A stretch of DNA of 64,000 bases. It comes from Pelagicoccus sp. SDUM812005. Its GTDB lineage: Bacteria > Verrucomicrobiota > Verrucomicrobiia > Opitutales > Opitutaceae. The stretch covers positions 113,656 through 177,655 of the forward strand of contig NZ_JARXIA010000014.1 in the NCBI RefSeq assembly GCF_031127875.1, read 5' to 3'. Numbering within the stretch: the first letter of the stretch is position 1; each line of letters begins with the position of its first letter. The translations under genes were made by a program, and so were the position numbers. The notes under the pieces are model-generated. The model was not told the origin of the DNA. It searched no databases and was given only the letters and a program-made list of their open reading frames with translations. This document shows, piece by piece, positions 1-64,000 of the stretch.

Positions 1-1
1 A

Positions 2-952
2 GGTGGGACTGGGGCTATGGTGACGAGCTCCGGGAATGCGGCCACCTTGTGCGCGGTGACGATCGCGATGGCGGGAAGAAAGGGGAGTTTGGTGACGCAT
101 CCGGACATCTATGGCGGAAGCCACGAGTTGTTGGGGATCTTGTCGGATACGTTTGGCTTGCAGGTGAATGTTGTAAATCCGAGCGACGAGGCGGCATGGT
201 TGAAAGCGGTTTGGCAAGCGGGAGCTGTTTTGCTGGAGACTCCATCGAATCCGCTGATGCGATTGATCGACTTGCGGTCGACGGTGGAGGCGGCGCATGG
301 GAACGGGGCGCAGGTGATTGTGGACAACACGGTGGCGACCCCCTTTAACCAGCGGCCGTTTTCGTTTGGAGCGGATTGGGTCGTGCAGTCGACGACCAAG
401 TACTTGAACGGGCACTCGAACGTGGTGGGCGGTTGCTTGGTCAAGCGAGAGAAGCTACTGGCGGAAGACCGTCGCGTGCACAAGAACTTGGGAGGCACGG
501 TGAACGCTATGGAAGCTTGGCTGGTATTGCGCGGGCTGAGAACGTTCGCTCTGCGCATGGAGGCGCATAACCGCAATGGTGAGGCCATCGCCGATTGGCT
601 GAGTCGCCACTCCGCCGTATCCAAAGTTTATTACCCAGGTAGGGGCGAAGGGCGCCAAGAAGAGATTTTCGCCCAGCAGATGAGCGGCGGCAGCGGTTTC
701 CTCGCGTTCGAACTTGCGGGCGGAGGCGAGGCTGCGGAGCAGTTTCTGAACCGCATGCGCCTGGTAACGCATGCGGTGAGTTTGGGCGGTATGGAAAGTT
801 TGGCTACACGGCCTGCTATGTCGAGTCACCGCGGCATGAGCCCTGAGGCGCGGCGAGAAGCGGGAATCGCCGACGGCCTGATTCGCCTTTCGGTAGGTAC
901 GGAGGGGCTGGACGATTTGATCGCGGACCTGCGTCAGGCGCTGGAGCAATAG
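2..952 (+). CDS. Cystathionine gamma-synthase-like PLP enzyme (5' end outside window)
   Basis: The reading frame is open to the left edge, so the gene starts upstream; about 317 residues are present against about 390 for the family, so roughly 75 N-terminal residues are missing. This is a Cys/Met-metabolism PLP enzyme (fold type I) of transsulfuration or O-acyl-homoserine sulfhydrylation. The Schiff-base lysine sits in the STTKYLNGH motif (K128 counted from the first ATG at 17), and the pyridine-nitrogen aspartate in VDNTVATP. The C-terminal SLGGMESLATRPAMSSH segment is typical of the family. Cysteine synthase follows 9 bp downstream, so the two probably form an operon for cysteine/methionine interconversion. 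Cystathionine gamma-synthase, gamma-lyase and O-acetylhomoserine sulfhydrylase cannot be separated here. Confidence 0.9.
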   Translation, partial: GGTGAMVTSSGNAATLCAVTIAMAGRKGSLVTHPDIYGGSHELLGILSDTFGLQVNVVNPSDEAAWLKAVWQAGAVLLETPSNPLMRLIDLRSTVEAAHGNGAQVIVDNTVATPFNQRPFSFGADWVVQSTTKYLNGHSNVVGGCLVKREKLLAEDRRVHKNLGGTVNAMEAWLVLRGLRTFALRMEAHNRNGEAIADWLSRHSAVSKVYYPGRGEGRQEEIFAQQMSGGSGFLAFELAGGGEAAEQFLNRMRLVTHAVSLGGMESLATRPAMSSHRGMSPEARREAGIADGLIRLSVGTEGLDDLIADLRQALEQ

Positions 953-961
953 AATTTTGTT

Positions 962-1915
962 ATGAAGATATACAAGGACATTACGGAAACAATTGGAAAC
1001 ACGCCGTTGGTTCGCTTGAACCGGACTGCCGAGAAGTATGGAGCGCAGGCGGAAATCGTCTTGAAGCTGGAGTCGTTCAATCCGCTCTCGAGCGTGAAGG
1101 ATAGAATCGGCGCGGCGATGATCGATGCGGGGATGCGCGAGGGAAAAATCAATGTGGATACGACGCTTATCGAGGCGACGAGCGGCAACACGGGTATCGC
1201 TCTGGCTTTCGTGGCGGCGGCGAAGGGCTTGAAGCTGATCTTGACCATGCCGGACACGATGACGGTTGAACGCCGGAAGATCTTGAAGGTGCTGGGAGCC
1301 AAGCTGGTCTTGACGCCGGGCGCCAAAGGAATGAAGGGGGCGATCGCAGAAGCGGAGCGGATCGCCGCCACGATCCCGAATAGCTTTATCGTCAGCCAGT
1401 TCGCCAATCCCGCCAATCCGCAGATTCATAAGGAAACGACGGCTCAGGAGATCTGGCGGGATACGGAAGGGATGGTAGATGTCATCGTATCGGGAGTCGG
1501 CACGGGCGGGACGATAACTGGAATTTCGGAGGCGTTGAAGCCATTGAAGCCGGACTTGAGAATCGTAGCGGTGGAGCCGGACGGATCGCCGGTGCTGTCG
1601 GGCGGAGAGCCGGGGCCGCACAAGCTGCAAGGTCTAGGGGCGGGGTTCGTGCCAGCTGTTTTGAATACGAAGGCCTACGATGAAGTGGTGCGGGTCAAGG
1701 AGGCGGAATCGGCTCCTGTCAGTCGCGACGTAAATTGCCTCGACGGCATTCCGGTGGGCATCTCTTCGGGCGCAGCCATCTGGGCAGCGATAGAGTTGTC
1801 TAAGCGACCTGAATACAGGGGAAAGCGAATTGTGACGATTGTGCCGTCCAGCAGCGAGCGTTACCTGAGCTCGTGGCTGTTCGAGGACATCGATATCGAA
1901 GGGGATGAGCTCTAG
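962..1915 (+). CDS. cysK: Cysteine synthase A (O-acetylserine sulfhydrylase)
   Basis: A 317-residue fold-type II PLP enzyme that makes cysteine from O-acetylserine and sulfide in the cytoplasm. The PLP lysine is in PLSSVKDRIG (K46), the substrate-binding loop is TSGNTG (about residues 73-78), and the phosphate-binding glycine loop is GVGTGGT (about 180). The length matches CysK (about 310) rather than cystathionine beta-synthase with CBS domains. The C-terminal PSSSERYLSS stretch is also typical of CysK. It follows the gamma-synthase-like gene by 9 bp and is probably cotranscribed. The assimilatory sulfite reductase at 19881-21602 would supply its sulfide. Confidence 0.93.
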   Translation: MKIYKDITETIGNTPLVRLNRTAEKYGAQAEIVLKLESFNPLSSVKDRIGAAMIDAGMREGKINVDTTLIEATSGNTGIALAFVAAAKGLKLILTMPDTMTVERRKILKVLGAKLVLTPGAKGMKGAIAEAERIAATIPNSFIVSQFANPANPQIHKETTAQEIWRDTEGMVDVIVSGVGTGGTITGISEALKPLKPDLRIVAVEPDGSPVLSGGEPGPHKLQGLGAGFVPAVLNTKAYDEVVRVKEAESAPVSRDVNCLDGIPVGISSGAAIWAAIELSKRPEYRGKRIVTIVPSSSERYLSSWLFEDIDIEGDEL

Positions 1916-2053
1916 CGTGTACCTTTCAATGCGCGCGGACAGTTGCGCTAAGGGTGCACCTGCAGAAGAGAAGCGCGTGTCTGACTCAAGAACGGCGAAA
2001 ATTTAAAGAGTATGAAGTAGTTTAGTGGGCTAGAGCGTTAAGAGGGAGGTAGA

Positions 2054-2419
2054 ATGAAATACAGGAGATGGAATTATGGGGAGGACTCGCTGAGCGGACG
2101 AATCGCGCAACGCGTCGAGGAGCTGGAGGTTTTGTTGACGCGTGAGTCTTGGCTTCCGTTTAGCTTGCGAGGTTTGTTGGCGACAGAGTTGCCTCAGATC
2201 TTGAAAACGGTGAGGTCTGGCAGGGCGGTCTGGCGTAAGCGTGTTTCGAAGCAGCTGTTAGTATTGTCATTGGCGAGCTGGGTCTATGGACCCAGCGCTT
2301 TGGAATCGAAGACGATCTCGGGGATACAAGCGCTCGAGTTGGAGGTGAACGGTTTCATTTCCCAGGAGCGCAAGCACGAACGCAATGGCAAGGACGAACT
2401 GGAGGAAGGCGACGAGTAG
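2054..2419 (+). CDS. Hypothetical protein
   Basis: A 121-residue ORF that I do not recognise. Start choice is supported by a strong Shine-Dalgarno GGGAGGT about 6 bases before the ATG. The protein is charged and probably helical, with an arginine-rich middle (RKRVSK), one short hydrophobic stretch (LLVLSLASWVYG) and an acidic tail (ELEEGDE). No signal peptide or catalytic motif is seen. It stands alone between cysK and an opposing small gene. Confidence 0.5.
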   Translation: MKYRRWNYGEDSLSGRIAQRVEELEVLLTRESWLPFSLRGLLATELPQILKTVRSGRAVWRKRVSKQLLVLSLASWVYGPSALESKTISGIQALELEVNGFISQERKHERNGKDELEEGDE

Positions 2420-2619
2420 CCGGCTGGTTTTGAGTGTTTGAATCGCAGCGGGTACATTGTCCGCCGCTCGCGGCGTCGCTAACTTCTGCGATTCGTCGAG
2501 CTTCGAAGCCCGTAGGGTCAAATCGACGTGATGTCCCGTCGTGGTCTCCCGCGATCGACGGAGTCGACCCCTTGGGGCGGGGTGGCGATTTGAGAGCGAA
2601 GATATTCACTATTGGGAAA

Positions 2620-2645
2620 CGAGAGGGGCTAGGTAGCCCCTCTCG
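2620..2645 (-). terminator. Perfect hairpin, likely terminator of the 2653-2862 gene
   Basis: Perfect inverted repeat with 11-bp arms (CGAGAGGGGCT and its complement) around a 4-base loop. It begins 7 bases after the stop codon of the minus-strand ORF 2653-2862. On the minus strand it is followed by a short T stretch (TTTCCC), so termination may be weak. Its placement supports that small ORF being real. Confidence 0.6.
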
Positions 2646-2652
2646 TGGTTTA

Positions 2653-2862
2653 TCAGGAAGCTACTTTTGTTCTCTTGGCCCGTTCCTGCTCTCTCCTGCC
2701 GAGCTCTTCTGCGAGCGTGGAGCGAGCTTGCGAGGTGAGTTGCTTGGGATCGAGTTGCTGTAGCTGGATCGTGGGAAGACTGGCGTAGTGGGTTTTTAAG
2801 GACGCCGCGTCATTGGCCACTTCGTAGAAGGAAGCGAATCGCTTCCACCATCGTTTAATCAT
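2653..2862 (-). CDS. Small hypothetical protein (69 aa)
   Basis: A 69-residue ORF with an ATG start, an aromatic/basic N-terminus (MIKRWWKRFASFYEV) and a charged helical C-terminus. I do not recognise the family. Support comes from the perfect hairpin just after the stop codon; no clear Shine-Dalgarno precedes the ATG. The N-terminus looks amphipathic and could touch the membrane, which is inference only. Confidence 0.45.
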   Translation of the reverse strand: MIKRWWKRFASFYEVANDAASLKTHYASLPTIQLQQLDPKQLTSQARSTLAEELGRREQERAKRTKVAS

Positions 2863-3052
2863 AGTAAATTGAATACGTTTTGTGCGTTATCCGACACCCT
2901 AACCCTGCTCGAGCGGATGTCGCTGTATAGTGTTTTACAGCTGCTCCACCTTGCTCGCAGGAGTTTTCTCCTTCGAAACAGAAGGTCCGGGGGAGCGGCG
3001 CACTTGTAGTGCACTCTCGTGGGAACTTATAGGCTGACTCGCAGCTGTGAAA

Positions 3053-3412
3053 TTAGCGAGAAGTCGTGCTTCGCCGGGGAGGAGAGCGACAGTCGTAGGA
3101 CGCTCGCCATTCGCGTCCTGTCGTCCCAGTCCGTTCTTCCAGTAAGTCGCAGATTGGGAAATCGGGGGCGAGCCATGCCAGGTAGTCATCAGGGAGGTAC
3201 GCAAGTTTCGCTGGGGGTGTTTCCTCTTTTTGGAGAGGCCGCAGCGGCGAAGCCCTGTCGACGATGCCTTCAATGGAAGCGAGTTGGCTGTGGTTTGTGG
3301 CGATGGCCGCTTGTTTGCTGTCCGCTGGCACCGACGCGGCAACAAAGCCTTCACCGCCGGGAGATGCGGTGACAATAAAAAGTGCGACGAATAGATGCCA
3401 GATCGTTTTCAA
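3053..3412 (-). CDS. Possible exported hypothetical protein, perhaps frameshifted
   Basis: A 119-residue ORF from a TTG codon with a plausible Sec signal (MKTIWHLFVALFIVTAS) and then a polar mature part. The C-terminal third becomes Arg/Ser-rich and low in character. The overlapping minus-strand frame at 2935-3375 continues with more ordinary composition, so one frameshift near 3120 could join the two (stop at 2935). An opposing ORF (3264-3659) also begins with a signal-like stretch, so which strand is coding is unresolved. Confidence is low. Confidence 0.3.
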   Translation of the reverse strand: MKTIWHLFVALFIVTASPGGEGFVAASVPADSKQAAIATNHSQLASIEGIVDRASPLRPLQKEETPPAKLAYLPDDYLAWLAPDFPICDLLEERTGTTGREWRASYDCRSPPRRSTTSR

Positions 3413-3666
3413 GCGTCAAAGTGCTACAAGATACTGTGCAATGACGCTTGCGGGGCAGTTGTCAACTGCAGCGTACGCGCGCTTTTTGTCGTCTTCGGCT
3501 GGGAGGGAAACTTGGGGACCACGCCTTGAACTTAGAAAGAGCAGTAGCCCGCGGCGACCTGACGCAACCTACTGGGCTGAGGGGCGTTTGAGCGCCGACT
3601 CGAAGCAACATTCTGGCGCACCTTCGCGGGCTCAAAAGCCCCTTCGCTCCAGCATCTAGCACCACC

Positions 3667-4917
3667 TCATCCACACTCGACCGCTCTTTCTAGGTTGAAG
3701 CGAGCTTGTGTGAGGAGAGCGGCGATGGATAGCCCCGTCAGGGCAGCGGCTGCGGTCAGGATTTCAGGGGTGTGAGGCAGGTGAGGCCATTGGGTAAGAG
3801 TGGCTGCGGGGACATAGAACAAAACTGCCTCTCCGATTGCGAAACTGAGTAGGTAAAGGGCCGAAGCAGTGACCGTGGTCTTTGAATTGCGTATCCAGTT
3901 ATTGGAGATTCCCCATGCAATTAGGGCAGGGGTGACGACGCCTAGGAATACTAGGTGCAAGAAACCGATGGCTGCGGAACGGTGGCTGGCGAGGACGTCG
4001 AGACCGGGTAGACTGCCTGCGAACTGGAAGACGAATTTTAGGATAAGGCAAGCGAGGGCGACACGAAGCAGCTGCCTCTGGAGGTAGGGCAGGCGAGCGA
4101 TAAACCCTGCATCTAAGTTTTGGATACGAGAGAATATGATGCCGCAGCCAATGAGCTGGAGAATTGATCCGAGGAGAGAGGCCAGATTCACCAAGTAGGA
4201 GAAATTAGCCCATATGGCGGCTTGGGCCAAGGAAAGCAGGCAACCAGCGGTCAAGAAAGGGTAGGCTGCGGCGAAGGCGGACTCGAGTTTCTTTGAGTGA
4301 GAGAGCGCGATGACGGATGCTAGGAGGAAGAAGACGAACCAGCCATTGTACTGGAAATGCATGTAGAAATAGATGGAGAGCGTGTACCAGGGGGAGTCGC
4401 GGAGCTCGAGTGCTCCTAAGGGACCGAGGGCGAGGGGACCCACGCTCGAAATTGCCATGAATACGAGGGCGGTTCGCAGGTACTGCCTTCCGAGGGGTGG
4501 CAGTGCATTTTTTCGAAAGAGCTTCCATGCGAAGGCAAAGGTCGTGGTCATGTGGAGCGTGGAGAAGGAGATGCTCCAGAAGGCGTAGCCTTGGAAAGGG
4601 AAGGACGCGAGCATGCCTAGGTTGGCGATTTGCAGGAGATAGAAGACCTTGCGGAAGGCGGGGAGTTGGTCCTCGGTCGCGAAGTGTTGGATGCTGACGG
4701 CAAGGAGGGCATTGAAGACCCAAGCCAAGAATGCGGCGTGCGAGTGGGCGTGGAGGAAGTGGCGGTAGTTTACGGCGGCTATGGGTTCCAAGGCTTGGAG
4801 CCGAAGGAAGATTCCGAGCAGAGCGGCGATGAGGAAGAATGAAAGACCAGTGATGAAGACGGCACGGGCGAGACGGTCACGATTGTGAGGTCGAGATGAA
4901 GGCGTATCTATTGGCAT
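3667..4917 (-). CDS. Heme-copper oxidase subunit I-like membrane protein
   Basis: I chose the ATG at 4917 (MPIDTPSS...), because the open frame upstream to 5025 has no membrane-protein character. The product is about 416 residues with about 12 hydrophobic helices. Histidine-bearing helices resemble a divergent heme-copper oxidase/NnrS-like fold: FLHAHSHAAFLAW near residue 50, FYMHFQYNGWF near the middle and GFLHLVFLGVV in the last third. The HH pair and the HxH pair of true oxidases are not clearly both present, so metal binding may be partial. No partner subunits are adjacent. It may be a NO- or heme-related membrane protein; function is unknown. Confidence 0.75.
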   Translation of the reverse strand: MPIDTPSSRPHNRDRLARAVFITGLSFFLIAALLGIFLRLQALEPIAAVNYRHFLHAHSHAAFLAWVFNALLAVSIQHFATEDQLPAFRKVFYLLQIANLGMLASFPFQGYAFWSISFSTLHMTTTFAFAWKLFRKNALPPLGRQYLRTALVFMAISSVGPLALGPLGALELRDSPWYTLSIYFYMHFQYNGWFVFFLLASVIALSHSKKLESAFAAAYPFLTAGCLLSLAQAAIWANFSYLVNLASLLGSILQLIGCGIIFSRIQNLDAGFIARLPYLQRQLLRVALACLILKFVFQFAGSLPGLDVLASHRSAAIGFLHLVFLGVVTPALIAWGISNNWIRNSKTTVTASALYLLSFAIGEAVLFYVPAATLTQWPHLPHTPEILTAAAALTGLSIAALLTQARFNLERAVECG

Positions 4918-5126
4918 GGCTGTTATCGTGAATATATTCGTCCTAACTCTACGTTGTTCTCTCGAATCCCTGGAGTTTGTCCTTGGGACAAAGGTTTCAG
5001 CCGTAGTCGAAAAGACGAGATTCAAATATACCAGAGCTGAATGAAGTTAAATTCGCTGGTCGTCCGCCATACTCTGGAATTCCAATTGTTCAAATCTTTC
5101 TGTTCCGATAAACGCGGTGTACTTGT

Positions 5127-5987
5127 CTAGCGGTTTCTTAGATCAGGCGCGTTGAAAATGCGATCGAAGTTCGCGTCTATCCGATTTCGACTGATGAATT
5201 TCCGGAAACCCTTTATGGTAAATATGTGGAGGTGGCTTATTGTGTATTCGGTATGTCCATACGTCAGTCCTGTGTCGCATTCTATCGTATGGTCCACGAA
5301 ATATTCGCATGAATCGACCTGTTTGGGAGGTTCCGCCAGATTTCCATTGCTGTCATAGTCTGCGACCCACAAGTCCCCTTCGTTCAGGATCAGCAATGGC
5401 ATAACAAAGGTGTAAACCGGCATATCGTTTCTGCCTTGGAAATCTCTCCATGCCGTAGCCACCAAATCAATGCAGGAAGCCAGCGCTTGGTTCCACTTCA
5501 GGAATACTTCCTCGTCGTTGCTCACGAATTCGTCTTCCTTTCCTCTCGACTGCTTGATCCCAACGCGAGCCATCCCCTTGCCAACCATCTCCCATCTTCG
5601 GTAGGGCGATGTTCCATCTTCCCTGTAGATGGTTTTCTGCTCGATGCTGGTAATTTTCCCTTTTGCGGTTTTTAGATAACAAGCGAGCCTTTCGTGCGGT
5701 TCCCGTGGAAGCCTAGATACCAGTAATGGGTATTCCGAGCCAAGAGTCTTGCACTCGATTGCAAGCTTCAGCGCACAATCTCCGATGTATGGTCCAATGC
5801 TGACGCGCAGGTCGAATTGGCGCCTTTTTCCCGATTGTTGATCGAGATAGCTCCCCCCGTGTACCGCTTCAAGTTGGTATTCCTTGCACGCTTTCAATGC
5901 GGCCATTTCAAGAGCGAACCCTTCTTCCTGTGAAAGGTATCGCTCAAGGTCGGATGCCTCGATTTTCTTGTTCGCTTGTCTCGCCAT
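5127..5987 (-). CDS. PD-(D/E)XK nuclease-like protein, last gene of WYL-controlled cassette
   Basis: A 286-residue protein of no family I can name. It carries a restriction-endonuclease-like core: RRQFDLRV with D59, then a hydrophobic beta strand ending LAIECKTLG with E78-x-K80, and a preceding helix with E24/E27. This D...ExK arrangement is the PD-(D/E)XK signature. The rest of the chain is rich in aromatic and charged residues with no membrane segment. It starts 7 bases after the stop of the preceding gene and is the promoter-distal gene of the 7809-to-5127 operon. By analogy with defence islands it may be the DNA-cleaving effector; that role is inference from the motif and the context. Confidence 0.7.
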   Translation of the reverse strand: MARQANKKIEASDLERYLSQEEGFALEMAALKACKEYQLEAVHGGSYLDQQSGKRRQFDLRVSIGPYIGDCALKLAIECKTLGSEYPLLVSRLPREPHERLACYLKTAKGKITSIEQKTIYREDGTSPYRRWEMVGKGMARVGIKQSRGKEDEFVSNDEEVFLKWNQALASCIDLVATAWRDFQGRNDMPVYTFVMPLLILNEGDLWVADYDSNGNLAEPPKQVDSCEYFVDHTIECDTGLTYGHTEYTISHLHIFTIKGFRKFISRNRIDANFDRIFNAPDLRNR

Positions 5988-5994
5988 GTTGTCG

Positions 5995-6303
5995 CTAGGC
6001 TTGGCTCGAGATTGGCTCCCCGGCTATGATCGTATGGGAATAGGTTCCGTGATCGGCTTCGCCAAATCGTTCTAGGTGGCATGATCTGACATCGAACACG
6101 CGGCGGCAAAAGAAGCCTGGGGTTGAAGGTTTCGATTCTTTCCGAAGCTTGGCCCAAGCGACGAGCTTACCATCGCCTTGAAATGCTTTCTTCAAGCCTC
6201 CTTGTCTCGTACCGCCGATCGCTTCGCCTACCTTGATTAGTTTGTACTTCGATAGGTCGTCGATGAACTCGATGGCTTCCTCTTGGCTTATATCGGCGGC
6301 CAC
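5995..6303 (-). CDS. Hypothetical protein, cassette gene 6 (GTG start)
   Basis: A 102-residue unknown protein starting at GTG. A strong Shine-Dalgarno (GAAGGAGG) lies inside the end of the upstream 47-codon ORF, whose stop is one base before this GTG, so the pair is translationally coupled. The N-terminus is acidic and helical (SQEEAIEFIDDLSKYKL), and the middle has a glycine-rich turn (IGGTRQGGLKK). The C-terminal half has two cysteines (FFCRR, RSCHLE). The length fits a small accessory or antitoxin-like subunit; no function can be assigned. Confidence 0.6.
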   Translation of the reverse strand: MAADISQEEAIEFIDDLSKYKLIKVGEAIGGTRQGGLKKAFQGDGKLVAWAKLRKESKPSTPGFFCRRVFDVRSCHLERFGEADHGTYSHTIIAGEPISSQA

Positions 6304-6304
6304 T

Positions 6305-6448
6305 TTAGGCCCCCTCCTTCTTCTTTGGTGGCTTTATCGTCGGCATCTTTACTCCGGTCGTTGTGGGACGAAGAGACGCTCCTCGTGAATTGCTCAATGG
6401 AGAATAGATCTTCTTTGGCTGTTCCCGTGAATATTTGTCTTTGTTCAT
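6305..6448 (-). CDS. 47-residue basic Pro/Lys-rich small protein, cassette gene 5
   Basis: A short ATG-to-TAA ORF of 47 codons lying exactly between the stop of the two-helix membrane protein (6 bases upstream) and the GTG of the next gene (1 base downstream). Its 3' end carries that gene's Shine-Dalgarno. The product is strongly basic and ends in PTIKPPKKKEGA. Spacing and strand fit a real cassette gene, though a leader-like role in coupling translation is also possible. No homologous family is recalled. Confidence 0.5.
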   Translation of the reverse strand: MNKDKYSREQPKKIYSPLSNSRGASLRPTTTGVKMPTIKPPKKKEGA

Positions 6449-6454
6449 AATTGG

Positions 6455-6946
6455 CTATTTTCGAAGGAAGTATTCTTTTGCGATTAGAGTGGAATTTTTG
6501 AGGAGCTTGTCGTTGTGCGGTATAGTCAATTCTCCGATGTGCCGCTTCCACAATGCCCCAATCCTTCTTTTGAATTCGATCGTTTTTGCGTGGATTTCTC
6601 GTACGGTCAGGTCTCCTTCCGATATGCAGTACCACTCGTCCTCCATATCGATGAACAGTTCGTCAAATGCGTATGATAGGTTTCTGAGCGGCTTGATGCG
6701 TTTGCTGAACGGCAGATAGCTTTTAGCTGCATTGAGCACTTGCGAAAGCGCGATAAGGAATCCCCACAGAAACGAGAATTCTGCCCAAATGGCCCAGCCT
6801 CCGATGCAGACGCTTGAGGTAATCGCGAGATAAATTTCGATCCTGTTGTTCCATCGCTCGGAGCGAATTAGGTAGCCATGCACATAGTGGCAGTGAGCTT
6901 TGAACTCATTCATCGAGTCCCAGTACTCGTTCGCAATCTTGCTCAT
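6455..6946 (-). CDS. Two-helix membrane protein, SLATT-like, cassette gene 4
   Basis: I chose the ATG at 6946; a TTG two codons earlier is also possible. The 163-residue product has an amphipathic N-terminal helix, a hydrophobic hairpin of two membrane helices (EIYLAITSSVCIGGWAIW and FLWGFLIALSQVLNAAKSYL, about residues 36-75), then a long charged helical C-terminus. This architecture, a helical hairpin followed by a cytosolic coiled region, resembles SLATT-domain proteins, which are predicted pore-forming effectors in nucleotide-signalling defence systems. The SLATT assignment rests on architecture, not on a search. No nucleotide cyclase is encoded nearby. It is a candidate membrane effector of the cassette. 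Confidence 0.65.
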   Translation of the reverse strand: MSKIANEYWDSMNEFKAHCHYVHGYLIRSERWNNRIEIYLAITSSVCIGGWAIWAEFSFLWGFLIALSQVLNAAKSYLPFSKRIKPLRNLSYAFDELFIDMEDEWYCISEGDLTVREIHAKTIEFKRRIGALWKRHIGELTIPHNDKLLKNSTLIAKEYFLRK

Positions 6947-6968
6947 CCGCAATCAGAGCTAGAGCTCT

Positions 6969-7343
6969 TCAATTGTCGTCTTCTAGCCCCAGCATATCGG
7001 CTATCCATTCATCCTTGCGGTCGACTGGACGGTAGAATCCGTATCGTTTGGCGACGCCGTCGTAAAACTCGTCGATCAGTTCGTTTAGCCTGAATTCCGG
7101 GATCTCTATTAGCCGCCACTGGTAGCTTCCTACATTCGGGAGTTCCATATCCTTTTTCCAGTTGGAGTATGACAGATGATCATTGGGCTCGCCGTCTCTC
7201 ACAGAGAAACCATAGGCTTTTCCGTATTTCCCATTGGGCTCAATTTTCGTGATCACGATCAGATCATGATCGCTCCAGTTCCGCCGGGAAGCTGCGAAAG
7301 GGAGAGTTTGGATATCCGCGTAGATCTGGAAAACGTTCCTCAT
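6969..7343 (-). CDS. Hypothetical protein, cassette gene 3
   Basis: A 124-residue soluble unknown protein, ATG start. It is acidic, aromatic and lacks membrane segments and cysteines; it ends DMLGLEDDN. The N-terminal half looks like alternating beta strands (DLIVITKIEP, KAYGFSVRD) and the C-terminal half like helices (FRLNELIDEFYDGVAKRYG). It lies 31 bases after the Cys/His-rich gene and 22 bases before the membrane-protein gene, so it belongs to the same transcript. I recognise no family. Confidence 0.65.
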   Translation of the reverse strand: MRNVFQIYADIQTLPFAASRRNWSDHDLIVITKIEPNGKYGKAYGFSVRDGEPNDHLSYSNWKKDMELPNVGSYQWRLIEIPEFRLNELIDEFYDGVAKRYGFYRPVDRKDEWIADMLGLEDDN

Positions 7344-7374
7344 TATGGGCTATAGCAGATTGTTTGTAAATCGT

Positions 7375-7593
7375 TCAGCTTGTGTGACATGCTCTGCAGC
7401 ACCAGAAGCACCCGTTGATCCTCTCGTTAGGCCACTGTCGCTTCGCATGTAGCACGGCTCCGTGGCAACTCGCGTGGTAGCCAAGGTCCACCTGATTCTG
7501 TGGGAGCGGCATGTACTGGCACCCTGAAGTCGCATTGTGCACCTCGTAGTCGCCATTGTCTTGCTGGTTTTTGTTTATGATGAATTGTGGCAT
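7375..7593 (-). CDS. Small Cys/His-rich protein of a widespread uncharacterised family, cassette gene 2
   Basis: A 72-residue protein of the pattern MPxFxINKNxQxNGDxEVHN...C...LP...LGxxxxCxxAV...AK...NGCxxCCxxCHTS, which I recall as a widely distributed small family of unknown function in accessory regions. Visible conserved features are NGDYEVHN near residue 13, a Cys-Leu/Met-Pro stretch near 26, and the C-terminal NGCFWCCRACHTS, which could form a zinc site with upstream C/H residues. It starts 36 bases after the first cassette gene. The family memory is firm; its role is unknown. Confidence 0.8.
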   Translation of the reverse strand: MPQFIINKNQQDNGDYEVHNATSGCQYMPLPQNQVDLGYHASCHGAVLHAKRQWPNERINGCFWCCRACHTS

Positions 7594-7629
7594 TCTCGAT
7601 TCTTGTAGTTGATTGTTCTAAAATTAAAA

Positions 7630-7809
7630 TTATCTCTTCTTCTCTCTTCGAACCCCCTTGAATGGAGCTTTTGAGGAGGTCTTGACGTCTATAAAGCGTC
7701 CCGTGTCCGCGTCGCGTTTGGCCCAGTGGCCAGAGGAAGTTTTGGTTTGCGAGCGGCTTCTAACCGCTCCTTTTCTGTGTCCGTCGCCGATAGGTGGGTT
7801 AGTTGCCAT
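7630..7809 (-). CDS. 59-residue basic small protein of a widespread uncharacterised family, cassette gene 1
   Basis: ATG (7809) to TAA (7630). The sequence pattern MATNPPIGDGHRKGAVR...QT...W.KRD..TGRFIDVK....FKGVR matches a widely distributed small basic family that I recall from many accessory regions, always short and of unknown function. Conserved-looking pieces are GDGHRKGAV, KRDADTGRF and PFKGVRREKKR. It is the promoter-proximal gene of the operon; no Shine-Dalgarno is visible. High Arg/Lys content suggests nucleic acid binding, which is inference. Confidence 0.8.
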   Translation of the reverse strand: MATNPPIGDGHRKGAVRSRSQTKTSSGHWAKRDADTGRFIDVKTSSKAPFKGVRREKKR

Positions 7810-7823
7810 GTTCTTGTATGTAT

Positions 7824-7851
7824 TTGACTGCTTAAGTTAAGGACCTAATAC
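7824..7851 (+). promoter_or_regulatory. Likely promoter of the WYL regulator gene
   Basis: TTGACT (7824-7829) and TAATAC (7846-7851) with a 16-bp spacer, reading toward the regulator gene at 7928. The -10 lies inside the first palindrome (7843-7863), so a bound regulator would block it: classical autoregulation. Confidence 0.5.
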
Positions 7852-7863
7852 TTAGTGTTAGGT
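7843..7863. promoter_or_regulatory. Operator-like 21-bp palindrome 1
   Basis: Imperfect palindrome whose arms begin ACCTAA and end TTAGGT; the inner bases also pair except at one symmetric position. Its total length and its ACCT...AGGT ends are the same as in the second palindrome 37 bp away. It covers the -10 of the regulator promoter. BrxR/CapW-type WYL proteins are known to bind inverted repeats of this kind as dimers. Confidence 0.6.
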
Positions 7864-7874
7864 TAGTATGATTC

Positions 7875-7903
7875 TTAAAACCTCATAAAAAGTATGAGGT
7901 CAA
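7875..7903 (-). promoter_or_regulatory. Likely promoter of the seven-gene cassette
   Basis: On the minus strand TTGACC (7903-7898) and TTTTAA (7880-7875) are separated by 17 bp. The spacer is filled by the second palindrome, the arrangement expected for strong repression. The first gene starts at 7809. Confidence 0.45.
7880..7900. promoter_or_regulatory. Operator-like 21-bp palindrome 2
   Basis: Perfect 8-bp arms ACCTCATA / TATGAGGT around AAAAG. It occupies the -35/-10 spacer of the cassette promoter. Together with palindrome 1 it would allow one WYL dimer per divergent promoter. Confidence 0.65.
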
Positions 7904-7927
7904 CCTGTTTATTTTTATTTCTTCAGC

Positions 7928-8803
7928 ATGGATCACGATATTCCCCATACTCAGCTCCTTCGATTGAACTTCATTGAGTTTCGCCTGCTATTCGCTGGCG
8001 AAGTTGGCCGTGGCGACCTGATGCGACGATTTGGAATAAAGGAGGCGGCCGCGACCAAGGACTTCACGGCGTATAGGGGCTTCTTTCCGAGGAACATCGA
8101 ATTCGACCAAAGCCAAAAGGTGTACCGTCCAACGAAGGAGTTTTCGCCGTCGTTGATTTCCGGTCGCCCTCAAAAGACCCTTTTAAGGGCATTGGTTCAT
8201 GGGACGGGGGACGATTTTTCAGAGAGTGTCGATCCACTGGTGCCTTGCGAGTTGCCCGTTCGGCTGTATGAAACGCGGTTGGACACATTAGCCGCTGTCT
8301 CGAGGTGTATATATTCGGGCGGGGTGCTTCGAATTCGCTACCTCTCAGGTAGCGGATCCACCAAGAAAAGGGATATCGTTCCTTTCTCCTTCGCGGGCAA
8401 CGGCCTCCGTTGGCACGTGCGCGCATATGATCGTTTGAAAGGAAGGTTTGGTGATTTCGTGATCAATCGTATCGTCGCTGCAGAAAGTCTTGATGAAACC
8501 GCGAAAGCCTCGGAGAGAAGAGAAAACGATGAACAGTGGAATCGGATGGTTCGTCTTGAGATTGTTCCGCATCCGAAAACGAAGAACGCCAGAATGCTTG
8601 AGATAGAATTTGGAATGGAAAACGGACTGTTGGAGTGCAGGGTGAGGGCTGCTCTTGTCGGCTATGTTTTAAGGCTTTGGAATGTCGATTGCACCGCTGA
8701 TGCAAGTTTGAAGGGTAGGGAATATGCGCTGTGGCTCAGAAATCGAGCGACTCTCTACGATGCTGAAAACGCGGAGATCGCTCCCGGTTACGTTCAAGAT
8801 TGA
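7928..8803 (+). CDS. WYL-domain transcriptional regulator, BrxR/CapW type
   Basis: A 291-residue protein. An N-terminal winged helix (LNFIEFRLLFAGEVGRGDLMRRFGI) is followed by the ligand-sensing WYL domain in the middle (GVLRIRYLSG..., WHVRAYDRLKGRFGDFVINRI) and a C-terminal WCX-like dimerisation region. This three-part layout and the N-terminal motif are typical of BrxR and CapW, which repress BREX, CBASS and other phage-defence operons until a signal is sensed. It is divergent from the cassette at 5127-7809, and both promoters carry matching palindromes, so it very likely controls both. No other regulator is in the island. Confidence 0.88.
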   Translation: MDHDIPHTQLLRLNFIEFRLLFAGEVGRGDLMRRFGIKEAAATKDFTAYRGFFPRNIEFDQSQKVYRPTKEFSPSLISGRPQKTLLRALVHGTGDDFSESVDPLVPCELPVRLYETRLDTLAAVSRCIYSGGVLRIRYLSGSGSTKKRDIVPFSFAGNGLRWHVRAYDRLKGRFGDFVINRIVAAESLDETAKASERRENDEQWNRMVRLEIVPHPKTKNARMLEIEFGMENGLLECRVRAALVGYVLRLWNVDCTADASLKGREYALWLRNRATLYDAENAEIAPGYVQD

Positions 8804-8992
8804 AATTTTGACTGGCACCTATCTTGGCAGCTGCGCGTTTTCCATCGCCTAGCGCGACGACGCCAATGGCTCTCTGTTCGTACGCTCGAGGGAAAGTGCC
8901 GAATTTACAGTGGGAAATGCAGAACTTAAACAGGAAGTGTCGGCTGTCACTTTGGGTCGCGTGGCTGCAAGCTAATGGAGTCAATTAGTAGC

Positions 8993-9157
8993 TCTAGAAA
9001 AAGTAGAAAGATCGTTGCCTGTCGGTGATTCGTGGATACGGAGACCGAATTCGGGCAACACGGCGAAGATGTGGGATTGGATGTCCTCGTATTTGATCCA
9101 CTTGGTGGTGGCAGTGAAGGCGTAGTCTTGCTGGGGAAGCCCGTCGCTCGAGGGTTA
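8993..9157 (-). pseudogene. Partial copy of the 3' end of the MscS-type channel gene
   Basis: This stretch matches 16350-16521 (coding for about the last 60 residues of the channel at 16330-17607) over almost its whole length, with scattered substitutions. It has one clean 12-base deletion between two GAAGATGT repeats. No start, upstream coding part or intact C-terminus is present. It is an old partial duplication lying between the WYL island and the TlpA fusion gene. The stretch 8804-8992 holds nothing I can assign. Confidence 0.8.
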
Positions 9158-9183
9158 GCCTGGAATTACCCCCAAACTCTACC

Positions 9184-12081
9184 TTAAAAAGTAGAGAGCT
9201 TTTGGAGTTCGGCGAGGGCTCGGTCGTGGCCGATTTTGGCGCTGTCGATGAGTACGGTGCCGTGGCGATCGGTGACGACGAGTTGGGGAATCGTGTCGCC
9301 GAAGAGCGACTCGAACGCGGGGAGCTGGCCGCGGTTGGTGAAGGTGAGCATGGGCCATTCGATGCCGAGCGAGCTGGTGTAGCGTTTGGCTTCGGCGGAG
9401 GATTTGTCGCCGGAGACGTATACGATGGTGACCATGTCGGGTGCGAGCTTGGCTTGCTTTAAGGTGGAGACGAGTTTTGGGGCGAAGACTTTGCAGGGCG
9501 GGCACCATCCGGCGCCCATGTAGAGGATGACGTACTGGGGCTGGGTTTGGGGGAGCTCGACGCGGCGGCCGGTGGCGGGATCGACGAGCTTGCCGGCAAG
9601 TTCTTCGAGGAGGCGTCCGGGGGCGCTGTCGGGCTTGGCTAGGCGGTCTCGAGCTTGTTGGAGCAGGTCGGTGTTTTCCGCTTCGAAATTGAAGGCGATA
9701 TCCGAATTCGGGATACGCAGGAGGAGCTGGTTGCGGTCGTACTTGAGGAAGAGAACCTCGTCGCCTGCCTTGAGACTGGGAGCTCCGGAGAACTCGACGG
9801 GCACGGCCAGCTTGAGGCGGTAGGGCCAGAGCTCGGAACGGTTGGCGAGGTCGCGGTAGCTGAGGTCGCGTTGCTCGGGCGTAAGCGTTGCCCAGGCGGC
9901 GTTGGCTGCGTCTAGGGTGGTGGTGGCCTCGGGTTCGACGGCGAAGGTGACGCGGCCGCGGTTGGCGCTGGCGACGACTTCGCGTGTCTTGAGTTCGACG
10001 ATTTCGATTTCGCTGCCGGAGCGGACGACGGCCCCGTCGGAGAAGCGAAGTTCCTTTTGGATAATGGCGGTTTGGGGCCAGGCTTCGCGTTTGCGGACGA
10101 GTTCGGACCAGCTGAGCGGCGCGACGGCGACCGTTGGAGCGGCGATGGGTTGGGCGACGGCTTGTATTGGCTGGACCCTTACAGCGGCCGAGCTGATTTG
10201 AGTGGGCGCGGGTGCGATGTCCGAAGCGTTGGAGGCGAGTGGGAGATCGGTCGCTTGCAAGGCGTCCGCCAAGGTGTAGGAAGGGCTGGGCTCTATCGTG
10301 TGGCGAACGAAGCCTTCGGCGTTGGCGGCGATGAGCCGGAGCTCGCCGTCGTCGCCCATGTGGGTGGCTCCGGCGTACCTAACGATGTTGTTGTTGGGGA
10401 CGGTTTGCAGGTCGAAGGCAGCGACGCGTTGGCCGTTTATGTAGAGCACGGTGTTGCGTCCGGGGCGGTCGGTGGCTCGTTCGTCGTTGAAGAAGAGGAA
10501 GTGCTTGCTGTCCGGGGTAAAGTAGGCCCGTGAGCGGATGCCGAGCTCTTGGCTCCAGATCGACTTGCCGTCGACGTGGACGTGGTAGGTCTTGTCCTTG
10601 CGGGTGACGTAGGCGACCCGCTTGCTGTCGGGCGAAAAGATGGCGGAGGTGCGATTGGCTTCGGCGAATCCGTTGGCGAGGAAAGGCATGGCTACATGGT
10701 CGCCGATGTCGTCGCACTTGCCGTCGATGTAGTGGGCGCCGGTCTTGATCCCGCCGATAGCGAAGGCGCTGCGTTTGCCGTCCGGGCTGAAGACGATGCT
10801 TTCGTCGACGACGGTCGAGACGGTGTTGGCGTTGCCGATGCGCCAAGTCGGGTCGGACAGTACTTGGGAATCGAATACGGCGACGGAGCCGTTGCTGGTG
10901 GTGGTAGCTCCGTAGGCGAAGCGGTTGCCTTGGGGGGCGAGGACGATGGGATTGGTGTACTTGTATCCGTCGGATTCCTCGCCGTTGACGAGCGGGTAGT
11001 TGAGACCGCCTTGGAAGGCGATGGAGACGCATAGGGAGGAGTCGGCGGTGAAGGCGGCGTAGGCGCGGCCTTCGGAGGCGGGCAGGACGTTTTGGAAGGA
11101 GCTGTAGCTTGGGCCGCGCTTGCCGTCGAGCCATTGCCACATGGCGATGCCTTGCGGCTCGCGGCCGTGAACGACAATGCGTTTTCCGTCGGGGCTGAAG
11201 AGGAAGCTGTCGGCTCCTTCGGTGTTGAGGAGCGTCTTGCCGTCAACCCAAGCGGATCCTTCGGCGATGCCGCCGATCCGGCCGTTGGAGGAGACGATAG
11301 GGAGGCGCAGGTTGGGATGGAGGACCTTGCCGTCGACTAGGGTGGCCGCCCCGCTGGTGGCGACGAGCTTGCCGTTGGGCAGGAACTGGACGGGGGTGCC
11401 TTCGTAGCCGGCGAGCTTGCCGTTGAGGATCATTTCACCTCGGGTGGGATCGGCGGCGTAGCGGGTTTCGTCGGCGCTGAAGACGATGCCGTTGCGCAGG
11501 TAGTTGGTCGCGAGTCGGATAGGAATGGGTTTGCCGTCGATGAAAAGGCAGTCGCCGGGGCGTTCGCCGGGAAGGTCGTGCTTGGCGATGAACCAGTAGC
11601 GTTTCCCTTGGGGCGAGAAGCGGACGATGCTCTTGTTGTTTTCCTCGATGGCGCCGGTTTGGTAGGGAGCCCGGTGGACTTCCTTGCCGTCTACCATTAC
11701 GACGTACTCAGACCCTTGCAGTCCGACGTAGGCGTAGCGTTTGCCGCCGGCGCTGAAGATGACCGGGTGATCGTACCGGTCTTGGCTGACAATGGCTGGA
11801 AACTGGGAGCGGCCGAGGGTGGGGCTTCCATCGGCGGCGAGTAAGCGGTCGAACCGTGGGCCGACTTCTCCGTCGACGGAAACGGCGAAGCGGCTACCTT
11901 GGCGGAGGACTGCCGAAAAGCGGCCGCTGATGTCAATTTGGACGGAGAAGGCGTCGAGCGGAGCCAGGACTGTGGTTTCGATTTTCGGTTCGGAGAAGGA
12001 TGGGGTCGCGATAGCGAAAAGGAGCGTGAGAACTCCGAGTTTTTTGCTGAGGGAGCAAAGGTAGCATGTGTATGGATTCAT
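9184..12081 (-). CDS. Exported beta-propeller protein with C-terminal TlpA-like thioredoxin domain
   Basis: I chose the ATG at 12081, which gives a signal peptide (KKLGVLTLLFAIATPSFS) directly; the frame runs upstream to 12129. The product has about 965 residues. The N-terminal about 600 residues repeat FSPDGKR-type and VDGK motifs, a WD40/PD40-like beta-propeller. A linker with SH3-like KAGDEVLFLKYD follows. The last about 120 residues are a thioredoxin fold with the redox motif GAGWCPPCKVFAPKL. The protein should act outside the cytoplasmic membrane, but its redox partner is unknown. Fusion of a long propeller to TlpA is unusual. The gene appears monocistronic. Confidence 0.85.
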   Translation of the reverse strand: MNPYTCYLCSLSKKLGVLTLLFAIATPSFSEPKIETTVLAPLDAFSVQIDISGRFSAVLRQGSRFAVSVDGEVGPRFDRLLAADGSPTLGRSQFPAIVSQDRYDHPVIFSAGGKRYAYVGLQGSEYVVMVDGKEVHRAPYQTGAIEENNKSIVRFSPQGKRYWFIAKHDLPGERPGDCLFIDGKPIPIRLATNYLRNGIVFSADETRYAADPTRGEMILNGKLAGYEGTPVQFLPNGKLVATSGAATLVDGKVLHPNLRLPIVSSNGRIGGIAEGSAWVDGKTLLNTEGADSFLFSPDGKRIVVHGREPQGIAMWQWLDGKRGPSYSSFQNVLPASEGRAYAAFTADSSLCVSIAFQGGLNYPLVNGEESDGYKYTNPIVLAPQGNRFAYGATTTSNGSVAVFDSQVLSDPTWRIGNANTVSTVVDESIVFSPDGKRSAFAIGGIKTGAHYIDGKCDDIGDHVAMPFLANGFAEANRTSAIFSPDSKRVAYVTRKDKTYHVHVDGKSIWSQELGIRSRAYFTPDSKHFLFFNDERATDRPGRNTVLYINGQRVAAFDLQTVPNNNIVRYAGATHMGDDGELRLIAANAEGFVRHTIEPSPSYTLADALQATDLPLASNASDIAPAPTQISSAAVRVQPIQAVAQPIAAPTVAVAPLSWSELVRKREAWPQTAIIQKELRFSDGAVVRSGSEIEIVELKTREVVASANRGRVTFAVEPEATTTLDAANAAWATLTPEQRDLSYRDLANRSELWPYRLKLAVPVEFSGAPSLKAGDEVLFLKYDRNQLLLRIPNSDIAFNFEAENTDLLQQARDRLAKPDSAPGRLLEELAGKLVDPATGRRVELPQTQPQYVILYMGAGWCPPCKVFAPKLVSTLKQAKLAPDMVTIVYVSGDKSSAEAKRYTSSLGIEWPMLTFTNRGQLPAFESLFGDTIPQLVVTDRHGTVLIDSAKIGHDRALAELQKLSTF

Positions 12082-12677
12082 CACTTTGAGCGGATAGGTG
12101 GGAAAGCGTGCGGATCCCTTACTTGGCATGCGGCGACCCCCTCGCTTTTTTCTGACGAGTTTTTGACGACTCGGAAAATTGGATATTCAAAAGAATTTCC
12201 GAGAGCGAGCGGATTTTTTTTGGCGGTGCGAGTGTGTTTCTCCGGGTAAAATTCGTTCAGCAGGGAATTGGTTTTGCTTGCGGCGATTTCCGACTATCGA
12301 CTCTGCGAAGCGTTCTTTGACCTTTGCACGGCAGCCGTGCCGCCTCGGTGCGTTGTGCGTTCTCCATCGTTTCGAAGTTGCTGAGCTCTTCCACTCAGGC
12401 GCTATTTGCGCGCCGTTTTGTTAGGTCGGGCTGGATGGTGATTTGGCAAGATTTGCCGAGACCGCGCTGTCTGATGCCTCTAGTTTCATAGGCTGTTAAT
12501 TTCCCCGGAAAGTGTCGGCTATTCTTAACAATTTATCTTTTCTTCGGAATCACGGATACCGGATTTTCTCTGTGGCTGGGGTGATCTACTTAATTGTGGC
12601 GCGGTGGTTGCTGTTACGTCTCGCTGGCTCGCAGCCGAGTCATATTCTCAAAGCAACCCCTATTGTAAAAACGACAG
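12082..12677. other. Intergenic region, no gene seen
   Basis: About 600 bases between the divergent propeller/TlpA gene and the VPDSG-CTERM gene. It must hold both promoters. The only structure I see is a 7-bp-arm palindrome (GCACGGC-A-GCCGTGC) near 12326-12340 and a small GC hairpin near 12399. Short ORFs here have no convincing features. Confidence 0.4.
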
Positions 12678-13364
12678 ATGCACATCAAATCGATCCTAAC
12701 CTCTACCGCATTGCTGATTTCATCCATTTTCTCTACAGCAGCTCATGCTGTAACCTACAAGGGCATTGAGTTTCCTGCGGGAGATATTTCCTTTGCGGAT
12801 TCCCTAGTGTCCTACACTCCCTCTTTTGGAGGCGGTAACGTGCCGACGGACACAAATTACACGGATCCTTCGAAAGCTCTAGGCGCTCCTGATTACCAAT
12901 CACCCAATGGTTCTGTGTCGCTAGGCGATGGGGGACGGATCATTCTCGAGTTTGTGGACAATTTCCTGACGGGTAGTAGCCTTACGGGTGTTGCCGACGG
13001 AATCTTCGATTTGCATATCTTCGAAATCGGTGGTGCCGTAGAGGCCACCGACGTTCACATCAGTAAGGATGGTTCCGTTTGGGAGTCGGTGGGTCGAGTG
13101 AATGGGAGTGTTAGCAGCATTGACATCGACCTTTTCGGCTTTTCGGTGAGTGACCAGTTTCGTTTTGTGCAACTGACAGACGTAAAGGGATTGAATGGCA
13201 CAACAGGGAGCACAGTAGGGGCGGACATCGATGCAGTGGGAGCGATCAGCACGGTCATCAACCCAAATCCCGGAACTTCTCCCGTCCCTGACTCGGGGAG
13301 TTCTTTCCTCGCATTTCTGATTTCTTTAGCTGGCATCGTAGCCTTCACGAAGCGGAAGCGTTAG
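12678..13364 (+). CDS. VPDSG-CTERM sorted exported protein with discoidin-like domain
   Basis: A 228-residue protein with a Sec signal peptide (SILTSTALLISSIFSTAAHA) and a C-terminal sorting tail: VPDSG near residue 203, a hydrophobic helix SSFLAFLISLAGIVAF and a basic end TKRKR. VPDSG-CTERM tails are known from Verrucomicrobiota and mark proteins processed by exosortase-like enzymes for surface display or extracellular matrix. The middle (SKALGAPDYQSPNGSVSLGDGGRIILEF) resembles an F5/8-type or jelly-roll fold. A rho-independent terminator follows the stop. This is the best lineage marker in the window. Confidence 0.88.
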   Translation: MHIKSILTSTALLISSIFSTAAHAVTYKGIEFPAGDISFADSLVSYTPSFGGGNVPTDTNYTDPSKALGAPDYQSPNGSVSLGDGGRIILEFVDNFLTGSSLTGVADGIFDLHIFEIGGAVEATDVHISKDGSVWESVGRVNGSVSSIDIDLFGFSVSDQFRFVQLTDVKGLNGTTGSTVGADIDAVGAISTVINPNPGTSPVPDSGSSFLAFLISLAGIVAFTKRKR

Positions 13365-13384
13365 GTTTTCACTCTATTACTGCT

Positions 13385-13418
13385 AAGCGAGCCCTTCGAC
13401 AGAGGAGTTCGCTTTTTT
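13385..13418 (+). terminator. Rho-independent terminator of the VPDSG-CTERM gene
   Basis: AAGCGA...TCGCTT stem with an extendable GCC/CCT-rich upper part, followed by a run of six T, 20 bases after the stop codon. Confidence 0.75.
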
Positions 13419-13669
13419 GTGTAATAGTCCCTTCATGCTCGGTTTGTCGAGTTGGCGGGACGATTGAAGGGTCGTCCGAAGAACCCATGACAAAAGAAAT
13501 GTTGGACTGACTCTGTTTCCCATCGTTTTTTTACTGCGTGGCGAGGTGCTTTGGAGTTCGCAGCCGCGCTGTACGGACAACAGCATCATTCATGGAGCTC
13601 TCCGCCGATTCGAACCGGGAATGGGCTAGGCTCTTGGCCCCCAGAATCACTTTTTGCTCTACCAACTGC

Positions 13670-15448
13670 ATGAAAATGGCCGCTACACGCTCTTCCCACA
13701 ATGGCTCTAGTCTCGACCAAGGTCGCGCTCGTCGAAGGCGCGGCGCGGCGTGTCAGCCCTGGTCTAGCCTTGCCTGTATTTTGGGGCTGTTCGCCTCGGC
13801 GCTGCTTTCGACACCATTGGGCGCGGTAGACGCTCCCCCCAGTCCATCCCGCGATTTTAGCGTCACGGTTGCTCTCAGAGGGACGACTCAAACCGTGCAA
13901 ATGGGCAAGCAGACCTACCGCATCGAAAACCGCTCGTCGGGTCCCAAGCCTACACGGGCCGCCCTGAACGGACCCTACAAGGGGAGTCGTGAAAAGCAGC
14001 TTTTCGCCGAACGCGTCGCCTATGTGCCCGGTCTCGGACTGGTAGGCTACCTTGTACTCGAAATGCCAATACAGGAACGCGGCATACAGCGTCCGACCCG
14101 CGAGGCGAGCCTTTACGACCAGCGCGGCAACATCGTTTGGATCGTGCCGGAAAACGACAGACAGCTCGCTCCCGTGGCCCCCGGCGAGTTCGTTCACTTG
14201 GCAGGCGTTCACGAAAACGGCTTAACAGCAGACCGCGTACTTTTCATCAGCCCGCGCGAGCTCTCCACGAGCAAGGGCAAGACCGAGTTTGTGCTGCCGG
14301 AGAAGACGGCGAAGATGAACGCCTACCTGTTCGAGGGCCCAGCCTTGCAGCGTTCTTGGCTCGACCTCGCTGGCATCGAGAGGCAGCGTGCTGATCACCT
14401 TCACGGCAACAAAGCCGGCGAGCACGACTACCGCGCCCTCAAGACGGCTGACGGCCACATCATTTTAGCCCTCGCTGAAGGCGAATACCATCGCGTGACC
14501 CGGCTCAGTCCGGACCTCGCCGAGCAAGAGCAGTTCTTTCCGACCTTGATCGCCTACGCCGCCCCCACCCACCCGCTCGCTGTGCTCAACTACCAGAATA
14601 GGGACCTGCGGATTGAGACGCTGGAAAAGGTGATGCTCGTACCAAGCGACGACGTTCCGGGCCTCTTCGGCATCCTGCGCCCGAGCGGGCAAATCTTCAT
14701 CCCGGACGGCAGCCTCGGATTCGTGCCGATCATCACCAGGGAGTTCCACCGGCCCGGAAGAAGCTCCCTGTCCGTTCCCTTCACCATGGTGCACAGCCAC
14801 GCCGTCGCCTACCCGGAGGAAGAAGGCATTGTGTGGAGCTACGCTGGCCCCACAGGCGCCCTGGCCAACAGCCCTGCGCGTTGGCAAGAGTGGCGCTTCG
14901 TCGAGCACCCGGACATCGGCCGTTTCAACCGCTATACCCGCGTCCATCCCAAGCTGCTCGTCGCTCGCCTCGAAGGCAGCGACACCTGGCAGGCTTATAT
15001 TTTTTCCCGCTACGGCATTCGTTGGGGCGACGGGCTCGGTCCCGCTCCTCAGCAGGTGGCGCAGCCGGTGGGCAATTCGGCCGAAAGCCTCGAAGCGGCA
15101 ATCGTCAACGCCGAGGATTTTCTGAGGGATCTCAATAGCCGCCTCGGCAAGGAAAAGATTGTCCGCGACGAGCGCCTCCGTGCGGACCGGGAACGCTTCT
15201 TGCGGGAGCAGCATGAGAAGGCTGAGCGTGCCTTCGCGGAATGGGCGCGTGAGAACCCCGAATTGGCGGCAAAAGTGCGGCCGCCTCCGCCGGGCCCTCG
15301 CGCTCCGATTTTCCGAAACGACTGGCAAGGTTTTACCTACACCGCAGAGACGACTCGACGCTTCGAGCAGTCCGTCCGCCAGAGCGCCGAGCGCGAACAG
15401 ATGCGTGCCTTTCTCAACCAACTGAACTATCAGGTGCACTCTAGGTAA
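13670..15448 (+). CDS. Large exported protein of unknown function
   Basis: I chose the ATG at 13670 (MKMAATRSSHN...), which places a hydrophobic signal segment (LACILGLFASALLSTPLGA) after a basic region; the frame upstream to 13538 has no protein-like character. The product has about 592 residues. The middle shows repeated beta-strand-like segments and may be propeller-like; the last about 130 residues are a charged coiled coil (RDERLRADRERFLREQHEK) followed by a proline-rich stretch. No catalytic motif is seen. GC content and codon use look higher than in the neighbours. It is monocistronic. Confidence 0.7.
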   Translation: MKMAATRSSHNGSSLDQGRARRRRGAACQPWSSLACILGLFASALLSTPLGAVDAPPSPSRDFSVTVALRGTTQTVQMGKQTYRIENRSSGPKPTRAALNGPYKGSREKQLFAERVAYVPGLGLVGYLVLEMPIQERGIQRPTREASLYDQRGNIVWIVPENDRQLAPVAPGEFVHLAGVHENGLTADRVLFISPRELSTSKGKTEFVLPEKTAKMNAYLFEGPALQRSWLDLAGIERQRADHLHGNKAGEHDYRALKTADGHIILALAEGEYHRVTRLSPDLAEQEQFFPTLIAYAAPTHPLAVLNYQNRDLRIETLEKVMLVPSDDVPGLFGILRPSGQIFIPDGSLGFVPIITREFHRPGRSSLSVPFTMVHSHAVAYPEEEGIVWSYAGPTGALANSPARWQEWRFVEHPDIGRFNRYTRVHPKLLVARLEGSDTWQAYIFSRYGIRWGDGLGPAPQQVAQPVGNSAESLEAAIVNAEDFLRDLNSRLGKEKIVRDERLRADRERFLREQHEKAERAFAEWARENPELAAKVRPPPPGPRAPIFRNDWQGFTYTAETTRRFEQSVRQSAEREQMRAFLNQLNYQVHSR

Positions 15449-15636
15449 CTAGGCGATTGTAGTGTCGTGCCCCGAACGAACGCTGCGCTTGAGAGCGAAA
15501 TTCATCATCCCTGTCGCGCCTGTTCGATAGGGCGCGGGATGGGCGTAAAGCCAGCGGCGGTCGTAATGCGACAGGATCCGTGAAACGCGCTTTAGTCGCT
15601 TCGCGACTTTCTCATGCCCGGCGTCGGCCGCTTTGG

Positions 15637-15894
15637 TCAGTTTTCGCTGGCCTTCTCGATGGCGGATTCTGCATTTATTGCTTTTTGCGTTTCATCGATG
15701 CGCGTTTTCAGCGCGGTGATCTGCTGCGGAGAGAGGGTGCCTGGCATGGTAAGGATAGCGGTGTAGTCTGCCAGCGCCTCGGGGTAGTTTCTGAGCCGCT
15801 CGTGAAGTTGCGCTCGCTCGCGGTGAAGCGCCGGGGGGCGGCTTGTTCTTGAAGACGCATCATTTACGAGAAGTCGCGTCTCGTTTGGAAGGGA
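15637..15894 (-). pseudogene. Decayed tail of a TPR-type protein gene
   Basis: On the minus strand the frame ending at TGA 15637 reads HRERAQLHERLRNYPEALADY and then a charged helical tail, which looks like the last tetratricopeptide repeat of a larger protein. The frame is closed by a TAG at 15895-15897, no start codon is available, and nothing similar continues upstream. I read it as a gene remnant. Confidence 0.35.
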
Positions 15895-16256
15895 CTAGGG
15901 GGATGGAGATTGTTGCTGTTGTCACTTTCGTCTCCCCGAGAGTTCCCTGCATGTGCGGCTAGTTGAAGGCAGCGGAAAGAGTTCAGGTTGTGCATTCCTA
16001 TTTTACCGATTGATAGAATTTCTGGATACCGAACTTGCTCACCGGGTAATGAGTCATGCTGCCTTACTTTCCCGCAGGCTCCTTAGGGTCTATCTTCGAG
16101 CTGACTACGAAGAACGCAGCGGTCGAGTACCAGTACTCCAGGGCCCTTGGGGGCAGTGAGCGTTGAGATTCCCGACTGCGGGGGGCGTAGGTTTCGGCGT
16201 TGGTTTGCTGAATGGAGTTGGTCTACGTGACGGTTTCAACTTTAGCCTTGTGTCGG
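15895..16256. other. Intergenic region with a possible gene-end remnant
   Basis: No intact gene seen. A 36-residue plus-strand frame at 16056-16166 (ending VEYQYSRALGGSER) has protein-like character and could be a second decayed gene end, but it is too short to claim. Confidence 0.25.
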
Positions 16257-16286
16257 AGGCGCTGCTGCTCACGAGTAGCAGCGCCT
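16257..16286 (-). terminator. Long hairpin after the MscS-type gene
   Basis: Arms AGGCGCTGCTGCT and AGTAGCAGCGCCT (13 bp with one G-T pair) around CACG. It lies 43 bases beyond the stop of the minus-strand channel gene. It lacks a T-run on either strand, so termination is possible rather than certain. Confidence 0.5.
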
Positions 16287-16329
16287 GAGTCTTAATGCTT
16301 TCTCGCAGCTAACGCTGGCCGAAGGTAAA

Positions 16330-17607
16330 TCAATCGTGGTGATTGGTTATTCTGGAAAAAATAGTAAGATCGTTTCCTGTCGGTGATTCGTGGATACGGA
16401 GACCGAATTCGGGCAGCACTGCGAAGATGTGGTCGAAGATGTCGGATTGGATGTCCTCGTATTCGATCCACTTGGTGGTAGCGGTGAAGGCGTAGACTTG
16501 CAGGGGAAGCCCGTGGCTCGAGGGTTCGAGCTGCCGCACGAGGATGAGCATGTTTTGGGCGATCCGAGGATGGTTTTTCAGGTAGGATTTGAGGTAGCCC
16601 CGGAAGGTGCCGATGTTGGTGAGTCGACGTCCGTTGAGGGGGGATGATAGGTCGAGTTCGGTTTCGGAGTTGGACTTTTCCAGTTCGGCGAACTTTTCTT
16701 CGAGGTAGGGTGCTAGCAACTTCGCTTTGCGGAGCCGCAGCACGGTGTCTTCGTCGAGGAATGAGATGCTGGAGGTGTTGATGTGGATGCTGCGCTTGAT
16801 GCGACGTCCGCCCGATTCCGACATGCCGCGCCAGTTTTTGAAGGAGTCGGAGATGAGGGCGTAGGTGGGAATTGTGGTGATGGTCTTGTCCCAGTTTTGG
16901 ACTTTTACCGTGGTGAGGCCAATGTCGATGACGTCGCCGTCCGCTCCGTACTTGGGCATTTCGAGCCAATCGCCGACCGATAGCATGTTGTTGGCGGAGA
17001 GCTGGATGCCGGCAACGAGGCCGAGTATCGGGTCCTTGAATACCAGCATGAGAACGGCGGAAAGCGCTCCGAGTCCGCTGAGAAGAATGAGCGGCGATTC
17101 TCCCATCAGGATGGAAATACCAACGATGACGATGACAACGCTGGCGACGATCTTCAGGGTTTGAGTGATGCCGCGCAGGGGAAAGTGGATACGCTTGCCG
17201 CTGCTTTGGACGAGACTTTCTAGGGCGTCGAGCAGGGCGTAGAAGGCGAGCAGGCCAAAGAGCAGCATCCAGAGTTGAAGCGCGGTGGCGAGGGAGTTTC
17301 CGATGAGGGAATCCGGAGGGAACCAGAGGCTGGCTTGAATGTGGGCGACGGCGCCTTGCAGTACGAAGGCGATGCGGGAGAGTACGCCGTGTCCATAGAG
17401 GGTCTTGCGCCAGCTTTTTCGTTCTCGGGCTTTGGCCCGGTCTAGGAGTCTGAGCGCGAAGTGATGCAGCAGCAGGTGCAGGATGATGGCGACAATGGAT
17501 ATCCAGGCGAGCGCGACTCCATTGTAGAGCGCGTATGCGTATTCGGGAGACTGGGATTGGAGCCAGTCTAGGAGGGCTTCTCGTAGATTCGTTCTGAAGG
17601 TGTCCAT
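16330..17607 (-). CDS. MscS-family mechanosensitive channel (YbdG/MscM-like)
   Basis: A 425-residue inner-membrane protein with about five membrane helices in the first 190 residues. The glycine/alanine-rich pore helix (LLSGLGALSAVLMLVFKDPILGLVAG) and the beta domain (LSVGDWLEMPKYGADGDVIDIGLTTVKVQNWDKT) are typical of MscS. The length, the long C-terminal domain and the RRIKRSIHI segment resemble the YbdG/MscM miniconductance branch (415 residues in E. coli) rather than short MscS. It relieves turgor on osmotic downshift. It appears monocistronic. The 3' end of this gene has a partial copy at 8993-9157. Confidence 0.9.
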   Translation of the reverse strand: MDTFRTNLREALLDWLQSQSPEYAYALYNGVALAWISIVAIILHLLLHHFALRLLDRAKARERKSWRKTLYGHGVLSRIAFVLQGAVAHIQASLWFPPDSLIGNSLATALQLWMLLFGLLAFYALLDALESLVQSSGKRIHFPLRGITQTLKIVASVVIVIVGISILMGESPLILLSGLGALSAVLMLVFKDPILGLVAGIQLSANNMLSVGDWLEMPKYGADGDVIDIGLTTVKVQNWDKTITTIPTYALISDSFKNWRGMSESGGRRIKRSIHINTSSISFLDEDTVLRLRKAKLLAPYLEEKFAELEKSNSETELDLSSPLNGRRLTNIGTFRGYLKSYLKNHPRIAQNMLILVRQLEPSSHGLPLQVYAFTATTKWIEYEDIQSDIFDHIFAVLPEFGLRIHESPTGNDLTIFSRITNHHD

Positions 17608-17711
17608 GGGCTACTGTCCGGTACTGCAGCAGATAGGGGGAGTTCCTTGCGAGTAGAAAAGAACGCATCCGCCTTGGGAGTTCAGACCTTCATTCTTTCT
17701 CGTGCACAATG

Positions 17712-17743
17712 AATGGAATTAAGAAATTTGAACGGATTCCATT
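17712..17743. promoter_or_regulatory. Inverted repeat upstream of nirK copy 1
   Basis: Perfect 8-bp arms AATGGAAT / ATTCCATT with a 16-base spacer, about 120 bases before the nirK start. A further ATGGAAT half-site follows near 17784. No FNR/DNR box is visible upstream of this nirK copy, so this repeat is a candidate for different control. Confidence 0.35.
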
Positions 17744-17865
17744 AATGAGATTACTTGAAGGTATAAGGAAACGCGCTAGGGTGTATGGAATTTGCTTACA
17801 TTGACTATCCTGATCGGACTGCCACGTGACTGCAGGACGATCTGAACCTCTATACCCTCTAGATT

Positions 17866-19281
17866 ATGAATCCGAATCTGTTTCGAAGTTGCTGTCGTTG
17901 CTCAGGCCTAGCGGTTCTAGGTGCTATCGCAGTGATCGCTTCGCCATACGTATCCGAAATTTCAGCGCAGGAGTTGCCTGTCGAGCAAGCCGTGCTGACG
18001 AGCGCCCCGCAGGTGCCGCCTCCGATCGAGCGCGACCACCCGGCGAAGGTGGTCGTAAACCTTGAGACGCGCGAACACGTAGGGCGGCTTGCGGACGGGG
18101 TCGAGTATACCTTTTGGACCTTTGGCGATTCGGTTCCAGGTTCGTTCATCCGCATCCGCGAGGGGGATTTGGTGGAGTTCCATCTCAACAACCATCCGGA
18201 CAGCAAAATGCCCCATAACATCGACTTGCATGCGGTGACGGGGCCCGGCGGGGGCGCGGAGAGCTCGTTCACGGCTCCCGGCAAGACCTCGACCTTTTCC
18301 TTCAAGGCTTTGAATCCGGGTTTGTACGTCTACCATTGCGCCACGGCTCCGGTGGGGATGCACATCGCGAATGGGATGTACGGATTGATCTTGGTCGAAC
18401 CGGAGGAAGGCCTGCCACCGGCAGACCGCGAATACTACGTGATGCAGAGCGAGTTCTACACCAAAGGCGAATATGGCGAAGCGGGATTGCAGCCCTTTGA
18501 TATGGAGAAGGCTATCAAGGAGGATGCTGACTACGTGGTTTTCAATGGGTCGGTAGGCGCTTTGACGGGCGACAATGCGATCACGGCTGAGGCGGGCGAA
18601 ACGGTGCGTCTCTTCGTGGGCAATGGCGGGCCGAACCTTGTATCTAGTTTTCACGTCATCGGCGAGATTTTCGATAAGGTTTACCTGGAAGGTGGAACCA
18701 AGACAATCAATGAAAACGTGCAGACGACCTTGGTGCCTGCTGGCGGCTCTGCGATTGTGGAGTTCAAGCTCGAGACTTCGGGCAACTTTATCATGGTCGA
18801 CCACTCGATTTTTCGCGCTTTCAACAAGGGGGCGCTCGGTATCTTGACGGTGGGTGGCGACGAGGATCACGAAGTCTACTCCGGCAAGCAAGAGGATGGC
18901 ATCTATTTGCCGGAAGGCGGTGGTATCCAGGAAATGCCTACGGATGCTCCTGCCGGAGCGGTTCGCATGAGTTTCGAGGAGAAGATGGCGATGGGCGAGC
19001 GGGTGTATTCTCAGAATTGTATGGCTTGTCACCAAGTAAACGGACAGGGCATTCCGCACGCCTTCCCTCCTTTGGCGAAATCCGACTACATCGCGGAGGA
19101 TCCGAGCCGTGTTTACGCGGTGATCAGGAACGGTATGCAGGGCAAGGTGAAGGTGAACGGCATCGAGTACAACGGCGTGATGCCCGCCGTCCGCCTCAAC
19201 CAGCAACAGCTTGATAGCGTGGTAACCTACGTGTTGAACAGTTGGGGCAATGAATTCGGGGAAGTGGAAGCCTCGGAATAG
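17866..19281 (+). CDS. nirK: Copper nitrite reductase with C-terminal cytochrome c, copy 1
   Basis: A 471-residue periplasmic enzyme reducing nitrite to NO. After a signal peptide come two cupredoxin domains. Type-1 copper ligands are H117, C158, H166 and M171 ([20 protein letters not shown]); type-2 site residues are D120, H122, H157, with FHVIGEIFD and [12 protein letters not shown] supplying the rest. A linker (GIYLPEGGG) leads to a class I cytochrome c: CMACH (C385, C388, H389) and axial Met in YNGVMPAV. The fused heme probably feeds electrons to the copper centre. It stands alone and has no FNR/DNR box; it is the most diverged of three copies in the window. Confidence 0.95.
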
Positions 19282-19367
19282 GGACGACAGAACGCCATTT
19301 GCTTTTTCAGGTTCGGCTCGCCTTCTTTGCGATGGCGAACCGTTTGCGTTATTCAGGCAGCATGTGC

Positions 19368-19808
19368 TTACCTCTTTTGGCCTTTGCGGGCGGCTTCGTG
19401 GAGCAAGTCGATGAGGTTTGGCCCGATTAGGCCGAGTTCGTTTTGGTGGACGCGGATGAGTTTGCTGAGGATACTGAGGCCTTTGTCGGTGAGGCGGATT
19501 TGCATGACGCGACCGTCGTCGGGCGAGGCCTCCTTTTTCGCTAGTTCGGCTGTTTCCATGCGACGAACGAGTCCGCCGGCCGAGTGGTGCTCGATCTGCA
19601 TCTTTTCCGCCAATTCGCCCACCGTGACCCAGTCGCGCCCAGGGAAGCCATGAATGGACAGCATTGCTTGGTATTGCTGCGGAGTGACGCCGTGCTCGAT
19701 GGCTGCGTTTTCGCTGAAGCCGAGGAAGCACCGCAGCCGATAGCGAAACTCCGACAGGAGCTCGTAGTCCTCTTTCTTCAATTGGGCGGCTTGATTGCGT
19801 TTTGGCAT
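19368..19808 (-). CDS. MarR-family transcriptional regulator
   Basis: A 146-residue winged-helix protein with the MarR layout: N-terminal dimer helix, DNA-binding helix-turn-helix (TVGELAEKMQIEHHSAGGLVRRMETAEL, about residues 60-90), wing (SPDDGRVMQIRLTDKG), and C-terminal helices. It lies 72 bases downstream of the sulfite reductase gene on the same strand and could be cotranscribed. Its ligand is unknown. It is a possible reader of the 17-bp palindrome upstream of the sulfite reductase gene, which is inference from proximity. Confidence 0.88.
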   Translation of the reverse strand: MPKRNQAAQLKKEDYELLSEFRYRLRCFLGFSENAAIEHGVTPQQYQAMLSIHGFPGRDWVTVGELAEKMQIEHHSAGGLVRRMETAELAKKEASPDDGRVMQIRLTDKGLSILSKLIRVHQNELGLIGPNLIDLLHEAARKGQKR

Positions 19809-19880
19809 GTACGGGAAGGAGTCATAGCGGGAGCCCTCGCTGCTTGTCTAAGTTTAATTTAAGCGAATGCTGCGAAAAGC

Positions 19881-21602
19881 TCACGGTGATACGAGCGTGG
19901 TCGTTTCCGTTTCTTCCTGTTCCGTATGGAATTGCTCTGAGTTTTTGGCGAACTTTGTGTTTGGCGAGGTGCGGTGCCAATAGTCCGAGAAGGTCTCTTT
20001 GTGAAGCCGGTTCGAAACGAATGTCTCAAGAAGAGGTCGCAGGGTTTGCGCGATTTCCTCGAAGGAGACTGACTTCTTCCATAGGCTGGCGAGCTGGTCT
20101 CCACGGTGGGATCCTCCGACGAATATCGAGTATTTTCCGGGCGCTTTTCCCACGAAGGCGATGTCGGCGTTGTAGGGACGTGCGCAACCGTTGGGGCAAC
20201 CGCTCATACGGATGAGCAGGGGTTCCTCGTGGATTCCGAGCAGGGCTAGCAAGCTGTCGAGGGAGTCCATGAGCGTTTGGAAGACCCGCTCGCTTTCGGC
20301 GAGGGCGAGTCCGCAGGTGGGAAGGGAAACGCAGGCGTGCGAGGTGCGGCGTGCCCGCGAGAAAGTCGTCGCGTCGGGTATCTTGTGGCGTTGCAGAATT
20401 TGGTAGAACGAGACGCGGGCGCTGTCGGGGATGTCGGAGAAGTAGAGGTTTGCGTTGGGGGTGATGGTTAGTTGGGGATCGAAGGTTTCGCAAATTTCCC
20501 GGATGGCTGAGCGATATCTTCCGAGTGAGGTGTCGGCGACGCGTCCGTCGGGAAGCCACAGGCCGTAGAAGGAGAAACCGTTGGACTGGTGGCTCCAGCC
20601 GAGCAGGTCGTCGACGGTGCCCAACTGGATGGATTTGTGCGGTGTGGGCGCGAAGTCCAGGCGTGACGCGACCTCGTTGCGAAACCATACGATGCCGCGG
20701 TCTCTGACGAGGTACTTGAGTCGCGCTTGCTTACGGTCGTCGCGTCGCCCGAAGTCGCGTTGGGCTGTTACGATGGCTTTGAGCGTATCCAAAATTTGGT
20801 TTCGACGAACGTAAAATAGAGGTTGGGCGAGCGAAGGGTGGGTTTGGAGGTTGCCGAAGCTCATTCCCATGCCGCCGCCCGCGTAGATGTCGAAGCCGAC
20901 GATTCGCTTGCCTTGCACGTCGGCTACAAGGCCGACGTCGTGAGTGAGCAAGTCTACGTCGTTGAAGGGCGGTACGGCGATGCCTATCTTGAACTTACGG
21001 GGAAGGTAGGTGGGGCCGTAGATGGGATCGTCGTGCTCTTCGTTTTCGATTTCGCGCTTCTCTCCATCGAGCCAGATTTCAGCGTAGGCTCGGCTGCGGG
21101 CGTAGAACGTTTCACTGATTTCCTTGGCCAGCAATCTTGCTTCCTCGATAGCTGGATCTTCGATTGGGACGGCGCAGGACATGGTGTTGCGGACGATGTC
21201 GCCGCAGGCTCCATAGGTGGTGAGTCCGCAAGTGTTTATGCGGTGGATACAATCTTTCAGCGATCCAGCGAGGACTCCGTGCTGTTGGATGCCTTGCCGG
21301 TTGGTGAAACGCAGCGTACCGTTCGATAGCTCGTCCGCCATGCGATCGTGGACCAGGTATTGCTCGCTGCTCAGGTGGCCGCCGGGAATCTTGCTGCGCA
21401 CCATGAACTGCCAGGCTTTCTCTAGCCCCGCCTTGCGGCGCTCGCGGCGGAGATCCCGGTCGTCTTGCTGGTAGGATCCGTGGAATTTTAGGAGCTGCAG
21501 TTCGCGTTCTTCGAAATGGTCGATGCCTTTGTCGATTTCGGCCGCGATCGCTCCGCGGAGTCCTATGCTTTCCTTTTTGATCGTCTCGTTCTTGCTGCTC
21601 AT
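19881..21602 (-). CDS. cysI: Assimilatory sulfite reductase hemoprotein
   Basis: A 573-residue siroheme/[4Fe-4S] enzyme reducing sulfite to sulfide in the cytoplasm. Two ferredoxin-like/SiR repeats are visible. The cluster cysteines lie in CVSLPTCGLALAESER (about residue 427) and in MSGCPNGCARPY (about 475), the standard nitrite/sulfite reductase signature. The N-terminal LLKFHGSYQQDDRD and the siroheme-contacting FTNRQGIQQHG motifs fit CysI/Sir. No flavoprotein partner (CysJ) is adjacent, so a ferredoxin-dependent form is possible. The promoter holds a perfect 17-bp palindrome also found before the cbb3-like oxidase operon. Confidence 0.92.
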   Translation of the reverse strand: MSSKNETIKKESIGLRGAIAAEIDKGIDHFEERELQLLKFHGSYQQDDRDLRRERRKAGLEKAWQFMVRSKIPGGHLSSEQYLVHDRMADELSNGTLRFTNRQGIQQHGVLAGSLKDCIHRINTCGLTTYGACGDIVRNTMSCAVPIEDPAIEEARLLAKEISETFYARSRAYAEIWLDGEKREIENEEHDDPIYGPTYLPRKFKIGIAVPPFNDVDLLTHDVGLVADVQGKRIVGFDIYAGGGMGMSFGNLQTHPSLAQPLFYVRRNQILDTLKAIVTAQRDFGRRDDRKQARLKYLVRDRGIVWFRNEVASRLDFAPTPHKSIQLGTVDDLLGWSHQSNGFSFYGLWLPDGRVADTSLGRYRSAIREICETFDPQLTITPNANLYFSDIPDSARVSFYQILQRHKIPDATTFSRARRTSHACVSLPTCGLALAESERVFQTLMDSLDSLLALLGIHEEPLLIRMSGCPNGCARPYNADIAFVGKAPGKYSIFVGGSHRGDQLASLWKKSVSFEEIAQTLRPLLETFVSNRLHKETFSDYWHRTSPNTKFAKNSEQFHTEQEETETTTLVSP

Positions 21603-21610
21603 TGTTATAA

Positions 21611-21627
21611 ATATCGTAATACGATAT
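21611..21627. promoter_or_regulatory. 17-bp palindromic operator upstream of sulfite reductase
   Basis: Perfect palindrome ATATCGTA-A-TACGATAT, 9 bases before the start codon. Nearly the same sequence precedes the oxidase operon (25634-25650), so one regulator probably controls both. Confidence 0.65.
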
Positions 21628-21825
21628 AAATGAGATGCGGCAAGGACAATTTCGAAATCGGTGGCGGCAATTCGCGCCGCGGGCCTGCTTTCGTGGCGGC
21701 GTTAGCGTTTTGACGAAGGGCTTGTTCATAGCGTTTGGCGCCATTTGCCGCGAGGGGTCAGGAAGGCGGCTCCGAACTGTGATCGCTACGATACCATCCT
21801 TCGGAAATCGTTAGGGAAAAGCTAT

Positions 21826-21855
21826 GAAAAAGCTAAATAAACAGTAATAGACAAA
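21826..21855 (+). promoter_or_regulatory. Conserved upstream element of small paralogue A
   Basis: Two blocks, GAAAAAGCTAA and AGTAATAGACAAA, starting 17 bases apart. The same blocks occur upstream of small paralogue B, 11 bases further apart (about one helical turn). Confidence 0.4.
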
Positions 21856-21890
21856 TATTTGGTAAGTTGGTATCTTGGCGTGTCAGCACG

Positions 21891-22244
21891 ATGAAGGCCA
21901 TGGGGATTTACAGCAGAAACCATCCTTTCCATCCAGCGCATCTCAGAAACGTTTTGTTCGAAGAGGAAGCGGGAGGATGCTCCACGAACGTCCCTTCCAG
22001 AGGTGAACGGAGGCTGGGAGGCTATGTCGGCTTGGTTGATGCGCTTGTCGCTTCGCTTGTCGACGAAAGGGAAAAGGCGATTCGTGCGCTGGAAACAGCT
22101 ATGCTGGTCGATTGCAAGGATGCGGCCTCGTCGATAGGCGAGGCATCGCATGAATGCGCGGAAACGATAGAGCCAGAGCCAGCAAGCGAGGTTGCTGCAG
22201 CGTCCGAGAAGTTTCGGCCCGCAGCATTTTCGAAAGTCTCGTAG
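21891..22244 (+). CDS. Small hypothetical protein, paralogue A of the 26864 gene
   Basis: I chose the ATG at 21891 (MKAMGIYS...); the frame is open from a TTG at 21867. The protein has about 117 residues. It shares with the 26864-27160 protein an MxxMG start and a helix of the pattern R-x-x-GYVxLxDAL, and the two genes share conserved upstream blocks. The C-terminal half is Ala/Glu-rich. The similarity is weak but has three parts. Function is unknown; the possibility that it is non-coding remains. Confidence 0.4.
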   Translation: MKAMGIYSRNHPFHPAHLRNVLFEEEAGGCSTNVPSRGERRLGGYVGLVDALVASLVDEREKAIRALETAMLVDCKDAASSIGEASHECAETIEPEPASEVAAASEKFRPAAFSKVS

Positions 22245-22306
22245 TCGCTCACTAGGAGCGAAGCTCTGTTGTTTTCTTGTTCAATTCGGGTTCCTCGAGT
22301 TTTCGA

Positions 22307-22720
22307 TCAGCGGTAGAGATAGCTGATAAGGTAGTGGATGCCCCAGCCCAACACGAAGACGGTGAGGGCGAGGATCCAGGAGGGAATGCCGCGCGGGGTT
22401 TCGCTCCCGGATAGGATGAACTTGGTCTGGTCGCCCTTTCCGTAGGAGTTGATGAGGATTGGCACGATGCCGTCTACGGACTCGTTTTTGCGAATGCCCT
22501 CCACGTCGATGGCGGGCCCGTTGCGCACGACGAAGGGGATGACGCGAAATCCTTTTGTGCCTTTGGAGTCGGTGGAGCGAATGGTCAGGGTATGTTCTCC
22601 GTCGGAGAGCTCGCGGGTGTCGAGATCGAAGGTGACCGGGGTGTTGAAGCTCGCGATGGGTGTGGGCGAATCGTCGAGGTACAGCTCGACTGGGTTTCCG
22701 TGGGCGTGATGGTTTTTCAT
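22307..22720 (-). CDS. Membrane-anchored accessory protein of the cbb3-like operon
   Basis: A 137-residue protein with a His-rich start (MKNHHAHGNP), a beta-sandwich-like domain (FDLDTRELSDGEHTLTIRSTDSKG) and a single C-terminal membrane helix (ILALTVFVLGWGIHYLISYLY). The ATG overlaps the stop of the upstream gene (ATGA), so it is translationally coupled. It is the last gene of the oxidase operon. It may be an assembly factor or small subunit; no family is assigned. Confidence 0.7.
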   Translation of the reverse strand: MKNHHAHGNPVELYLDDSPTPIASFNTPVTFDLDTRELSDGEHTLTIRSTDSKGTKGFRVIPFVVRNGPAIDVEGIRKNESVDGIVPILINSYGKGDQTKFILSGSETPRGIPSWILALTVFVLGWGIHYLISYLYR

Positions 22721-22992
22721 TTTGTTTCGGCGGCGAGAATCGAACGCTTGATCGTTTGGTGGGGGCGGTCTGTGGAGCGACGGAAGCACGTAAAGGTGCG
22801 GGCGATGGCATATGCCATGACGAGGACCATGAGGGCGGGCGGTATGTAGTCGGCTGGGCCGCTCGGACCGGTTCCGTGGGTGAAGGCGCTGACGATCTTC
22901 GGCTGGTCCGCTTGACAAACCTCGCAAGCTCGAGCGGTGGACGCCCCTAGGGCTGCGATAAGGGTGGGGAGAAGCGTGATAATGAATCTCAT
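22717..22992 (-). CDS. Small membrane protein with CxxC, cbb3-like operon
   Basis: A 91-residue protein: signal peptide (FIITLLPTLIAALGASTARA), then CEVCQADQPK and FTHGTGPSGPADY, one membrane helix and a basic tail. The A-CxxC-x-QP...THG-x-GP pattern is one I recall from small proteins beside alternative cbb3 or NO reductase-type operons in Bacteroidota and Verrucomicrobiota. The CxxC may bind copper or cycle as a disulfide. It starts 5 bases after the cytochrome subunit gene ends and overlaps the next gene by 4. Confidence 0.72.
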   Translation of the reverse strand: MRFIITLLPTLIAALGASTARACEVCQADQPKIVSAFTHGTGPSGPADYIPPALMVLVMAYAIARTFTCFRRSTDRPHQTIKRSILAAETK

Positions 22993-22997
22993 GGCGA

Positions 22998-23999
22998 CTA
23001 TTCGGCTAGAGCGGTGCGGATTTGATCGATCTCGGCCGCAGGAGCGTCGTTGCCCCAGCTGGAGCGGATGTAGTTGACGATGGCCTGCAGTTCCTCGGGG
23101 GAAATGTTGTTGGTTGTGCCGATCGGAGGCATGACGGCGTAACCTTCGCTGACTCGCCCGTCGTATCCGTTCATCACGATGGATACGATTTTCGATGGGT
23201 CTTCCTCGAGCACGATGGGGCTGCCTGCGAGCGGGGGGAAGGCTCCGGCGAGGCCTTTCCCGGTAGGTTGGTGGCAGGCTTGGCAGTGCTTTTGGTAGGA
23301 ACGCGCTCCGTCGAATTGGGGGGTGCTGGAAGCCTCGCCGTCGGATGCGGACGAGGCTGGAAGCGGCGTGGGCTCCGGGGCGAACGCTTCCGTCAAGCTG
23401 CCGTCGGGCAAAGGAACTTGCTTGAGGGAAAGCAGGTAGGCCACGAGCTGGAGCGCTTCCTCGGTCGCGACGATTTTGCCGCTTCCCCGCCTGTAGCTGT
23501 CCGGTACTGGTACTACCTTTTGTCCCTCTGCGGGCATATCCGTATTTTGGAACATCCAAGGGTATGCGGGCATGACGGACTCTGGAACGACGGCTCGCGG
23601 ATTGTAGAGATGGAGGAGGTGCCAATCCACGCTAGGTTGGCGAGTGCCCACGTCGGTAAGGTCCGGGCCGGTGCGTTCGGTTCCCATCAGGGTGGCTGTA
23701 TTGCGCCAGAGGTCAGTTCTTTGGGAGCGGGCGTAGTCGGCTGCGATACTGGGTCGGCTGCCCCAGCTGGCGTCCATGGGAATATCGCGCACTTGCTGGG
23801 TGTGGCAGGCGACGCATCCGTTTGCGATGTAGAGTTCCTTGCCCGCCTGTTCGTCGCTCGAGAGCGGCTCGCTGCCGGGCAGAGGCTCGTTGATGGCTTC
23901 GTTTCTCAAGGCGGGAGCGATGGCCACGAAGTAGGTGAGTCCGAGAAAAAGGGCTATGGCGGTTCCAAACAGCTTACGATGGTCTTCGTAGTATTTCAT
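22998..23999 (-). CDS. Fused CcoO/CcoP-like diheme cytochrome c subunit
   Basis: A 333-residue protein with an N-terminal membrane anchor. A CcoO/FixO-type domain (CVACHTQQVRDI near residue 62, SVMPAYPWMF) is followed by a linker and a second CcoP-type cytochrome c (CQACHQPTG near 239, VMPPIGTTNN). In ordinary cbb3 oxidases these are separate subunits; here one chain combines a monoheme CcoO part with one CcoP heme. It delivers electrons to the catalytic subunit encoded 4 bases upstream. Confidence 0.85.
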   Translation of the reverse strand: MKYYEDHRKLFGTAIALFLGLTYFVAIAPALRNEAINEPLPGSEPLSSDEQAGKELYIANGCVACHTQQVRDIPMDASWGSRPSIAADYARSQRTDLWRNTATLMGTERTGPDLTDVGTRQPSVDWHLLHLYNPRAVVPESVMPAYPWMFQNTDMPAEGQKVVPVPDSYRRGSGKIVATEEALQLVAYLLSLKQVPLPDGSLTEAFAPEPTPLPASSASDGEASSTPQFDGARSYQKHCQACHQPTGKGLAGAFPPLAGSPIVLEEDPSKIVSIVMNGYDGRVSEGYAVMPPIGTTNNISPEELQAIVNYIRSSWGNDAPAAEIDQIRTALAE

Positions 24000-24003
24000 C
24001 TTG

Positions 24004-25626
24004 CTACTTGTTGAGTTGTAGGTCGCGGCTGGCGGGGCTGGTTTTGTTTGCGATGAGCATTCGGTACACGTTGTAGGCGAAGACGAAATGCGACAGCCAC
24101 ATGAGGGTACCGCCGATCGCTCGCCAGAGCCAGTAGGGGGCCATGAGGGTGACGCTTTCGATGAAGGCGCTGTCGCTTTTCCACGCGAGTCCCCGCTCGG
24201 TGCCCCCGATCATGAGCGGCACGGCGTAGAAAAACAGGCCGATCAGGGCCATCCAGAAGTGGGCCCCGACGGTAGCTTGAGGCGGCTCCTGCCCATGGAT
24301 CCGAGGGCCGATCGAATAGATTCCGGCCCAAAGGAAGAAGGCGATGATGCCGTACATTGTGAGATGGGAATGGGCCACCGTGAAGTCGGTGAAGTGCCAG
24401 ATTTCGTTGGTGGTACGGAAGGCTTCGGCGGTACCCTGGAAGGAGCCAGTGAAGTAGAAGACGATGCCGACGAGGAAGAAGGGCAAGGTGTAGCTGCCGC
24501 CGACCTTGTGGAAGCTGCCGCGAAAGGTGAGCAGGAAGTTGGCGCTGCCGGCGGCTACGGGGATGATCATGCCGACGCTGCCGAAGATGGCTACGGTCTG
24601 CAGCCACCAGGGGATCGAGCTGAAGACGAAGTGGTGCGTCCCGATGAGGGTGTAGAAAATGATCTGGGTCCAGAAAGCGAGGATCCCCAGGCTGTAGGAG
24701 AAGATCGGAGTATTGAGCTGCTGGGGCAGGAAGTAGTAGGTCAAGCCCAGCAGGAACATCATGAACCACATGCCGACGCCTTGGTGCATGTAGTAGCCTT
24801 GCACGATGGTTTCGCCGAGTCCTTGTTGCCAGAAGGGCAGGTAGGCGACCAGCACGATCGTCACGAGAAACATGAGAGCGGCGACCATGTACCAGTTTGA
24901 TATATAGATGTCGGCGGTCGATCGCTTGGCGATGGTCGCTATGAAGTTTATCAGGGCCAGAACGATGCCTGCGGCGAACAGCGCCATGACGGGCCAGGTG
25001 TACTCGCGGTATTCGCCGCCGCCGTTGTTGATGCCTGCCATGAGGGCAATGCTGCCGATGGCGACGGCTAGGTTGACGAGGGCGAAGGTAATCCACGCGA
25101 AACGGAAACTGTGCAGCTTAGCGTTGCTCACCACGCTGGTCACGTAGTACCCGAGGCCGAGCATGGCCAAGGAAGACCAGCCCCAGAACACCGCGTTGGT
25201 GTGCACCGGTCGAAGCCGTCCGAAACTCAGCCAGCTGACTTGGTCGATGTCGGGAGCGACGAATTTGACGCCGAGGTATTCGCCCACTGTCGTTCCAAAG
25301 AGAAGCCAGGCGGTGGCGGCGATGATGTGCCAGGCCACCAGCCTGCCGAGCTGCGGTTCGATCTTGGGGCGGGGCAGGCCGACCTTCTTGGAAGGCAGGT
25401 AGTGGATCTTTCCGCTCTGGTCGACGTTGCCGATCAAACCGCCAGTCGGCGCGGATCGCGGAGAGTCGGACGAACGCTCGAACTCGGTCCGATTTCGCGG
25501 ACGCGCTTGAGAGTAGGCGATAGCGACTGCTGCCAAGATAGCGAGGCTCAGCAAGGCCACCGTAATCCAGATTCCCGGTTCGGTCCAGAGCGAAGCCAGG
25601 ACGGAAATTAGAAGGTTGAAGTGCAT
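24004..25626 (-). CDS. cbb3-type oxidase catalytic subunit I-like (CcoN-like), possibly NO reductase
   Basis: A 540-residue protein with about 12 membrane helices. Histidines for the low-spin heme (AWHIIAATAWLLFG), Cu/Fe-B (YYMHQGVGMW and GTHHFVF) and the helix X HxH motif (TVAHSHLTMYG) are present. In cbb3 oxygen reductases the cross-linked Tyr follows the HH pair (HHxxY); here the aligned position is Phe (HHFVF). NO reductases lack this Tyr, so NO reduction is possible. It is the first gene of a four-gene operon, with a 17-bp palindrome 8 bases before the start. Calling it an O2 reductase would be unsafe without an alignment. Confidence 0.85.
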   Translation of the reverse strand: MHFNLLISVLASLWTEPGIWITVALLSLAILAAVAIAYSQARPRNRTEFERSSDSPRSAPTGGLIGNVDQSGKIHYLPSKKVGLPRPKIEPQLGRLVAWHIIAATAWLLFGTTVGEYLGVKFVAPDIDQVSWLSFGRLRPVHTNAVFWGWSSLAMLGLGYYVTSVVSNAKLHSFRFAWITFALVNLAVAIGSIALMAGINNGGGEYREYTWPVMALFAAGIVLALINFIATIAKRSTADIYISNWYMVAALMFLVTIVLVAYLPFWQQGLGETIVQGYYMHQGVGMWFMMFLLGLTYYFLPQQLNTPIFSYSLGILAFWTQIIFYTLIGTHHFVFSSIPWWLQTVAIFGSVGMIIPVAAGSANFLLTFRGSFHKVGGSYTLPFFLVGIVFYFTGSFQGTAEAFRTTNEIWHFTDFTVAHSHLTMYGIIAFFLWAGIYSIGPRIHGQEPPQATVGAHFWMALIGLFFYAVPLMIGGTERGLAWKSDSAFIESVTLMAPYWLWRAIGGTLMWLSHFVFAYNVYRMLIANKTSPASRDLQLNK

Positions 25627-25633
25627 GGTTGAA

Positions 25634-25650
25634 ATAACGTAATACGATAT
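25634..25650. promoter_or_regulatory. 17-bp near-palindromic operator upstream of the cbb3-like operon
   Basis: ATAACGTA-A-TACGATAT, matching the perfect palindrome upstream of the sulfite reductase gene in all but one base. It lies 8 bases before the start codon. Confidence 0.6.
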
Positions 25651-25699
25651 AAGTAGTTGGCGTTACGCCATCTGGAGATCCGGGCGAACTTTGGGCCGT

Positions 25700-26062
25700 T
25701 CAGGCCTTTGGCGGGTAAGGGAAGCCGATGCCGTAGGTTTCGGAAAGGTAGATCCCGATTTCCCTTAGGTCGTTGGTGAAGTAGTGTCCACCAGCGTTTT
25801 GGAGTTGGGCGGCGGAGTTGGCGGAAGTGGAGCCAGGCGCGAGCACGAGCACGGGGCAACCTTGGTTGTCGGCGCCGATGAGGTCAACGATGCTGGGACG
25901 TGGACGCTGGAACGGCACGTAGCAAATCTCGACCTTCGATTCTAGTTGCGGATAATATTTGAAAAGCCCGAGGATCTCCGCGCAGCCGGGGCAGTAGAAA
26001 TTTTGGTTTGGTTCGCCGTCCGCGAAATCGGCTTGGATGATAAAGAGTTTGTCGTGCTGCAT
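25700..26062 (-). CDS. DUF3088 family protein
   Basis: I chose the ATG at 26062 because a Shine-Dalgarno (CGGAGGG) lies 6 bases before it; the frame runs upstream to 26164. The product has 120 residues and a thioredoxin-like pattern: FADGEPNQNFYCPGCAEILG, where CPGC is the CxxC, then PRPSIVDLIGADNQGCPVLVLA. This fits DUF3088, whose function is unknown. It lies upstream of the cbb3-like operon on the same strand, but the palindrome between them suggests a separate promoter. Confidence 0.8.
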   Translation of the reverse strand: MQHDKLFIIQADFADGEPNQNFYCPGCAEILGLFKYYPQLESKVEICYVPFQRPRPSIVDLIGADNQGCPVLVLAPGSTSANSAAQLQNAGGHYFTNDLREIGIYLSETYGIGFPYPPKA

Positions 26063-26179
26063 GGTTTCCCTCCGTCCGTTTGTCGTTTGCGAAACGCTGG
26101 CTTGTCCCAGCGTTATTCGATCGTAGTGAGGCGAACCGAAAATAAACTGGATGTAAATGTCCAAATAAAAAAATTCTGT

Positions 26180-26598
26180 TCAGTTGGTGAAGAGTTGGGT
26201 GAAGGCGTGTTCGGTGATCATGGCGGCGACGGGGTTCTTGACGCGGCGCTCGTCGGTGATGGCGTAGAAGTCGCTGCCGCACTCCTCGACCTTGGCGATG
26301 ACCTTGAGTCCGTAGTGCTTGAGGGCGGCTTGGTCGACTGCGGTGTGCACGGTGGTGAAGCCGAGGTCGCCCGCGGCGGCCACTTCCATGAGGGTGGAAT
26401 ACTCGAACTCGCCTATGGAGAGGGGGCGAGTTTAATGTAGGTCGAACCAGGTCTCGAGCACCCAGCAGATGGCCATGTTTTCGTTCTGCGGGAGGACTGG
26501 TGCGTCGTGAAGAGGTTGGTGACTGTTTTTTTTGGGGGGGGGCGAGCTTGGGGTTGTCGCAGAAGGTGATCCCAGAGTGGCCAAGGCGATGGTTGAGT
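26180..26598 (-). pseudogene. NhaR-type LysR regulator, decayed 3' half
   Basis: The minus strand encodes the C-terminal half of an NhaR-like LysR activator in pieces: NHRLGHSGITFCDNPKLA near 26540-26594, a middle part in another frame (LHDAPVLPQNENMAICWVLETW), and GEFEYSTLMEVAAAGDLGFTT through ERRVKNPVAAMITEHAF to the stop at 26180. A homopolymer tract (C-run plus A-run near 26530) and a second indel near 26430 break the frame, and the N-terminal DNA-binding half is missing. No nhaA is nearby. Confidence 0.75.
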
Positions 26599-26787
26599 AT
26601 ATTAAATTAATGGATACTGTTAGCAGGCGCGTGCAGCGAGCACAAGATCAAGTTAGTGGGCATGTAGCTGGTTGATTGGGTCCGAGTGTTCTCTTCGGCT
26701 GGGCGGCGAAGGCTGACGGTTTTTACGGCGGTCCAAAAGTAGGGCAGGTGGTAGTTGGAAAGATCCATAGACTTTTGTAAGGGATAG

Positions 26788-26828
26788 GAAAAAGCTAAGA
26801 GAACGTTCGATAGATAGTCATAGACAAA
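26788..26828 (+). promoter_or_regulatory. Conserved upstream element of small paralogue B
   Basis: Blocks GAAAAAGCTAA and AGTCATAGACAAA, matching those at 21826-21855 but starting 28 rather than 17 bases apart. Confidence 0.4.
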
Positions 26829-26863
26829 GTGATGGCGGCGGCGTATGATTCGGGCCGTTTGAG

Positions 26864-27160
26864 ATGAACACAATGGGTAATATCACAGTTTGCGAGCCGT
26901 TCGCTGGGGCCTATGGGAGGCGGACGGTGGAGTGCCGTGGGGCGGACAGGGGTCCGACCTCAGGCGCTTCGCTTGTGATGGCACGAAAATTTCCGCCGTC
27001 GCTCGGACGGGCAAGGGGCTACGTGGCTTTGCTGGATGCGGTCGCCTTGCGGATTCCGGGGTATGGGAGCGACGAGAGTCTGAATGACCTGCTTCCGGAA
27101 GCGAGCTTGCTATTGCTTGCCCTTACGGAAGTGAAGCTGCCGCGGAAGGAACTCACCTAA
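26864..27160 (+). CDS. Small hypothetical protein, paralogue B of the 21891 gene
   Basis: A 98-residue ORF starting MNTMGNIT, with an RARGYVALLDAVAL helix that resembles RRLGGYVGLVDALV in the 21891 protein, and a shared upstream element. The N-terminal half is Gly/Arg-rich, the C-terminal half hydrophobic-helical (ASLLLLALTEVKL). I do not recognise a family. It precedes stress-type genes (HPF-like, Rnk-like). Confidence 0.4.
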   Translation: MNTMGNITVCEPFAGAYGRRTVECRGADRGPTSGASLVMARKFPPSLGRARGYVALLDAVALRIPGYGSDESLNDLLPEASLLLLALTEVKLPRKELT

Positions 27161-27322
27161 GCCTCTAGCGCTTTCTTCCGGGGCGAAGCAGTTTCGAGCA
27201 GCTTTCGTTGCTTGCGAATGGTCGCAGCACATCCGCGTGAAAGGGCTTATTGCTAGATCGGACGACCGCGTGGTTTGGGCGCGTAACTGAATTGTATATT
27301 TTTAACTGATTAATGAAACGCT

Positions 27323-27712
27323 ATGAATAATGAAAGGATAAGGATTGAGGGGTACGGAGTACGCGTATCCAGCCTATTGATACGGTTTGTGGAAAGGCGC
27401 AGCGCTTCTCTTTTTTCGAAGAATCGAAACCTCGCTCAATTGACCATCGAGATCTTCAGCAAGAGCGCGCTTCCGAACCGACCGGATCTTCGGGTTCGCG
27501 GCATCGCTTCTTGGAAGGATAGGGAAATTGAAGTCTTCGGCAGCGGAATGACTGCTTACCTTGGCCTCGCTTCCATGTTGGACAAGCTCGACGAGGCCTT
27601 GAGGGAGGCCCGTTGGGAGGACGATTTCAGAGCGAGCCGGCTCGTTGACGCAATGCGTGCTGTTTTGCCCGTGAAAGTATTCTCGCGTCCTGCGCTCGCT
27701 GGAGTTCGTTGA
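27323..27712 (+). CDS. HPF/RaiA-like ribosome-associated protein
   Basis: A 129-residue protein with the beta-alpha-beta-beta-beta-alpha layout of ribosome hibernation factors: N-terminal IRIEGYGVRVSSLLIRFVERR, a central beta sheet (RVRGIASWKDREIEVFG) and a C-terminal helix ASMLDKLDEALREARW. The length matches short HPF/YfiA proteins. These bind 30S and inactivate ribosomes under energy limitation. Basic residues of the ribosome face are fewer than in E. coli HPF, so the call is by fold pattern. A strong double hairpin follows. Confidence 0.7.
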   Translation: MNNERIRIEGYGVRVSSLLIRFVERRSASLFSKNRNLAQLTIEIFSKSALPNRPDLRVRGIASWKDREIEVFGSGMTAYLGLASMLDKLDEALREARWEDDFRASRLVDAMRAVLPVKVFSRPALAGVR

Positions 27713-27783
27713 ACTACTAGGGCAAGATGGAGAGGAAGCCCGTCCCATGGTTCGCGCAGGGCGAAGAGACGAGAACGACGTAG

Positions 27784-27818
27784 GAAGCCAGCTTGATCCG
27801 CCATGGTTGGCTGGCTTC
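27784..27818 (+). repeat. Inverted repeat upstream of the terminator
   Basis: Arms GAAGCCAGC and GCTGGCTTC around a 17-base loop, 72 bases after the HPF-like stop. It may help termination or protect the 3' end. Confidence 0.45.
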
Positions 27819-27835
27819 TGTCATGTGAAAAAAAA

Positions 27836-27870
27836 GTCACCGGTCCTCGGCGAGGACCGGTGACCCTTTT
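27836..27870 (+). terminator. Strong rho-independent terminator after the HPF-like gene
   Basis: Perfect 13-bp stem GTCACCGGTCCTC / GAGGACCGGTGAC with loop GGC, preceded by eight A and followed by CCCTTTT. The A-run makes it usable on the opposite strand as well. Confidence 0.85.
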
Positions 27871-27909
27871 AATACGGAAAAACATTAAACTTAATAATGT
27901 TATAAAGAA

Positions 27910-28332
27910 ATGAAACAAAACCCTAGTATATACCTATCAAAAAGTGATCACGAAGCGTTGTCCTTGTTGCTGCGAGCTATCAAGCATCCGCAGGGGACGG
28001 CTTTGAAGCTGAAGGAGGAGATTTCGCGCGCGATCGTGTTGGGAGACTCTCAAGTGCCTATGGATTCGGTAGGGCTCAACAGCTCGGTCCACCTTGAGGA
28101 TTTGGATTTGAACGAAGTGGAGACGTACGAGTTGACGATGCCAAGTCGGGCCAACCCGGACTTCAATCGCGTGTCGATTCTCGCTCCGTTAGGAGTCGCT
28201 TTGCTTGGGGTACGCGCAGGCGAAGACTTTATGTGGAGCACGCCAGGCGGGCTTAGGCGCTTGCGAGTGGTGAGCGTTACTCGGGAGTCGAAGTCGAGCA
28301 AGGTGCACGGGCCTTACTGCTTGACCTCGTAG
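27910..28332 (+). CDS. Rnk/GreA C-terminal-domain protein
   Basis: A 140-residue protein with the layout of Rnk, an RNA polymerase-binding protein related to GreA/GreB: N-terminal helical arm (SKSDHEALSLLLRAIKHPQG) and an FKBP-like C-terminal domain (VGLNSSVHLEDL, RVSILAPLGVALLGVRAGEDFMWSTPGG). The SILAPLGVALLGVRAGE motif is diagnostic of the GreA/Rnk C-terminus. Likely role: modulation of transcription or nucleotide metabolism under stress. The aldo/keto reductase-like gene follows 24 bases later. Confidence 0.85.
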   Translation: MKQNPSIYLSKSDHEALSLLLRAIKHPQGTALKLKEEISRAIVLGDSQVPMDSVGLNSSVHLEDLDLNEVETYELTMPSRANPDFNRVSILAPLGVALLGVRAGEDFMWSTPGGLRRLRVVSVTRESKSSKVHGPYCLTS

Positions 28333-28356
28333 AACAATCTAGGAGGGCACACGGCG

Positions 28357-29295
28357 ATGAAGAAAATACAATACGGACGCACGAACTTGCGGGTTTCTCA
28401 ACTTTGCCTCGGCACGGGACGGATCGGTTTCTTGAGTGATCGAGCCTCTGCTTTCGAGGTGCTCGATACCTTTGTCGAGCAGGGGGGGAACTTTATCCAG
28501 TCGACCTCGCACGCGTACCTTCCGTCGTGGGAGTGCAATCCCGAACAATCAGAATCGCTGGTTGGCGATTGGCTGAACGCGAACTTGAATTACAGGGAAG
28601 AGCTTGTAGTCAGCGCGCGAATACGGTGCCCGCAAGGCGCCAGTGGCCTCGAGCTCGAGCACTCTATAAGGTCGCAGATTGAGCTTTCCCTCAAACGTTT
28701 GGGAGCACGCTACTTGGACATCGTGCTCTTGGATTGGTCGACTGGCTTTTTTCCAACTTACGAAGTGATGTCAGTGCTGGAACGCCTCTCCGACCGGGGG
28801 CTGTTGCGGTACGTGGGCTCGATTGGTTTTCCGTGTTGGAGAATCGCCGAATGGCTGGGCAGGGGAGCCCAGCCCTCGCGTATGAGGCTTGAGTCCGCCC
28901 ACTTGGACGGACCTTTCACGCAATGTTGCTTGGAGGAACTGACTCGTGAACATCGCGTATCGCTGGTCGTGCGCTGGCCCTTTACGGATGGTTATGAGCC
29001 GCTCTTCAGCACCGCCCGTCAGGATTTTGGCAAGACCTCTTTCCAATTGGGTTTGGCCTGGCTTTTTTCGAAGGAGAGCATCTGTTCTGTCCAGTTCAGT
29101 CCCAAGGTGAAGTCGCAGCTGGATTCCGCGATCGAGGCATCCCGGGCCAGCCTGAGTTCCGAGGAGCTTTCGCGAATAGAGGCAGCCTATATGAATTGCG
29201 CTTTGCCTCCTCACTGTCCGATGTCCGGCGAGTTTATAATAGGCGAAGAAAGCGCAGCGGAAGCTCTGAACGGAGGCAGGCTGAGCGTTAACTAG
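28357..29295 (+). CDS. Aldo/keto reductase-like protein with altered catalytic residues
   Basis: A 312-residue TIM-barrel protein of the AKR fold (MKKIQYGRTNLRVSQLCLGTGRIGF start; SLKRLGARYLDIVLLDW). A good Shine-Dalgarno (GGAGGG) precedes the ATG. Catalytic residues differ from the family: the Asp of NFxDTA is Gln (NFIQSTSHAY), the Lys of the VxTK strand is Arg (VVSARIRC), and the His of the LxxxH strand is Asp (IVLLDW); only the Tyr remains. Classical NADPH reduction is therefore doubtful. It may be a binding or regulatory protein derived from an AKR. It is probably cotranscribed with the Rnk-like gene. Confidence 0.78.
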   Translation: MKKIQYGRTNLRVSQLCLGTGRIGFLSDRASAFEVLDTFVEQGGNFIQSTSHAYLPSWECNPEQSESLVGDWLNANLNYREELVVSARIRCPQGASGLELEHSIRSQIELSLKRLGARYLDIVLLDWSTGFFPTYEVMSVLERLSDRGLLRYVGSIGFPCWRIAEWLGRGAQPSRMRLESAHLDGPFTQCCLEELTREHRVSLVVRWPFTDGYEPLFSTARQDFGKTSFQLGLAWLFSKESICSVQFSPKVKSQLDSAIEASRASLSSEELSRIEAAYMNCALPPHCPMSGEFIIGEESAAEALNGGRLSVN

Positions 29296-29416
29296 GGAGT
29301 CGTTTTCAAAACCCAAAGTTGGTTCTCGTTCCTAAAAGGATATTGACATCCAATTAGAAAATGGGAGGCTGGTCTTAATGAGGACAAAAAGGTCCTATTA
29401 CAGAGTCTATTGCGTT

Positions 29417-30142
29417 ATGAGTCACGTACCCAATGTATTTTCGCCGGAAGGCACACCGTTAATTGACCGTACGGTCGGGGAGCTTGTTGCGGAACGCCCG
29501 GGGCGTTCGCGTGTTTTCCAAGGCCTCGGGATGGACTTTTGCTGCCAAGGCAACAAGACGCTGGCGCAGGCTTGCGAGAAGAAGGGCTTGAAGCCGGAGT
29601 TTGTCGCTCAATTGCTCGAGGAAGAGGGGAAGCAGAAGGCAAGCGAAGGAAGCAACCCTGCAAGCCTGCCGCCCGCGGAGCTTTGCAACTACATCGTGTC
29701 GACGCACCACCAGTTCTTGAGGGACGAGTTGCCGCGTCTGTTTGCCATGTCGCAGCGCGTGGCCCACGTGCACGGAGGGCATACGCCCTCGCTTGTGGAG
29801 GTGTTCGAAGTGTTTATGGGTCTGGCCAAGGAATTGGAGGACCACATGGGTAAGGAGGAAAAGGTGCTTTTCCCAGCGGTGGCGAAACTGGCAGCGGGAG
29901 AGGGCGCTGGACTTGATTCCCTGGATGGTCCGATCGAGTGCATGTTGCACGAGCATGACGACGCGGGGGCTGCCTTGGCCAAGCTGAGAGAGCTGACCAA
30001 CGGTTTCACGCCCCCGCCGGAAGCCTGCAATACCTACCGCGCCTTGTTCGCTGGGCTAGCTGATTTGGAGGAGGACATGCACAAGCATATCCATCTGGAG
30101 AATTCGGTGCTCTTCCCGCAGGCCCTGCAAATGGCGGGCTAG
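29417..30142 (+). CDS. ric: Iron-sulfur cluster repair di-iron protein (RIC/ScdA/YtfE)
   Basis: I chose the ATG at 29417 (MSHVPNVF...); an earlier ATG at 29378 has a better Shine-Dalgarno (GGGAGG, 9-base spacing) and would add 13 unusual residues. About 241 residues. The N-terminal ScdA_N domain has TVGELVAERPGRSRVFQGLGMDFCCQG, followed by a hemerythrin-like four-helix bundle with HHQFLRDELPRL, HVHGGH, EDHMGKEEKVLFP, EHDDAG and HKHIHLENSVLFP as di-iron ligands. It repairs Fe-S clusters damaged by NO, which fits the denitrification setting. A CopD-like gene follows 40 bases later. Confidence 0.92.
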   Translation: MSHVPNVFSPEGTPLIDRTVGELVAERPGRSRVFQGLGMDFCCQGNKTLAQACEKKGLKPEFVAQLLEEEGKQKASEGSNPASLPPAELCNYIVSTHHQFLRDELPRLFAMSQRVAHVHGGHTPSLVEVFEVFMGLAKELEDHMGKEEKVLFPAVAKLAAGEGAGLDSLDGPIECMLHEHDDAGAALAKLRELTNGFTPPPEACNTYRALFAGLADLEEDMHKHIHLENSVLFPQALQMAG

Positions 30143-30182
30143 CGATTTGAAATAGCGCAAAAATCCGGCAAGTTTCCGTTCG

Positions 30183-30632
30183 ATGAATCTCTACGGTCTA
30201 CTCATCGTTCTGCATCTGCTGGGAGCAAGCGTATGGGTGGGCGGGCACTTGGTGCTCGCCTGTTCTGTATTGCCGAAGGCGCTACGAACGCGCGATGCTG
30301 ACGCAGTGCGTCGCTACGAGGCGGGCTACGAGCGAGTCGGCATCCCCGCCTTGATTGTGCAAGTGATCACGGGGATTTGGCTCTCCTACATGAAGTTGCC
30401 GGATGCCAGCATGTGGTTCGATTTTTCGAATCCGGTCGGCCGCCTGATCGGCATCAAGCTGATTCTGCTGGCTGCGACCATTGGCTTGGCGATAGACGCT
30501 CGCTTGAGAATAATCCCCAAGCTGAATAACGACAATCTGGTTTCTCTGGCGTGGCACATCGTCCCTGTGACCTTGGTTGCCGTGCTGTTCTTGGTCGTGG
30601 GCGCCTCTTTCCGAATCGGTTGGCTGTATTGA
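30183..30632 (+). CDS. CopD-like membrane protein
   Basis: A 149-residue protein with four membrane helices: LYGLLIVLHLLGASVWVGGHL, GIPALIVQVITGIWLSY, IGIKLILLAATIGLAID and LVAVLFLVVGASFRIGWLY. Histidines in helix 1 (HLLG, GGHL) fit the CopD-like family, which is linked to copper or heme handling. It follows the RIC gene and probably shares its promoter. Whether it transports copper or acts in NO/heme physiology is not visible. Confidence 0.8.
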   Translation: MNLYGLLIVLHLLGASVWVGGHLVLACSVLPKALRTRDADAVRRYEAGYERVGIPALIVQVITGIWLSYMKLPDASMWFDFSNPVGRLIGIKLILLAATIGLAIDARLRIIPKLNNDNLVSLAWHIVPVTLVAVLFLVVGASFRIGWLY

Positions 30633-30832
30633 GGGGTGAATACGAGGAATCGCGTCTTCGGTGCCGATTTTTTTCCTCCTGAATTTAAGGCTGCAGCTTG
30701 CGGCAAGCCGCGTTGCCGGACAAGAAAATGATTCAGGCGTTGCGGCGTGCATCGAGCGGCAGCCCTACGATTGGTCCAACGCGGTGGAAGTCGCAACCAA
30801 GGGTTTCCTGTCATGCGACGCTCGACGTGTCG

Positions 30833-31330
30833 CTAGTTGAGGCTGGAGCGGGGAAGCAGGACCTTGTCTTCTGCAAGAATCTGCTCGTGGAGGTTGTCGG
30901 CGAGCTCGTCGAGTAGTCGATGGAAGCGGTGTGCGTCGGCGGTACCAGCGACTTCGGCAAGGTGGTTGGCGAGGGATTGGAGGTCGCTCAGCGACTCTTG
31001 CAAGGATTGGTGCTGGTATCGCAGGCGGTTGGATGTGGCTTTGTCGACGCATGGCGTATCCAATGCGTGGATGCCTTCACCGTAGACGTCTTCTTCGAGT
31101 ATGTAGTGATGCAGTAGCTCGCGCACGAAGTCTTGCAGGGCAAGGCTGATCTCGTCGAAGAGAATGAGGGCGCTGGGGTCTATGGTGTAGGGCAGGCGGA
31201 TGAAGGCTTGCTGCAGGTTCGTCAATTGGTCGTTCTCTAGTAGCCGATGGGCTCGCGTGACGTGTCGCGCCACTTTTTCGAGCGAACTGGTGCGGAGTCG
31301 GCGTAGGAGCTTGTGTGCGTTTCTTTGCAT
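30833..31330 (-). CDS. Hemerythrin-like di-iron protein
   Basis: A 165-residue four-helix bundle with hemerythrin-type ligands: HVTRAHRLLENDQ, LHHYILEEDVYGEGIHAL, HQSLQESL and HEQILAEDKVLLP. Such proteins bind O2 or NO in the cytoplasm. The gene has its own FNR/DNR-type palindrome (31420-31433) with a plausible -10 (TTAAAC) 21 bases away, so it belongs to the NO/anoxia regulon. About 200 bases separate it from the converging CopD-like gene; nothing else is seen there. Confidence 0.88.
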   Translation of the reverse strand: MQRNAHKLLRRLRTSSLEKVARHVTRAHRLLENDQLTNLQQAFIRLPYTIDPSALILFDEISLALQDFVRELLHHYILEEDVYGEGIHALDTPCVDKATSNRLRYQHQSLQESLSDLQSLANHLAEVAGTADAHRFHRLLDELADNLHEQILAEDKVLLPRSSLN

Positions 31331-31419
31331 GATTGCTCGTGTGGTGACGGTTCCTCAAGCTCTAGTAGCTTGCCTTTTGGGTTATGCCTGCAGTTTAACG
31401 AAACGCGAGGTACTCGACT

Positions 31420-31433
31420 TTGACCTAGGTCAA
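31420..31433. promoter_or_regulatory. FNR/DNR-type box (hemerythrin)
   Basis: Perfect palindrome TTGAC-CTAG-GTCAA, the TTGAY-N4-RTCAA class. It is centred about 41 bases before the transcription start predicted from TTAAAC (31398-31393, minus strand). Confidence 0.75.
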
Positions 31434-31490
31434 GGTTTAGGGCGAGATTCTGCGTTTTAGAGCAATTTCCGTTTGGTCTGACGCAGAGAA

Positions 31491-31513
31491 TCGCGTGACA
31501 AGCACGCTCCCAC
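31491..31513. repeat. Dispersed hairpin repeat, copy 1
   Basis: TCGCGTGACAAGCACGCTCC plus CAC; GCGTG/CACGC can pair. The same 23-mer with one change occurs at 51859-51881, and a diverged inverted copy at about 51791-51815. Intergenic in both places; REP-like. Confidence 0.5.
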
Positions 31514-31559
31514 ATCGACTTGTGTGATGGGGTTAGCGACTGCTTAAACCGGAAATGCG

Positions 31560-32030
31560 CTAAGCGGAAGCCTGCTTCGGCTTGCGAGGGGCACGGAGAG
31601 GAAGGTCGATTCCGAGGGGCACTGATTTGGAGCGCGTTTTGAGCAAGTCCGCTACCAAGGTGTTTTTGAAGGCGGCTTCGACCGTTTTGACCGCGTCGTT
31701 GAGGCCGCGATGCATGGGGCAAAGGCAGGTGCCGTGCTCCTTGAGCCCGAGGGGGCAGGAGTGAATGCGTTGGATCGGGTCGACTGCGTTGATGACATCC
31801 AAGACGGTGAGCCCGTCGGGGGAGACGTTGAGACGAATGCCGCCGCCGGTGCCGCGCTGGCTCTTGGTGATGCCGGACTTGGCGAGCAGTTGGAGCACTT
31901 TTGACTGGTAGTCGAGAGGAGTGCGAGTGCCTTCCGCGATCTGCCGGGTTGTTTGGGATTCGTCGGGAGTCTGCACCAGCCAGACGACGGCTCTGAGCGC
32001 ATACTCGGCAGTATCGGAAATCACTTTCAT
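31560..32030 (-). CDS. Rrf2-family regulator with Cys cluster
   Basis: I chose the ATG at 32030 (MKVISDTAEYALRA), the normal Rrf2 start. The protein has 156 residues, a winged helix (TTRQIAEGTRTPLDYQSKVLQLLAKSG), and three cysteines in CPLGLKEHGTCLCPMH near residues 95-110, the pattern for an Fe-S cluster in IscR/NsrR-like proteins. In this setting an NO sensor is likely. It lies 71 bases downstream of cyoE. A paralogue with conserved promoter sequence, broken by a frameshift, is at 57904-58373. Confidence 0.88.
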   Translation of the reverse strand: MKVISDTAEYALRAVVWLVQTPDESQTTRQIAEGTRTPLDYQSKVLQLLAKSGITKSQRGTGGGIRLNVSPDGLTVLDVINAVDPIQRIHSCPLGLKEHGTCLCPMHRGLNDAVKTVEAAFKNTLVADLLKTRSKSVPLGIDLPLRAPRKPKQASA

Positions 32031-32101
32031 AGTTGAAGTAAGTGGATGAGAATGTCCTGTTCGGCAAGTTATACTTTCGGGAGGCGGGTTATGCCTTCGC
32101 C

Positions 32102-33013
32102 TCAATACGGAATGCAAGCTCCCGTCAGGGCGATAGGAAGGTAGCGAATGGTAGCGAAGAAAAGCCGCTTTGAGCTCTGCTCGCTTTTGCTACGACAGAA
32201 ACGGAAGGCGGCGAGAGTGAGGTCGCTGCCAGCCAAGGTGGCAGCGATGAGCAGCGGCAGGGCGGCTAGCCCGAACCCATAGAGCACGACGGGGAGGGCG
32301 AGCAGGGCTAGCGAATAGCCAAGGGTCCAGCGGGCAGTTTTGCGGCCGTCGTCGTCGCGGGTGGAAAGCAGCCGGAAGCCGGCGTTGCGGTAGTCAGCCC
32401 GGTAGCGCCAACCGATGGCGTAGAAGTGCGGCATTTGCCAGACGAGTATAATCGAGAACAGCGAAACTCCAATGGGCGCCGTGGGATTGCCCGTGGCAGC
32501 GGTGCCGATCAGGGGTGGCAAGGCTCCTGAGAGGGCGCCGATCTCGGTGGCCCAGCGGGTGCGGCGTTTGAGGGGCGTGTATACGAAACCGTAGACCAGA
32601 ATAGTGGTGAGGGCTAGGAAGGCGGAAATGGTCGAAACCATCGTGCCCAAAGTTAGGATACCGATGAATGACAAGCTGGCGCTGAACAATAGAGCTGAGC
32701 GGGGGCTGACCTGGCGGGCTGGCAGCGGACGTTGGCAAGTGCGTTCCATGCGGGCGTCGAGTTCGCGTTCGAGCCACTGGTTGAGGGACAAGGCTCCACC
32801 GGCGGAGCAGCTTACGCCGAAGAGAGTGACGCAGGCGTGCAGCAGTCCATGTCCATCGGCGGTGGCAACATAGGTGGCGATGGCGGTGAGTATGGTGAAA
32901 AAGGCGAGGCGCGGTTTGGTTAACGCGAAAAGGGCGCGTGCCGCTGCCGTCGCTTCCGCGGCGGAGCGTTTCGCTAGCGGAGCAACGGCTTGTTGAACGT
33001 AGTCGGGCTTCAT
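32102..33013 (-). CDS. cyoE: Protoheme IX farnesyltransferase (heme O synthase)
   Basis: A 303-residue UbiA-type prenyltransferase with about nine membrane helices. The first Asp-rich motif is NQWLERELDARMERTCQRP (near residue 78) and the conserved YTPLKRRT and WQMPHFYAIGWRYRADY segments are present. It converts heme B to heme O, needed for heme A/O terminal oxidases. An FNR/DNR box (33048-33061) and a -10 TACAAT at 33025-33020 predict transcription starting at the ATG itself. Its position beside the CuA-type NOR operon suggests that enzyme uses heme O or A, which is inference. Confidence 0.93.
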   Translation of the reverse strand: MKPDYVQQAVAPLAKRSAAEATAAARALFALTKPRLAFFTILTAIATYVATADGHGLLHACVTLFGVSCSAGGALSLNQWLERELDARMERTCQRPLPARQVSPRSALLFSASLSFIGILTLGTMVSTISAFLALTTILVYGFVYTPLKRRTRWATEIGALSGALPPLIGTAATGNPTAPIGVSLFSIILVWQMPHFYAIGWRYRADYRNAGFRLLSTRDDDGRKTARWTLGYSLALLALPVVLYGFGLAALPLLIAATLAGSDLTLAAFRFCRSKSEQSSKRLFFATIRYLPIALTGACIPY

Positions 33014-33047
33014 GGCTCCATTGTAGGCTAGGTCGGCCTAGTTTGCT

Positions 33048-33061
33048 TTGATGTACATCAA
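33048..33061. promoter_or_regulatory. FNR/DNR-type box (cyoE)
   Basis: Perfect consensus TTGAT-GTAC-ATCAA; -10 TACAAT lies 22 bases away on the minus strand, and the predicted start of transcription coincides with the cyoE ATG. Confidence 0.85.
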
Positions 33062-33093
33062 GTTAAGAGCGAGCCAGGTTTCGGGCGGTTTCT

Positions 33094-33107
33094 TTGATGA
33101 AGATCAA
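33094..33107. promoter_or_regulatory. FNR/DNR-type box (NOR operon)
   Basis: TTGAT-GAAG-ATCAA; -10 TGTAAA at 33128-33133, 20 bases on. The predicted start is about 33142, three bases before the ATG at 33145. Confidence 0.85.
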
Positions 33108-33144
33108 GGAACTCGATCCCAGACGAGTGTAAAGTTCCGCCGTT

Positions 33145-34605
33145 ATGAGTTCGTTGCGCGCCGATTCCGTCCCTGCATCCGTCGAATTGAAAGCTGAAGC
33201 CATGGTTCAGGCTGACTGCGGTTGCGTGAACGCGGACGCGAGGCGGTGGAGCAGCTTAGCGGTTGGGAGCCTCGTGCTGGCGGGATTGCTGTCCTTGGCT
33301 GTAGTGGTAGGGAGACTACCGTTTATATCGAACTTGATAGCGGATCCCTTGTTCTTCAAGCGTTGCCTAGTCGTACACGTGGACCTTTCGCTTTCCGTGT
33401 GGTTTTATGGGTTCATCGCGAGCCTGCTGGCGTTGCGGTTTCGCCGTGATAGCGGAATCCTTGGACGGATCGGCTTCTACGTGGCGTCGCTGGGCGTAGC
33501 GGGTATGATTGCCGGTGGTTTGGCAAAAGGAGCCGAGCCGGTGCTTTCCAACTACATACCCGTGATCGACCATCCCCTTTTCCTAGGCGGTTTGGCAGCC
33601 TTCTTCGTAGGAGTGCTGTTTTGCTTCGGCTTGGAGCTCAGCCGATCAGGTAAGAATGCCGAGGGACCGATGACGCGGTCGGCTCGCATCGGGCTGCAAG
33701 CATCTGCCCTGCTCGTGACCGCGGCGGCGGTTACATGGGTTTCGGCGGTGTCAGGCATGCCGAAGGGAGTGGACACGACCACCTTTTACGAATTCAGCAT
33801 CTGGGGGGCAGGGCATGTGCTGCAGGTGGCGAATGCAGCGGCCATGATGGCGGTTTGGCTATGGGTATTGGAAAAGGCGACGGGGCAGGCTCCATTGAGT
33901 CTTAAAGGCGTTACCCTCCTATTTTCGATTTTAGCGGTTCCTCACTTTTCGCTGCCTCTGCTAACTTATCGAGGCACCATGGACACTCTTTACCATGCGG
34001 GCGCCACGCAGCTGATGCGCTGGGGCATCTTTCCGGTAATGTTGACTTTGGTAGCGATCGGATCGCGGCACCTTTGGAAACATCGCAGTGAAATAAAGTC
34101 CCCTGCGGCTAAGGCTCTGCGGGCTGGGTTCATAGCAAGCGTATCGCTATCGCTCCTCGGAGTCTGCCTAGGCCTCTGTATACGCGGATCGAATACGCTG
34201 GTGCCAGCCCATTACCATGCTTCGCTTGGTGGAGTGACCGTGGCGTTCATGACAGCAGCTTTCCTGATCGTTACTTTGGCTCGCAGAGGGGATAGCTCCG
34301 CAGACAAGATTTGGAAAAGCGCTAGGCGGCAGTTGTTCCTCTTCGCCGTCGGGCAGAGCGTCTTTGCCATCGGGTTTGGAATTGGAGGCGTCTATGGGCT
34401 GGGACGGAAAGCTTACGCCTCCGAGCAACACGTGCGTTCATTCGGAGAGTACGTGGGACTCTGGACCATGGGACTTGGCGGAATCGTGGCGATGGTGGCA
34501 GGCCTGTGGTTTTTGGCGTTGGTCCTACGTGAAATGTACGCCTGGTGGTTCGGTCGGTCCGGCCAAAACAGAATTTTCTCAATAAATCCCGTATCAGAAT
34601 TATGA
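33145..34605 (+). CDS. Heme-copper oxidase subunit I-like protein of the NOR operon
   Basis: A 486-residue protein with about 12 membrane helices. Histidine positions follow the heme-copper pattern: VVHVDLSLSVWFYGF (low-spin heme helix), GAGHVLQVANAAAMM (helix VI, no Tyr), ILAVPHFSLPLLTYRG (helix VII region, single His) and PAHYHASLGGVTVAF (helix X). The helix VI Tyr of A/B-type oxygen reductases is absent, which points to NO reductase or a non-catalytic relative. The gene is first in a four-gene operon ending with another subunit I; the stop overlaps the next ATG. Two subunit I-like proteins in one operon is unusual. Confidence 0.8.
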   Translation: MSSLRADSVPASVELKAEAMVQADCGCVNADARRWSSLAVGSLVLAGLLSLAVVVGRLPFISNLIADPLFFKRCLVVHVDLSLSVWFYGFIASLLALRFRRDSGILGRIGFYVASLGVAGMIAGGLAKGAEPVLSNYIPVIDHPLFLGGLAAFFVGVLFCFGLELSRSGKNAEGPMTRSARIGLQASALLVTAAAVTWVSAVSGMPKGVDTTTFYEFSIWGAGHVLQVANAAAMMAVWLWVLEKATGQAPLSLKGVTLLFSILAVPHFSLPLLTYRGTMDTLYHAGATQLMRWGIFPVMLTLVAIGSRHLWKHRSEIKSPAAKALRAGFIASVSLSLLGVCLGLCIRGSNTLVPAHYHASLGGVTVAFMTAAFLIVTLARRGDSSADKIWKSARRQLFLFAVGQSVFAIGFGIGGVYGLGRKAYASEQHVRSFGEYVGLWTMGLGGIVAMVAGLWFLALVLREMYAWWFGRSGQNRIFSINPVSEL

Positions 34606-34748
34606 GCACAAAAAAAGAACCGTTCCTGAAGCGGCTAATGGACAACCCGTGGCTACTGCTCGTCCTCGGAGTTGTTATTCCGTTTCTATCCTATACCGTT
34701 TGGGGTTGGATTGAAATCCTGCTGGTAAAGCCAGCTCAACTACCGTGA
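34602..34748 (+). CDS. Single-helix small subunit of the NOR operon
   Basis: A 48-residue protein starting at an ATG that overlaps the stop of the upstream gene (ATGA). It has one membrane helix (PWLLLVLGVVIPFLSYTVWGW) and a basic N-terminus, the usual form of tiny oxidase subunits such as CcoQ or subunit IIa. It lies between the subunit I-like and the CuA subunit genes, so it is probably structural. Confidence 0.75.
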   Translation: MSTKKEPFLKRLMDNPWLLLVLGVVIPFLSYTVWGWIEILLVKPAQLP

Positions 34749-34764
34749 GCCAGGAGGTGATGCA

Positions 34765-35289
34765 ATGAGCCTTACAGTTCCGGAAAAAGGTTGGTACAAG
34801 GCGCCGGAAGGTGCGGAGAAGCTGTGGATCGGACTGGCCTTAGTCTGGTGCATGGTGATGAGCGTGATGATGCCGTACTGGCATTTTCGCGGAAAACAGA
34901 ACAGTCGCGGCGAAGCCTACTCGGTGGAGCCGGCGGCGTTTATGGAGCGAACCATGACCTTCGTGGAGTCCGGTACGGTCGGGGATTGGAACGGTATCCC
35001 GATCGTGGAGCCACCTCCGGGCGGCGAAGCTTACCTGGCGGCTCGGATGTGGAGCTGGTATCCGGCTCTGAAACTGCGCAAAGGCGAGACCTATCGCTTG
35101 CACCTGTCGGCTCTCGATTTGAATCACGGCTTTTCCTTGCAGCCCTTGAACATGAATTTCCAGGTGCTGCCGGGCTACGACCATGTGCTGACAATTACGC
35201 CGACGTCGACCGGCGAGTTCACGATCGTGTGCAACGAGTTTTGCGGGATCGGTCACGACAAGATGATCGGCAAGATATTTGTGGAATGA
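34765..35289 (+). CDS. CuA-containing subunit II of the NOR-like enzyme
   Basis: A 174-residue protein with one N-terminal membrane helix (LWIGLALVWCMVMSVMMPYW) and a periplasmic cupredoxin domain. The binuclear CuA site is complete: His in ALDLNHGFSLQP and CNEFCGIGHDKM (C-x3-C-x3-H-x2-M). The short form with a single helix is typical of ba3/B-family oxidases and the NORs related to them. A strong Shine-Dalgarno (AGGAGGTGAT) precedes the start. It accepts electrons from azurin or cytochrome c. Confidence 0.9.
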   Translation: MSLTVPEKGWYKAPEGAEKLWIGLALVWCMVMSVMMPYWHFRGKQNSRGEAYSVEPAAFMERTMTFVESGTVGDWNGIPIVEPPPGGEAYLAARMWSWYPALKLRKGETYRLHLSALDLNHGFSLQPLNMNFQVLPGYDHVLTITPTSTGEFTIVCNEFCGIGHDKMIGKIFVE

Positions 35290-35320
35290 GGGAGCGAAAC
35301 TGTAAGGAAAATTGAATACG

Positions 35321-37003
35321 ATGGCTACGAATTCTACATCTGAAACGCGCACTTGCGATACGACTGGCTTGCCGGTCTGTCTGACGGCGCAACTGTTTAT
35401 CAAGCTCAGCGCGGTGTGCGCGGTGGTCTTTCTATTGCTCGGGGGCGTGGCGGCGATCTTGCTGGCCCTGACGCGCTGGCAGACGATCCACTTGTTGCCC
35501 GTCGACTGGTTTTACCGGATTCTGACCTTCCATGGTCTGAACATGCTGATCTTTTGGATCCTCTTTTTCGAGGTAGCGGTCCTGTACTTTGCTTGTACCG
35601 TTCCGCTGAAGGCAAAGCTGTTCTCCCGCAAGGTGGCGTGGGTCGGCTTTATCATGATGCTGGTCGGAGCGGTGATGGTCGACTACATCATTCTCAAGGG
35701 AAAAGCGGACGTCTTGATGACGAGCTATCTGCCCTTGCTGGCTCACCCGGCCTTTTATCTTGGAATTATCCTGGTAGCGGTGGGTACCTTGATCGGCGTA
35801 TTTAACTTCTTCGCTACCTTGTATGTGGCGAAGAGAGACAAGACCTACGAAGGTTCCGTGCCGTTGGTGACCTTTGGAGCGACTGCTGCGGCGATCATCG
35901 CTGTGGTAACGCTGCTTCATGGCGCGATCGTGATGATTCCGACCTTCACGTTCGCCATGGGCTGGACTCCTGAGCCAGACCCCATGTGGTACCGTACCAT
36001 CTGGTGGGGACTGGGGCACCAATCCCAGCAGGTGAACGTCTGCGCCATGGTGGCCATTTGGTACTTGGTCGGCTACTTGGCGACAGGGGCTAAGCCTATC
36101 AACGAAACGGTGTGTCGCGGCGCCTTTGTGCTGTACATCCTGTTCATCAATCTTGCCTCCGCCCACCACTTGCTGGTGGACCCTGCGGTGGGAGCTACCT
36201 GGAAAATCTGGAATACGTCCTATGCTATGTACTTGGCTGTATTGGCATCGATGATACACGGATTTACCGTGCCTGCTTCCGTCGAGATGGCCATGCGCTA
36301 CAAGGGGTATACCAAAGGCTTGTTCGGTTGGGTGACGAAACTGCCCTGGCGCAATCCCGCGTTCTCGGCGGCGGTCCTGTCGGTGGTGATCTTCGGATTC
36401 ATCGGAGGGATCACCGGGGTGACCCTCGGCACTCAGCAGATCAACATTATTGCCCACAATACCCTGCGCATCACAGGGCATTTCCACGCAACCGTGGTAG
36501 GAGGCACATCGCTCGCCTTCATGGGACTGACCTACTATGTGATCCCGCTGATCTTCCAACGCGACTTTATTGGGAAAGGCTGGGCCCGCATCCAGCCGTG
36601 GCTGTTTGGCGGAGGAATTCTGATGGTTTCCTTGGGCATGTCCTTTGCCGGTTCCTTGGGCGTCCCGCGTCGCGACTACGACATCGAGCCAGCAGGCGTG
36701 TATGGGGCTTCCTCGCACCTCTTCCTCGGGATCATGGGCGTGGGCGCAATCATCGCGGTCCTGGCGTTGCTGATTTTCGTGCTGCTTTGCGTCGGGACTT
36801 TGTTGTTCGGCAAGAAAAATGCGGGACGTCCTATCTACGATTGGGGAACCGCTGTGGCTTTGCCCGGAGCGGACGAGAGCAAGGTTGACGCCCATTGGGG
36901 TATGAAGGGCACGATCGCTCTGACGGCAGTTTTCCTGATGTGTTTCGCGGTTTACTATTTCGCGAACTGGAAAGCCTTGGCCGACGTTTGGCCCGTGCAG
37001 TAA
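35321..37003 (+). CDS. B-family-like heme-copper NO reductase catalytic subunit (eNOR/sNOR type)
   Basis: I chose the ATG at 35321 (SD AAGGAAA); a TTG lies three codons before. About 560 residues, 13-14 membrane helices. Ligand helices: LTFHGLNMLIFWILF (low-spin heme), GLGHQSQQVNVCAM (helix VI), ASAHHLLVDPAVG (helix VII HH) and ITGHFHATVVGG (helix X HxH). Helix VI has QSQQVN where O2 reductases have the cross-linked Tyr, so NO rather than O2 is the likely substrate. CuA subunit and heme O synthase beside it separate it from cNOR/qNOR. Which of the alternative NOR families it belongs to cannot be settled here. Confidence 0.85.
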   Translation: MATNSTSETRTCDTTGLPVCLTAQLFIKLSAVCAVVFLLLGGVAAILLALTRWQTIHLLPVDWFYRILTFHGLNMLIFWILFFEVAVLYFACTVPLKAKLFSRKVAWVGFIMMLVGAVMVDYIILKGKADVLMTSYLPLLAHPAFYLGIILVAVGTLIGVFNFFATLYVAKRDKTYEGSVPLVTFGATAAAIIAVVTLLHGAIVMIPTFTFAMGWTPEPDPMWYRTIWWGLGHQSQQVNVCAMVAIWYLVGYLATGAKPINETVCRGAFVLYILFINLASAHHLLVDPAVGATWKIWNTSYAMYLAVLASMIHGFTVPASVEMAMRYKGYTKGLFGWVTKLPWRNPAFSAAVLSVVIFGFIGGITGVTLGTQQINIIAHNTLRITGHFHATVVGGTSLAFMGLTYYVIPLIFQRDFIGKGWARIQPWLFGGGILMVSLGMSFAGSLGVPRRDYDIEPAGVYGASSHLFLGIMGVGAIIAVLALLIFVLLCVGTLLFGKKNAGRPIYDWGTAVALPGADESKVDAHWGMKGTIALTAVFLMCFAVYYFANWKALADVWPVQ

Positions 37004-37030
37004 GACCGCAAAACAATATCGAAACTTCTT

Positions 37031-37062
37031 GGGCCCGCTCGTTCTCGGGCGGGCCTTTTTTT
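37031..37062 (+). terminator. Rho-independent terminator of the NOR operon
   Basis: GGCCCGC / GCGGGCC stem followed by seven T, 28 bases after the stop of the catalytic subunit gene. Confidence 0.85.
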
Positions 37063-37068
37063 CTGACT

Positions 37069-38013
37069 ATGACGACACTTGCGATTGGAAGCCAAAGCCT
37101 GACCACGCGTAGGTTCTTTACAGATACAGGGTTTCCTCTGTTTCTGATGACCGCCACGGTGGTCTACGAGTTGTTCTTGTTGGCGATCGTTTTCGCGCCT
37201 GCCGAGTCCACGGCTTGGTGGGGCGGCTTCGCCGAGGAGTTCAAGCGTTGGTGCTTCAGCTACGACCCGCGAACGGGGGGGATGGAGTACGCATCGGTGG
37301 TGGTTATGTTGATCGAGCCGCTTTTCATCGGAGTGATTGCGGCTTTCCTGTGGAGGAAAGGGCTGGCGGGATTACGTCACCGTCGGCTTTCTCGCCTAGA
37401 CCGTTGGTCCATCGCTTCGGGGGTGGGAATCGGGGCTTTGGTGATTGCGGGCTTGTTTTCAGTGGGACGTCCGGACCCGGCGGACTCGGAAGCTCTACCC
37501 TTTCCGGGGAGTCGAATTCGGGTGAGTCTCTCGCCACCGGATTTCGTCTTGGAGGACCATCGTGGAAATTCCTTCAGCTTGGATCAGGCGAAAGGCAAGG
37601 TGGTCTTGCTCACTGGCGTGTACGCGATGTGCTCTGAAACCTGTCCGGATATCCTAATGCAGACCAAGGGCGTACTGGACGCGCTGCCGGATCGCTTGCA
37701 GGACCAAGTCCAGGTGGTTGCCTTGTCGTTGAACCCTGAATACGATACGAGCAGCTTGATGGGGCGTGTGGCGGAAGGATACGGCTTTTCCTATCCGCAG
37801 TTTCGCTATCTCAACGGAGAACCCGGCATGATGGATGGTTTGCTGCAACGCTTTGGCTTCTCCCGAGCGGTTGATCCGCAGACCGGAGTGGTCAATCATG
37901 CGAGCCTTTTTCTCTTTCTGGACCGTAGCGGCAAGATCGCCCACCGGCTCGCTTTGGACGAACGTACGGAAGCATGGCTGAGCGAGGCGGTGCTGGATTT
38001 AGCGAACGAGTAG
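37069..38013 (+). CDS. Membrane protein with SCO1/SenC copper-chaperone domain
   Basis: I chose the ATG at 37069 just after the terminator; the open frame before it overlaps the NOR gene. About 314 residues: three or four membrane helices in the first 140 residues, then an SCO domain with VYAMCSETCPDIL (CxxxC) and the copper-ligand His in VVNHASLFLF. SCO proteins load copper into CuA sites, so the adjacent CuA subunit is the natural client. A membrane domain of this size fused to SCO is unusual. It may be reached by read-through or its own promoter; none is clear. Confidence 0.85.
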   Translation: MTTLAIGSQSLTTRRFFTDTGFPLFLMTATVVYELFLLAIVFAPAESTAWWGGFAEEFKRWCFSYDPRTGGMEYASVVVMLIEPLFIGVIAAFLWRKGLAGLRHRRLSRLDRWSIASGVGIGALVIAGLFSVGRPDPADSEALPFPGSRIRVSLSPPDFVLEDHRGNSFSLDQAKGKVVLLTGVYAMCSETCPDILMQTKGVLDALPDRLQDQVQVVALSLNPEYDTSSLMGRVAEGYGFSYPQFRYLNGEPGMMDGLLQRFGFSRAVDPQTGVVNHASLFLFLDRSGKIAHRLALDERTEAWLSEAVLDLANE

Positions 38014-38044
38014 GATAGCGTTCGCTTGTTTGCTGCTGCTGCTC

Positions 38045-38058
38045 TTGACGAGCATCAA
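38045..38058. promoter_or_regulatory. FNR/DNR-type box (cytochrome b/ferredoxin fusion)
   Basis: TTGAC-GAGC-ATCAA; -10 TAGAAT at 38081-38086, 22 bases on. Predicted transcription start about 38093, directly before the ATG at 38094. Confidence 0.75.
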
Positions 38059-38093
38059 GGAAGTGGCGGCGTGAAGGCACTAGAATGGCTGCG

Positions 38094-40199
38094 ATGGCCA
38101 AGGTAGATGAACAAACATTGAGCGAGAGACCGCAGGCGGGGGCCCGCGGACAAGGAATTTTGTCGAAAGTCGATGCGGCTTGGGCTTGGTTGGATGGTTT
38201 CTTGGGGCGGTGGCTGCCAGTAGAGCTGAACCCCTTGGCGCAAAGCGGGCGGGCTATCAACTTTTGCTTGCTGGTTGCTGTGGCTAGTGGGGTGCTGATG
38301 TTTATCTGGTACTCGCCCAGCGTGCAGTTCGCGTATCCGTCGCTCAAGGACATCGAGGGTCGCACGCTTGGCGGAGTGGTGCGGGGCGTGCATCGCTACA
38401 GCTCGGACATGATGATGCTGCTGCTTTTCGTGCACGCGTTTCGCATGTTCGTGGCGGGCAAGTTCTTTGGCGAACGGTGGCTCGCATGGGTGAGTGGAAT
38501 TGGCTTAATGGCTCTGGTTTGGTTCATCGGCTGGACGGGCTATTGGTTGGTCTGGGATCAACCCGCCCAGCAGGTCGCGGCGGAATCGATGCGCTTCCTC
38601 GATGCCTTGCCGATTTTTGGCGAGCCCTTAGGGCGTTCGTTCCTTGCGGATGCCTTGGTGCCGAGCTTGCTGTTCTTTGTGGTGTTTTTTCTACACATGT
38701 TGCTTCCCCTAGGAATAGCGATTGGGCTAGTCGTTCATTTGTTGCGGTTGAGTCGGGTGAAGCTGCTGCCGCAATGGCCGCTGGGGCTGAGCCTGACGAT
38801 TGGGCTGATTGTTGCGGCTATCGTGTATCCAGCTCCCTTGGACAGTGCGGCCGCGATGGCGGAAAAGGCGGAGGCCTTTACGGTGGACGCTTGGTACATG
38901 GCGCCCTTGGCGTTGAGCCTGCGATTGCAGAGCGCGGGACTTTGGGGCGCGATTGGAGGAGCGATCGGTCTAGGGGCTTTGGTTCCGTTGCTGTTTGGCA
39001 AGCGGAGGAAGAAAGAGAGCTACCAAGCCGTGGTGGAGGAGTCGCGCTGCCATTCCTGTTCGCAGTGCTCCCAGGACTGTCCCTATGACGCGATTACTTT
39101 GATCCCGCGTACCGACGGGAAAAACTTTCCGTCCGTCGCCTGGGTGGATCCGGCCCGCTGCGTGGGCTGCGGCGTGTGCAACGGTTCCTGCGATTCGGCT
39201 GGGGTGGGCTTGCAGTGGTTCAGCACCTTGAGCGAGGAGAAGCGAATTTTGAATACCGTGGCCCTTGCGAGAGAGAGCGGAGGAGGCGATTGGATTGCGT
39301 TCGTGGCGGGCGAAGTAGATGGCGGAATTGCCCAGTACCGGAAGCAGATTTGGGAAGAACGTCTTGCGGGCTATGAGGTTTTTGTGGTGCCGACCGCTTC
39401 TTGGGTTCGCTCCTCGCTGGTGGAACAACTGCTGAAGCGAGGAAGCAAAGGAGTGCTGGTCTTGCGCGACGGCCGGGCGGAGAGCGCCTCCCGCGACGGA
39501 GGCCAGTGGGTGGAGGATCGTCTGGAGCAACGTCGCAGTCCCGAGTTTCGGCCGAAGCGCGCTGGTGAAGGTGGCCGCTCGAAGGTATTGGACTACACTT
39601 CCGGCGATACGGAAAGAGTTGTTGGGGCTGCTGCTGCGTTTCGAGGCGGTTCGGAGTCGGCCGCAGGAAGGCGTAGGCCTTCTTTCTTTGCGGGCGCCCT
39701 TGCCTTGATCGTATTGATGCTTGGGATACTTGCAGCAGCCGTGGGGCCGAGCCATCTGAGGGTGACGAATCCCGCTTCGCCGGAGCCGGAATTCGTATTT
39801 TCCTTCAAGGCGTTTGGAGCCTACGAGGAAGTGGAAGCCTTGTCGGAGGAGGAGCAAGAAAAGTTGCCCATCCACATGCGAGGACGCTCTGCAGCTAAGC
39901 CCAAACGTGGGGATGTGCTAGTGACGCTAAGCTTGGATGGAGAGGATTTGGGGCAGCGACGTTTTGCGGCGAAGGGCGTATCTAGCGACGGTCCTGCGAT
40001 GGGGCAGTGGCGTTTGCCTGTGGCACCGGGCCAGCGCCAAGTGCGGGTGGAAGTAACTCGAGGTGGCGAGGAGCCGCTGCTCGCCTGGGAAGGGACGTTT
40101 TCCGCGAGAGAGCGGCATGTATCCGTTTTGACTTACGAAAAGGGAGAAGGGTTTGTCTTTCACGCAAAAGAGGATGATTATGAAAAGAATGATGGATGA
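38094..40199 (+). CDS. Cytochrome b / 2[4Fe-4S] ferredoxin / MvhD-like fusion protein
   Basis: I chose the ATG at 38094, not 38085, because the promoter (FNR box and TAGAAT) places the transcript start there. About 701 residues. N-terminal cytochrome b/b6-type domain (GVHRYSSDMMMLLLFVHAFRMF, IGWTGYWLVWDQ) spans to about residue 300; two [4Fe-4S] motifs follow (CHSCSQCSQDCP from 319; CVGCGVCNGSCD near 359). Next is an MvhD/FrhD-like domain without its usual cysteines (WVRSSLVEQLLKRGSKGVLVLRDGR), then one membrane helix and a periplasmic tail. It looks like a quinone-to-ferredoxin or NosR-like electron conduit. The fusion is not one I know. Confidence 0.8.
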   Translation: MAKVDEQTLSERPQAGARGQGILSKVDAAWAWLDGFLGRWLPVELNPLAQSGRAINFCLLVAVASGVLMFIWYSPSVQFAYPSLKDIEGRTLGGVVRGVHRYSSDMMMLLLFVHAFRMFVAGKFFGERWLAWVSGIGLMALVWFIGWTGYWLVWDQPAQQVAAESMRFLDALPIFGEPLGRSFLADALVPSLLFFVVFFLHMLLPLGIAIGLVVHLLRLSRVKLLPQWPLGLSLTIGLIVAAIVYPAPLDSAAAMAEKAEAFTVDAWYMAPLALSLRLQSAGLWGAIGGAIGLGALVPLLFGKRRKKESYQAVVEESRCHSCSQCSQDCPYDAITLIPRTDGKNFPSVAWVDPARCVGCGVCNGSCDSAGVGLQWFSTLSEEKRILNTVALARESGGGDWIAFVAGEVDGGIAQYRKQIWEERLAGYEVFVVPTASWVRSSLVEQLLKRGSKGVLVLRDGRAESASRDGGQWVEDRLEQRRSPEFRPKRAGEGGRSKVLDYTSGDTERVVGAAAAFRGGSESAAGRRRPSFFAGALALIVLMLGILAAAVGPSHLRVTNPASPEPEFVFSFKAFGAYEEVEALSEEEQEKLPIHMRGRSAAKPKRGDVLVTLSLDGEDLGQRRFAAKGVSSDGPAMGQWRLPVAPGQRQVRVEVTRGGEEPLLAWEGTFSARERHVSVLTYEKGEGFVFHAKEDDYEKNDG

Positions 40200-40437
40200 G
40201 CGAGATACAGAAGTAGAGCGGCTTGATGTGCGTCCTTTGTTGGCCCAAGGAGGATCGCCCCTGGGGGTGATCCTCGATGCGGTGCAGCAACTCGGCGCGG
40301 GGAAGAGCCTGCTGGTGGTGGCGCCTTTTGAGCCCTTTCCCCTGTACCAGTTGCTTGCGGAGCAGGGGTATGGCTACGAGACGAAGATGGCGGACGACGG
40401 AAGTTGGGAGATATTGTTTTCGCCAGTTTCTGGTTGA
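40180..40437 (+). CDS. DUF2249 (TusA-like) protein
   Basis: I chose the ATG at 40180, overlapping the end of the cytochrome b fusion gene; ATGs at 40189 and 40192 are alternatives. About 85 residues: ERLDVRPLLAQGGSPLGVILDAVQQLGAGKSLLVVAPFEPFPLYQLLAEQGY matches DUF2249, a TusA-like alpha/beta fold often found beside RIC/hemerythrin and NO-reductase genes. No catalytic Cys is present. Translational coupling to the fusion gene suggests joint function. Confidence 0.82.
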   Translation: MKRMMDERDTEVERLDVRPLLAQGGSPLGVILDAVQQLGAGKSLLVVAPFEPFPLYQLLAEQGYGYETKMADDGSWEILFSPVSG

Positions 40438-40604
40438 GTTCCAATTGGACCTATCTGTTGAGTTTCCCCAAGCTGGTGGAAGCTGTCCCTCCAGAATGAG
40501 CAATTATAGAGGGACGACCTCCGTGTCGCCAGCTTTGCACGTACGGATGGATCGGAGATCGATTTGGATCTGCGGGTGACTCGATTAATTAAGAGAAAAG
40601 AGCC

Positions 40605-42686
40605 CTAGAACTCGGTTTCGAGTCGTAGCCAGGTGGTGCGGCCGGGTTCGTTAACGCGGAATGTTTGCAGGTAGCCGGCTATTTGGGTGCCGTTGCGGGT
40701 GATGTGCTCGGCGTAGGTGATGTCGAAGAGGTTGTCTATGCCGCCTGCGAGACTCCAGTTTTCGGATACGCGATAGCTGGCGTGCAGGGAGTGCACGTCG
40801 AAACCCTCGGAGGGGCCGACGTCTTGCCCGGCGATATTTCCTTGGTTGAGGGCGAATCGGTCTTGGCTCGAGGTTAGACGTGAGAGCCAACCGGCGGACC
40901 AGTTTTGGCGGCGGATACCAGTTTCGAGCTTTAACTCGAGCGGGGAGATCTGTGCGAGAGCGCTGTAGTCGGTGTCGTTGGTGCCGCGGGTGTAGGCGAG
41001 GGCTCCGCCGAGGTACCAGCCTTTGTCGTTTTGGTAGCGGGCTTCGAATTCGCCTCCGTAGGTGGTGGCCTCGATGTTGCGGGCTACGGTTGCCATGCGA
41101 GACAAGGAGGAGCCCATCATCATCTTTGGATACCTCGATTGGATTAGGATGAAGTCGTCGTGCTCGGCGTAGAAGAGCGAGGCGGTGAGTGTGGTGTCGC
41201 CGTAGGTGGCGAGGTAACCGAGATCGATCTGGGTGAGTCTTTCTGGCTTTGTATCGAAAGCGCTGATACTTGTGGCGCCTTCCTTCGAGACAAGTTCCCA
41301 GTAGTCGGGGAAACGCTCGGAGCGCCCGATGCCGATTGAGGCTTTGGCTCCGTTTTGGTTCAGATCGCGCTCGAATCGGAGGTATCCGCTGGCGAGGGTG
41401 TCGGAGCGTTTTTGCTTCGCGGTGGGATTGGCTATCATGGAGTGGGCACCCATGCCGACCTGAACTGTGGATCGGAGGTCCGTGGCGGTCCAGCGGTCGA
41501 GGCGAGTGCCGAAGGCGAGGGTGTTGTTCTCGCCGAGGTGGTAGTTGAATTCTGCGAAGGTGCCGACTTGTTCGAATTCAGCGTCATCTTTGTAAGGAAG
41601 CGACGAATACGAGTCGACGGCCATGCCCATGGCGTTGCGGGTGCGGTGTTTGTTGTATTGGGTATCGAGGCCGACGAGGGCGTCGAGGTCTTGCCAGCGA
41701 TCGAACACGGCTGTGACGGAGGCCCCGTTGGTGAGTCGCTCGGGGTTGGACACCATGGGCATGGACATCATCATGCTTGGGGTAAACTCCCGCAGGCTGT
41801 AGTTGTCCATGACGTGGTCGGCTACATTGTGGTAGGCGATGGCTTCGATGGATCGTAGGGTTCCGTTTAGTTGGTCGGCTTGGTAGCGCAGGGTGAAGGT
41901 TTCGCGATCGTAGGCGTCGCCGTCCATGCCACGGTCTGCGTAGGCGGCTTGGGCGTCGGAAAGGCCGTAGGAGAGTTCTAGGGCCGCATTTTCGGATGGC
42001 GTCCAACCGAGGGTGGCTTGGGTGTTCCAGCGTTGGTAGGCGGAGTTGACGCGGTTGCCGGAGCCGTCGGTGTAGTCGTCCGCCTCGGCCCAGGAGCCTT
42101 GTAGCCGGGCATAGAGGGATTCGTTTCCTGTGAGGGCGTTTAGGGAAGCGTCGCGTCGACCGTGTCCGGCGTAGACGAGTTGGGTTACTAGCTGCGTATC
42201 CGAAGTCGTGAGACGGGTGGGAGCTCGTTCGAAGAGAATGGAGCCGGCGCTGGCTCCCGGGCCATGCTGTACGCTTTGGGGTCCTTTGAGTATGGTGACT
42301 TGGTCGAAGGAGGAAGGGAAGACGTAGGCGGTGGGCGGGTCCATACGGTTGCCGCAACCTCCGAGGGTAGAAACGCCGTCGACGACTACGTTGAGGCGGG
42401 AGCCTGCCATGCCTCTGAAGGTCGGGTCGCCGTTGGCGCCGCCTTTGCGTGATACGTTGATGCCGGCTACGTGGCGGAGGGCGTCCGCACCGTCGTTGGC
42501 GGGGAGCGGCTGGATGGCTACTGTCGGATCGAAGCGGGTGGTGTAGGTGTTGAGGGCTTCGGTGGTGGTGACGACCAAGGGATCGAGATCGACGGTCTTT
42601 GTTGTCGAAGCGTTTTGGGCTGTGGCCGCGTTTAAGTAAGTGATGGAGGCCGCTAGGGTAGCGGCGGTAATTGGAAAGTGTTTCAT
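40605..42686 (-). CDS. TonB-dependent copper receptor (OprC/NosA-like)
   Basis: A 693-residue outer-membrane receptor. Signal peptide about 1-23, plug domain (DALRHVAGINVSRKGG, LNVVVDGVSTLGGCGNRMDPPTAYV), then a 22-strand barrel ending WLRLETEF with the C-terminal Phe. The GGCGNRMDPP motif and several Met-rich stretches (SMMMSMPMV, MMMGSSLSRM) are typical of copper receptors OprC and NosA, which import copper for NosZ/NirK. No TonB genes are nearby. The 229 bases upstream hold its promoter; I see only a small palindrome (GTCCGA...TCGGAC, 42799-42815) there. Confidence 0.9.
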   Translation of the reverse strand: MKHFPITAATLAASITYLNAATAQNASTTKTVDLDPLVVTTTEALNTYTTRFDPTVAIQPLPANDGADALRHVAGINVSRKGGANGDPTFRGMAGSRLNVVVDGVSTLGGCGNRMDPPTAYVFPSSFDQVTILKGPQSVQHGPGASAGSILFERAPTRLTTSDTQLVTQLVYAGHGRRDASLNALTGNESLYARLQGSWAEADDYTDGSGNRVNSAYQRWNTQATLGWTPSENAALELSYGLSDAQAAYADRGMDGDAYDRETFTLRYQADQLNGTLRSIEAIAYHNVADHVMDNYSLREFTPSMMMSMPMVSNPERLTNGASVTAVFDRWQDLDALVGLDTQYNKHRTRNAMGMAVDSYSSLPYKDDAEFEQVGTFAEFNYHLGENNTLAFGTRLDRWTATDLRSTVQVGMGAHSMIANPTAKQKRSDTLASGYLRFERDLNQNGAKASIGIGRSERFPDYWELVSKEGATSISAFDTKPERLTQIDLGYLATYGDTTLTASLFYAEHDDFILIQSRYPKMMMGSSLSRMATVARNIEATTYGGEFEARYQNDKGWYLGGALAYTRGTNDTDYSALAQISPLELKLETGIRRQNWSAGWLSRLTSSQDRFALNQGNIAGQDVGPSEGFDVHSLHASYRVSENWSLAGGIDNLFDITYAEHITRNGTQIAGYLQTFRVNEPGRTTWLRLETEF

Positions 42687-42915
42687 GGTGGATTTTTATC
42701 CGGTTTGTGTAGGCTCGCGCGTGGCAGATCTTTTTGATCGGTGCGACAGGTACAACTGCCGTGCACGTTCGCGAGCGACTTCGAGATTTGAGGAGTGAGT
42801 CCGAACAGCTCGGACGGGCGAGCTTTAGTGGGATCGGTTGCTTTGCGTATCAAAACATGGATACGTTACGTTTCAGCACTCGAGCAATAGCTCGAACTTT
42901 CCAAAACGTATCAAA

Positions 42916-43269
42916 CTAGCAGATACGCGATTTGGGAGGCGGTGGCTCTATTTCTCGAATAAGCGCCTGTGGTATCCTGCTAAGCGGGATCCGTTGGCAA
43001 TGGAAAGTTGATGGGGGAGGTGCGACGAGAATGGTTTCTTGAGTCGGGGGCAACAAGACGATGTTGCAATGGGATAGAATGCGATCTGGAGTTTCGTCGG
43101 CTTCTTCCCTGAGTTCCATGGACACTATGCAGAGGTCGCAGGGGTCGTTGCCGGACAAGGTACGCTCGATCGCTTCGATGGGGGAAAGGGTCTGCTGGTA
43201 GCCTGCGTACATACTCGCCCACGCGACGCCTTGGATGGTGGCGATGTGGAAGCCGGTGCTCAGCAGCAA
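42916..43269 (-). CDS. Uncharacterised small protein with CxxC, uncertain start
   Basis: A 117-residue ORF from a TTG codon. It starts with a hydrophobic segment and the motif FHIATIQGVAWASMY, then EAIERTLSGNDPCDLCIVSMEL, a pattern I recall from an unnamed Verrucomicrobiota/Bacteroidota family near copper genes. The frame is open upstream without an ATG through to the preceding gene's stop, and residues just before the TTG (LLHKLQILVAAAC) complete a signal-like helix. So the true start is probably a CTG/TTG slightly upstream. It may be exported and bind metal through CDLC. Confidence 0.65.
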   Translation of the reverse strand: MLLSTGFHIATIQGVAWASMYAGYQQTLSPIEAIERTLSGNDPCDLCIVSMELREEADETPDRILSHCNIVLLPPTQETILVAPPPSTFHCQRIPLSRIPQALIREIEPPPPKSRIC

Positions 43270-43363
43270 GCAAGCAGCGGCGACGAGTATTTGCAGTTTG
43301 TGGAGCAGGTTTTCGATTGGAGTTAGGGCTTCGTAAAGGGAAGTAAAGCTTGTATAGCTTAAA

Positions 43364-44815
43364 TCAAGAGCACTGAGCTTTTTTTCGTTCCGGGTAGGGT
43401 GCCAGTAGCGTCTGAATAAGCTCTGCGGCAGAGTAGGTGGATTTGCCTGCGGGGACGAAGGTGTGGATGCGATCGGCGTCGCGGCCAGTGGTAAGGAGGG
43501 CAGGCTCGGTTTTGGACTTATGAATCTGGGGAAGCCCGATGGTGGACAGGAGGCCGTTGCAGACGCACTTGCGGCCCTTGGTTTCCTCGAGCGTTCCGCC
43601 TTTGGCGACGTAGTCTTTCACCGGTTCGCCGGGGCATCGGTAGCCCAGGGAGCCATCTTCGCGACGGTAGGCGGACCGCAAGTAGCCGAGGTCGCAGACC
43701 CGGTTTCGCACGGCGTAGACTTCCGGTTCGGAAACGCTGCCTTCCATTTGGAGGACCTTGAAGGGGAAACCGGTGGGGGACGCGAGTGGGTCGGTAAAGA
43801 CTTCGATGGCGCCGCGCCGGCTTTTATCGAGGACTCTTGCTTTTATTTCGGGGGCGATGCCGGATTCCTCGCAATAGGCGAAGGCGGTGCCGACCTGGAT
43901 GCCGACAGCACCGAGCTCCTTGGCCTCGGCGAGTTTGCCGGGTCGACCGAAAGAACCTGCGAGCCAGAAGGGAAGCCCGAGTTGGCGGATTTGCTCTAGA
44001 TTCGGAGTATCGCGAGGTCCGTATAGAGGTTCGCCGTTTGTATCCAGGTTTAGGGGACCGCGAGGCGGCGCGTTGTGGCCTCCGGCTTCAACGCCTTCGA
44101 TGACGAAGCCGTTGATCTCGCCCTCGGATCGTTTGGCAAGCGTTTTGGCGAGGATGTCGGAGGAGACCACTGCGAGGAAAGCCGGGCGTTTGAGAGGAGC
44201 CTCGGGAATGTCGTACTTTGCTGGGTCGAGCGTGGCGTAGAAAGGTTCGTCGGGCAGCGCGCCTTGAACGTCGATCTTGAGTTGAGCGGGTTCACGTATA
44301 GCGAATTGGTCGAGCACGCGAGGAATGGAGCGCGGTATGCCTGCTCCCATGAGAATGTAGTCCACCCCTGCGAGCATGGCCCCAAAGAGCGAGGGCAAGG
44401 TTGGGATTTGGACCTTTTCGAGGAGGTTGAGTCCGACGAAGCCGTCGTGTCCGCGCTTGGCGAGATGCACCTCCACGAAGTTGGCAGCGATCGTAAGTTC
44501 GCTCGCAAAGCGGTGTGCCAGATTGGGAAGTGGGTTGGAACTAAAGCTGTCGCCGCTGGGCTTTCCTCGCGGATTGAAATAGCGTTCTATGACCTTGTGG
44601 GCGATTTCGGTGATTGGGAAGGCGGACAGCGCTTCCCGCATGAGGCCGCTTGGATCTCCCAGCTGTAGTCGGCGAGCGAGGACAGTGGGGAGGGCGGTTC
44701 CCGAAACCACGCCGAGTTGTCCGGCTTGGGAAACGGCTCTGGCGAGAGACCAGTTGGAGACGCCGACGCCCATGCCTCCTTGGATGATGGAGGGGAGAAA
44801 GGTCGTTTCGTGCAT
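43364..44815 (-). CDS. Nitronate monooxygenase-like FMN enzyme
   Basis: I chose the ATG at 44815 (MHETTFLPSIIQGG); the frame starts at a TTG 11 codons earlier. About 483 residues. FMN-binding TIM barrel of the 2-nitropropane dioxygenase family: IIQGGMGVGVSNWSLARAVSQ at the start, GVEAGGHN (phosphate loop with catalytic His) and GFPFKVLQ near the middle, GAVGIQVGTAFAYCEES. The C-terminal third has several cysteines (CDLGYLR, YRCPG, RKCVCNGL), which is longer than in ordinary nitronate monooxygenases. The substrate is unknown. It ends close to the DPCDLC gene. Confidence 0.85.
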   Translation of the reverse strand: MHETTFLPSIIQGGMGVGVSNWSLARAVSQAGQLGVVSGTALPTVLARRLQLGDPSGLMREALSAFPITEIAHKVIERYFNPRGKPSGDSFSSNPLPNLAHRFASELTIAANFVEVHLAKRGHDGFVGLNLLEKVQIPTLPSLFGAMLAGVDYILMGAGIPRSIPRVLDQFAIREPAQLKIDVQGALPDEPFYATLDPAKYDIPEAPLKRPAFLAVVSSDILAKTLAKRSEGEINGFVIEGVEAGGHNAPPRGPLNLDTNGEPLYGPRDTPNLEQIRQLGLPFWLAGSFGRPGKLAEAKELGAVGIQVGTAFAYCEESGIAPEIKARVLDKSRRGAIEVFTDPLASPTGFPFKVLQMEGSVSEPEVYAVRNRVCDLGYLRSAYRREDGSLGYRCPGEPVKDYVAKGGTLEETKGRKCVCNGLLSTIGLPQIHKSKTEPALLTTGRDADRIHTFVPAGKSTYSAAELIQTLLAPYPERKKAQCS

Positions 44816-44853
44816 TGGATCTTCTGGATGGGCGACGGCGATTGGCAATAGGG

Positions 44854-45342
44854 CTATTTGACGGTGAGCGTGCCCTTCATGATGGCGTAGTGGCCAGGGA
44901 AGGAGCAGATAAACGGGTAGGGGCCGGGAGCGCTTGGAGCCTTGAAGGTGAGGGTGTCTGACTCGCCGGCTCCGAGCATCTTTGTGTGCGCGATGACCTC
45001 GCTAGCTCCGGCAGGAATGTACTCGGGCGCGTGGCTGGAGGCTTTCATACCGAAGGCGTTGATGGCGGCGTTGTCCATGGGTTGAAGGAGAACCCAGTTG
45101 TGAGCCATGCTTTGCTTGGGCATGCGGCCGATATTGGAAAGCTGGATACGGATCTCTTCGCCGGGAGCCGCCTCGATGGAAGTGACGCTGAATTGCATGG
45201 AGTCGTTTGCGGTGATGGCGATGGTGCGTACTCCGTCGTCGCTCGGCGGTGGCGCGGCGTTTTGCTTGCTGGCGTCGTTGCCACAGGCTCCGAGAAAAAG
45301 AGCGAATGATGCGAGTAGTGAAGTGATCGTGATGCGTTTCAT
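44854..45342 (-). CDS. Azurin-like cupredoxin lipoprotein
   Basis: I chose the ATG at 45342 because the FNR box and -10 TATTCT (45357-45352) predict a transcript starting just before it. About 162 residues. Lipoprotein signal (LLASFALFLGACGND), then an azurin fold with type-1 copper ligands: His in MAHNWVLL, Cys in ICSFPGHYAIMKG, and the following His and Met. It is a likely electron donor to NirK and the CuA-type NOR. It shares one FNR/DNR box with the divergent SCO gene. Confidence 0.9.
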   Translation of the reverse strand: MKRITITSLLASFALFLGACGNDASKQNAAPPPSDDGVRTIAITANDSMQFSVTSIEAAPGEEIRIQLSNIGRMPKQSMAHNWVLLQPMDNAAINAFGMKASSHAPEYIPAGASEVIAHTKMLGAGESDTLTFKAPSAPGPYPFICSFPGHYAIMKGTLTVK

Positions 45343-45379
45343 GTGGGCATCAGAATAACCGCGATCGCCTCGCGATTCC

Positions 45380-45393
45380 TTGATGTCGATCAA
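45380..45393. promoter_or_regulatory. Shared FNR/DNR-type box between azurin and SCO genes
   Basis: TTGAT-GTCG-ATCAA, centred 44 bases from the azurin ATG and 41 bases from the SCO ATG. A TATTCT -10 lies 22 bases away on the azurin side; on the other side TTAGTAT is at a similar distance. One box can serve both genes. Confidence 0.8.
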
Positions 45394-45427
45394 GGCGTAG
45401 CGGAATTATATCGATTAGTATGGAGGC

Positions 45428-46312
45428 ATGAACGCCTTTCAGCTGTTTGTAAAACTGAGAAGATGGATGCTGGCTTGGCTCGCCTTAGGATGTTTGGGGC
45501 CCGTCCTTTTGGCGGGCAGCGAGCACGTTTTCGAGGTGAGAGGGATTGTTAGAGGCCCAGTTACCGAAGGAACCTTGCTGGTGGAGCACCAAGACATTCC
45601 CGGCCTCATGCCGGCGATGACGATGCCGTTCTACCTTGGAGAGGGAGAACCGAAGGTAAGCCTAGCCTTGGGCGACGAGGTACGTTTTCAGTTTGTAGTG
45701 GGAGAAGGAAGCTCTCGGGCGGAGCGATTCGAGGTATTGGACGCGGCTAGGCGAAGTGGGAAAAGCGGTGCGATTGGGAAGACGTTTGGCTCTGGGTCCC
45801 GAGAAGGCAGTTTGCTGCCTGCCTTTCGTTTGTTGGACGAGAGCGGTCGCTCCATTCGGGATTTCGACTTAGAGGGGCGCTATACGGTTGTAACCTTTAT
45901 TTTCACCCGTTGCCCGGTTCCGGAGTTTTGCCCCTTGTTGTCGAGCAAGTTCGCGCGGCTGCAGGGCTTGATCTTGCACAATCCAGAGTTCCAAAAACTG
46001 GATACGGAGGTAACGCTATTGAGCGTGAGTTTGGATCCGGAGTGGGACCGGCCTAATGTCTTGGCTGACTACGGGCGGCGAGTGGGGGCGAATCCCGACA
46101 TTTGGCGCTTCGCGACAGGGGAGTCGAGTGAGGTGGCTCGACTGGCGACTTTCGCTGGCTTGAGCTATTCCGGCGAGGGAGTAGCGATCAGTCACGACTT
46201 GAGAACCCTGCTGGTTGGACCAGAGGGACGCTTGCTCGAGGTTTGGCCTGGAAACCGCTGGAAGCCAGAAAAGGTGCTGGAGGCGATCCAAGCGCGCAAG
46301 GCAAGCGAGTAA
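45428..46312 (+). CDS. CusF-like domain fused to SCO1/SenC copper chaperone
   Basis: A 294-residue exported protein. Signal segment (MLAWLALGCLGPVLLAGS, after KLRRW), then a CusF/YdeI-type copper-binding domain (VRGIVRGPVTEGTLLVEHQDIPGLMPAMTMPF, about residues 38-75) and an SCO domain with FTRCPVPEFCPLLS (CxxxxxC spacing, altered from CxxxC) and the His of VAISHDLRTLLV. The Met/His pattern PGLMPAMTMPF binds Cu(I). It could mature NirK or CuA copper centres in the periplasm. An alternative start at 45467 would still keep the signal peptide. Confidence 0.87.
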   Translation: MNAFQLFVKLRRWMLAWLALGCLGPVLLAGSEHVFEVRGIVRGPVTEGTLLVEHQDIPGLMPAMTMPFYLGEGEPKVSLALGDEVRFQFVVGEGSSRAERFEVLDAARRSGKSGAIGKTFGSGSREGSLLPAFRLLDESGRSIRDFDLEGRYTVVTFIFTRCPVPEFCPLLSSKFARLQGLILHNPEFQKLDTEVTLLSVSLDPEWDRPNVLADYGRRVGANPDIWRFATGESSEVARLATFAGLSYSGEGVAISHDLRTLLVGPEGRLLEVWPGNRWKPEKVLEAIQARKASE

Positions 46313-46480
46313 GGAACTTGGTTCCGCAGCTTAGGTTTAAGGGAAAGAGTGTCCATTCGGTGGGCGCTCTTTCTCGTGCTTATCGCAGAGCGGTTTTTAT
46401 CCAGAAGGAGAAGCGGCGAACGATCCAAAAACGTGATCGCAAAACCTGCGCTAATAAAAGTCGTTAGGAGTTCGACTGTC

Positions 46481-46494
46481 TTGATCTGGATCAA
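46481..46494. promoter_or_regulatory. FNR/DNR-type box (nrdD)
   Basis: TTGAT-CTGG-ATCAA; -10 TATATT at 46515-46520, 20 bases on. The nrdD start at 46554 follows with a short leader. Confidence 0.85.
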
Positions 46495-46553
46495 GGTTTT
46501 CGGTTGCGACACCATATATTGTGGGTGTTTAGAAATTGACCCCAATATATAGA

Positions 46554-48776
46554 ATGAAACGTACCATGAATATTTCCGAACCTTCTCGTATCCCTTCAGA
46601 ATCGATCGCTCGCTACCAGTTGTCCGAGCGCTTGCTGCGCCATCTCAAGGTGGCCTTGTCGGAGAGCGGAACGGCTTTCTCTCCGGAGCTCTACGCTAAC
46701 ATTGCTTCGCGCATGGAGGCTGCTAACGAGCAAGGCGAATTGCCTGACGAATACGCGGTGGCCGAGGAGGAGTTGGCTGGCATGGGGATGGTGAAAGCCT
46801 TGAAGGCGTTTTGGTCGGCGACCAAGGACGAGACTGTCGATTCGGTGAGCCGTCGCACGGGCGAGAGAGATTCGCTCGTCAGCGTGAAGCAGTCGATCGA
46901 AGAGTACATCAACAAGGTCGACTGGCGGATAAACGCGAATGCAAATGTTGGATACAGTCATGCAGGTTTGATCAACCAGTCGGCGGGTAAGCTGATCGCG
47001 AACTACTGGCTGGATCAGGTCTACTCCGAGGAAGAGGGGGAGGCCCATCGGAACGCGGACTACCATATTCACGATTTGGACAGCTTGTCTGGCTATTGCG
47101 CCGGGTGGAGCTTGCGGGTGTTGCTGGACGAAGGTTTCAACGGGGTGAGCGGCCGAGTCTCGAGTCGCCCGGCAAACCACTTCAACGAAGCCTTAGGGCA
47201 GATGGCTAATTTCTTGGGAATCTTGCAATCGGAGTGGGCCGGAGCGCAGGCCTTTAGCAGCTTTGACACTTACTTGGCGCCGCTATTGTTTAAAGACCAG
47301 TTGAGTTTCGGAGAAACGAAAAAGGCGGTCCGCCGTTTCGTGTATAATCTCAATGTACCCGCTCGTTGGGGACAGAGTCCGTTCACGAACATCACGCTCG
47401 ATTTTACTCCGCCGCAGGACTTGGCCGGGCAGCAGCCCAGTCGCAACTATCGTCACCTTTTCGAAGGGGTGGAGGATGCGGCTCTCGAAGCTTTGGCTCG
47501 CGAGCGGGGCGTGGAGCGGCTAACGGATTTGCGCTACAAGCATTTCCAGAAGGAAATGGAGATGATCGATATTGCCTACTACGAGGTGATGACGGAAGGC
47601 GACAGCCAAGAGCAGCCGTTTACGTTTCCGATTCCGACGGTGAACATTACGGAAGATTTCGACTGGGAATCTCCTGCAGCGGAGGCCTTGTTCGACAACA
47701 CGGCAAAGGTCGGAAACTCCTATTTCCAGAATTTCCTCGGGAGCCAATGGATGTACGACGAGGAGGGGAATAAGGTGCCCAACCCCGACGCTTACCAGCC
47801 CAATGCGGTTCGCAGCATGTGCTGTCGCTTGCAGCTCGACTTGCGGGAGCTCTTGAAGCGGGGCAACGGCCTGTTCGGTTCGGCGGAAATGACGGGGTCG
47901 ATCGGCGTGGTGACGATCAACTTGGCTCGGCTCGGCTACAAGTTCCAAGGCGATTGGGATGGGCTTAAAGCGGAGGTGCTGCGCTTGATGGAATTGGCGA
48001 AGAGCACTCTGGAAAAGAAGCGCGTGTTCATCCAGTCCTTGTTCGACCGCGGCTTGTTTCCCTACAGCAAGCGCTACCTCGGACACTTCAGGAATCACTT
48101 CAGCACGATTGGTGTGAACGGCTTGAATGAGATGCTGCGTAACTATTCGGAGGACCGCTACGACATAGCGACCGAAACTGGGATCAAGATGAGTATCGAC
48201 TTATTGGATATGGTTCGTGAGCGCATGAAGGTCTTTCAGGAGGAGACCGGCAACCTCTACAACCTAGAAGCCACTCCCGCTGAAGGAACGACTTATCGCT
48301 TTGCGAAGGAGGACAAGAAACGCTTCGCTGGGATCGTACAGGCAGGCAGCGGCGAGAACATTTATTATACAAACAGCAGCCAGTTGCCAGCGGGATACAC
48401 GGACGATCCGTTCTACGCCTTGGAAAAGCAGGACGCGCTGCAAAGCAAGTACACGGGCGGCACCGTACTGCATCTCTACATGGATGAGCGGCTGGAAAAT
48501 GGACGCTCCTGCAAAAGCTTCGTCAAGACGGCTCTCAGCAACTTCCGGCTACCGTACCTAACGGTCACGCCTGTCTTCTCGGTGTGCGAGGATCATGGAT
48601 ACTTGAACGGCGAGCAACCTTGCTGCCCGCAGTGCGGTCAGAATACTCAAGTTTGGACCCGCGTTATGGGATATCATCGCCCTGTCAGCAGCTTCAACCG
48701 GGGCAAGAAGGGCGAACATAGGGAACGGAAGCACTTCTCCTTGAAGGCGAATCCGCATCTTCCACTCTTCGAATAG
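46554..48776 (+). CDS. nrdD: Anaerobic ribonucleoside-triphosphate reductase (class III)
   Basis: I chose the ATG at 46554; 46566 is an alternative. About 740 residues. It reduces NTPs to dNTPs with a glycyl radical. The catalytic barrel (YHIHDLDSLSGYCAGW, FPIPTVNITEDFDW), the zinc site near the C-terminus (CEDHGYLNGEQPCCPQCG) and the glycyl-radical loop TRVMGYHRP are present. The N-terminus is short and I see no ATP-cone. An FNR/DNR box with a good -10 precedes it, and the activating enzyme follows 74 bases later. It allows DNA synthesis during anaerobic denitrifying growth. Confidence 0.95.
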   Translation: MKRTMNISEPSRIPSESIARYQLSERLLRHLKVALSESGTAFSPELYANIASRMEAANEQGELPDEYAVAEEELAGMGMVKALKAFWSATKDETVDSVSRRTGERDSLVSVKQSIEEYINKVDWRINANANVGYSHAGLINQSAGKLIANYWLDQVYSEEEGEAHRNADYHIHDLDSLSGYCAGWSLRVLLDEGFNGVSGRVSSRPANHFNEALGQMANFLGILQSEWAGAQAFSSFDTYLAPLLFKDQLSFGETKKAVRRFVYNLNVPARWGQSPFTNITLDFTPPQDLAGQQPSRNYRHLFEGVEDAALEALARERGVERLTDLRYKHFQKEMEMIDIAYYEVMTEGDSQEQPFTFPIPTVNITEDFDWESPAAEALFDNTAKVGNSYFQNFLGSQWMYDEEGNKVPNPDAYQPNAVRSMCCRLQLDLRELLKRGNGLFGSAEMTGSIGVVTINLARLGYKFQGDWDGLKAEVLRLMELAKSTLEKKRVFIQSLFDRGLFPYSKRYLGHFRNHFSTIGVNGLNEMLRNYSEDRYDIATETGIKMSIDLLDMVRERMKVFQEETGNLYNLEATPAEGTTYRFAKEDKKRFAGIVQAGSGENIYYTNSSQLPAGYTDDPFYALEKQDALQSKYTGGTVLHLYMDERLENGRSCKSFVKTALSNFRLPYLTVTPVFSVCEDHGYLNGEQPCCPQCGQNTQVWTRVMGYHRPVSSFNRGKKGEHRERKHFSLKANPHLPLFE

Positions 48777-48802
48777 GAAAAAGGAAGCGATTAAAAATTA
48801 GC

Positions 48803-48830
48803 GGACGGCAGCTCCTGGGAATTGCCGTCC
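48803..48830. repeat. Inverted repeat between nrdD and nrdG
   Basis: Perfect 8-bp arms GGACGGCA / TGCCGTCC around 12 bases. No T-run follows, so it may attenuate or stabilise mRNA rather than terminate. Confidence 0.4.
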
Positions 48831-48850
48831 CATCTAGCATTTGTGTCCGT

Positions 48851-49612
48851 ATGACTGATACGTGGAAGAAACGTTTACCCTTGTCGGCGGTAACCCGCTT
48901 TAGCCTGCAGGATTTCCCTGGACGCTCGGCTTGTATTCTTTGGCTGAGTGGCTGCCAAATGCGTTGTTCGTACTGCCACAATCCAGAGCTGGCGCTCGGC
49001 AGGGGGGAAAGAATTTCGGTCGATGGAGTGCTTTCCTTTCTCGAGCGCAGGAAGGGGCAGCTTGATGGCGTGGTGCTTTCAGGTGGAGAGTGTCTGCTCA
49101 GCTCCTCCGTGCTGGAACTCGTCCGGGCAGTGAAGTCGATGGGCTATCTCATAAAAGTGGATACGAATGGCGGCTATCCGGACCGCCTGGATACGCTCTT
49201 AAAGGAGGGGCTTGTGGACTATGTCGCGATGGATTTCAAAGCGCGGCCGGGAGACTACGAGCAGGTGACGGGCTGGGGTGACTTTGGAAAGTGGGAGCAT
49301 TGCTACGCTTTGCTGCAGGAAAGCGGAATCGATTGGGAGCTGCGCACCACAGTTCACAGCGACATCGTGGGCGAGCGAGCGGTGGACGAGATGATGGATT
49401 TCCTGGACTCTCGAGGTTTCGGGAAGACGCTCTACTTGCAGTTGTTTCGCCAGGGGAAGACATTGGGAAACGTGGCGGATATGCGGAGACGCTTTGAGCT
49501 GGCTCGCCTGTGCCTGGATCGGAGCTACGAGGTTCGCTTCCGGAATTTCACGCAGGCCGAAGTGAATGCATTGGTCAGTGGTAGGCCGCTTGAGGCAAAC
49601 GTGACTGGTTAG
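48851..49612 (+). CDS. nrdG: Anaerobic ribonucleotide reductase activating radical SAM protein
   Basis: A 253-residue radical SAM enzyme with CQMRCSYCHN (CxxxCxxC, residues about 36-43), the GGE motif (LSGGECLL) and RFSLQDFPGR at the N-terminus. It creates the glycyl radical in NrdD. It is longer than E. coli NrdG (154) and of the NrdG2/pyruvate-formate-lyase-activase-like length. It lies in the nrdD operon. Its stop overlaps the stop of the converging Rrf2-type gene (49609). Confidence 0.92.
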   Translation: MTDTWKKRLPLSAVTRFSLQDFPGRSACILWLSGCQMRCSYCHNPELALGRGERISVDGVLSFLERRKGQLDGVVLSGGECLLSSSVLELVRAVKSMGYLIKVDTNGGYPDRLDTLLKEGLVDYVAMDFKARPGDYEQVTGWGDFGKWEHCYALLQESGIDWELRTTVHSDIVGERAVDEMMDFLDSRGFGKTLYLQLFRQGKTLGNVADMRRRFELARLCLDRSYEVRFRNFTQAEVNALVSGRPLEANVTG

Positions 49613-50052
49613 AGAGAGGCTCGCTCGGATTTCAGGGCAGCCGTTTTTGAATCGATTAAGGCCTCGAGTGTCTTCTCCTTGAATAGGGATTCGAGCGATT
49701 CGCTGATGGCGTTCAGGGAATTGTGCAAGGGATGTAGGCAAGTGTGGCTATGCATTTGGCTTTTATAGCAACAGGGCAGTCCGTCGCACTTTTCGAAGAC
49801 GCGAACGATTTCTATCAAGCAAATTTCGCTTGGATGGCGGGCGAGAGAGAACCCTCCGTGAGGTCCGTGGGAGCTTTGGGCGAATCCGGCTATGACGAGG
49901 GCGTTCATGGTTTTGGATACCGTTGGCTTGGGAAGCTGAATCCTGCGGGAAATTTCAGACGAGCTGACCTTGGAATCAGCTTTTTCGTAAGATTCAGCGA
50001 GACAGGTCAGGCACGCGATGGCGTACTGGGAAAATTTTCCGAACTTAATCAT
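49609..50052 (-). CDS. Rrf2-family regulator, NsrR-like
   Basis: A 147-residue winged-helix protein (SSEISRRIQLPKPTVSKTMNALVIAGF) with an unusually Cys/His-rich cluster region CDGLPCCYKSQMHSHTCLHPLH near residues 89-110, fitting an Fe-S cluster sensor such as NsrR. It is divergent from nirK copy 2, whose promoter it may control in addition to the FNR/DNR box. It is not closely similar to the Rrf2 pair at 31560 and 57904. Sensing of NO is inferred from context. Confidence 0.87.
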   Translation of the reverse strand: MIKFGKFSQYAIACLTCLAESYEKADSKVSSSEISRRIQLPKPTVSKTMNALVIAGFAQSSHGPHGGFSLARHPSEICLIEIVRVFEKCDGLPCCYKSQMHSHTCLHPLHNSLNAISESLESLFKEKTLEALIDSKTAALKSERASL

Positions 50053-50194
50053 GGGGCATGAGGTAGGAAGTGTTCCTTTGTGTCGGGCGAGAGCTGGGAG
50101 GCGAGCGCGTGCGATAAGGAACGCTTACGTTCTGTATTATGGGGGCAATTAACCGCATTTTTGGGGAGGGACGCGAGCCTCTTGCCCTCCGGTT

Positions 50195-50208
50195 TTGATC
50201 TAGATCAA
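50195..50208. promoter_or_regulatory. FNR/DNR-type box (nirK copy 2)
   Basis: TTGAT-CTAG-ATCAA, a fully symmetric 14-mer; -10 TATTCT at 50231-50236, 22 bases on. The nirK ATG is at 50275. Confidence 0.9.
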
Positions 50209-50274
50209 GGCTCCGGCGGAGATTTCGCCGTATTCTTTGTTAATCGCCGGAATAACGGCCAACCCCATCATCAC

Positions 50275-51690
50275 ATGAAACTATCGCAAATCATAAACAA
50301 AGCCGTCGCGGCGGGAGTTTGCTCTCTCGCTAGTTTCGTGATGGCTCAAGACGAACTTCCTGTCGAAAACGCCGTTTTGACGCATGCTCCCAATGTGCCC
50401 CCTCCCATCGAGCGCGACTATCCCGCGAAAGTGGTGGTGAACCTCGAAACGTTAGAGCTAAACGCTCGATTGGCGGACGGGGTTGAGTATACCTTTTGGA
50501 CCTTTGGGGGAGAAGTACCCGGAATGTTCATACGCGTTCGCGAAGGTGACTTCGTGGAGTTTCATCTAAATAACCATCCTTCCAGCAAGATGCCGCACAA
50601 TATCGACCTGCATGCGGTGACGGGTCCGGGCGGGGGAGCGGCGTCCTCTTTCACGGCTCCGGGGAAGACGACGCGCTTCACTTTCCAAGCCATCAATCCC
50701 GGGCTCTACGTTTACCACTGCGCTACGGCTCCGGTAGGCATGCACATCGCAAACGGTATGTATGGCTTGATCCTCGTTGAGCCAGAAGAAGGTCTGCCTC
50801 CGGTGGACAAGGAATACTATGTGATGCAAAGCGAATTTTATACGAAGGGCGCTTATGGAAACGAAGGTTTGCAGCCCTTCAGCATGGAGAAAGCCCTGAC
50901 GGAAATTCCTGATTACGTTGTGTTCAACGGATCAGTCGGAGCGATGGTGGGAGACAACGCGATCACGGCCGAAGTGGGCGAGACCGTTCGCCTCTACGTC
51001 GGAAACGGCGGGCCGAACCTCGTATCCAGTTTTCATGTCATCGGCGAAATCTTTGACAAGGTCTACGTAGAAGGCGGGACCAAGACGATCAACGAAAACG
51101 TGCAAACGACGCTGGTGCCCGCTGGCGGATCGGCCATGGTCGACTTCAAGCTGGATACGACAGGAACCTATATCCTGGTCGACCACTCGATCTTTCGCGC
51201 CTTCAACAAGGGTGCTATCGGCATGCTGAAGGTCGGCGGAGAAGAGAACAAGGACATCTACTCCGGGAAGGAAGAAGAGGGCATCTACTTGCCCGAAGGA
51301 AGCAGTATCCAGAGTATCCCTGGCGCTCAGGCAGCTGCTCCTTCAGGAGCCTTGAGTTTCGCCGAAAAGATGGAATCGGGAGAGCGGATCTACGCTTCCA
51401 ACTGCGCGGCCTGTCACCAACCCGGCGGTGCTGGTATCACCGGAGCGTTTCCTCCTCTAGCTGACTCCTCCTATTTCAAGAACGACCCAAAGAAGGTGAT
51501 AGATGTAGTGGTGAACGGTCTACAAGGTCCCATCGAGGTTAACGGAAAGGGCTACAATGGAGTGATGCCTGCGGTCAATTTGAACGACCAGCAAGTTGCT
51601 AGCGTGGTGACCTATGTGTTGAACAGCTTCGGCAACAAGCTAGGCGAGGTCACGGCGACAGACGTCATGGAAGTCAAGAGTGCTCACTAA
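50275..51690 (+). CDS. nirK: Copper nitrite reductase with C-terminal cytochrome c, copy 2
   Basis: I chose the ATG at 50275, which begins the signal peptide ([24 protein letters not shown]); the frame is open upstream over the promoter. 471 residues, same plan as copy 1: [10 protein letters not shown] and [20 protein letters not shown] (type-1 and type-2 ligands), [18 protein letters not shown], then cytochrome c with CAACH (C377-H381) and VMPAV for the axial Met. It is almost the same protein as copy 3, differing mainly in the cytochrome domain and C-terminus. An FNR/DNR box and a good terminator frame the gene, so it is a single-gene transcript. Confidence 0.96.
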
Positions 51691-51727
51691 CAAGCCTGCG
51701 AATTTATATCACGGATAAACAAGTCAT

Positions 51728-51755
51728 AAGGCGGCCCTTGCGAGAGGGCCGCCTT
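51728..51755 (+). terminator. Rho-independent terminator of nirK copy 2
   Basis: Perfect 11-bp stem AAGGCGGCCCT / AGGGCCGCCTT with a six-base loop, then TATTG. The corresponding hairpin after copy 3 (60262-60282) has shorter arms. Confidence 0.8.
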
Positions 51756-51814
51756 TATTGTGCGGAAATCAGTACGATGGATTGGTGATTGTGGGAGTGC
51801 CCTTGTCGCTCGAT

Positions 51815-51850
51815 TGCTGCGATGGACTTATGTGCTGCGATGGACTTATG
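51815..51850 (+). repeat. Tandem 18-bp duplication
   Basis: Two exact adjacent copies of TGCTGCGATGGACTTATG between nirK copy 2 and the Crp/Fnr gene. The rest of 51756-52065 holds no gene I can support, only this and the dispersed hairpin repeats. Confidence 0.7.
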
Positions 51851-51858
51851 TTGTGTAT

Positions 51859-51881
51859 TCGCGTGAGAAGCACGCTCCCAC
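51859..51881. repeat. Dispersed hairpin repeat, copy 2
   Basis: TCGCGTGAGAAGCACGCTCC plus CAC, one base different from 31491-31513. An inverted diverged copy starts at about 51791, so the pair could fold into a larger stem. Confidence 0.5.
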
Positions 51882-52065
51882 GAATCGAATAACGCCCCTC
51901 GCTGGTGTAAACTACGCCGGGTTGGTGTTGCGTCATGTTTCTGATGTCGCGATAGAGGTAGCGCTGAGCTTCAGCCAGCGAACTCGGAGCTTGGATCTAG
52001 CAATGCGGCCGCTGTCTAAAGTGCGTGTTTCGTTTGCGGCTCTGATCGGCGCTATGTTTTTGAGC

Positions 52066-52803
52066 TTAAAGCTCTCTCAGGTAGGCGGACAATCCTTCGC
52101 GGTCCTCGATGAGGATGTCGCGGGTGTTGACGGTTATGAGGCCTTCCTTGCGGAAGCGGGCAAAGGCGCGGGAAAGCGTTTCGCTGGTCACGCCGAGACG
52201 GCTGGCGAGGACTTTCTTGGAAAAGGGGAGGTTGACGATGTCGCTTTCGCTTTCGAGTTGGCGCAGCAGCCAGTTGGCGAGGCGGCACTCGATTTGCTTG
52301 AACTTGAGGTCCTCGATCATCTGCACGAGGTGCTTCAAGTGCAGGCTCATGGAGGCGAGCATGCTCATGGCGAGATCGGGTCGTTCTGCGATGAAGGAGC
52401 GAAATGACTTTTTGGATACGAGTATCACTTGAGTTGGCTCGAGTGCGGAAGCGGTCGCTGGATAGGTTTCCAAGGTCGAGAGGGTGGCTTCCGCGAAACA
52501 GTCGTGGGGCCGGAAAAGGCTGATGACCTGCTCCTTCCCTTCGATGCTGATACGGCTGAGGGATATCGATCCGGTGTGGACGATGTAGAAGCCTTGCGCG
52601 ACTTCACCTTCGTGAAAGAGGATCCCGTTTTTGGGCAGCTTCACGATGCGGCAGAGTTGCGCGAGTTTGCTGAGCGAAGGGGAGTCGAGCCGTTTGAAGA
52701 GTTCGGTTTGGCGCAGGCTGTGCGATATGGCGGTCAGGGCGGCCTGATTGCTGGGTTTTTCCTCGATGGCTGGGGAATGCGAGGTGATTGTTGGGGCGGG
52801 CAT
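52066..52803 (-). CDS. Crp/Fnr-family regulator, DNR/NNR-like, copy 1
   Basis: I chose the ATG at 52803 (MPAPTITSH...), 4 bases after the upstream SCO gene. 245 residues: cyclic-nucleotide-binding-type sensor domain (ILFHEGEVAQGFYIVHTGSISLSRIS), long dimer helix, and a C-terminal helix-turn-helix SKKVLASRLGVTSETLSRAFARFR whose E-x2-SR contacts are those that read TTGAT-N4-ATCAA boxes. No N-terminal FNR cysteine cluster is present, so it is of the heme/NO-sensing DNR/NNR type. It is last in the nnrS-nirV-SCO-crp operon and is a candidate regulator for the FNR/DNR boxes in the window. Confidence 0.9.
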   Translation of the reverse strand: MPAPTITSHSPAIEEKPSNQAALTAISHSLRQTELFKRLDSPSLSKLAQLCRIVKLPKNGILFHEGEVAQGFYIVHTGSISLSRISIEGKEQVISLFRPHDCFAEATLSTLETYPATASALEPTQVILVSKKSFRSFIAERPDLAMSMLASMSLHLKHLVQMIEDLKFKQIECRLANWLLRQLESESDIVNLPFSKKVLASRLGVTSETLSRAFARFRKEGLITVNTRDILIEDREGLSAYLREL

Positions 52804-52807
52804 AGAG

Positions 52808-53461
52808 CTAGGAGTCGAGTTTTGCGAGTTTTTCGAGGGTGGGCTTATTGTCAGCACCGAGTCCGTTTTGCTGATGCACGATTTCCCCCTTGGCATTCAG
52901 TAAGGTGATAATGTTGGAGTGCGTGTAGTCGCCGGTCGGCGTCTTCGCGTAACGGACGCCGAGTAGATTGGCGAGCTCCAGAACGTCGCCAGGAGCGCCG
53001 TTCAGGAGCGTCCAGCGGGAGGTGTCGAGTTCCTGTTCGGACGCGTAGGCTGCGAGGCGTTCTGGGGTGTCGCGCTCTGGATCGATGGATACGATAAGGA
53101 TCTTCGCCTCGGAGTCTGCAGGGAGCGAGGATTCGATCGCTTTAAGGTCGGCAATGAGCCTCGGGCAGGCGTATTGGCAGTTCGTATACGCGAGGGCGAC
53201 GAATTGAGGTTGTCCGGCAAGGTCGGCTAGGACGATTTTATTACCTGTCTGGGTCTGCCATTCGGAAGTGACTTGGTAGAGGGAGAGGTCGGAAGGGGCG
53301 ATTTTGGCGAGTGCTGCTTCCCATTTCTCTTGGGCGATGCGGCAGCATGAATGGTCGGCTTGCAGCTCGGGTGGAGCTTGGGGATGCATGGGGCAGCTCG
53401 CATTGAGCTCGAAGGGTGCGGTAAGGGCGACGAGGAGGGTGGCTGGTGCGATGATTTTCAT
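52808..53461 (-). CDS. SCO1/SenC copper chaperone with CPMHP motif, copy 1
   Basis: I chose the ATG at 53461, overlapping the nirV stop (ATGA). 217 residues: signal peptide, then a Cys/His-rich start CPMHPQAPPELQADHSCCRI that may bind metal, and the SCO thioredoxin fold with NCQYACPRL (CxxxC) and the ligand His in DYTHSNIITLLN. It probably inserts or protects copper for NirK. It is translationally coupled to nirV and followed by the Crp/Fnr gene. Confidence 0.9.
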   Translation of the reverse strand: MKIIAPATLLVALTAPFELNASCPMHPQAPPELQADHSCCRIAQEKWEAALAKIAPSDLSLYQVTSEWQTQTGNKIVLADLAGQPQFVALAYTNCQYACPRLIADLKAIESSLPADSEAKILIVSIDPERDTPERLAAYASEQELDTSRWTLLNGAPGDVLELANLLGVRYAKTPTGDYTHSNIITLLNAKGEIVHQQNGLGADNKPTLEKLAKLDS

Positions 53462-54273
53462 TTCGAGGCGGGGGTGAGGTTTTTGGGCAGGTCGCGGGCA
53501 CAACGGAAGCCAAGATTGTTTACGGAGTATTTTGCTTGGAGGCTGCTGCGGAACCCGTAGCGCATGAAAGCGGCGTAGTCCTTGAAGTCGGATGCGCCGA
53601 CCGAGGCGCTGCCGCAGAAGAATTTTCGCTCGAGTCCGGTGTCGCCGCGGGATTCGCCGGTGGTGAGAGAGGTATTGAAGTCCTCTACCCATTCCCAGAC
53701 GAGTCCGTGAAGGTCGTAGATTCCGTGGACGTTACGAAAGCTGCCCGGAGCTTGGTCCGCGTATCCAAGATTTGGACGTCCGTACCATTCGAGGATGCGT
53801 TGATGGTAGCTGGGATCTTCCCGACCGTTGGCGGAGGTTTCGCTCGCAAGGGCTGCATACTCCCATTCGGCCTGAGTGGGCAAGCGTTTGCCCGCCCAGC
53901 TCGCGTAGGCTCGCGCGGCGTACCAGGAAATGTTCACGACAGGATGGTCTGCATAGGGTTCTAGGGCGGCGCCGAGTCGTGTGTCGCTCTCCCAATGGTT
54001 CAAGTAGGTCTCGTCGGCAAAAAGGGGAGACACTCGCGAGCGTTGCCAGCGGGGATTCTCGGTGACGAACGCGAGGAACTGGCGGTTCGATACGGGGTGT
54101 TCGTCCAGCTCGAAGCTAGCGACGTTCCGTAGTTTCGGCTGGTCGGGCGAAGTGAAGAGGGGTTCGTATTGCCCCTCGGGGATGAGACGCATTGGTGTTG
54201 TGTCCACTGGCGACGATGCAAAGGTCGCTGCGATGGTCGCCAGGTACCCAAAGATTAGTGCGAGAGCTTTCAT
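53458..54273 (-). CDS. nirV: NirV-like formylglycine-generating-enzyme-family protein, copy 1
   Basis: A 271-residue exported protein of the SUMF1/FGE-sulfatase fold: PVSNRQFLAFVTENPRW, PVVNISWYAARAYASWAGKRLPTQAEWEYAA, GIYDLHGLVWEWVEDF and NNLGFRCAR. NirV is the nirK-linked member of this family; its exact role in nitrite reductase maturation is not known. Whether both active-site cysteines of true FGE are present is doubtful, as only FFCG and FRCAR are seen. It lies between nnrS and SCO in a tight operon. Confidence 0.9.
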   Translation of the reverse strand: MKALALIFGYLATIAATFASSPVDTTPMRLIPEGQYEPLFTSPDQPKLRNVASFELDEHPVSNRQFLAFVTENPRWQRSRVSPLFADETYLNHWESDTRLGAALEPYADHPVVNISWYAARAYASWAGKRLPTQAEWEYAALASETSANGREDPSYHQRILEWYGRPNLGYADQAPGSFRNVHGIYDLHGLVWEWVEDFNTSLTTGESRGDTGLERKFFCGSASVGASDFKDYAAFMRYGFRSSLQAKYSVNNLGFRCARDLPKNLTPASK

Positions 54274-54278
54274 TGGCT

Positions 54279-55496
54279 TTAGTGGCTGCAGGGTGTGTCG
54301 TCGGGATCAGGTGTCGCAGATTTGGGGGCGACCAGGAAGATCCATGCGAGGGCGACGGAAAGCCAAAGCGCCGCTGCGGCGTATAGCTCGACCGCCCGCC
54401 AAGAGGGACTGATGTCCATGAGCAAGCGGCTGGCTGCACCGCCGAGGAGGATAGCGATGCCGATCAGAAGCGGCTTCGCGCTGTGGCGAGCATGCTTGAA
54501 GCTGCCGCTGTGTCCGAAGATGACGCGGCAAGATACGAGTAGGATCGAACCGGTAAGGCCCACGATGAAGAAGATATGCAAGGCTGCAACCCGGAGGTGC
54601 GGGTAAAGGGCGATGACAAGGAAGCTGGCGACGAGCGAGGCGCAGCAAAGGACTAGGTGGAGGCGTTGGCTGGTCGTCGACTTTGCGCGCTTAAGCAATG
54701 GTGTTTCAAAGGCGACGTACAGTCCGCAAGCGAGGGCGCGAATGGCGTAGGCCGCGCTGGCGTTGCCCTTCATCTCCAAGGGGATGGTAGCGAGGAAAAG
54801 GAGTATGGTGGCGACGGCCCAGGCGGCGCGTTTCAACCAGGGAATGCTGGGCAGCGGGTTTTCCGGGAAGTTCTGGGGATTGGGCGATCCGGTGAGTTTG
54901 GGGAAAAAGAAAGCCCCAATGCCGATGATGGGCAAGGCGGGAAAAGATTGGAACAAGAGGACTCGAGAAAGGGTATAGCTCGTCGCTCCACCGTTCCCGA
55001 GGGAAAGTTGAAGAAGACAAGCTGCACCCACGAAGGCGCTGAGCAAGCCGGCGAGGCCGAGGAGGAATCCGGGAGGCGGGAGGTCTTGGCGCTTTGCGAA
55101 ACCGTAGCCCGCGAAGGCGAAGAGCGACCCGAGTTGCAGAAGAAACGCCGTGTCGGCAATGACGTTGTTTACGAGGGAGGCAAGAGCGGTCGCTAGGCTC
55201 AATCCAAGCTGGAGGTGGACGAGTAGCTTACTGGGGCTAGGGCAGGACAGAAGGCGAGGGCCGGCGGTAAGGAGGAAACCGACCACGAAGCTTCCCAGAA
55301 ATCCGTAGCTCATCAACCGGATGTGGGCGTCGAGCGGGTAAAAGTCGATAAGGCCGCCCTGGAAAAGAGGCCACAAGGCGACGCCTGCGATTCCGAACGC
55401 CATCCCGAGGGGAAAGAAGATGCGGAATGGCTCCGCGACGGCCAAATCGCAGAAGCGAGATTTTGTTAGGTTCGCTGGGCATTGGCTGTTTTCCAT
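54279..55496 (-). CDS. nnrS: NnrS heme-copper membrane protein, copy 1
   Basis: A 405-residue protein with 12 membrane helices. NnrS signatures: EPFRIFFPLGMAFGIAGVALWPLF at the start, HIRLMSYGFLGSFVVGFLLTAGPRL, and IFFIVGLTGSILLVSCRVIFGHSG. NnrS binds heme and copper and relieves NO stress. It is the first gene of the nnrS-nirV-SCO-crp operon on the minus strand. A conserved palindrome precedes it (55524-55539). Confidence 0.94.
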   Translation of the reverse strand: MENSQCPANLTKSRFCDLAVAEPFRIFFPLGMAFGIAGVALWPLFQGGLIDFYPLDAHIRLMSYGFLGSFVVGFLLTAGPRLLSCPSPSKLLVHLQLGLSLATALASLVNNVIADTAFLLQLGSLFAFAGYGFAKRQDLPPPGFLLGLAGLLSAFVGAACLLQLSLGNGGATSYTLSRVLLFQSFPALPIIGIGAFFFPKLTGSPNPQNFPENPLPSIPWLKRAAWAVATILLFLATIPLEMKGNASAAYAIRALACGLYVAFETPLLKRAKSTTSQRLHLVLCCASLVASFLVIALYPHLRVAALHIFFIVGLTGSILLVSCRVIFGHSGSFKHARHSAKPLLIGIAILLGGAASRLLMDISPSWRAVELYAAAALWLSVALAWIFLVAPKSATPDPDDTPCSH

Positions 55497-55523
55497 GATG
55501 TTTGTCTTCTTGAAACTTTAAAA

Positions 55524-55539
55524 TGGACAAAAGCATCCA
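55524..55539. promoter_or_regulatory. Palindrome upstream of nnrS copy 1
   Basis: TGGA-N8-TCCA, 28 bases before the start, flanked by AT-rich sequence that is also conserved at 63867-63882 although the inner bases differ. Conservation of the arms only suggests a protein-binding site. Confidence 0.45.
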
Positions 55540-55708
55540 AATTAAAAGAAAAAAAGAGGTTTTAGTAGTTTATTGATTCTCGAATGAACTGATTTTCTGC
55601 AATTTCGCGGCTGAAAGTGGCGATCAAGTCGCATAAATCGGATTTCGATCCGGTTCCAAGCCTCAAGGGGAGGTGTTGGAGTGCTTAAGCTTCCGGGAAG
55701 TCGGTGGC

Positions 55709-57290
55709 TCAAAATGGGGAATTCTTGGTTTTCCCGGGGCGTGGGGTGATTGCTCCGCTGCCTTCCATTTGTTTGTAGACGAGGGTTGCGTCGAATTGCG
55801 CAAATGGTCTTATGTTCTGTCTGACGCTGGCCTCTTCCAGCGCTTGCATATAGTCGGCTATCGCTTCGACAGGTATCACGGTCCAAGGGCATCCACCGGA
55901 CGCTGGCATGATGTCCATCAGGAACCGGCCGATGCGTCCGTTGCCGTCCATGTATGGGTGAATGAATACAAAGAAGAAATGGCCAAGCGCGACGCGAACT
56001 GCGGCTGACTCTTCCAAGGATAATAAGCCTAATAGGGGTTCCATGCTTTGGGAGAGCACTTCTCGTTTCACGGGTACGTGCATCGATCCTCGAATGTAGA
56101 CCTGCCCGCGTCGGTAGCCTGCCGGGTCGGCCGGAGCATGAAGTCCGAAGAAGACGCTTGGGGCGAAAAGTTCCCGGTACCAGCTGCCATGGTCTGAGTC
56201 GGCTACCTTGCCTAGATTGCCGCCTTCCAGAACCGCTTGAACGCTTCAACGGACTGTTTGGAATGACTGCCAGTACCTGCGGGCCGCCATGGCATCGGGG
56301 TGCGCTAGATCCGTATCGATGTCATCGGGATTCCAGCTGTCGCTTTTGACGCACTCGATCAACGCTGGCGTCACTTTGTAGCCTTCGATAGATGGCGAGT
56401 TGTAGCCGTCGGTCGTATAGGCATCAACCGCGGATTTCATCTAGCGATTTTTCGCTTTCGGCGGTCCAGGCGCTTGCGGGAATATTTCGGTCACGTGTTT
56501 TCGCATAGTCTGCCATATCAGGTTTGTGCGACTGGCAATGGGCGAAGTACCCGCTTGGGCGATCCGAACTCTGACGCCGTCTACGAAAGGGTCCGATTCC
56601 CTAACCGAATATCCTGCCGCTTCCATGGTCGCGACTATTTCGTCCGCGATTTTCGTACTCCCAATATTGCGGTAAACTCCCGCCAGTCTACCTGCGACCG
56701 TGCTGCGCCCCCCTCGGGGAGCCTTGAGAGTAGTGGTGACGCGTCGCGTAGCATCGCGAGGGCCGCTCGGGCCTGGTTGGGGATTGCTTGAAAAAAGTCG
56801 GGCTAACTGCGACGAAAGCGTATTCTAGTGAAAAGAGGCGCAGCCCTTCGACTTATAATGATTCCTCGGACGAGGGGATATTCGCTTTTATGTCGAATAG
56901 GGAAGTGCCGTGGGGAATGTTCGTCACCTTGTTGCCGGCGTTCTTTGCTCGGACAAGCAGTTGACCAGGTACAGTCCAGTTCCCCGCCTGCAATTTGAGT
57001 GAATGCTCGGACGACAAGCTCCATTCGGAACCGAAGCGTTCGTTGAGGTAAGCGGCGCAGAACTTCCAGAAAGTGGCGTACTATGCTGTGCTCTCGCCGT
57101 TGGTTTCGTCCGATGGTGCTGGAACCTACCATCCCTTGATGACTTCCTGAAGGAAGCCGTTCTTCAGAAGCCGCTCCCGATCCGTCCGCGAGAGGTCTCA
57201 GGAGCGGATAGCTGCCGTTCCTTTGTCTCCTTGGAGCTTACAAAGGCTTTCCAGGGATTTGGCCAACTTTTCGGATTCTCCGCATCTTGC
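55709..57290 (-). pseudogene. Fic-family AMP-transferase gene, heavily mutated
   Basis: Reading the minus strand from about 57290, a long-form Fic protein can be followed to its end: KLQGDKGTAAIRS, LSRTDRERLLKNGFLQEV, FWKFCAAYLNERFGSEWSL, AGRLAGVYRNIG, DAYTTDGYNSPSIEGYKV, WYRELFAPSVFFG and the Fic core HPYMDGNGRIGRF. In-frame stops interrupt it at 57198-57200, 57126-57128, 57081-57083, 56853-56855, 56441-56443 and 56246-56248. Base losses at a T-run near 56800 and a G-run near 56715 shift the frame. The catalytic motif itself is intact, but no full product is possible. Confidence 0.85.
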
Positions 57291-57465
57291 AATGCGAATT
57301 AATTAGATGGTGCGTCGCTGACTGTTTGCATTGGATGTTGTGCCATTCAGGTTCTTCGGGAGTCAAAGTAGCCAATTTGACCTTTTCCTAAATTACACAT
57401 TATTACACATTTACTCTGTAAGTCGTTGATAAAATGCTAATAAATAAGGATTCTGGTTCCTTCTG

Positions 57466-57494
57466 TCGGGGTTCGAGTCCCTGCGAGGCTGCCA
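57466..57494 (+). other. tRNA 3'-end fragment, possible attachment-site scar
   Basis: TCGGGGTTCGAGTCCCTGCG has the T-stem and T-loop (GTTCGAGTC) of a tRNA, and the following seven bases plus one and CCA fit an acceptor 3' strand. No D-arm or anticodon arm precedes it. Integrating elements often leave such 3' tRNA ends. It sits next to the mutated Fic gene and between the two copies of the duplicated block. Confidence 0.45.
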
Positions 57495-57903
57495 CTTTAG
57501 AAAAGTGGTGACTGTCAGTTTCGGGTTTAGCGCTTTGCACCCGAATGAACGCGTCGACGCAGGGGCGAGAAGCCCGAAGGGGTTGGGCTCTTGTGGTCAT
57601 GTCGCCATTTCAATGGCTCGGTAGACGTAGCGAAGCGGAGAAGGGCAACGCGCAGCGTTGGGGCGAAGCCCTGAGGTTTCCCTCGCATGGCGTACCGTTA
57701 CGCTTGCGCTGGTCGCCGTGCTGTTTCTTATCCGGAGAGCCTCGTTTTGCATCGGGTGCTTGTATTGATGGGAAGGATACGGCGACAAGCGTCTATCGTA
57801 GCAAGGCTGGCTGGTGTTCGCGAAGCGCTCAAAGCTGCGCCGTCTTGGCGGCTCCTCCGCAGGCTAGCCAGGAGGAAAACCTATCCGTGCTGCTGGACGC
57901 AGC
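57495..57903. other. Intergenic region without a supported gene
   Basis: About 400 bases between the tRNA fragment and the Rrf2 pseudogene. The ORFs on both strands have no initiation signals or domain-like sequence. The composition looks like non-coding or repeat-derived DNA. Confidence 0.3.
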
Positions 57904-58373
57904 TTAGGTGGAAGTGAACTTCGGCTTGCAGGGGGCGCGACGAGGTAGGTCGATTCCGAGCGGCATGGATTTGGAGCGGGTTTTTAGCAAGTCCACTACC
58001 AAGGTTTCTTTGAAGGCGGCTTCGACCGTTTTCACCGCGTCGTTCAGGCCGCGATGCATGGGGCACAGGCAGCTGCCGTGCTCCTTGAGGCCGAGGGGGC
58101 AGGAGTGGATGCGTTGGATGGGATCGACGGCGTTGATGACATCCAAGACGCTGAGTCCGTCAGGGATACATTCAGGCGGATGCCGCCCCTCGTGCCGCGC
58201 TGGCTTTTGGTTATGCCGGATTTGGCGAGCGATTGCAGCACTTTGGACTGATAGTCGAGGGGAGTGCGGGTACCTTCCGCGATCTGCCGTGTCGTCTGGG
58301 ATTCGTCGGGAGTCTGGACCAGCCAAACGACGGCTCTGAGGGCATACTCGGCGGTATCGGAAATGACTTTCAT
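57904..58373 (-). pseudogene. Rrf2-family regulator paralogue with a frameshift
   Basis: Same protein as the intact Rrf2 at 31560-32030 (MKVISDTAEYALRAVVWLVQ... and CPLGLKEHGSCLCPMH...), but split into two frames. Comparison places a one-base loss in the G-run at 58163-58165, where the intact gene reads NVSPDGL and this one NVSLTDS. Everything else including the stop and the promoter-proximal sequence is preserved, so the mutation is recent, a sequencing error, or possibly slippage-controlled. Confidence 0.85.
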
Positions 58374-58712
58374 GCTAGAAGCAATTGGATGAGAAAGTCC
58401 TGTACGGCAAGTTACTCTTTGGAGGTGATCGGATGTCTTGGGCAGGCGATGATTGCTTTGTCCTATGCTTTCATATCCGCAAGGAATTCCGTCGCATTTA
58501 TGCCGTAAGCCTCCGCAGGCCCGCTTAGGCAAGGGACGGCGCTCCAGGAGGGCGTTTCGAATTTATAATCCTTGGGGAGTGGTCGGGAGGGGCGTTCGTG
58601 GCGGACCGAATCTATTAGGCGAGAGCGTGCGATAAGAAACGCTTACATTTTCTATTATGGTTTGAATTAACGGCATTTTAGAGGGAAACTCGAGGGGCTA
58701 TCCGTCCCGTTC

Positions 58713-58726
58713 TTGATCTAGATCAA
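58713..58726. promoter_or_regulatory. FNR/DNR-type box (nirK copy 3)
   Basis: TTGAT-CTAG-ATCAA, identical to the box of nirK copy 2; -10 TATATT at 58749-58754, 22 bases on. Between 58374 and this box only the diverging Rrf2 promoter region is seen. Confidence 0.9.
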
Positions 58727-58792
58727 GGCCAAGGCGGAGAATTTTTCGTATATTGTATTAATAGCCGGATTCTCGGCCAACCCCTTCCCCAT

Positions 58793-60208
58793 ATGAACAG
58801 ATCGCAAATATTAATCGCCGCCGTGAAAGTGGGTGTTTTTACGCTCGCAAGCTTCGCGATGGCTCAAGACGAACTTCCTGTTGAAAACGCTGTTTTGACG
58901 CACGCTCCTAATGTGCCGCCCCCCATTGAGCGCGACTATCCCGCGAAAGTGGTAGTGAATCTTGAAACGCTAGAGTTGAACGCGCGGTTGGCGGATGGGG
59001 TTGAATATACGTTTTGGACTTTTGGGGGTGAAGTACCCGGAATGTTCATACGCGTTCGAGAAGGCGATTTTATTGAATTTCATCTCAACAACCATCCCTC
59101 CAGTAAGATGCCCCATAATATCGACCTGCATGCGGTCACGGGACCTGGTGGAGGAGCGGCTTCCTCTTTTACGGCGCCGGGTAAGACGACGCGCTTCACT
59201 TTTAAAGCGATCAATCCCGGTCTTTACGTTTACCATTGTGCTACGGCCCCAGTTGGCATGCATATCGCAAATGGCATGTATGGCTTGATCCTCGTGGAGC
59301 CAGAGGAGGGCCTACCTCCGGTAGATAAGGAATACTATGTCATGCAGAGCGAATTCTACACGAAGGGCGCTTATGGAAACGAAGGCCTTCAGCCGTTCAG
59401 CATGGAGAAAGCCCTGACGGAAATTCCTGATTACGTCGTGTTTAACGGATCTGTCGGAGCGATGGTGGGGGATAACGCAATTACCGCGGAGGTGGGCGAG
59501 ACCGTCCGGCTGTACGTTGGAAATGGCGGCCCTAACCTTGTATCCAGTTTTCACGTCATTGGAGAAATCTTCGACAAGGTTTACGTAGAAGGGGGAACCA
59601 AGACGATTAACGAAAACGTGCAAACGACGCTAGTGCCTGCTGGTGGATCGGCAATGGTCGACTTCAAGCTAGAGACGACAGGAACCTACATTCTGGTAGA
59701 CCATTCGATCTTTCGAGCTTTCAACAAGGGAGCGATCGGAATGCTCAAGGTCGGCGGAATGGAGAACAGGGAGATTTACTCCGGTAAGGAGGAAGAGGGA
59801 ATTTACCTGCCTGAGGGCAGCGGCATCCAGAGCATTCCGGGAGGTATGGAGGCTACTCCTTCAGGCCAGTTGAGCTTCGCCGAAAAGATGGAGTCTGGAG
59901 AGCGGATCTACGCTTCCAACTGCGCGGCTTGCCACCAGCCCGGTGGTGATGGCATCGCAGGTGCGTTTCCGACTTTGGTCGATTCTTCCTATTTCAAAAA
60001 TGATCCAAAGAAGGTTATAAGCGTAGTGGTGAATGGCCTACAGGGCCCCATCGAGGTAAATGGAAAGAGCTTCAACGGGGTGATGCCAGCGGTCAACTTG
60101 AGCGACCAGCAAGTTGCCAGTGTGGTGACTTATGTGTTGAACAGCTTCGGCAACGAGCTCGGCGAAGTCACGGCGACAGACGTCATGGAGGTTAGGAGCG
60201 CCCACTAG
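58793..60208 (+). CDS. nirK: Copper nitrite reductase with C-terminal cytochrome c, copy 3
   Basis: 471 residues, ATG at 58793. All copper ligands ([48 protein letters not shown]) and the cytochrome CAACH (C377-H381) and VMPAV Met are present. Differences from copy 2 cluster in the signal peptide and the cytochrome domain ([13 protein letters not shown] instead of [13 protein letters not shown]), while the copper domains are almost the same. Many third-position differences show purifying selection after duplication, so both copies are probably used. Same FNR/DNR box as copy 2. Confidence 0.96.
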
Positions 60209-60261
60209 CGAGTGGGTGGACCTTTACCAGCGATAAACAAGTCGAAAGTCGGTCCTCGCAA

Positions 60262-60282
60262 GGGCGGCAGCCTAGGCCGCCC
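60262..60282 (+). terminator. Weak hairpin after nirK copy 3
   Basis: GGGCGGC / GCCGCCC arms around a seven-base loop, at the place of the strong terminator of copy 2 but without a T-run; apparently degraded. The remaining 200 bases to the Crp/Fnr gene hold nothing else. Confidence 0.4.
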
Positions 60283-60408
60283 GAGGGAATTGCTTTCTCT
60301 TGAGAGCGCTCGAAACAGGATTGTTGAATCGAAGCTCGAAGCGTATCCACGCGCCAGGCACGATGGCTCGGATGGAGTCATGCCCCCAACAAGCTTGCTT
60401 GCGCCCTT

Positions 60409-61146
60409 CTACAGTTCCGTCACGTAGGCCGATAGTCCGTCGCGGTCTTCGATGAGGATGTCGCGCGCATTGACAGTAATGAGGCCTTCATTGCGGAAGC
60501 GGGCGAAGGCGCGGGAAAGCGTTTCGCTGGTGACGCCGAGTCGACTGGCGAGGACTTTCTTGGAAAAGGGTAGGTTTATGATGTCGCTCTCGCTTTCGAG
60601 CTGGCGTAAGAGCCAGTTCGCGAGCCGGCATTCGATTTGCTTGAACTTCAGGTCCTCGATCATTTGCACGAGGTGCTTCAAGTGAAGGCTCATGGAGGCG
60701 AGCATGCTCATGGCTAGGTCGGGTCGTTCCGCGATGAAGGAACGAAAGGATTTTTTGGATACGAGTATAACCTGGGTCGGCTCGAGAGCGGAGGCGGTCG
60801 CTGGATACGTTTCCAAAGTCGAGAGCGTGGCTTCCGCGAAGCAGTCGTGAGTTCGGAAAAGGCTGATAACTTGCTCTTTTCCCTCTATGCTGATGCGGCT
60901 AAGGGAAATGGTTCCGGTATGTACGATATAGAAGCCTTGCGCGATTTCGCCTTCATGAAACAGGGTCCCGTTTTTGGGCAGCTTCACGATGCGGCAGAGT
61001 TGGGCGAGCCTGCCGAGTGACGGGGAGTCGAGGCGCTTGAAAAGTTCGGTTTGGCGCAGGCAGAGTGAGATAGCGGTCAGGTCCGCCTGAGTGCTGGGTT
61101 TAGCCTCGATGGCTGGAGGTTGTGGGGAAGTTTTGGGGGCGAGCAT
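60409..61146 (-). CDS. Crp/Fnr-family regulator, DNR/NNR-like, copy 2
   Basis: 245 residues, nearly identical to the copy at 52066-52803 through the sensor and DNA-binding domains; the recognition helix (VTSETLSRAFARFR) is unchanged, so both should read the same boxes. Differences lie in the N-terminal 30 residues and scattered sensor positions (FRTHDCF instead of FRPHDCF). It is last in the second nnrS-nirV-SCO-crp operon, 4 bases after the SCO gene. Confidence 0.9.
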   Translation of the reverse strand: MLAPKTSPQPPAIEAKPSTQADLTAISLCLRQTELFKRLDSPSLGRLAQLCRIVKLPKNGTLFHEGEIAQGFYIVHTGTISLSRISIEGKEQVISLFRTHDCFAEATLSTLETYPATASALEPTQVILVSKKSFRSFIAERPDLAMSMLASMSLHLKHLVQMIEDLKFKQIECRLANWLLRQLESESDIINLPFSKKVLASRLGVTSETLSRAFARFRNEGLITVNARDILIEDRDGLSAYVTEL

Positions 61147-61150
61147 GGAG

Positions 61151-61804
61151 CTAGGAGTTGAGTTTTGAGAGTTTCTCGAGAGTGGGATTGATGTCAGCCC
61201 CGAGTCCGTTTTGCTGATGCACGATTTCCCCTTTGGCGTTCAGTAGGGTGATAATGTTGGAGTGCGTGTAGTCGCCTGTTGGCGTCTTCGCATAGCGGAC
61301 GCCCAGCAGGTTGGCGAGTTCCAGTACGTCACCAGGGGCTCCGTTCAGAAGCGTCCAGCGGGAGGTGTCGAGTTCTTGCTCGACCGCATAGGTGGCGAGC
61401 CGTTCAGGGGTGTCGCGAGCCGGGTCGATGGAGATGACCACAAAATTAGCATCCGAGTCTGAGGGAAGGGCGGACTCTATCGCTTTGAGATCGGCAATGA
61501 GCCGTGGGCAAGCGTATTGGCAATTCGTATACGCGAGGGCGACGAATAGAGGTCTTCCAGCGAGGTCGGCTAGGACGAGTTTATTCCCGGTCTGATTTTG
61601 CCATTCGGAGGTGACTTGGTACAAGGAAAGCTCGGAAGGGGCGATTTTGGCGAGGGCCGCGTCCCATTTTTCTTGAGCGATGCGGCAGCATGAATGGTCG
61701 GCTTGCAGCTCGGGTGGAGCTTCAGGGTGCATGGGGCAACTCGCATGGAGCGAGAAGGGCGCGGTGAGGGCGACGAGAATGGTGGAGTGTATGATGAGTT
61801 TCAT
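61151..61804 (-). CDS. SCO1/SenC copper chaperone with CPMHP motif, copy 2
   Basis: 217 residues; signal peptide, CPMHPEAPPELQADHSCCRI, NCQYACPRL (CxxxC) and DYTHSNIITLLN. It overlaps the nirV stop by 4 bases. Same organisation as copy 1, with substitutions mainly in the signal peptide and surface positions (DANFVVISIDPARDT). Confidence 0.9.
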   Translation of the reverse strand: MKLIIHSTILVALTAPFSLHASCPMHPEAPPELQADHSCCRIAQEKWDAALAKIAPSELSLYQVTSEWQNQTGNKLVLADLAGRPLFVALAYTNCQYACPRLIADLKAIESALPSDSDANFVVISIDPARDTPERLATYAVEQELDTSRWTLLNGAPGDVLELANLLGVRYAKTPTGDYTHSNIITLLNAKGEIVHQQNGLGADINPTLEKLSKLNS

Positions 61805-62616
61805 TTCGGGGCAGGGGGCGATTCTTCAGGCAAGTCGCGGGCGCAGCGAAAGCCAAGGTTGTTGACGGAGTATTTCGCTTGGAGGCTGCTGCGGAAGCCG
61901 TAGCGCATGAAGGCGGCGTAGTCCTTGAAGTCGGATGCTCCGACCGAGGCGCTGCCGCAGAAAAATTTTCGCTCCAGTCCGGTGTCGCCGCGGGATTCGC
62001 CCGTAGTGAGCGAAGTGTTGAAATCTTCGACCCATTCCCAGACGAGTCCGTGTAGGTCGTAGATGCCGTGCGCGTTGCGGAAGCTACCGGGGGATTGGTC
62101 TGCGTATCCAAGATTTGGACGTCCGTACCATTCGAGGATGCGCTGGTGGTAGCTGGGATCCTCCCGGCCGTTGGCCGAGGTTTCGCTCGCAAGGGCAGCG
62201 TATTCCCATTCGGCTTGAGTTGGCAGGCGCTTTCCTGCCCAGCTTGCGTAGGCACGTGCGGCGTACCAGGAAATGTTCACGACAGGGTAGTCGGCATAGG
62301 GTTCGAGGGCGGCGCCGAGTTGCGTGTCGTTCTCCCAATGGTTCAGGTAGGTCTCGTCGGCAAAAAGGGGAGACACTCGCGAGCGTAGCCAGCGAGGGTT
62401 CTCAGTAACGAACGCAAGGAACTGGCGGTTCGATACGGGGCGCTCGTCGAGCTGGAAGCTGGCGACGTTCTGTTGTTTCGGCTGGTCCGGCGACGTGAAG
62501 AGGGGTTCGTATTGCCCGGCAGGGATGATGCGCATGGGAGTTGGGTTAACCGGCGGCGTTGCGAAGGCCGTTGTGATAGTTGCCATGTATCCAAAGATTA
62601 ATACGAGAGCTTTCAT
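61801..62616 (-). CDS. nirV: NirV-like formylglycine-generating-enzyme-family protein, copy 2
   Basis: I chose the ATG at 62616 (MKALVLIFGYMAT) by comparison with copy 1; the frame runs upstream into nnrS. 271 residues with the same SUMF1-type motifs (NISWYAARAYASWAGKRLPTQAEWEYAA, GIYDLHGLVWEWVEDF). A signal peptide is present, so it acts outside the cytoplasm. Confidence 0.9.
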   Translation of the reverse strand: MKALVLIFGYMATITTAFATPPVNPTPMRIIPAGQYEPLFTSPDQPKQQNVASFQLDERPVSNRQFLAFVTENPRWLRSRVSPLFADETYLNHWENDTQLGAALEPYADYPVVNISWYAARAYASWAGKRLPTQAEWEYAALASETSANGREDPSYHQRILEWYGRPNLGYADQSPGSFRNAHGIYDLHGLVWEWVEDFNTSLTTGESRGDTGLERKFFCGSASVGASDFKDYAAFMRYGFRSSLQAKYSVNNLGFRCARDLPEESPPAPK

Positions 62617-62621
62617 TGGCT

Positions 62622-63839
62622 TTAGTGGCTGCAGGGTATGTCGTCGGGGTCGGGGGTAGCAGACTTCGGGGCGACCAGGAAAATCCATGCGAGTGCGACT
62701 GACAACCATAGTGCAGCGGCTGTGTAAAGTTCGCCCGTTCGCCATGCGGGACTGATGTCCATGTGCAAGCGGCTGGCTGCGCCGCTTAGGAGAATAGCGA
62801 TGCCGAGCAGAAGCGGCTTCGCGCTGCGGCGGGCATGCTCGATGCTGCCGCTATGCCCGAAGATGACCCGGCAAGAAACGATCAGGATCGAACCGGTGAG
62901 TCCGACGATAAAGAAAAGGTGCAAGGCGGCGATCCGAAGGCGCGGGTAAAAGGCGATGACAAGGAAGCTGGCGACGAGCGAAGCGCAGCAGAAGACCAAG
63001 TGGAGGCGTTGGCTGGTCGGAGACTTCGCGCGCTTGAGCAAGGGCGTTTCGATCGCGACGTACAGTCCGCAAGCGAGAGCGCGAATAGCGTAGGCGACGC
63101 TAGCGTGGCCTTTCAGTTCAATTGGGATCGTAGTGAAAAAAAGAAGAATAGTGGCTACGGCCCATGCGGCGCGTTTCAGCCAGGGGAGACTGGGCAGCGG
63201 ATTTTCCGGGAACTCTTGGAGATTCGTTGCCCCTGTGAGCCTAGGAAAGAAAAAGGCTCCAACGCCGATGATTGGCAACGCGGGAAAGGCCTGGAAGAGC
63301 AAGATTCGTGAAAGGGTATAGCTCGTCGCATTGCCGTTGCCGAGCGAATGCTGGAGGAGGCAGGCGGCTCCAGCAAAGGCGCTGAGCAATCCGGCAAGTC
63401 CGAGGAGGAAGCCGGGCGGTGGGAGGTCTCGACGTTTTGCGAAGCCGTAACTGGCGAAAGCCAAGAGGGAAGCTATCTGCAGAAGAAATGCAGCGTCGGC
63501 CAGGGCGTTGTTGACCAACGAGCACAGAGCGATGGCCAGGCTGAACCAAAGCTGGAGGTGGACCAGGAGCTTGTTCGGGCCGGGGCACGACAGGAGGCGT
63601 GGGCCGGCGGTGAGCAAGAATCCAACCACGAAACTACCAAGAAATCCGTAGCTCATAAGCCGGAGGTGGGCGTCGAGCGGATAAAAGCGGACGAGGCCCG
63701 CTTGGAAAAGAGGCCACAAGGCGACGCCTACTATCCCCAGGGCCATCCCGATGGGGAAGAAAATGCGGAACGGCTCCGCTACGGCCAAACCGAAGAAGCT
63801 AGGTTTGGCGAAGTTATTTAGGCGCTGGCCGGTTTCCAT
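62622..63839 (-). CDS. nnrS: NnrS heme-copper membrane protein, copy 2
   Basis: 405 residues, 12 membrane helices, same signature segments as copy 1 (EPFRIFFPIGMALGIVGVALWPLF, LMSYGFLGSFVVGFLLTAGPRL, SCRVIFGHSG). It starts 73 bases after the stop of a cytochrome c gene on the same strand; the AT-rich palindrome region lies between them. Confidence 0.94.
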   Translation of the reverse strand: METGQRLNNFAKPSFFGLAVAEPFRIFFPIGMALGIVGVALWPLFQAGLVRFYPLDAHLRLMSYGFLGSFVVGFLLTAGPRLLSCPGPNKLLVHLQLWFSLAIALCSLVNNALADAAFLLQIASLLAFASYGFAKRRDLPPPGFLLGLAGLLSAFAGAACLLQHSLGNGNATSYTLSRILLFQAFPALPIIGVGAFFFPRLTGATNLQEFPENPLPSLPWLKRAAWAVATILLFFTTIPIELKGHASVAYAIRALACGLYVAIETPLLKRAKSPTSQRLHLVFCCASLVASFLVIAFYPRLRIAALHLFFIVGLTGSILIVSCRVIFGHSGSIEHARRSAKPLLLGIAILLSGAASRLHMDISPAWRTGELYTAAALWLSVALAWIFLVAPKSATPDPDDIPCSH

Positions 63840-63866
63840 AGCTTTTGTTTCCTCAAGCTTTTAAAA

Positions 63867-63882
63867 TGGATAAAGTTGTCCA
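63867..63882. promoter_or_regulatory. Palindrome upstream of nnrS copy 2
   Basis: TGGA-N8-TCCA at the same distance (27 bases) from the start as in copy 1, with different inner bases. Confidence 0.45.
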
Positions 63883-63912
63883 AATTAAAAGAAAAAAAGA
63901 GGGTTTTGTAGG

Positions 63913-64000
63913 TTATGGGGCATTGTTAGCGTTGGAGAGCGAAAGGGACTGCCCGTGGCAGTTGCGGCAGATCGTCTGGTTAGTCAGAGAGGCGTCGTTG
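63913..64000 (-). CDS. c-type cytochrome, C-terminal end only (gene continues beyond window)
   Basis: The minus-strand frame ending TAA at 63913 reads SLTNQTICRNCHGQSLSLSN: a heme c motif CRNCH close to the C-terminus. The 5' part is outside the window. It would be the gene upstream of nnrS in the second block and could be an additional electron carrier for NirK or a multiheme protein. Confidence 0.65.
   Translation of the reverse strand, partial: NDASLTNQTICRNCHGQSLSLSNANNAP

Follow-up and report, generated by a model that had tools for sequence, protein, structure and literature searches.

What is the function of a compact operon that faces a WYL regulator of a type known from defense loci? 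Positions 5127-8803 raise this question within the window, by which we mean the whole 64,000-nucleotide stretch of Pelagicoccus sp. SDUM812005 DNA that was analyzed. As an earlier sequence-only reading had described, the ORF listing places seven packed minus-strand ORFs here, with gaps of 1-36 bases between neighbors, back to back with a plus-strand WYL ORF (7928-8803). The region has a G+C content of 49.4% compared to 56.5% for the whole window, and among 604 sliding stretches of equal length those with lower G+C all overlap the cassette. With moderate confidence, we suggest that this is a predicted anti-phage operon, likely repressed by the WYL regulator at two operator-like repeats and likely acting through DNA cutting by a PD-(D/E)XK enzyme, perhaps accompanied by membrane damage. 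Features read from the sequence that point in this direction are the regulator family, the twin repeats unique to the gap, the close packing of the ORFs, the nuclease motif, and a gene of the PDC-S38 family that stands first, as in other WYL-faced loci.

The regulator gene (7928-8803, plus strand; 291 aa) lies upstream of the minus-strand operon, which begins at 7809, and is divergent from it. Its product matches Pfam WYL (E = 1.3e-7), and residues 5-290 of 291 align with residues 10-294 of PDB 7qfz_A (E = 7e-69), thus over the full length and beyond the WYL domain alone; CapW (7tb6) and BrxR (7t8k) are matched at E = 4.8e-28 and 2.7e-22, respectively. The full-length alignment to a solved family member bears out the BrxR/CapW type first proposed for it. 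CapW is described as a repressor of CBASS (PMC9122588), and 48% of BrxR homologues are reported to be located with known defense systems (PMC9122601). BrxR operators, as described in PMC9122601 and PMC9122589, are inverted repeats with a 5-base spacer. The promoter gap shared by the regulator and the operon holds twin inverted repeats with a 5-base spacer: ACCTAATA[CTTAG]TGTTAGGT at 7843-7863, in which 7 of 8 arm positions pair, and ACCTCATA[AAAAG]TATGAGGT at 7880-7900, with perfect 8-base arms. The repeat pattern, derived from these sites themselves, occurs twice in the window versus 0.01 expected, and in a slightly stricter form these two sites are the only ones in the whole genome.

The locus resembles the BrxR/CapW-controlled defense operons described in these papers in its full-length BrxR relative, divergent orientation and 5-base-spacer inverted repeats in a shared gap. 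It differs from them in that none of the eight proteins matched a BREX or CBASS gene in Pfam, PADLOC, or NCBIfam, which agrees with what had been noted from the sequence. Specifically, there was no nucleotidyltransferase match (CBASS CD-NTase) and no PADLOC BREX match (core genes such as PglZ and BrxC) among the eight proteins, and proteins 2-7 matched no PADLOC model at E ≤ 1. PMC9122588 reports that protection did not need CapW-dependent induction, so the WYL switch alone does not tell what the operon answers to.

Gene 1 (7630-7809, minus strand), the first in the operon, encodes a 59-aa basic protein. The sequence-only reading overlooked that it belongs to an already named defense candidate, PDC-S38, since it fits the whole PADLOC model PDLC05010 (1-57 of 57; E = 2.6e-29). 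The S in this name presumably denotes a single-gene candidate; here, the gene differs in being the first of an operon that faces a WYL gene. Our literature search found no paper naming PDC-S38. The family occurs in 70 plasmid records and, within a phylum sample of 288 genomes, in 19, of which 7 match at E below 1e-26 and the other 12 more weakly. Thirteen loci from these 70 plasmid records were examined: a WYL gene faces gene 1 in six of them, as it does in G178, and none is seen in the other seven or in 7 of 9 chromosomal loci carrying gene 1. Of seven other WYL-gene 1 gaps, six have operator-like repeats no better than chance, and the sole comparable repeat (L079) is equaled by 70 of 2,000 shuffles. 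PDC-S38 adjoins defense-type genes in several loci; four plasmid loci (L075, L080, L081, and L082) have no clear defense neighbor, and one of these adjoins arsenic-resistance genes.

Gene 2 (7375-7593, minus strand) encodes a 72-aa Cys/His-rich protein (6 Cys, 5 His) with relatives in 15 plasmid records at 34-69% identity, 13 phage records and 6 of 288 genomes. Both short ORFs are thus conserved proteins, and both are found with many different partners. An independent locus of similar layout is that of G178 (L037), where a WYL gene stands opposite genes 2 and 1, followed ~520 bases on by a DUF2779 protein and then a SLATT_5 protein (E = 2.1e-50). The likeness lies in the succession of WYL gene, the two small genes, a nuclease-type protein and a 2TM protein. 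However, genes 1 and 2 stand in the reverse order there, PDDEXK_1 is matched only at a borderline level by the nuclease-type protein, the membrane protein clearly belongs to SLATT_5, and the 16-kb stretch lacks relatives of genes 3-7.

The motif and the predicted structure support the assignment of gene 7 (5127-5987, minus strand; 286 aa) as a PD-(D/E)XK nuclease-like protein, and we predict it to be a nuclease. The search for its relatives returned 127 proteins at E ≤ 0.001, including the window's own, and residues E27, D59, E78, K80, and Q167 are invariant in a 44-row alignment; D59 and E78-x-K80 are as originally pointed out. In PD-(D/E)XK enzymes the canonical E...D...ExK residues are placed in the first helix and the core strands. 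Here, E27 falls in helix 23-36, D59 in strand 55-64, and E78 and K80 in strand 71-80 of the predicted model (pLDDT 90), for which PD-(D/E)XK structures top the match list. Fold class and motif are shared with stand-alone defense nucleases such as Shedu SduA and McrC, and one gene 7 relative sits in a phage contig.

Gene 4 (6455-6952, minus strand) encodes 165 aa from a TTG start, or 163 from an in-frame ATG, and only four rows were retrieved at E ≤ 0.001, the first being the window's own protein. It had been described as a two-helix SLATT-like protein. Two adjacent hydrophobic stretches start at residues 38 and 55, with mean hydropathy values of 1.42 and 1.56, and NCBIfam SLATT_4 gives a match below cut-off (E = 0.061, 13.2 bits vs. 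55) and is matched in three of six family members (best E = 0.0051). Pfam SLATT matched none of the six, and when the family was compared by hhalign with one SLATT_5 and one SLATT_4 protein, the scores (13.9 and 13.4) did not reach those of the best shuffles, so that SLATT likeness is weak. The 47-aa basic ORF that follows (gene 5; 6305-6448, minus strand) is unproven and the least secure of the seven gene calls, because it had no relative in plasmids in the one database searched.

Do these genes form one system? The proposal that all seven co-occur elsewhere as a conserved cassette is rejected as stated. In none of the 14 other loci holding a gene 7 relative (L002, L006-L016, L066, and L067) did BLAST detect a relative of genes 1-6 or of the WYL gene, although some of these stretches are short (L013 and L066 span ~3-4 kb; L011 and L014 start <500 bases from the gene). 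Likewise, a gene 3 relative lies in a 20-kb stretch of G060 without other cassette genes, and gene 1 occurs with other cargo. These findings, together with the many partners of genes 1 and 2, would also fit a mosaic of small mobile genes under one promoter, in which unrelated inserted genes (gene 7 included) follow a WYL and PDC-S38 head and act singly. We consider such a mosaic rather unlikely given the single strand and close spacing of the ORFs, the repetition of the layout in G178 with other members, and the relatives of genes 3, 4, and 7 at 69-76% identity, which all list a longest contig of 4,600 bases from one source. These probably share one metagenome contig, and thus at least three genes would move or stay together. 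Overall, operons of the WYL-faced kind appear to exchange parts, so that the cargo is local and the control head shared. What stands of the initial interpretation is therefore the regulator type, the nuclease-like gene 7 and the lack of BREX and CBASS genes, and not the conserved seven-gene cassette.

In weighing the defense reading, we counted for it the BrxR/CapW match, the twin repeats, PDC-S38 facing WYL, the G178 layout, the gene 7 motif and fold with its phage-contig relative, the 69-76% relatives of genes 3, 4, and 7, the low G+C and the rarity of gene 3. Counted against it were an operon without a known defense gene, gene 7 alone in 14 of 14 loci, the weak SLATT signal, gene 1 loci without WYL, the four plasmid loci with no clear defense neighbor, repeats at chance level in 6 of 7 gaps, and the protection seen without CapW-dependent induction.

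Under the preferred reading of an anti-phage operon, the seven ORFs would form one transcript, which in the resting cell would be repressed by the regulator, likely at the twin repeats. Promoter and terminator scans gave results no better than chance. The operon would be released when the WYL domain binds a signal that arises in infection or DNA damage, and gene 7 (likely by DNA cutting) and gene 4 (perhaps by membrane damage) would act as effectors. Among the least certain parts, genes 1 and 2 may be regulatory or adaptor proteins, and gene 3 may bind the ribosome or structured RNA and couple the system to the translation state. If this is right, varied cargo is swapped behind a shared control head (BrxR/CapW-type regulator plus PDC-S38 gene), the orphan PADLOC candidate PDC-S38 becomes testable, and WYL-PDC-S38 heads provide a handle for finding new systems behind them.

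Gene 3 (6969-7343, minus strand; 124 aa) has an mS34-like predicted fold, which the sequence-only reading had overlooked. The best structural matches of its predicted model (pLDDT 80.3) are the mitoribosomal small-subunit protein mS34, whose fold was recovered when the predicted structure was tested for it, and the two proteins are likely related. By sequence alone the case for kinship is modest. The hhalign score of the family against human mS34 (19.2) was reached by 12 of 600 shuffles and by none of 136 translated ORFs listed mechanically at other loci. The aligned core has 10 identities at invariant columns, a count picked after the alignment was seen; a single shuffle in 600 and none of the 136 ORF products reached it. 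The structural-superposition register holds the real alignment along with 110 of 600 shuffles, and none of the 110 reaches the score, with only ~2 expected to do so and the band set after seeing the real alignment. Unlike mS34, the protein is bacterial, and it is missed by Pfam MRP-S34 (PF16053), which matched 0 of 7 family members at E up to 10, in a search where HMMER filters drop most matches above E 0.1. Nor does that model pick up gene 3 when run on the gene's own genome (E up to 10), and the gene 3 profile retrieved no mS34 chain from PDB sequences at E up to 10. Speaking against mS34, a human mS34 profile extended by gene 3 rows recognized distant mS34 chains no better than before: the E values of two plant chains worsened from 0.02-0.03 to 1.1, chains 7pkq_z, 8a22_Bz, and 7aor_t were lost, and a Tetrahymena chain entered at E 0.32 with nanobodies mixed in. 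MAFFT and hhalign paired the mS34 motif with different parts of gene 3.

Gene 3 has six relatives in a collection of ~5.8 billion proteins. Of 303 genomes in the order only two carry it, one being its own, and the same-genus genome listed does not; 55 pattern matches in viral contigs yielded no relatives. Two local matches to GlcNAc 2-epimerases were taken as chance because both are PF07221 enzymes. A bolder proposal, which we regard as quite unlikely, is that gene 3 is a true bacterial mS34 relative that binds the small ribosomal subunit and makes the operon a translation-monitoring defense: it would sense ribosomes disturbed by phage takeover and trigger the PD-(D/E)XK enzyme together with the membrane protein, all controlled by a BrxR-type switch. 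mS34 is counted among the supernumerary, mitochondria-specific ribosomal proteins (PMC11251090). If the proposal were true, such a protein would gain a bacterial family of its own, and a bacterial relative would open the question of the origin of mS34.

We find it decidedly improbable that this is a stress or DNA-repair operon, with a WYL regulator sensing damaged DNA and gene 7 as a repair nuclease instead of an anti-phage enzyme. PafBC- and DriD-type WYL regulators are described as answering to single-stranded DNA (PMC11804915, PMC12340889), and Hjc-type resolvases are among the structural matches of gene 7. However, the regulator is much nearer to BrxR/CapW than to PafBC (E = 7e-69 vs. 0.011), the patchy distribution is unlike that of housekeeping repair, and PDC-S38 lies beside defense-type genes. 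Plasmid or integrative-element cargo (maintenance or transfer functions) left behind in the chromosome would fit the low G+C, the gene 1 and 2 families common on plasmids and the DUF6009 genes of Streptomyces plasmids, but is very improbable, as the ORF listing of 1-14000, inspected by eye and not by profile, shows no integrase, transposase or relaxase beside the operon and the window has no tRNA gene. An empty-site test gave no readable synteny, since only 1 of 14 related genomes carries a relative of the flanking gene at 3667. The DUF6009-like protein itself is the product of gene 6 (5995-6303, minus strand; 102 aa, GTG start), which matches the Pfam model at E = 3.6e-5 and 24.3 bits, under the cut-off of 28.6, and has matches in three plasmid records of Streptomyces (E 0.009-0.1), two of which carry the annotation DUF6009.

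Seven minus-strand ORFs, numbered 1 to 7 with increasing distance from the regulator, run from 7809 down to 5127 with intergenic gaps of 1–36 bases, and a WYL ORF (7928–8803, plus strand) lies 118 bases from the first of them; the sequence-only reading had described this packed layout correctly. The block has a G+C content of 49.4% versus 56.5% for the window, within which every same-length stretch with lower G+C overlaps it. The regulator carries a WYL domain (Pfam), and its residues 5–290 of 291 align with 7qfz, the top solved structure (E 7e-69; entry title BrxR, WYL-domain containing transcriptional regulator), followed by CapW and BrxR entries, so its earlier assignment to the BrxR/CapW type holds. 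In its own genome it matches nothing but its own ORF at E<=0.001.

The 118-base gap between the WYL gene and gene 1 contains two inverted repeats, at 7843–7863 (ACCTAATA and TGTTAGGT around CTTAG) and 7880–7900 (ACCTCATA and TATGAGGT around AAAAG). An equally good best repeat arose in 77 of 2000 shuffles of the gap, and an equally good best and second-best repeat in 9 of 2000. The pattern common to both, which was derived from these very sites, has two matches in the window versus 0.01 expected, and a slightly stricter pattern finds only these two sites in the 6.65-Mb genome, the second matching on both strands. The 5-base spacer is shared with the BrxR operators of E. fergusonii and Acinetobacter, described as 11- and 10-base inverted repeats (PMC9122601, PMC9122589). 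Both BrxR and CapW are repressors whose binding sites are inverted repeats or palindromes, and CBASS under CapW control is induced upon infection (PMC9122601, PMC9122588). We infer that the regulator represses the window operon.

A predicted defence role is plausible: the operon would be kept low by the WYL protein and released by a signal, after which the nuclease-like gene 7 product would cut DNA, with a possible membrane role for gene 4 and possible regulatory or adaptor roles for genes 1 and 2. The mS34-like gene 3 is the most surprising part and may provide a link between the system and ribosomes or structured RNA. A rival reading is that the block is a DNA-damage operon.

Gene 1 matches the PADLOC defence candidate PDC-S38 across the entire model. 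Its relatives occur in 19 of the 288 genomes of the phylum sample (12 of them weak) and in 70 plasmid records, and the block could alternatively be element cargo. Among 13 of the 70 plasmid loci, picked for variety, a WYL protein with 25–45% identity to that of the window is encoded directly opposite gene 1 in six, and the cargo differs among them: nucleotidyltransferase, ThiF and Mov34 genes close to a SAVED gene in Burkholderia (L027), PD-(D/E)XK proteins (PDDEXK_11) in Serratia (L028) and Alteromonas (L074), and a protein with nucleotidyltransferase matches below cut-off in Yersinia (L079); no clear defence cargo was seen in Methylomonas (L029) or Citrobacter (L077). As for the remaining seven, L026 has a CBASS-type set next to gene 1, L076 a type I restriction set, and L078 TIR, SIR2 and retron-type genes; in L075, L080, L081 and L082 the listed annotation shows nothing clearly defence-related beside it. 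Of nine chromosomal gene 1 loci read from the phylum sample, seven are without a WYL gene, the two with one being the window and genome G178. The latter (L037:6374–11376) has the same layout, with WYL opposite genes 2 and 1, but the likely effectors differ: a DUF2779 protein, encoded about 520 bases on, matches PDDEXK_1 at a borderline level and is followed by a SLATT_5 protein (E 2.1e-50; PADLOC RTasSLATT also matches, E 7.7e-39).

Relatives of gene 7 (P0003, 69%), gene 3 (P0121, 76%) and gene 4 (P0128, 74%) each list a 4600-base longest contig from one common source, and are therefore probably on a single metagenome contig. Beyond these three, parts of the operon were found separately, so the claim that the seven genes form one system was too strong; a mosaic of independent genes is the competing explanation. 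Our picture is instead of a control head, WYL plus PDC-S38 and sometimes gene 2, with exchangeable cargo, genes 3–7 being one cargo set.

The small Cys/His-rich family of gene 2 appears in 15 plasmid records and 6 of 288 genomes; relatives also occur in 13 phage records (H18–H30), from Streptococcus, Staphylococcus, Erysipelothrix and Vibrio phages. Gene 4 has few relatives: a search gave four rows, one of them the window's own protein, and two distant relatives lie on plasmids. Its two hydrophobic stretches are compatible with the 2TM membrane protein proposed earlier, but the SLATT assignment has weak profile matches and is not supported by Pfam or hhalign. A search of plasmid records returned no relative of gene 5, and gene 6 resembles DUF6009 below the Pfam cut-off.

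Several individual loci were also observed. A gene 7 relative (L067:6001–6891) is placed like a prophage cargo gene: its 39-kb phage contig has small regulatory genes on one side of it and, on the other, genes resembling lysis and terminase genes by eye; another (L006:8929–9822) is followed by a DUF2971 protein matching PADLOC PDC-S31 (E 4.8e-12). At L021:7280–8332 in genome G060, a gene 3 relative comes after a 174-aa protein that carries an R-N-x-x-A-H motif, may be a HEPN protein and has no firm Pfam match. SLATT proteins were predicted to act as pore-forming effectors (PMC7159879), and the window's own genome encodes a clear SLATT_4 protein (G000:C63:115638–116132, L086; E 3.9e-70) adjoining an ORF that resembles CD-NTase by eye, so the genome may hold a CBASS-type set at another site. 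Within the window, sulfur amino acid genes (17–1915, named by eye) lie beside the cassette, and its wider surroundings (16000–64000) contain, by eye, many genes related to respiration and nitric oxide (cytochrome-type, NnrS-like, FNR-like and anaerobic ribonucleotide reductase).
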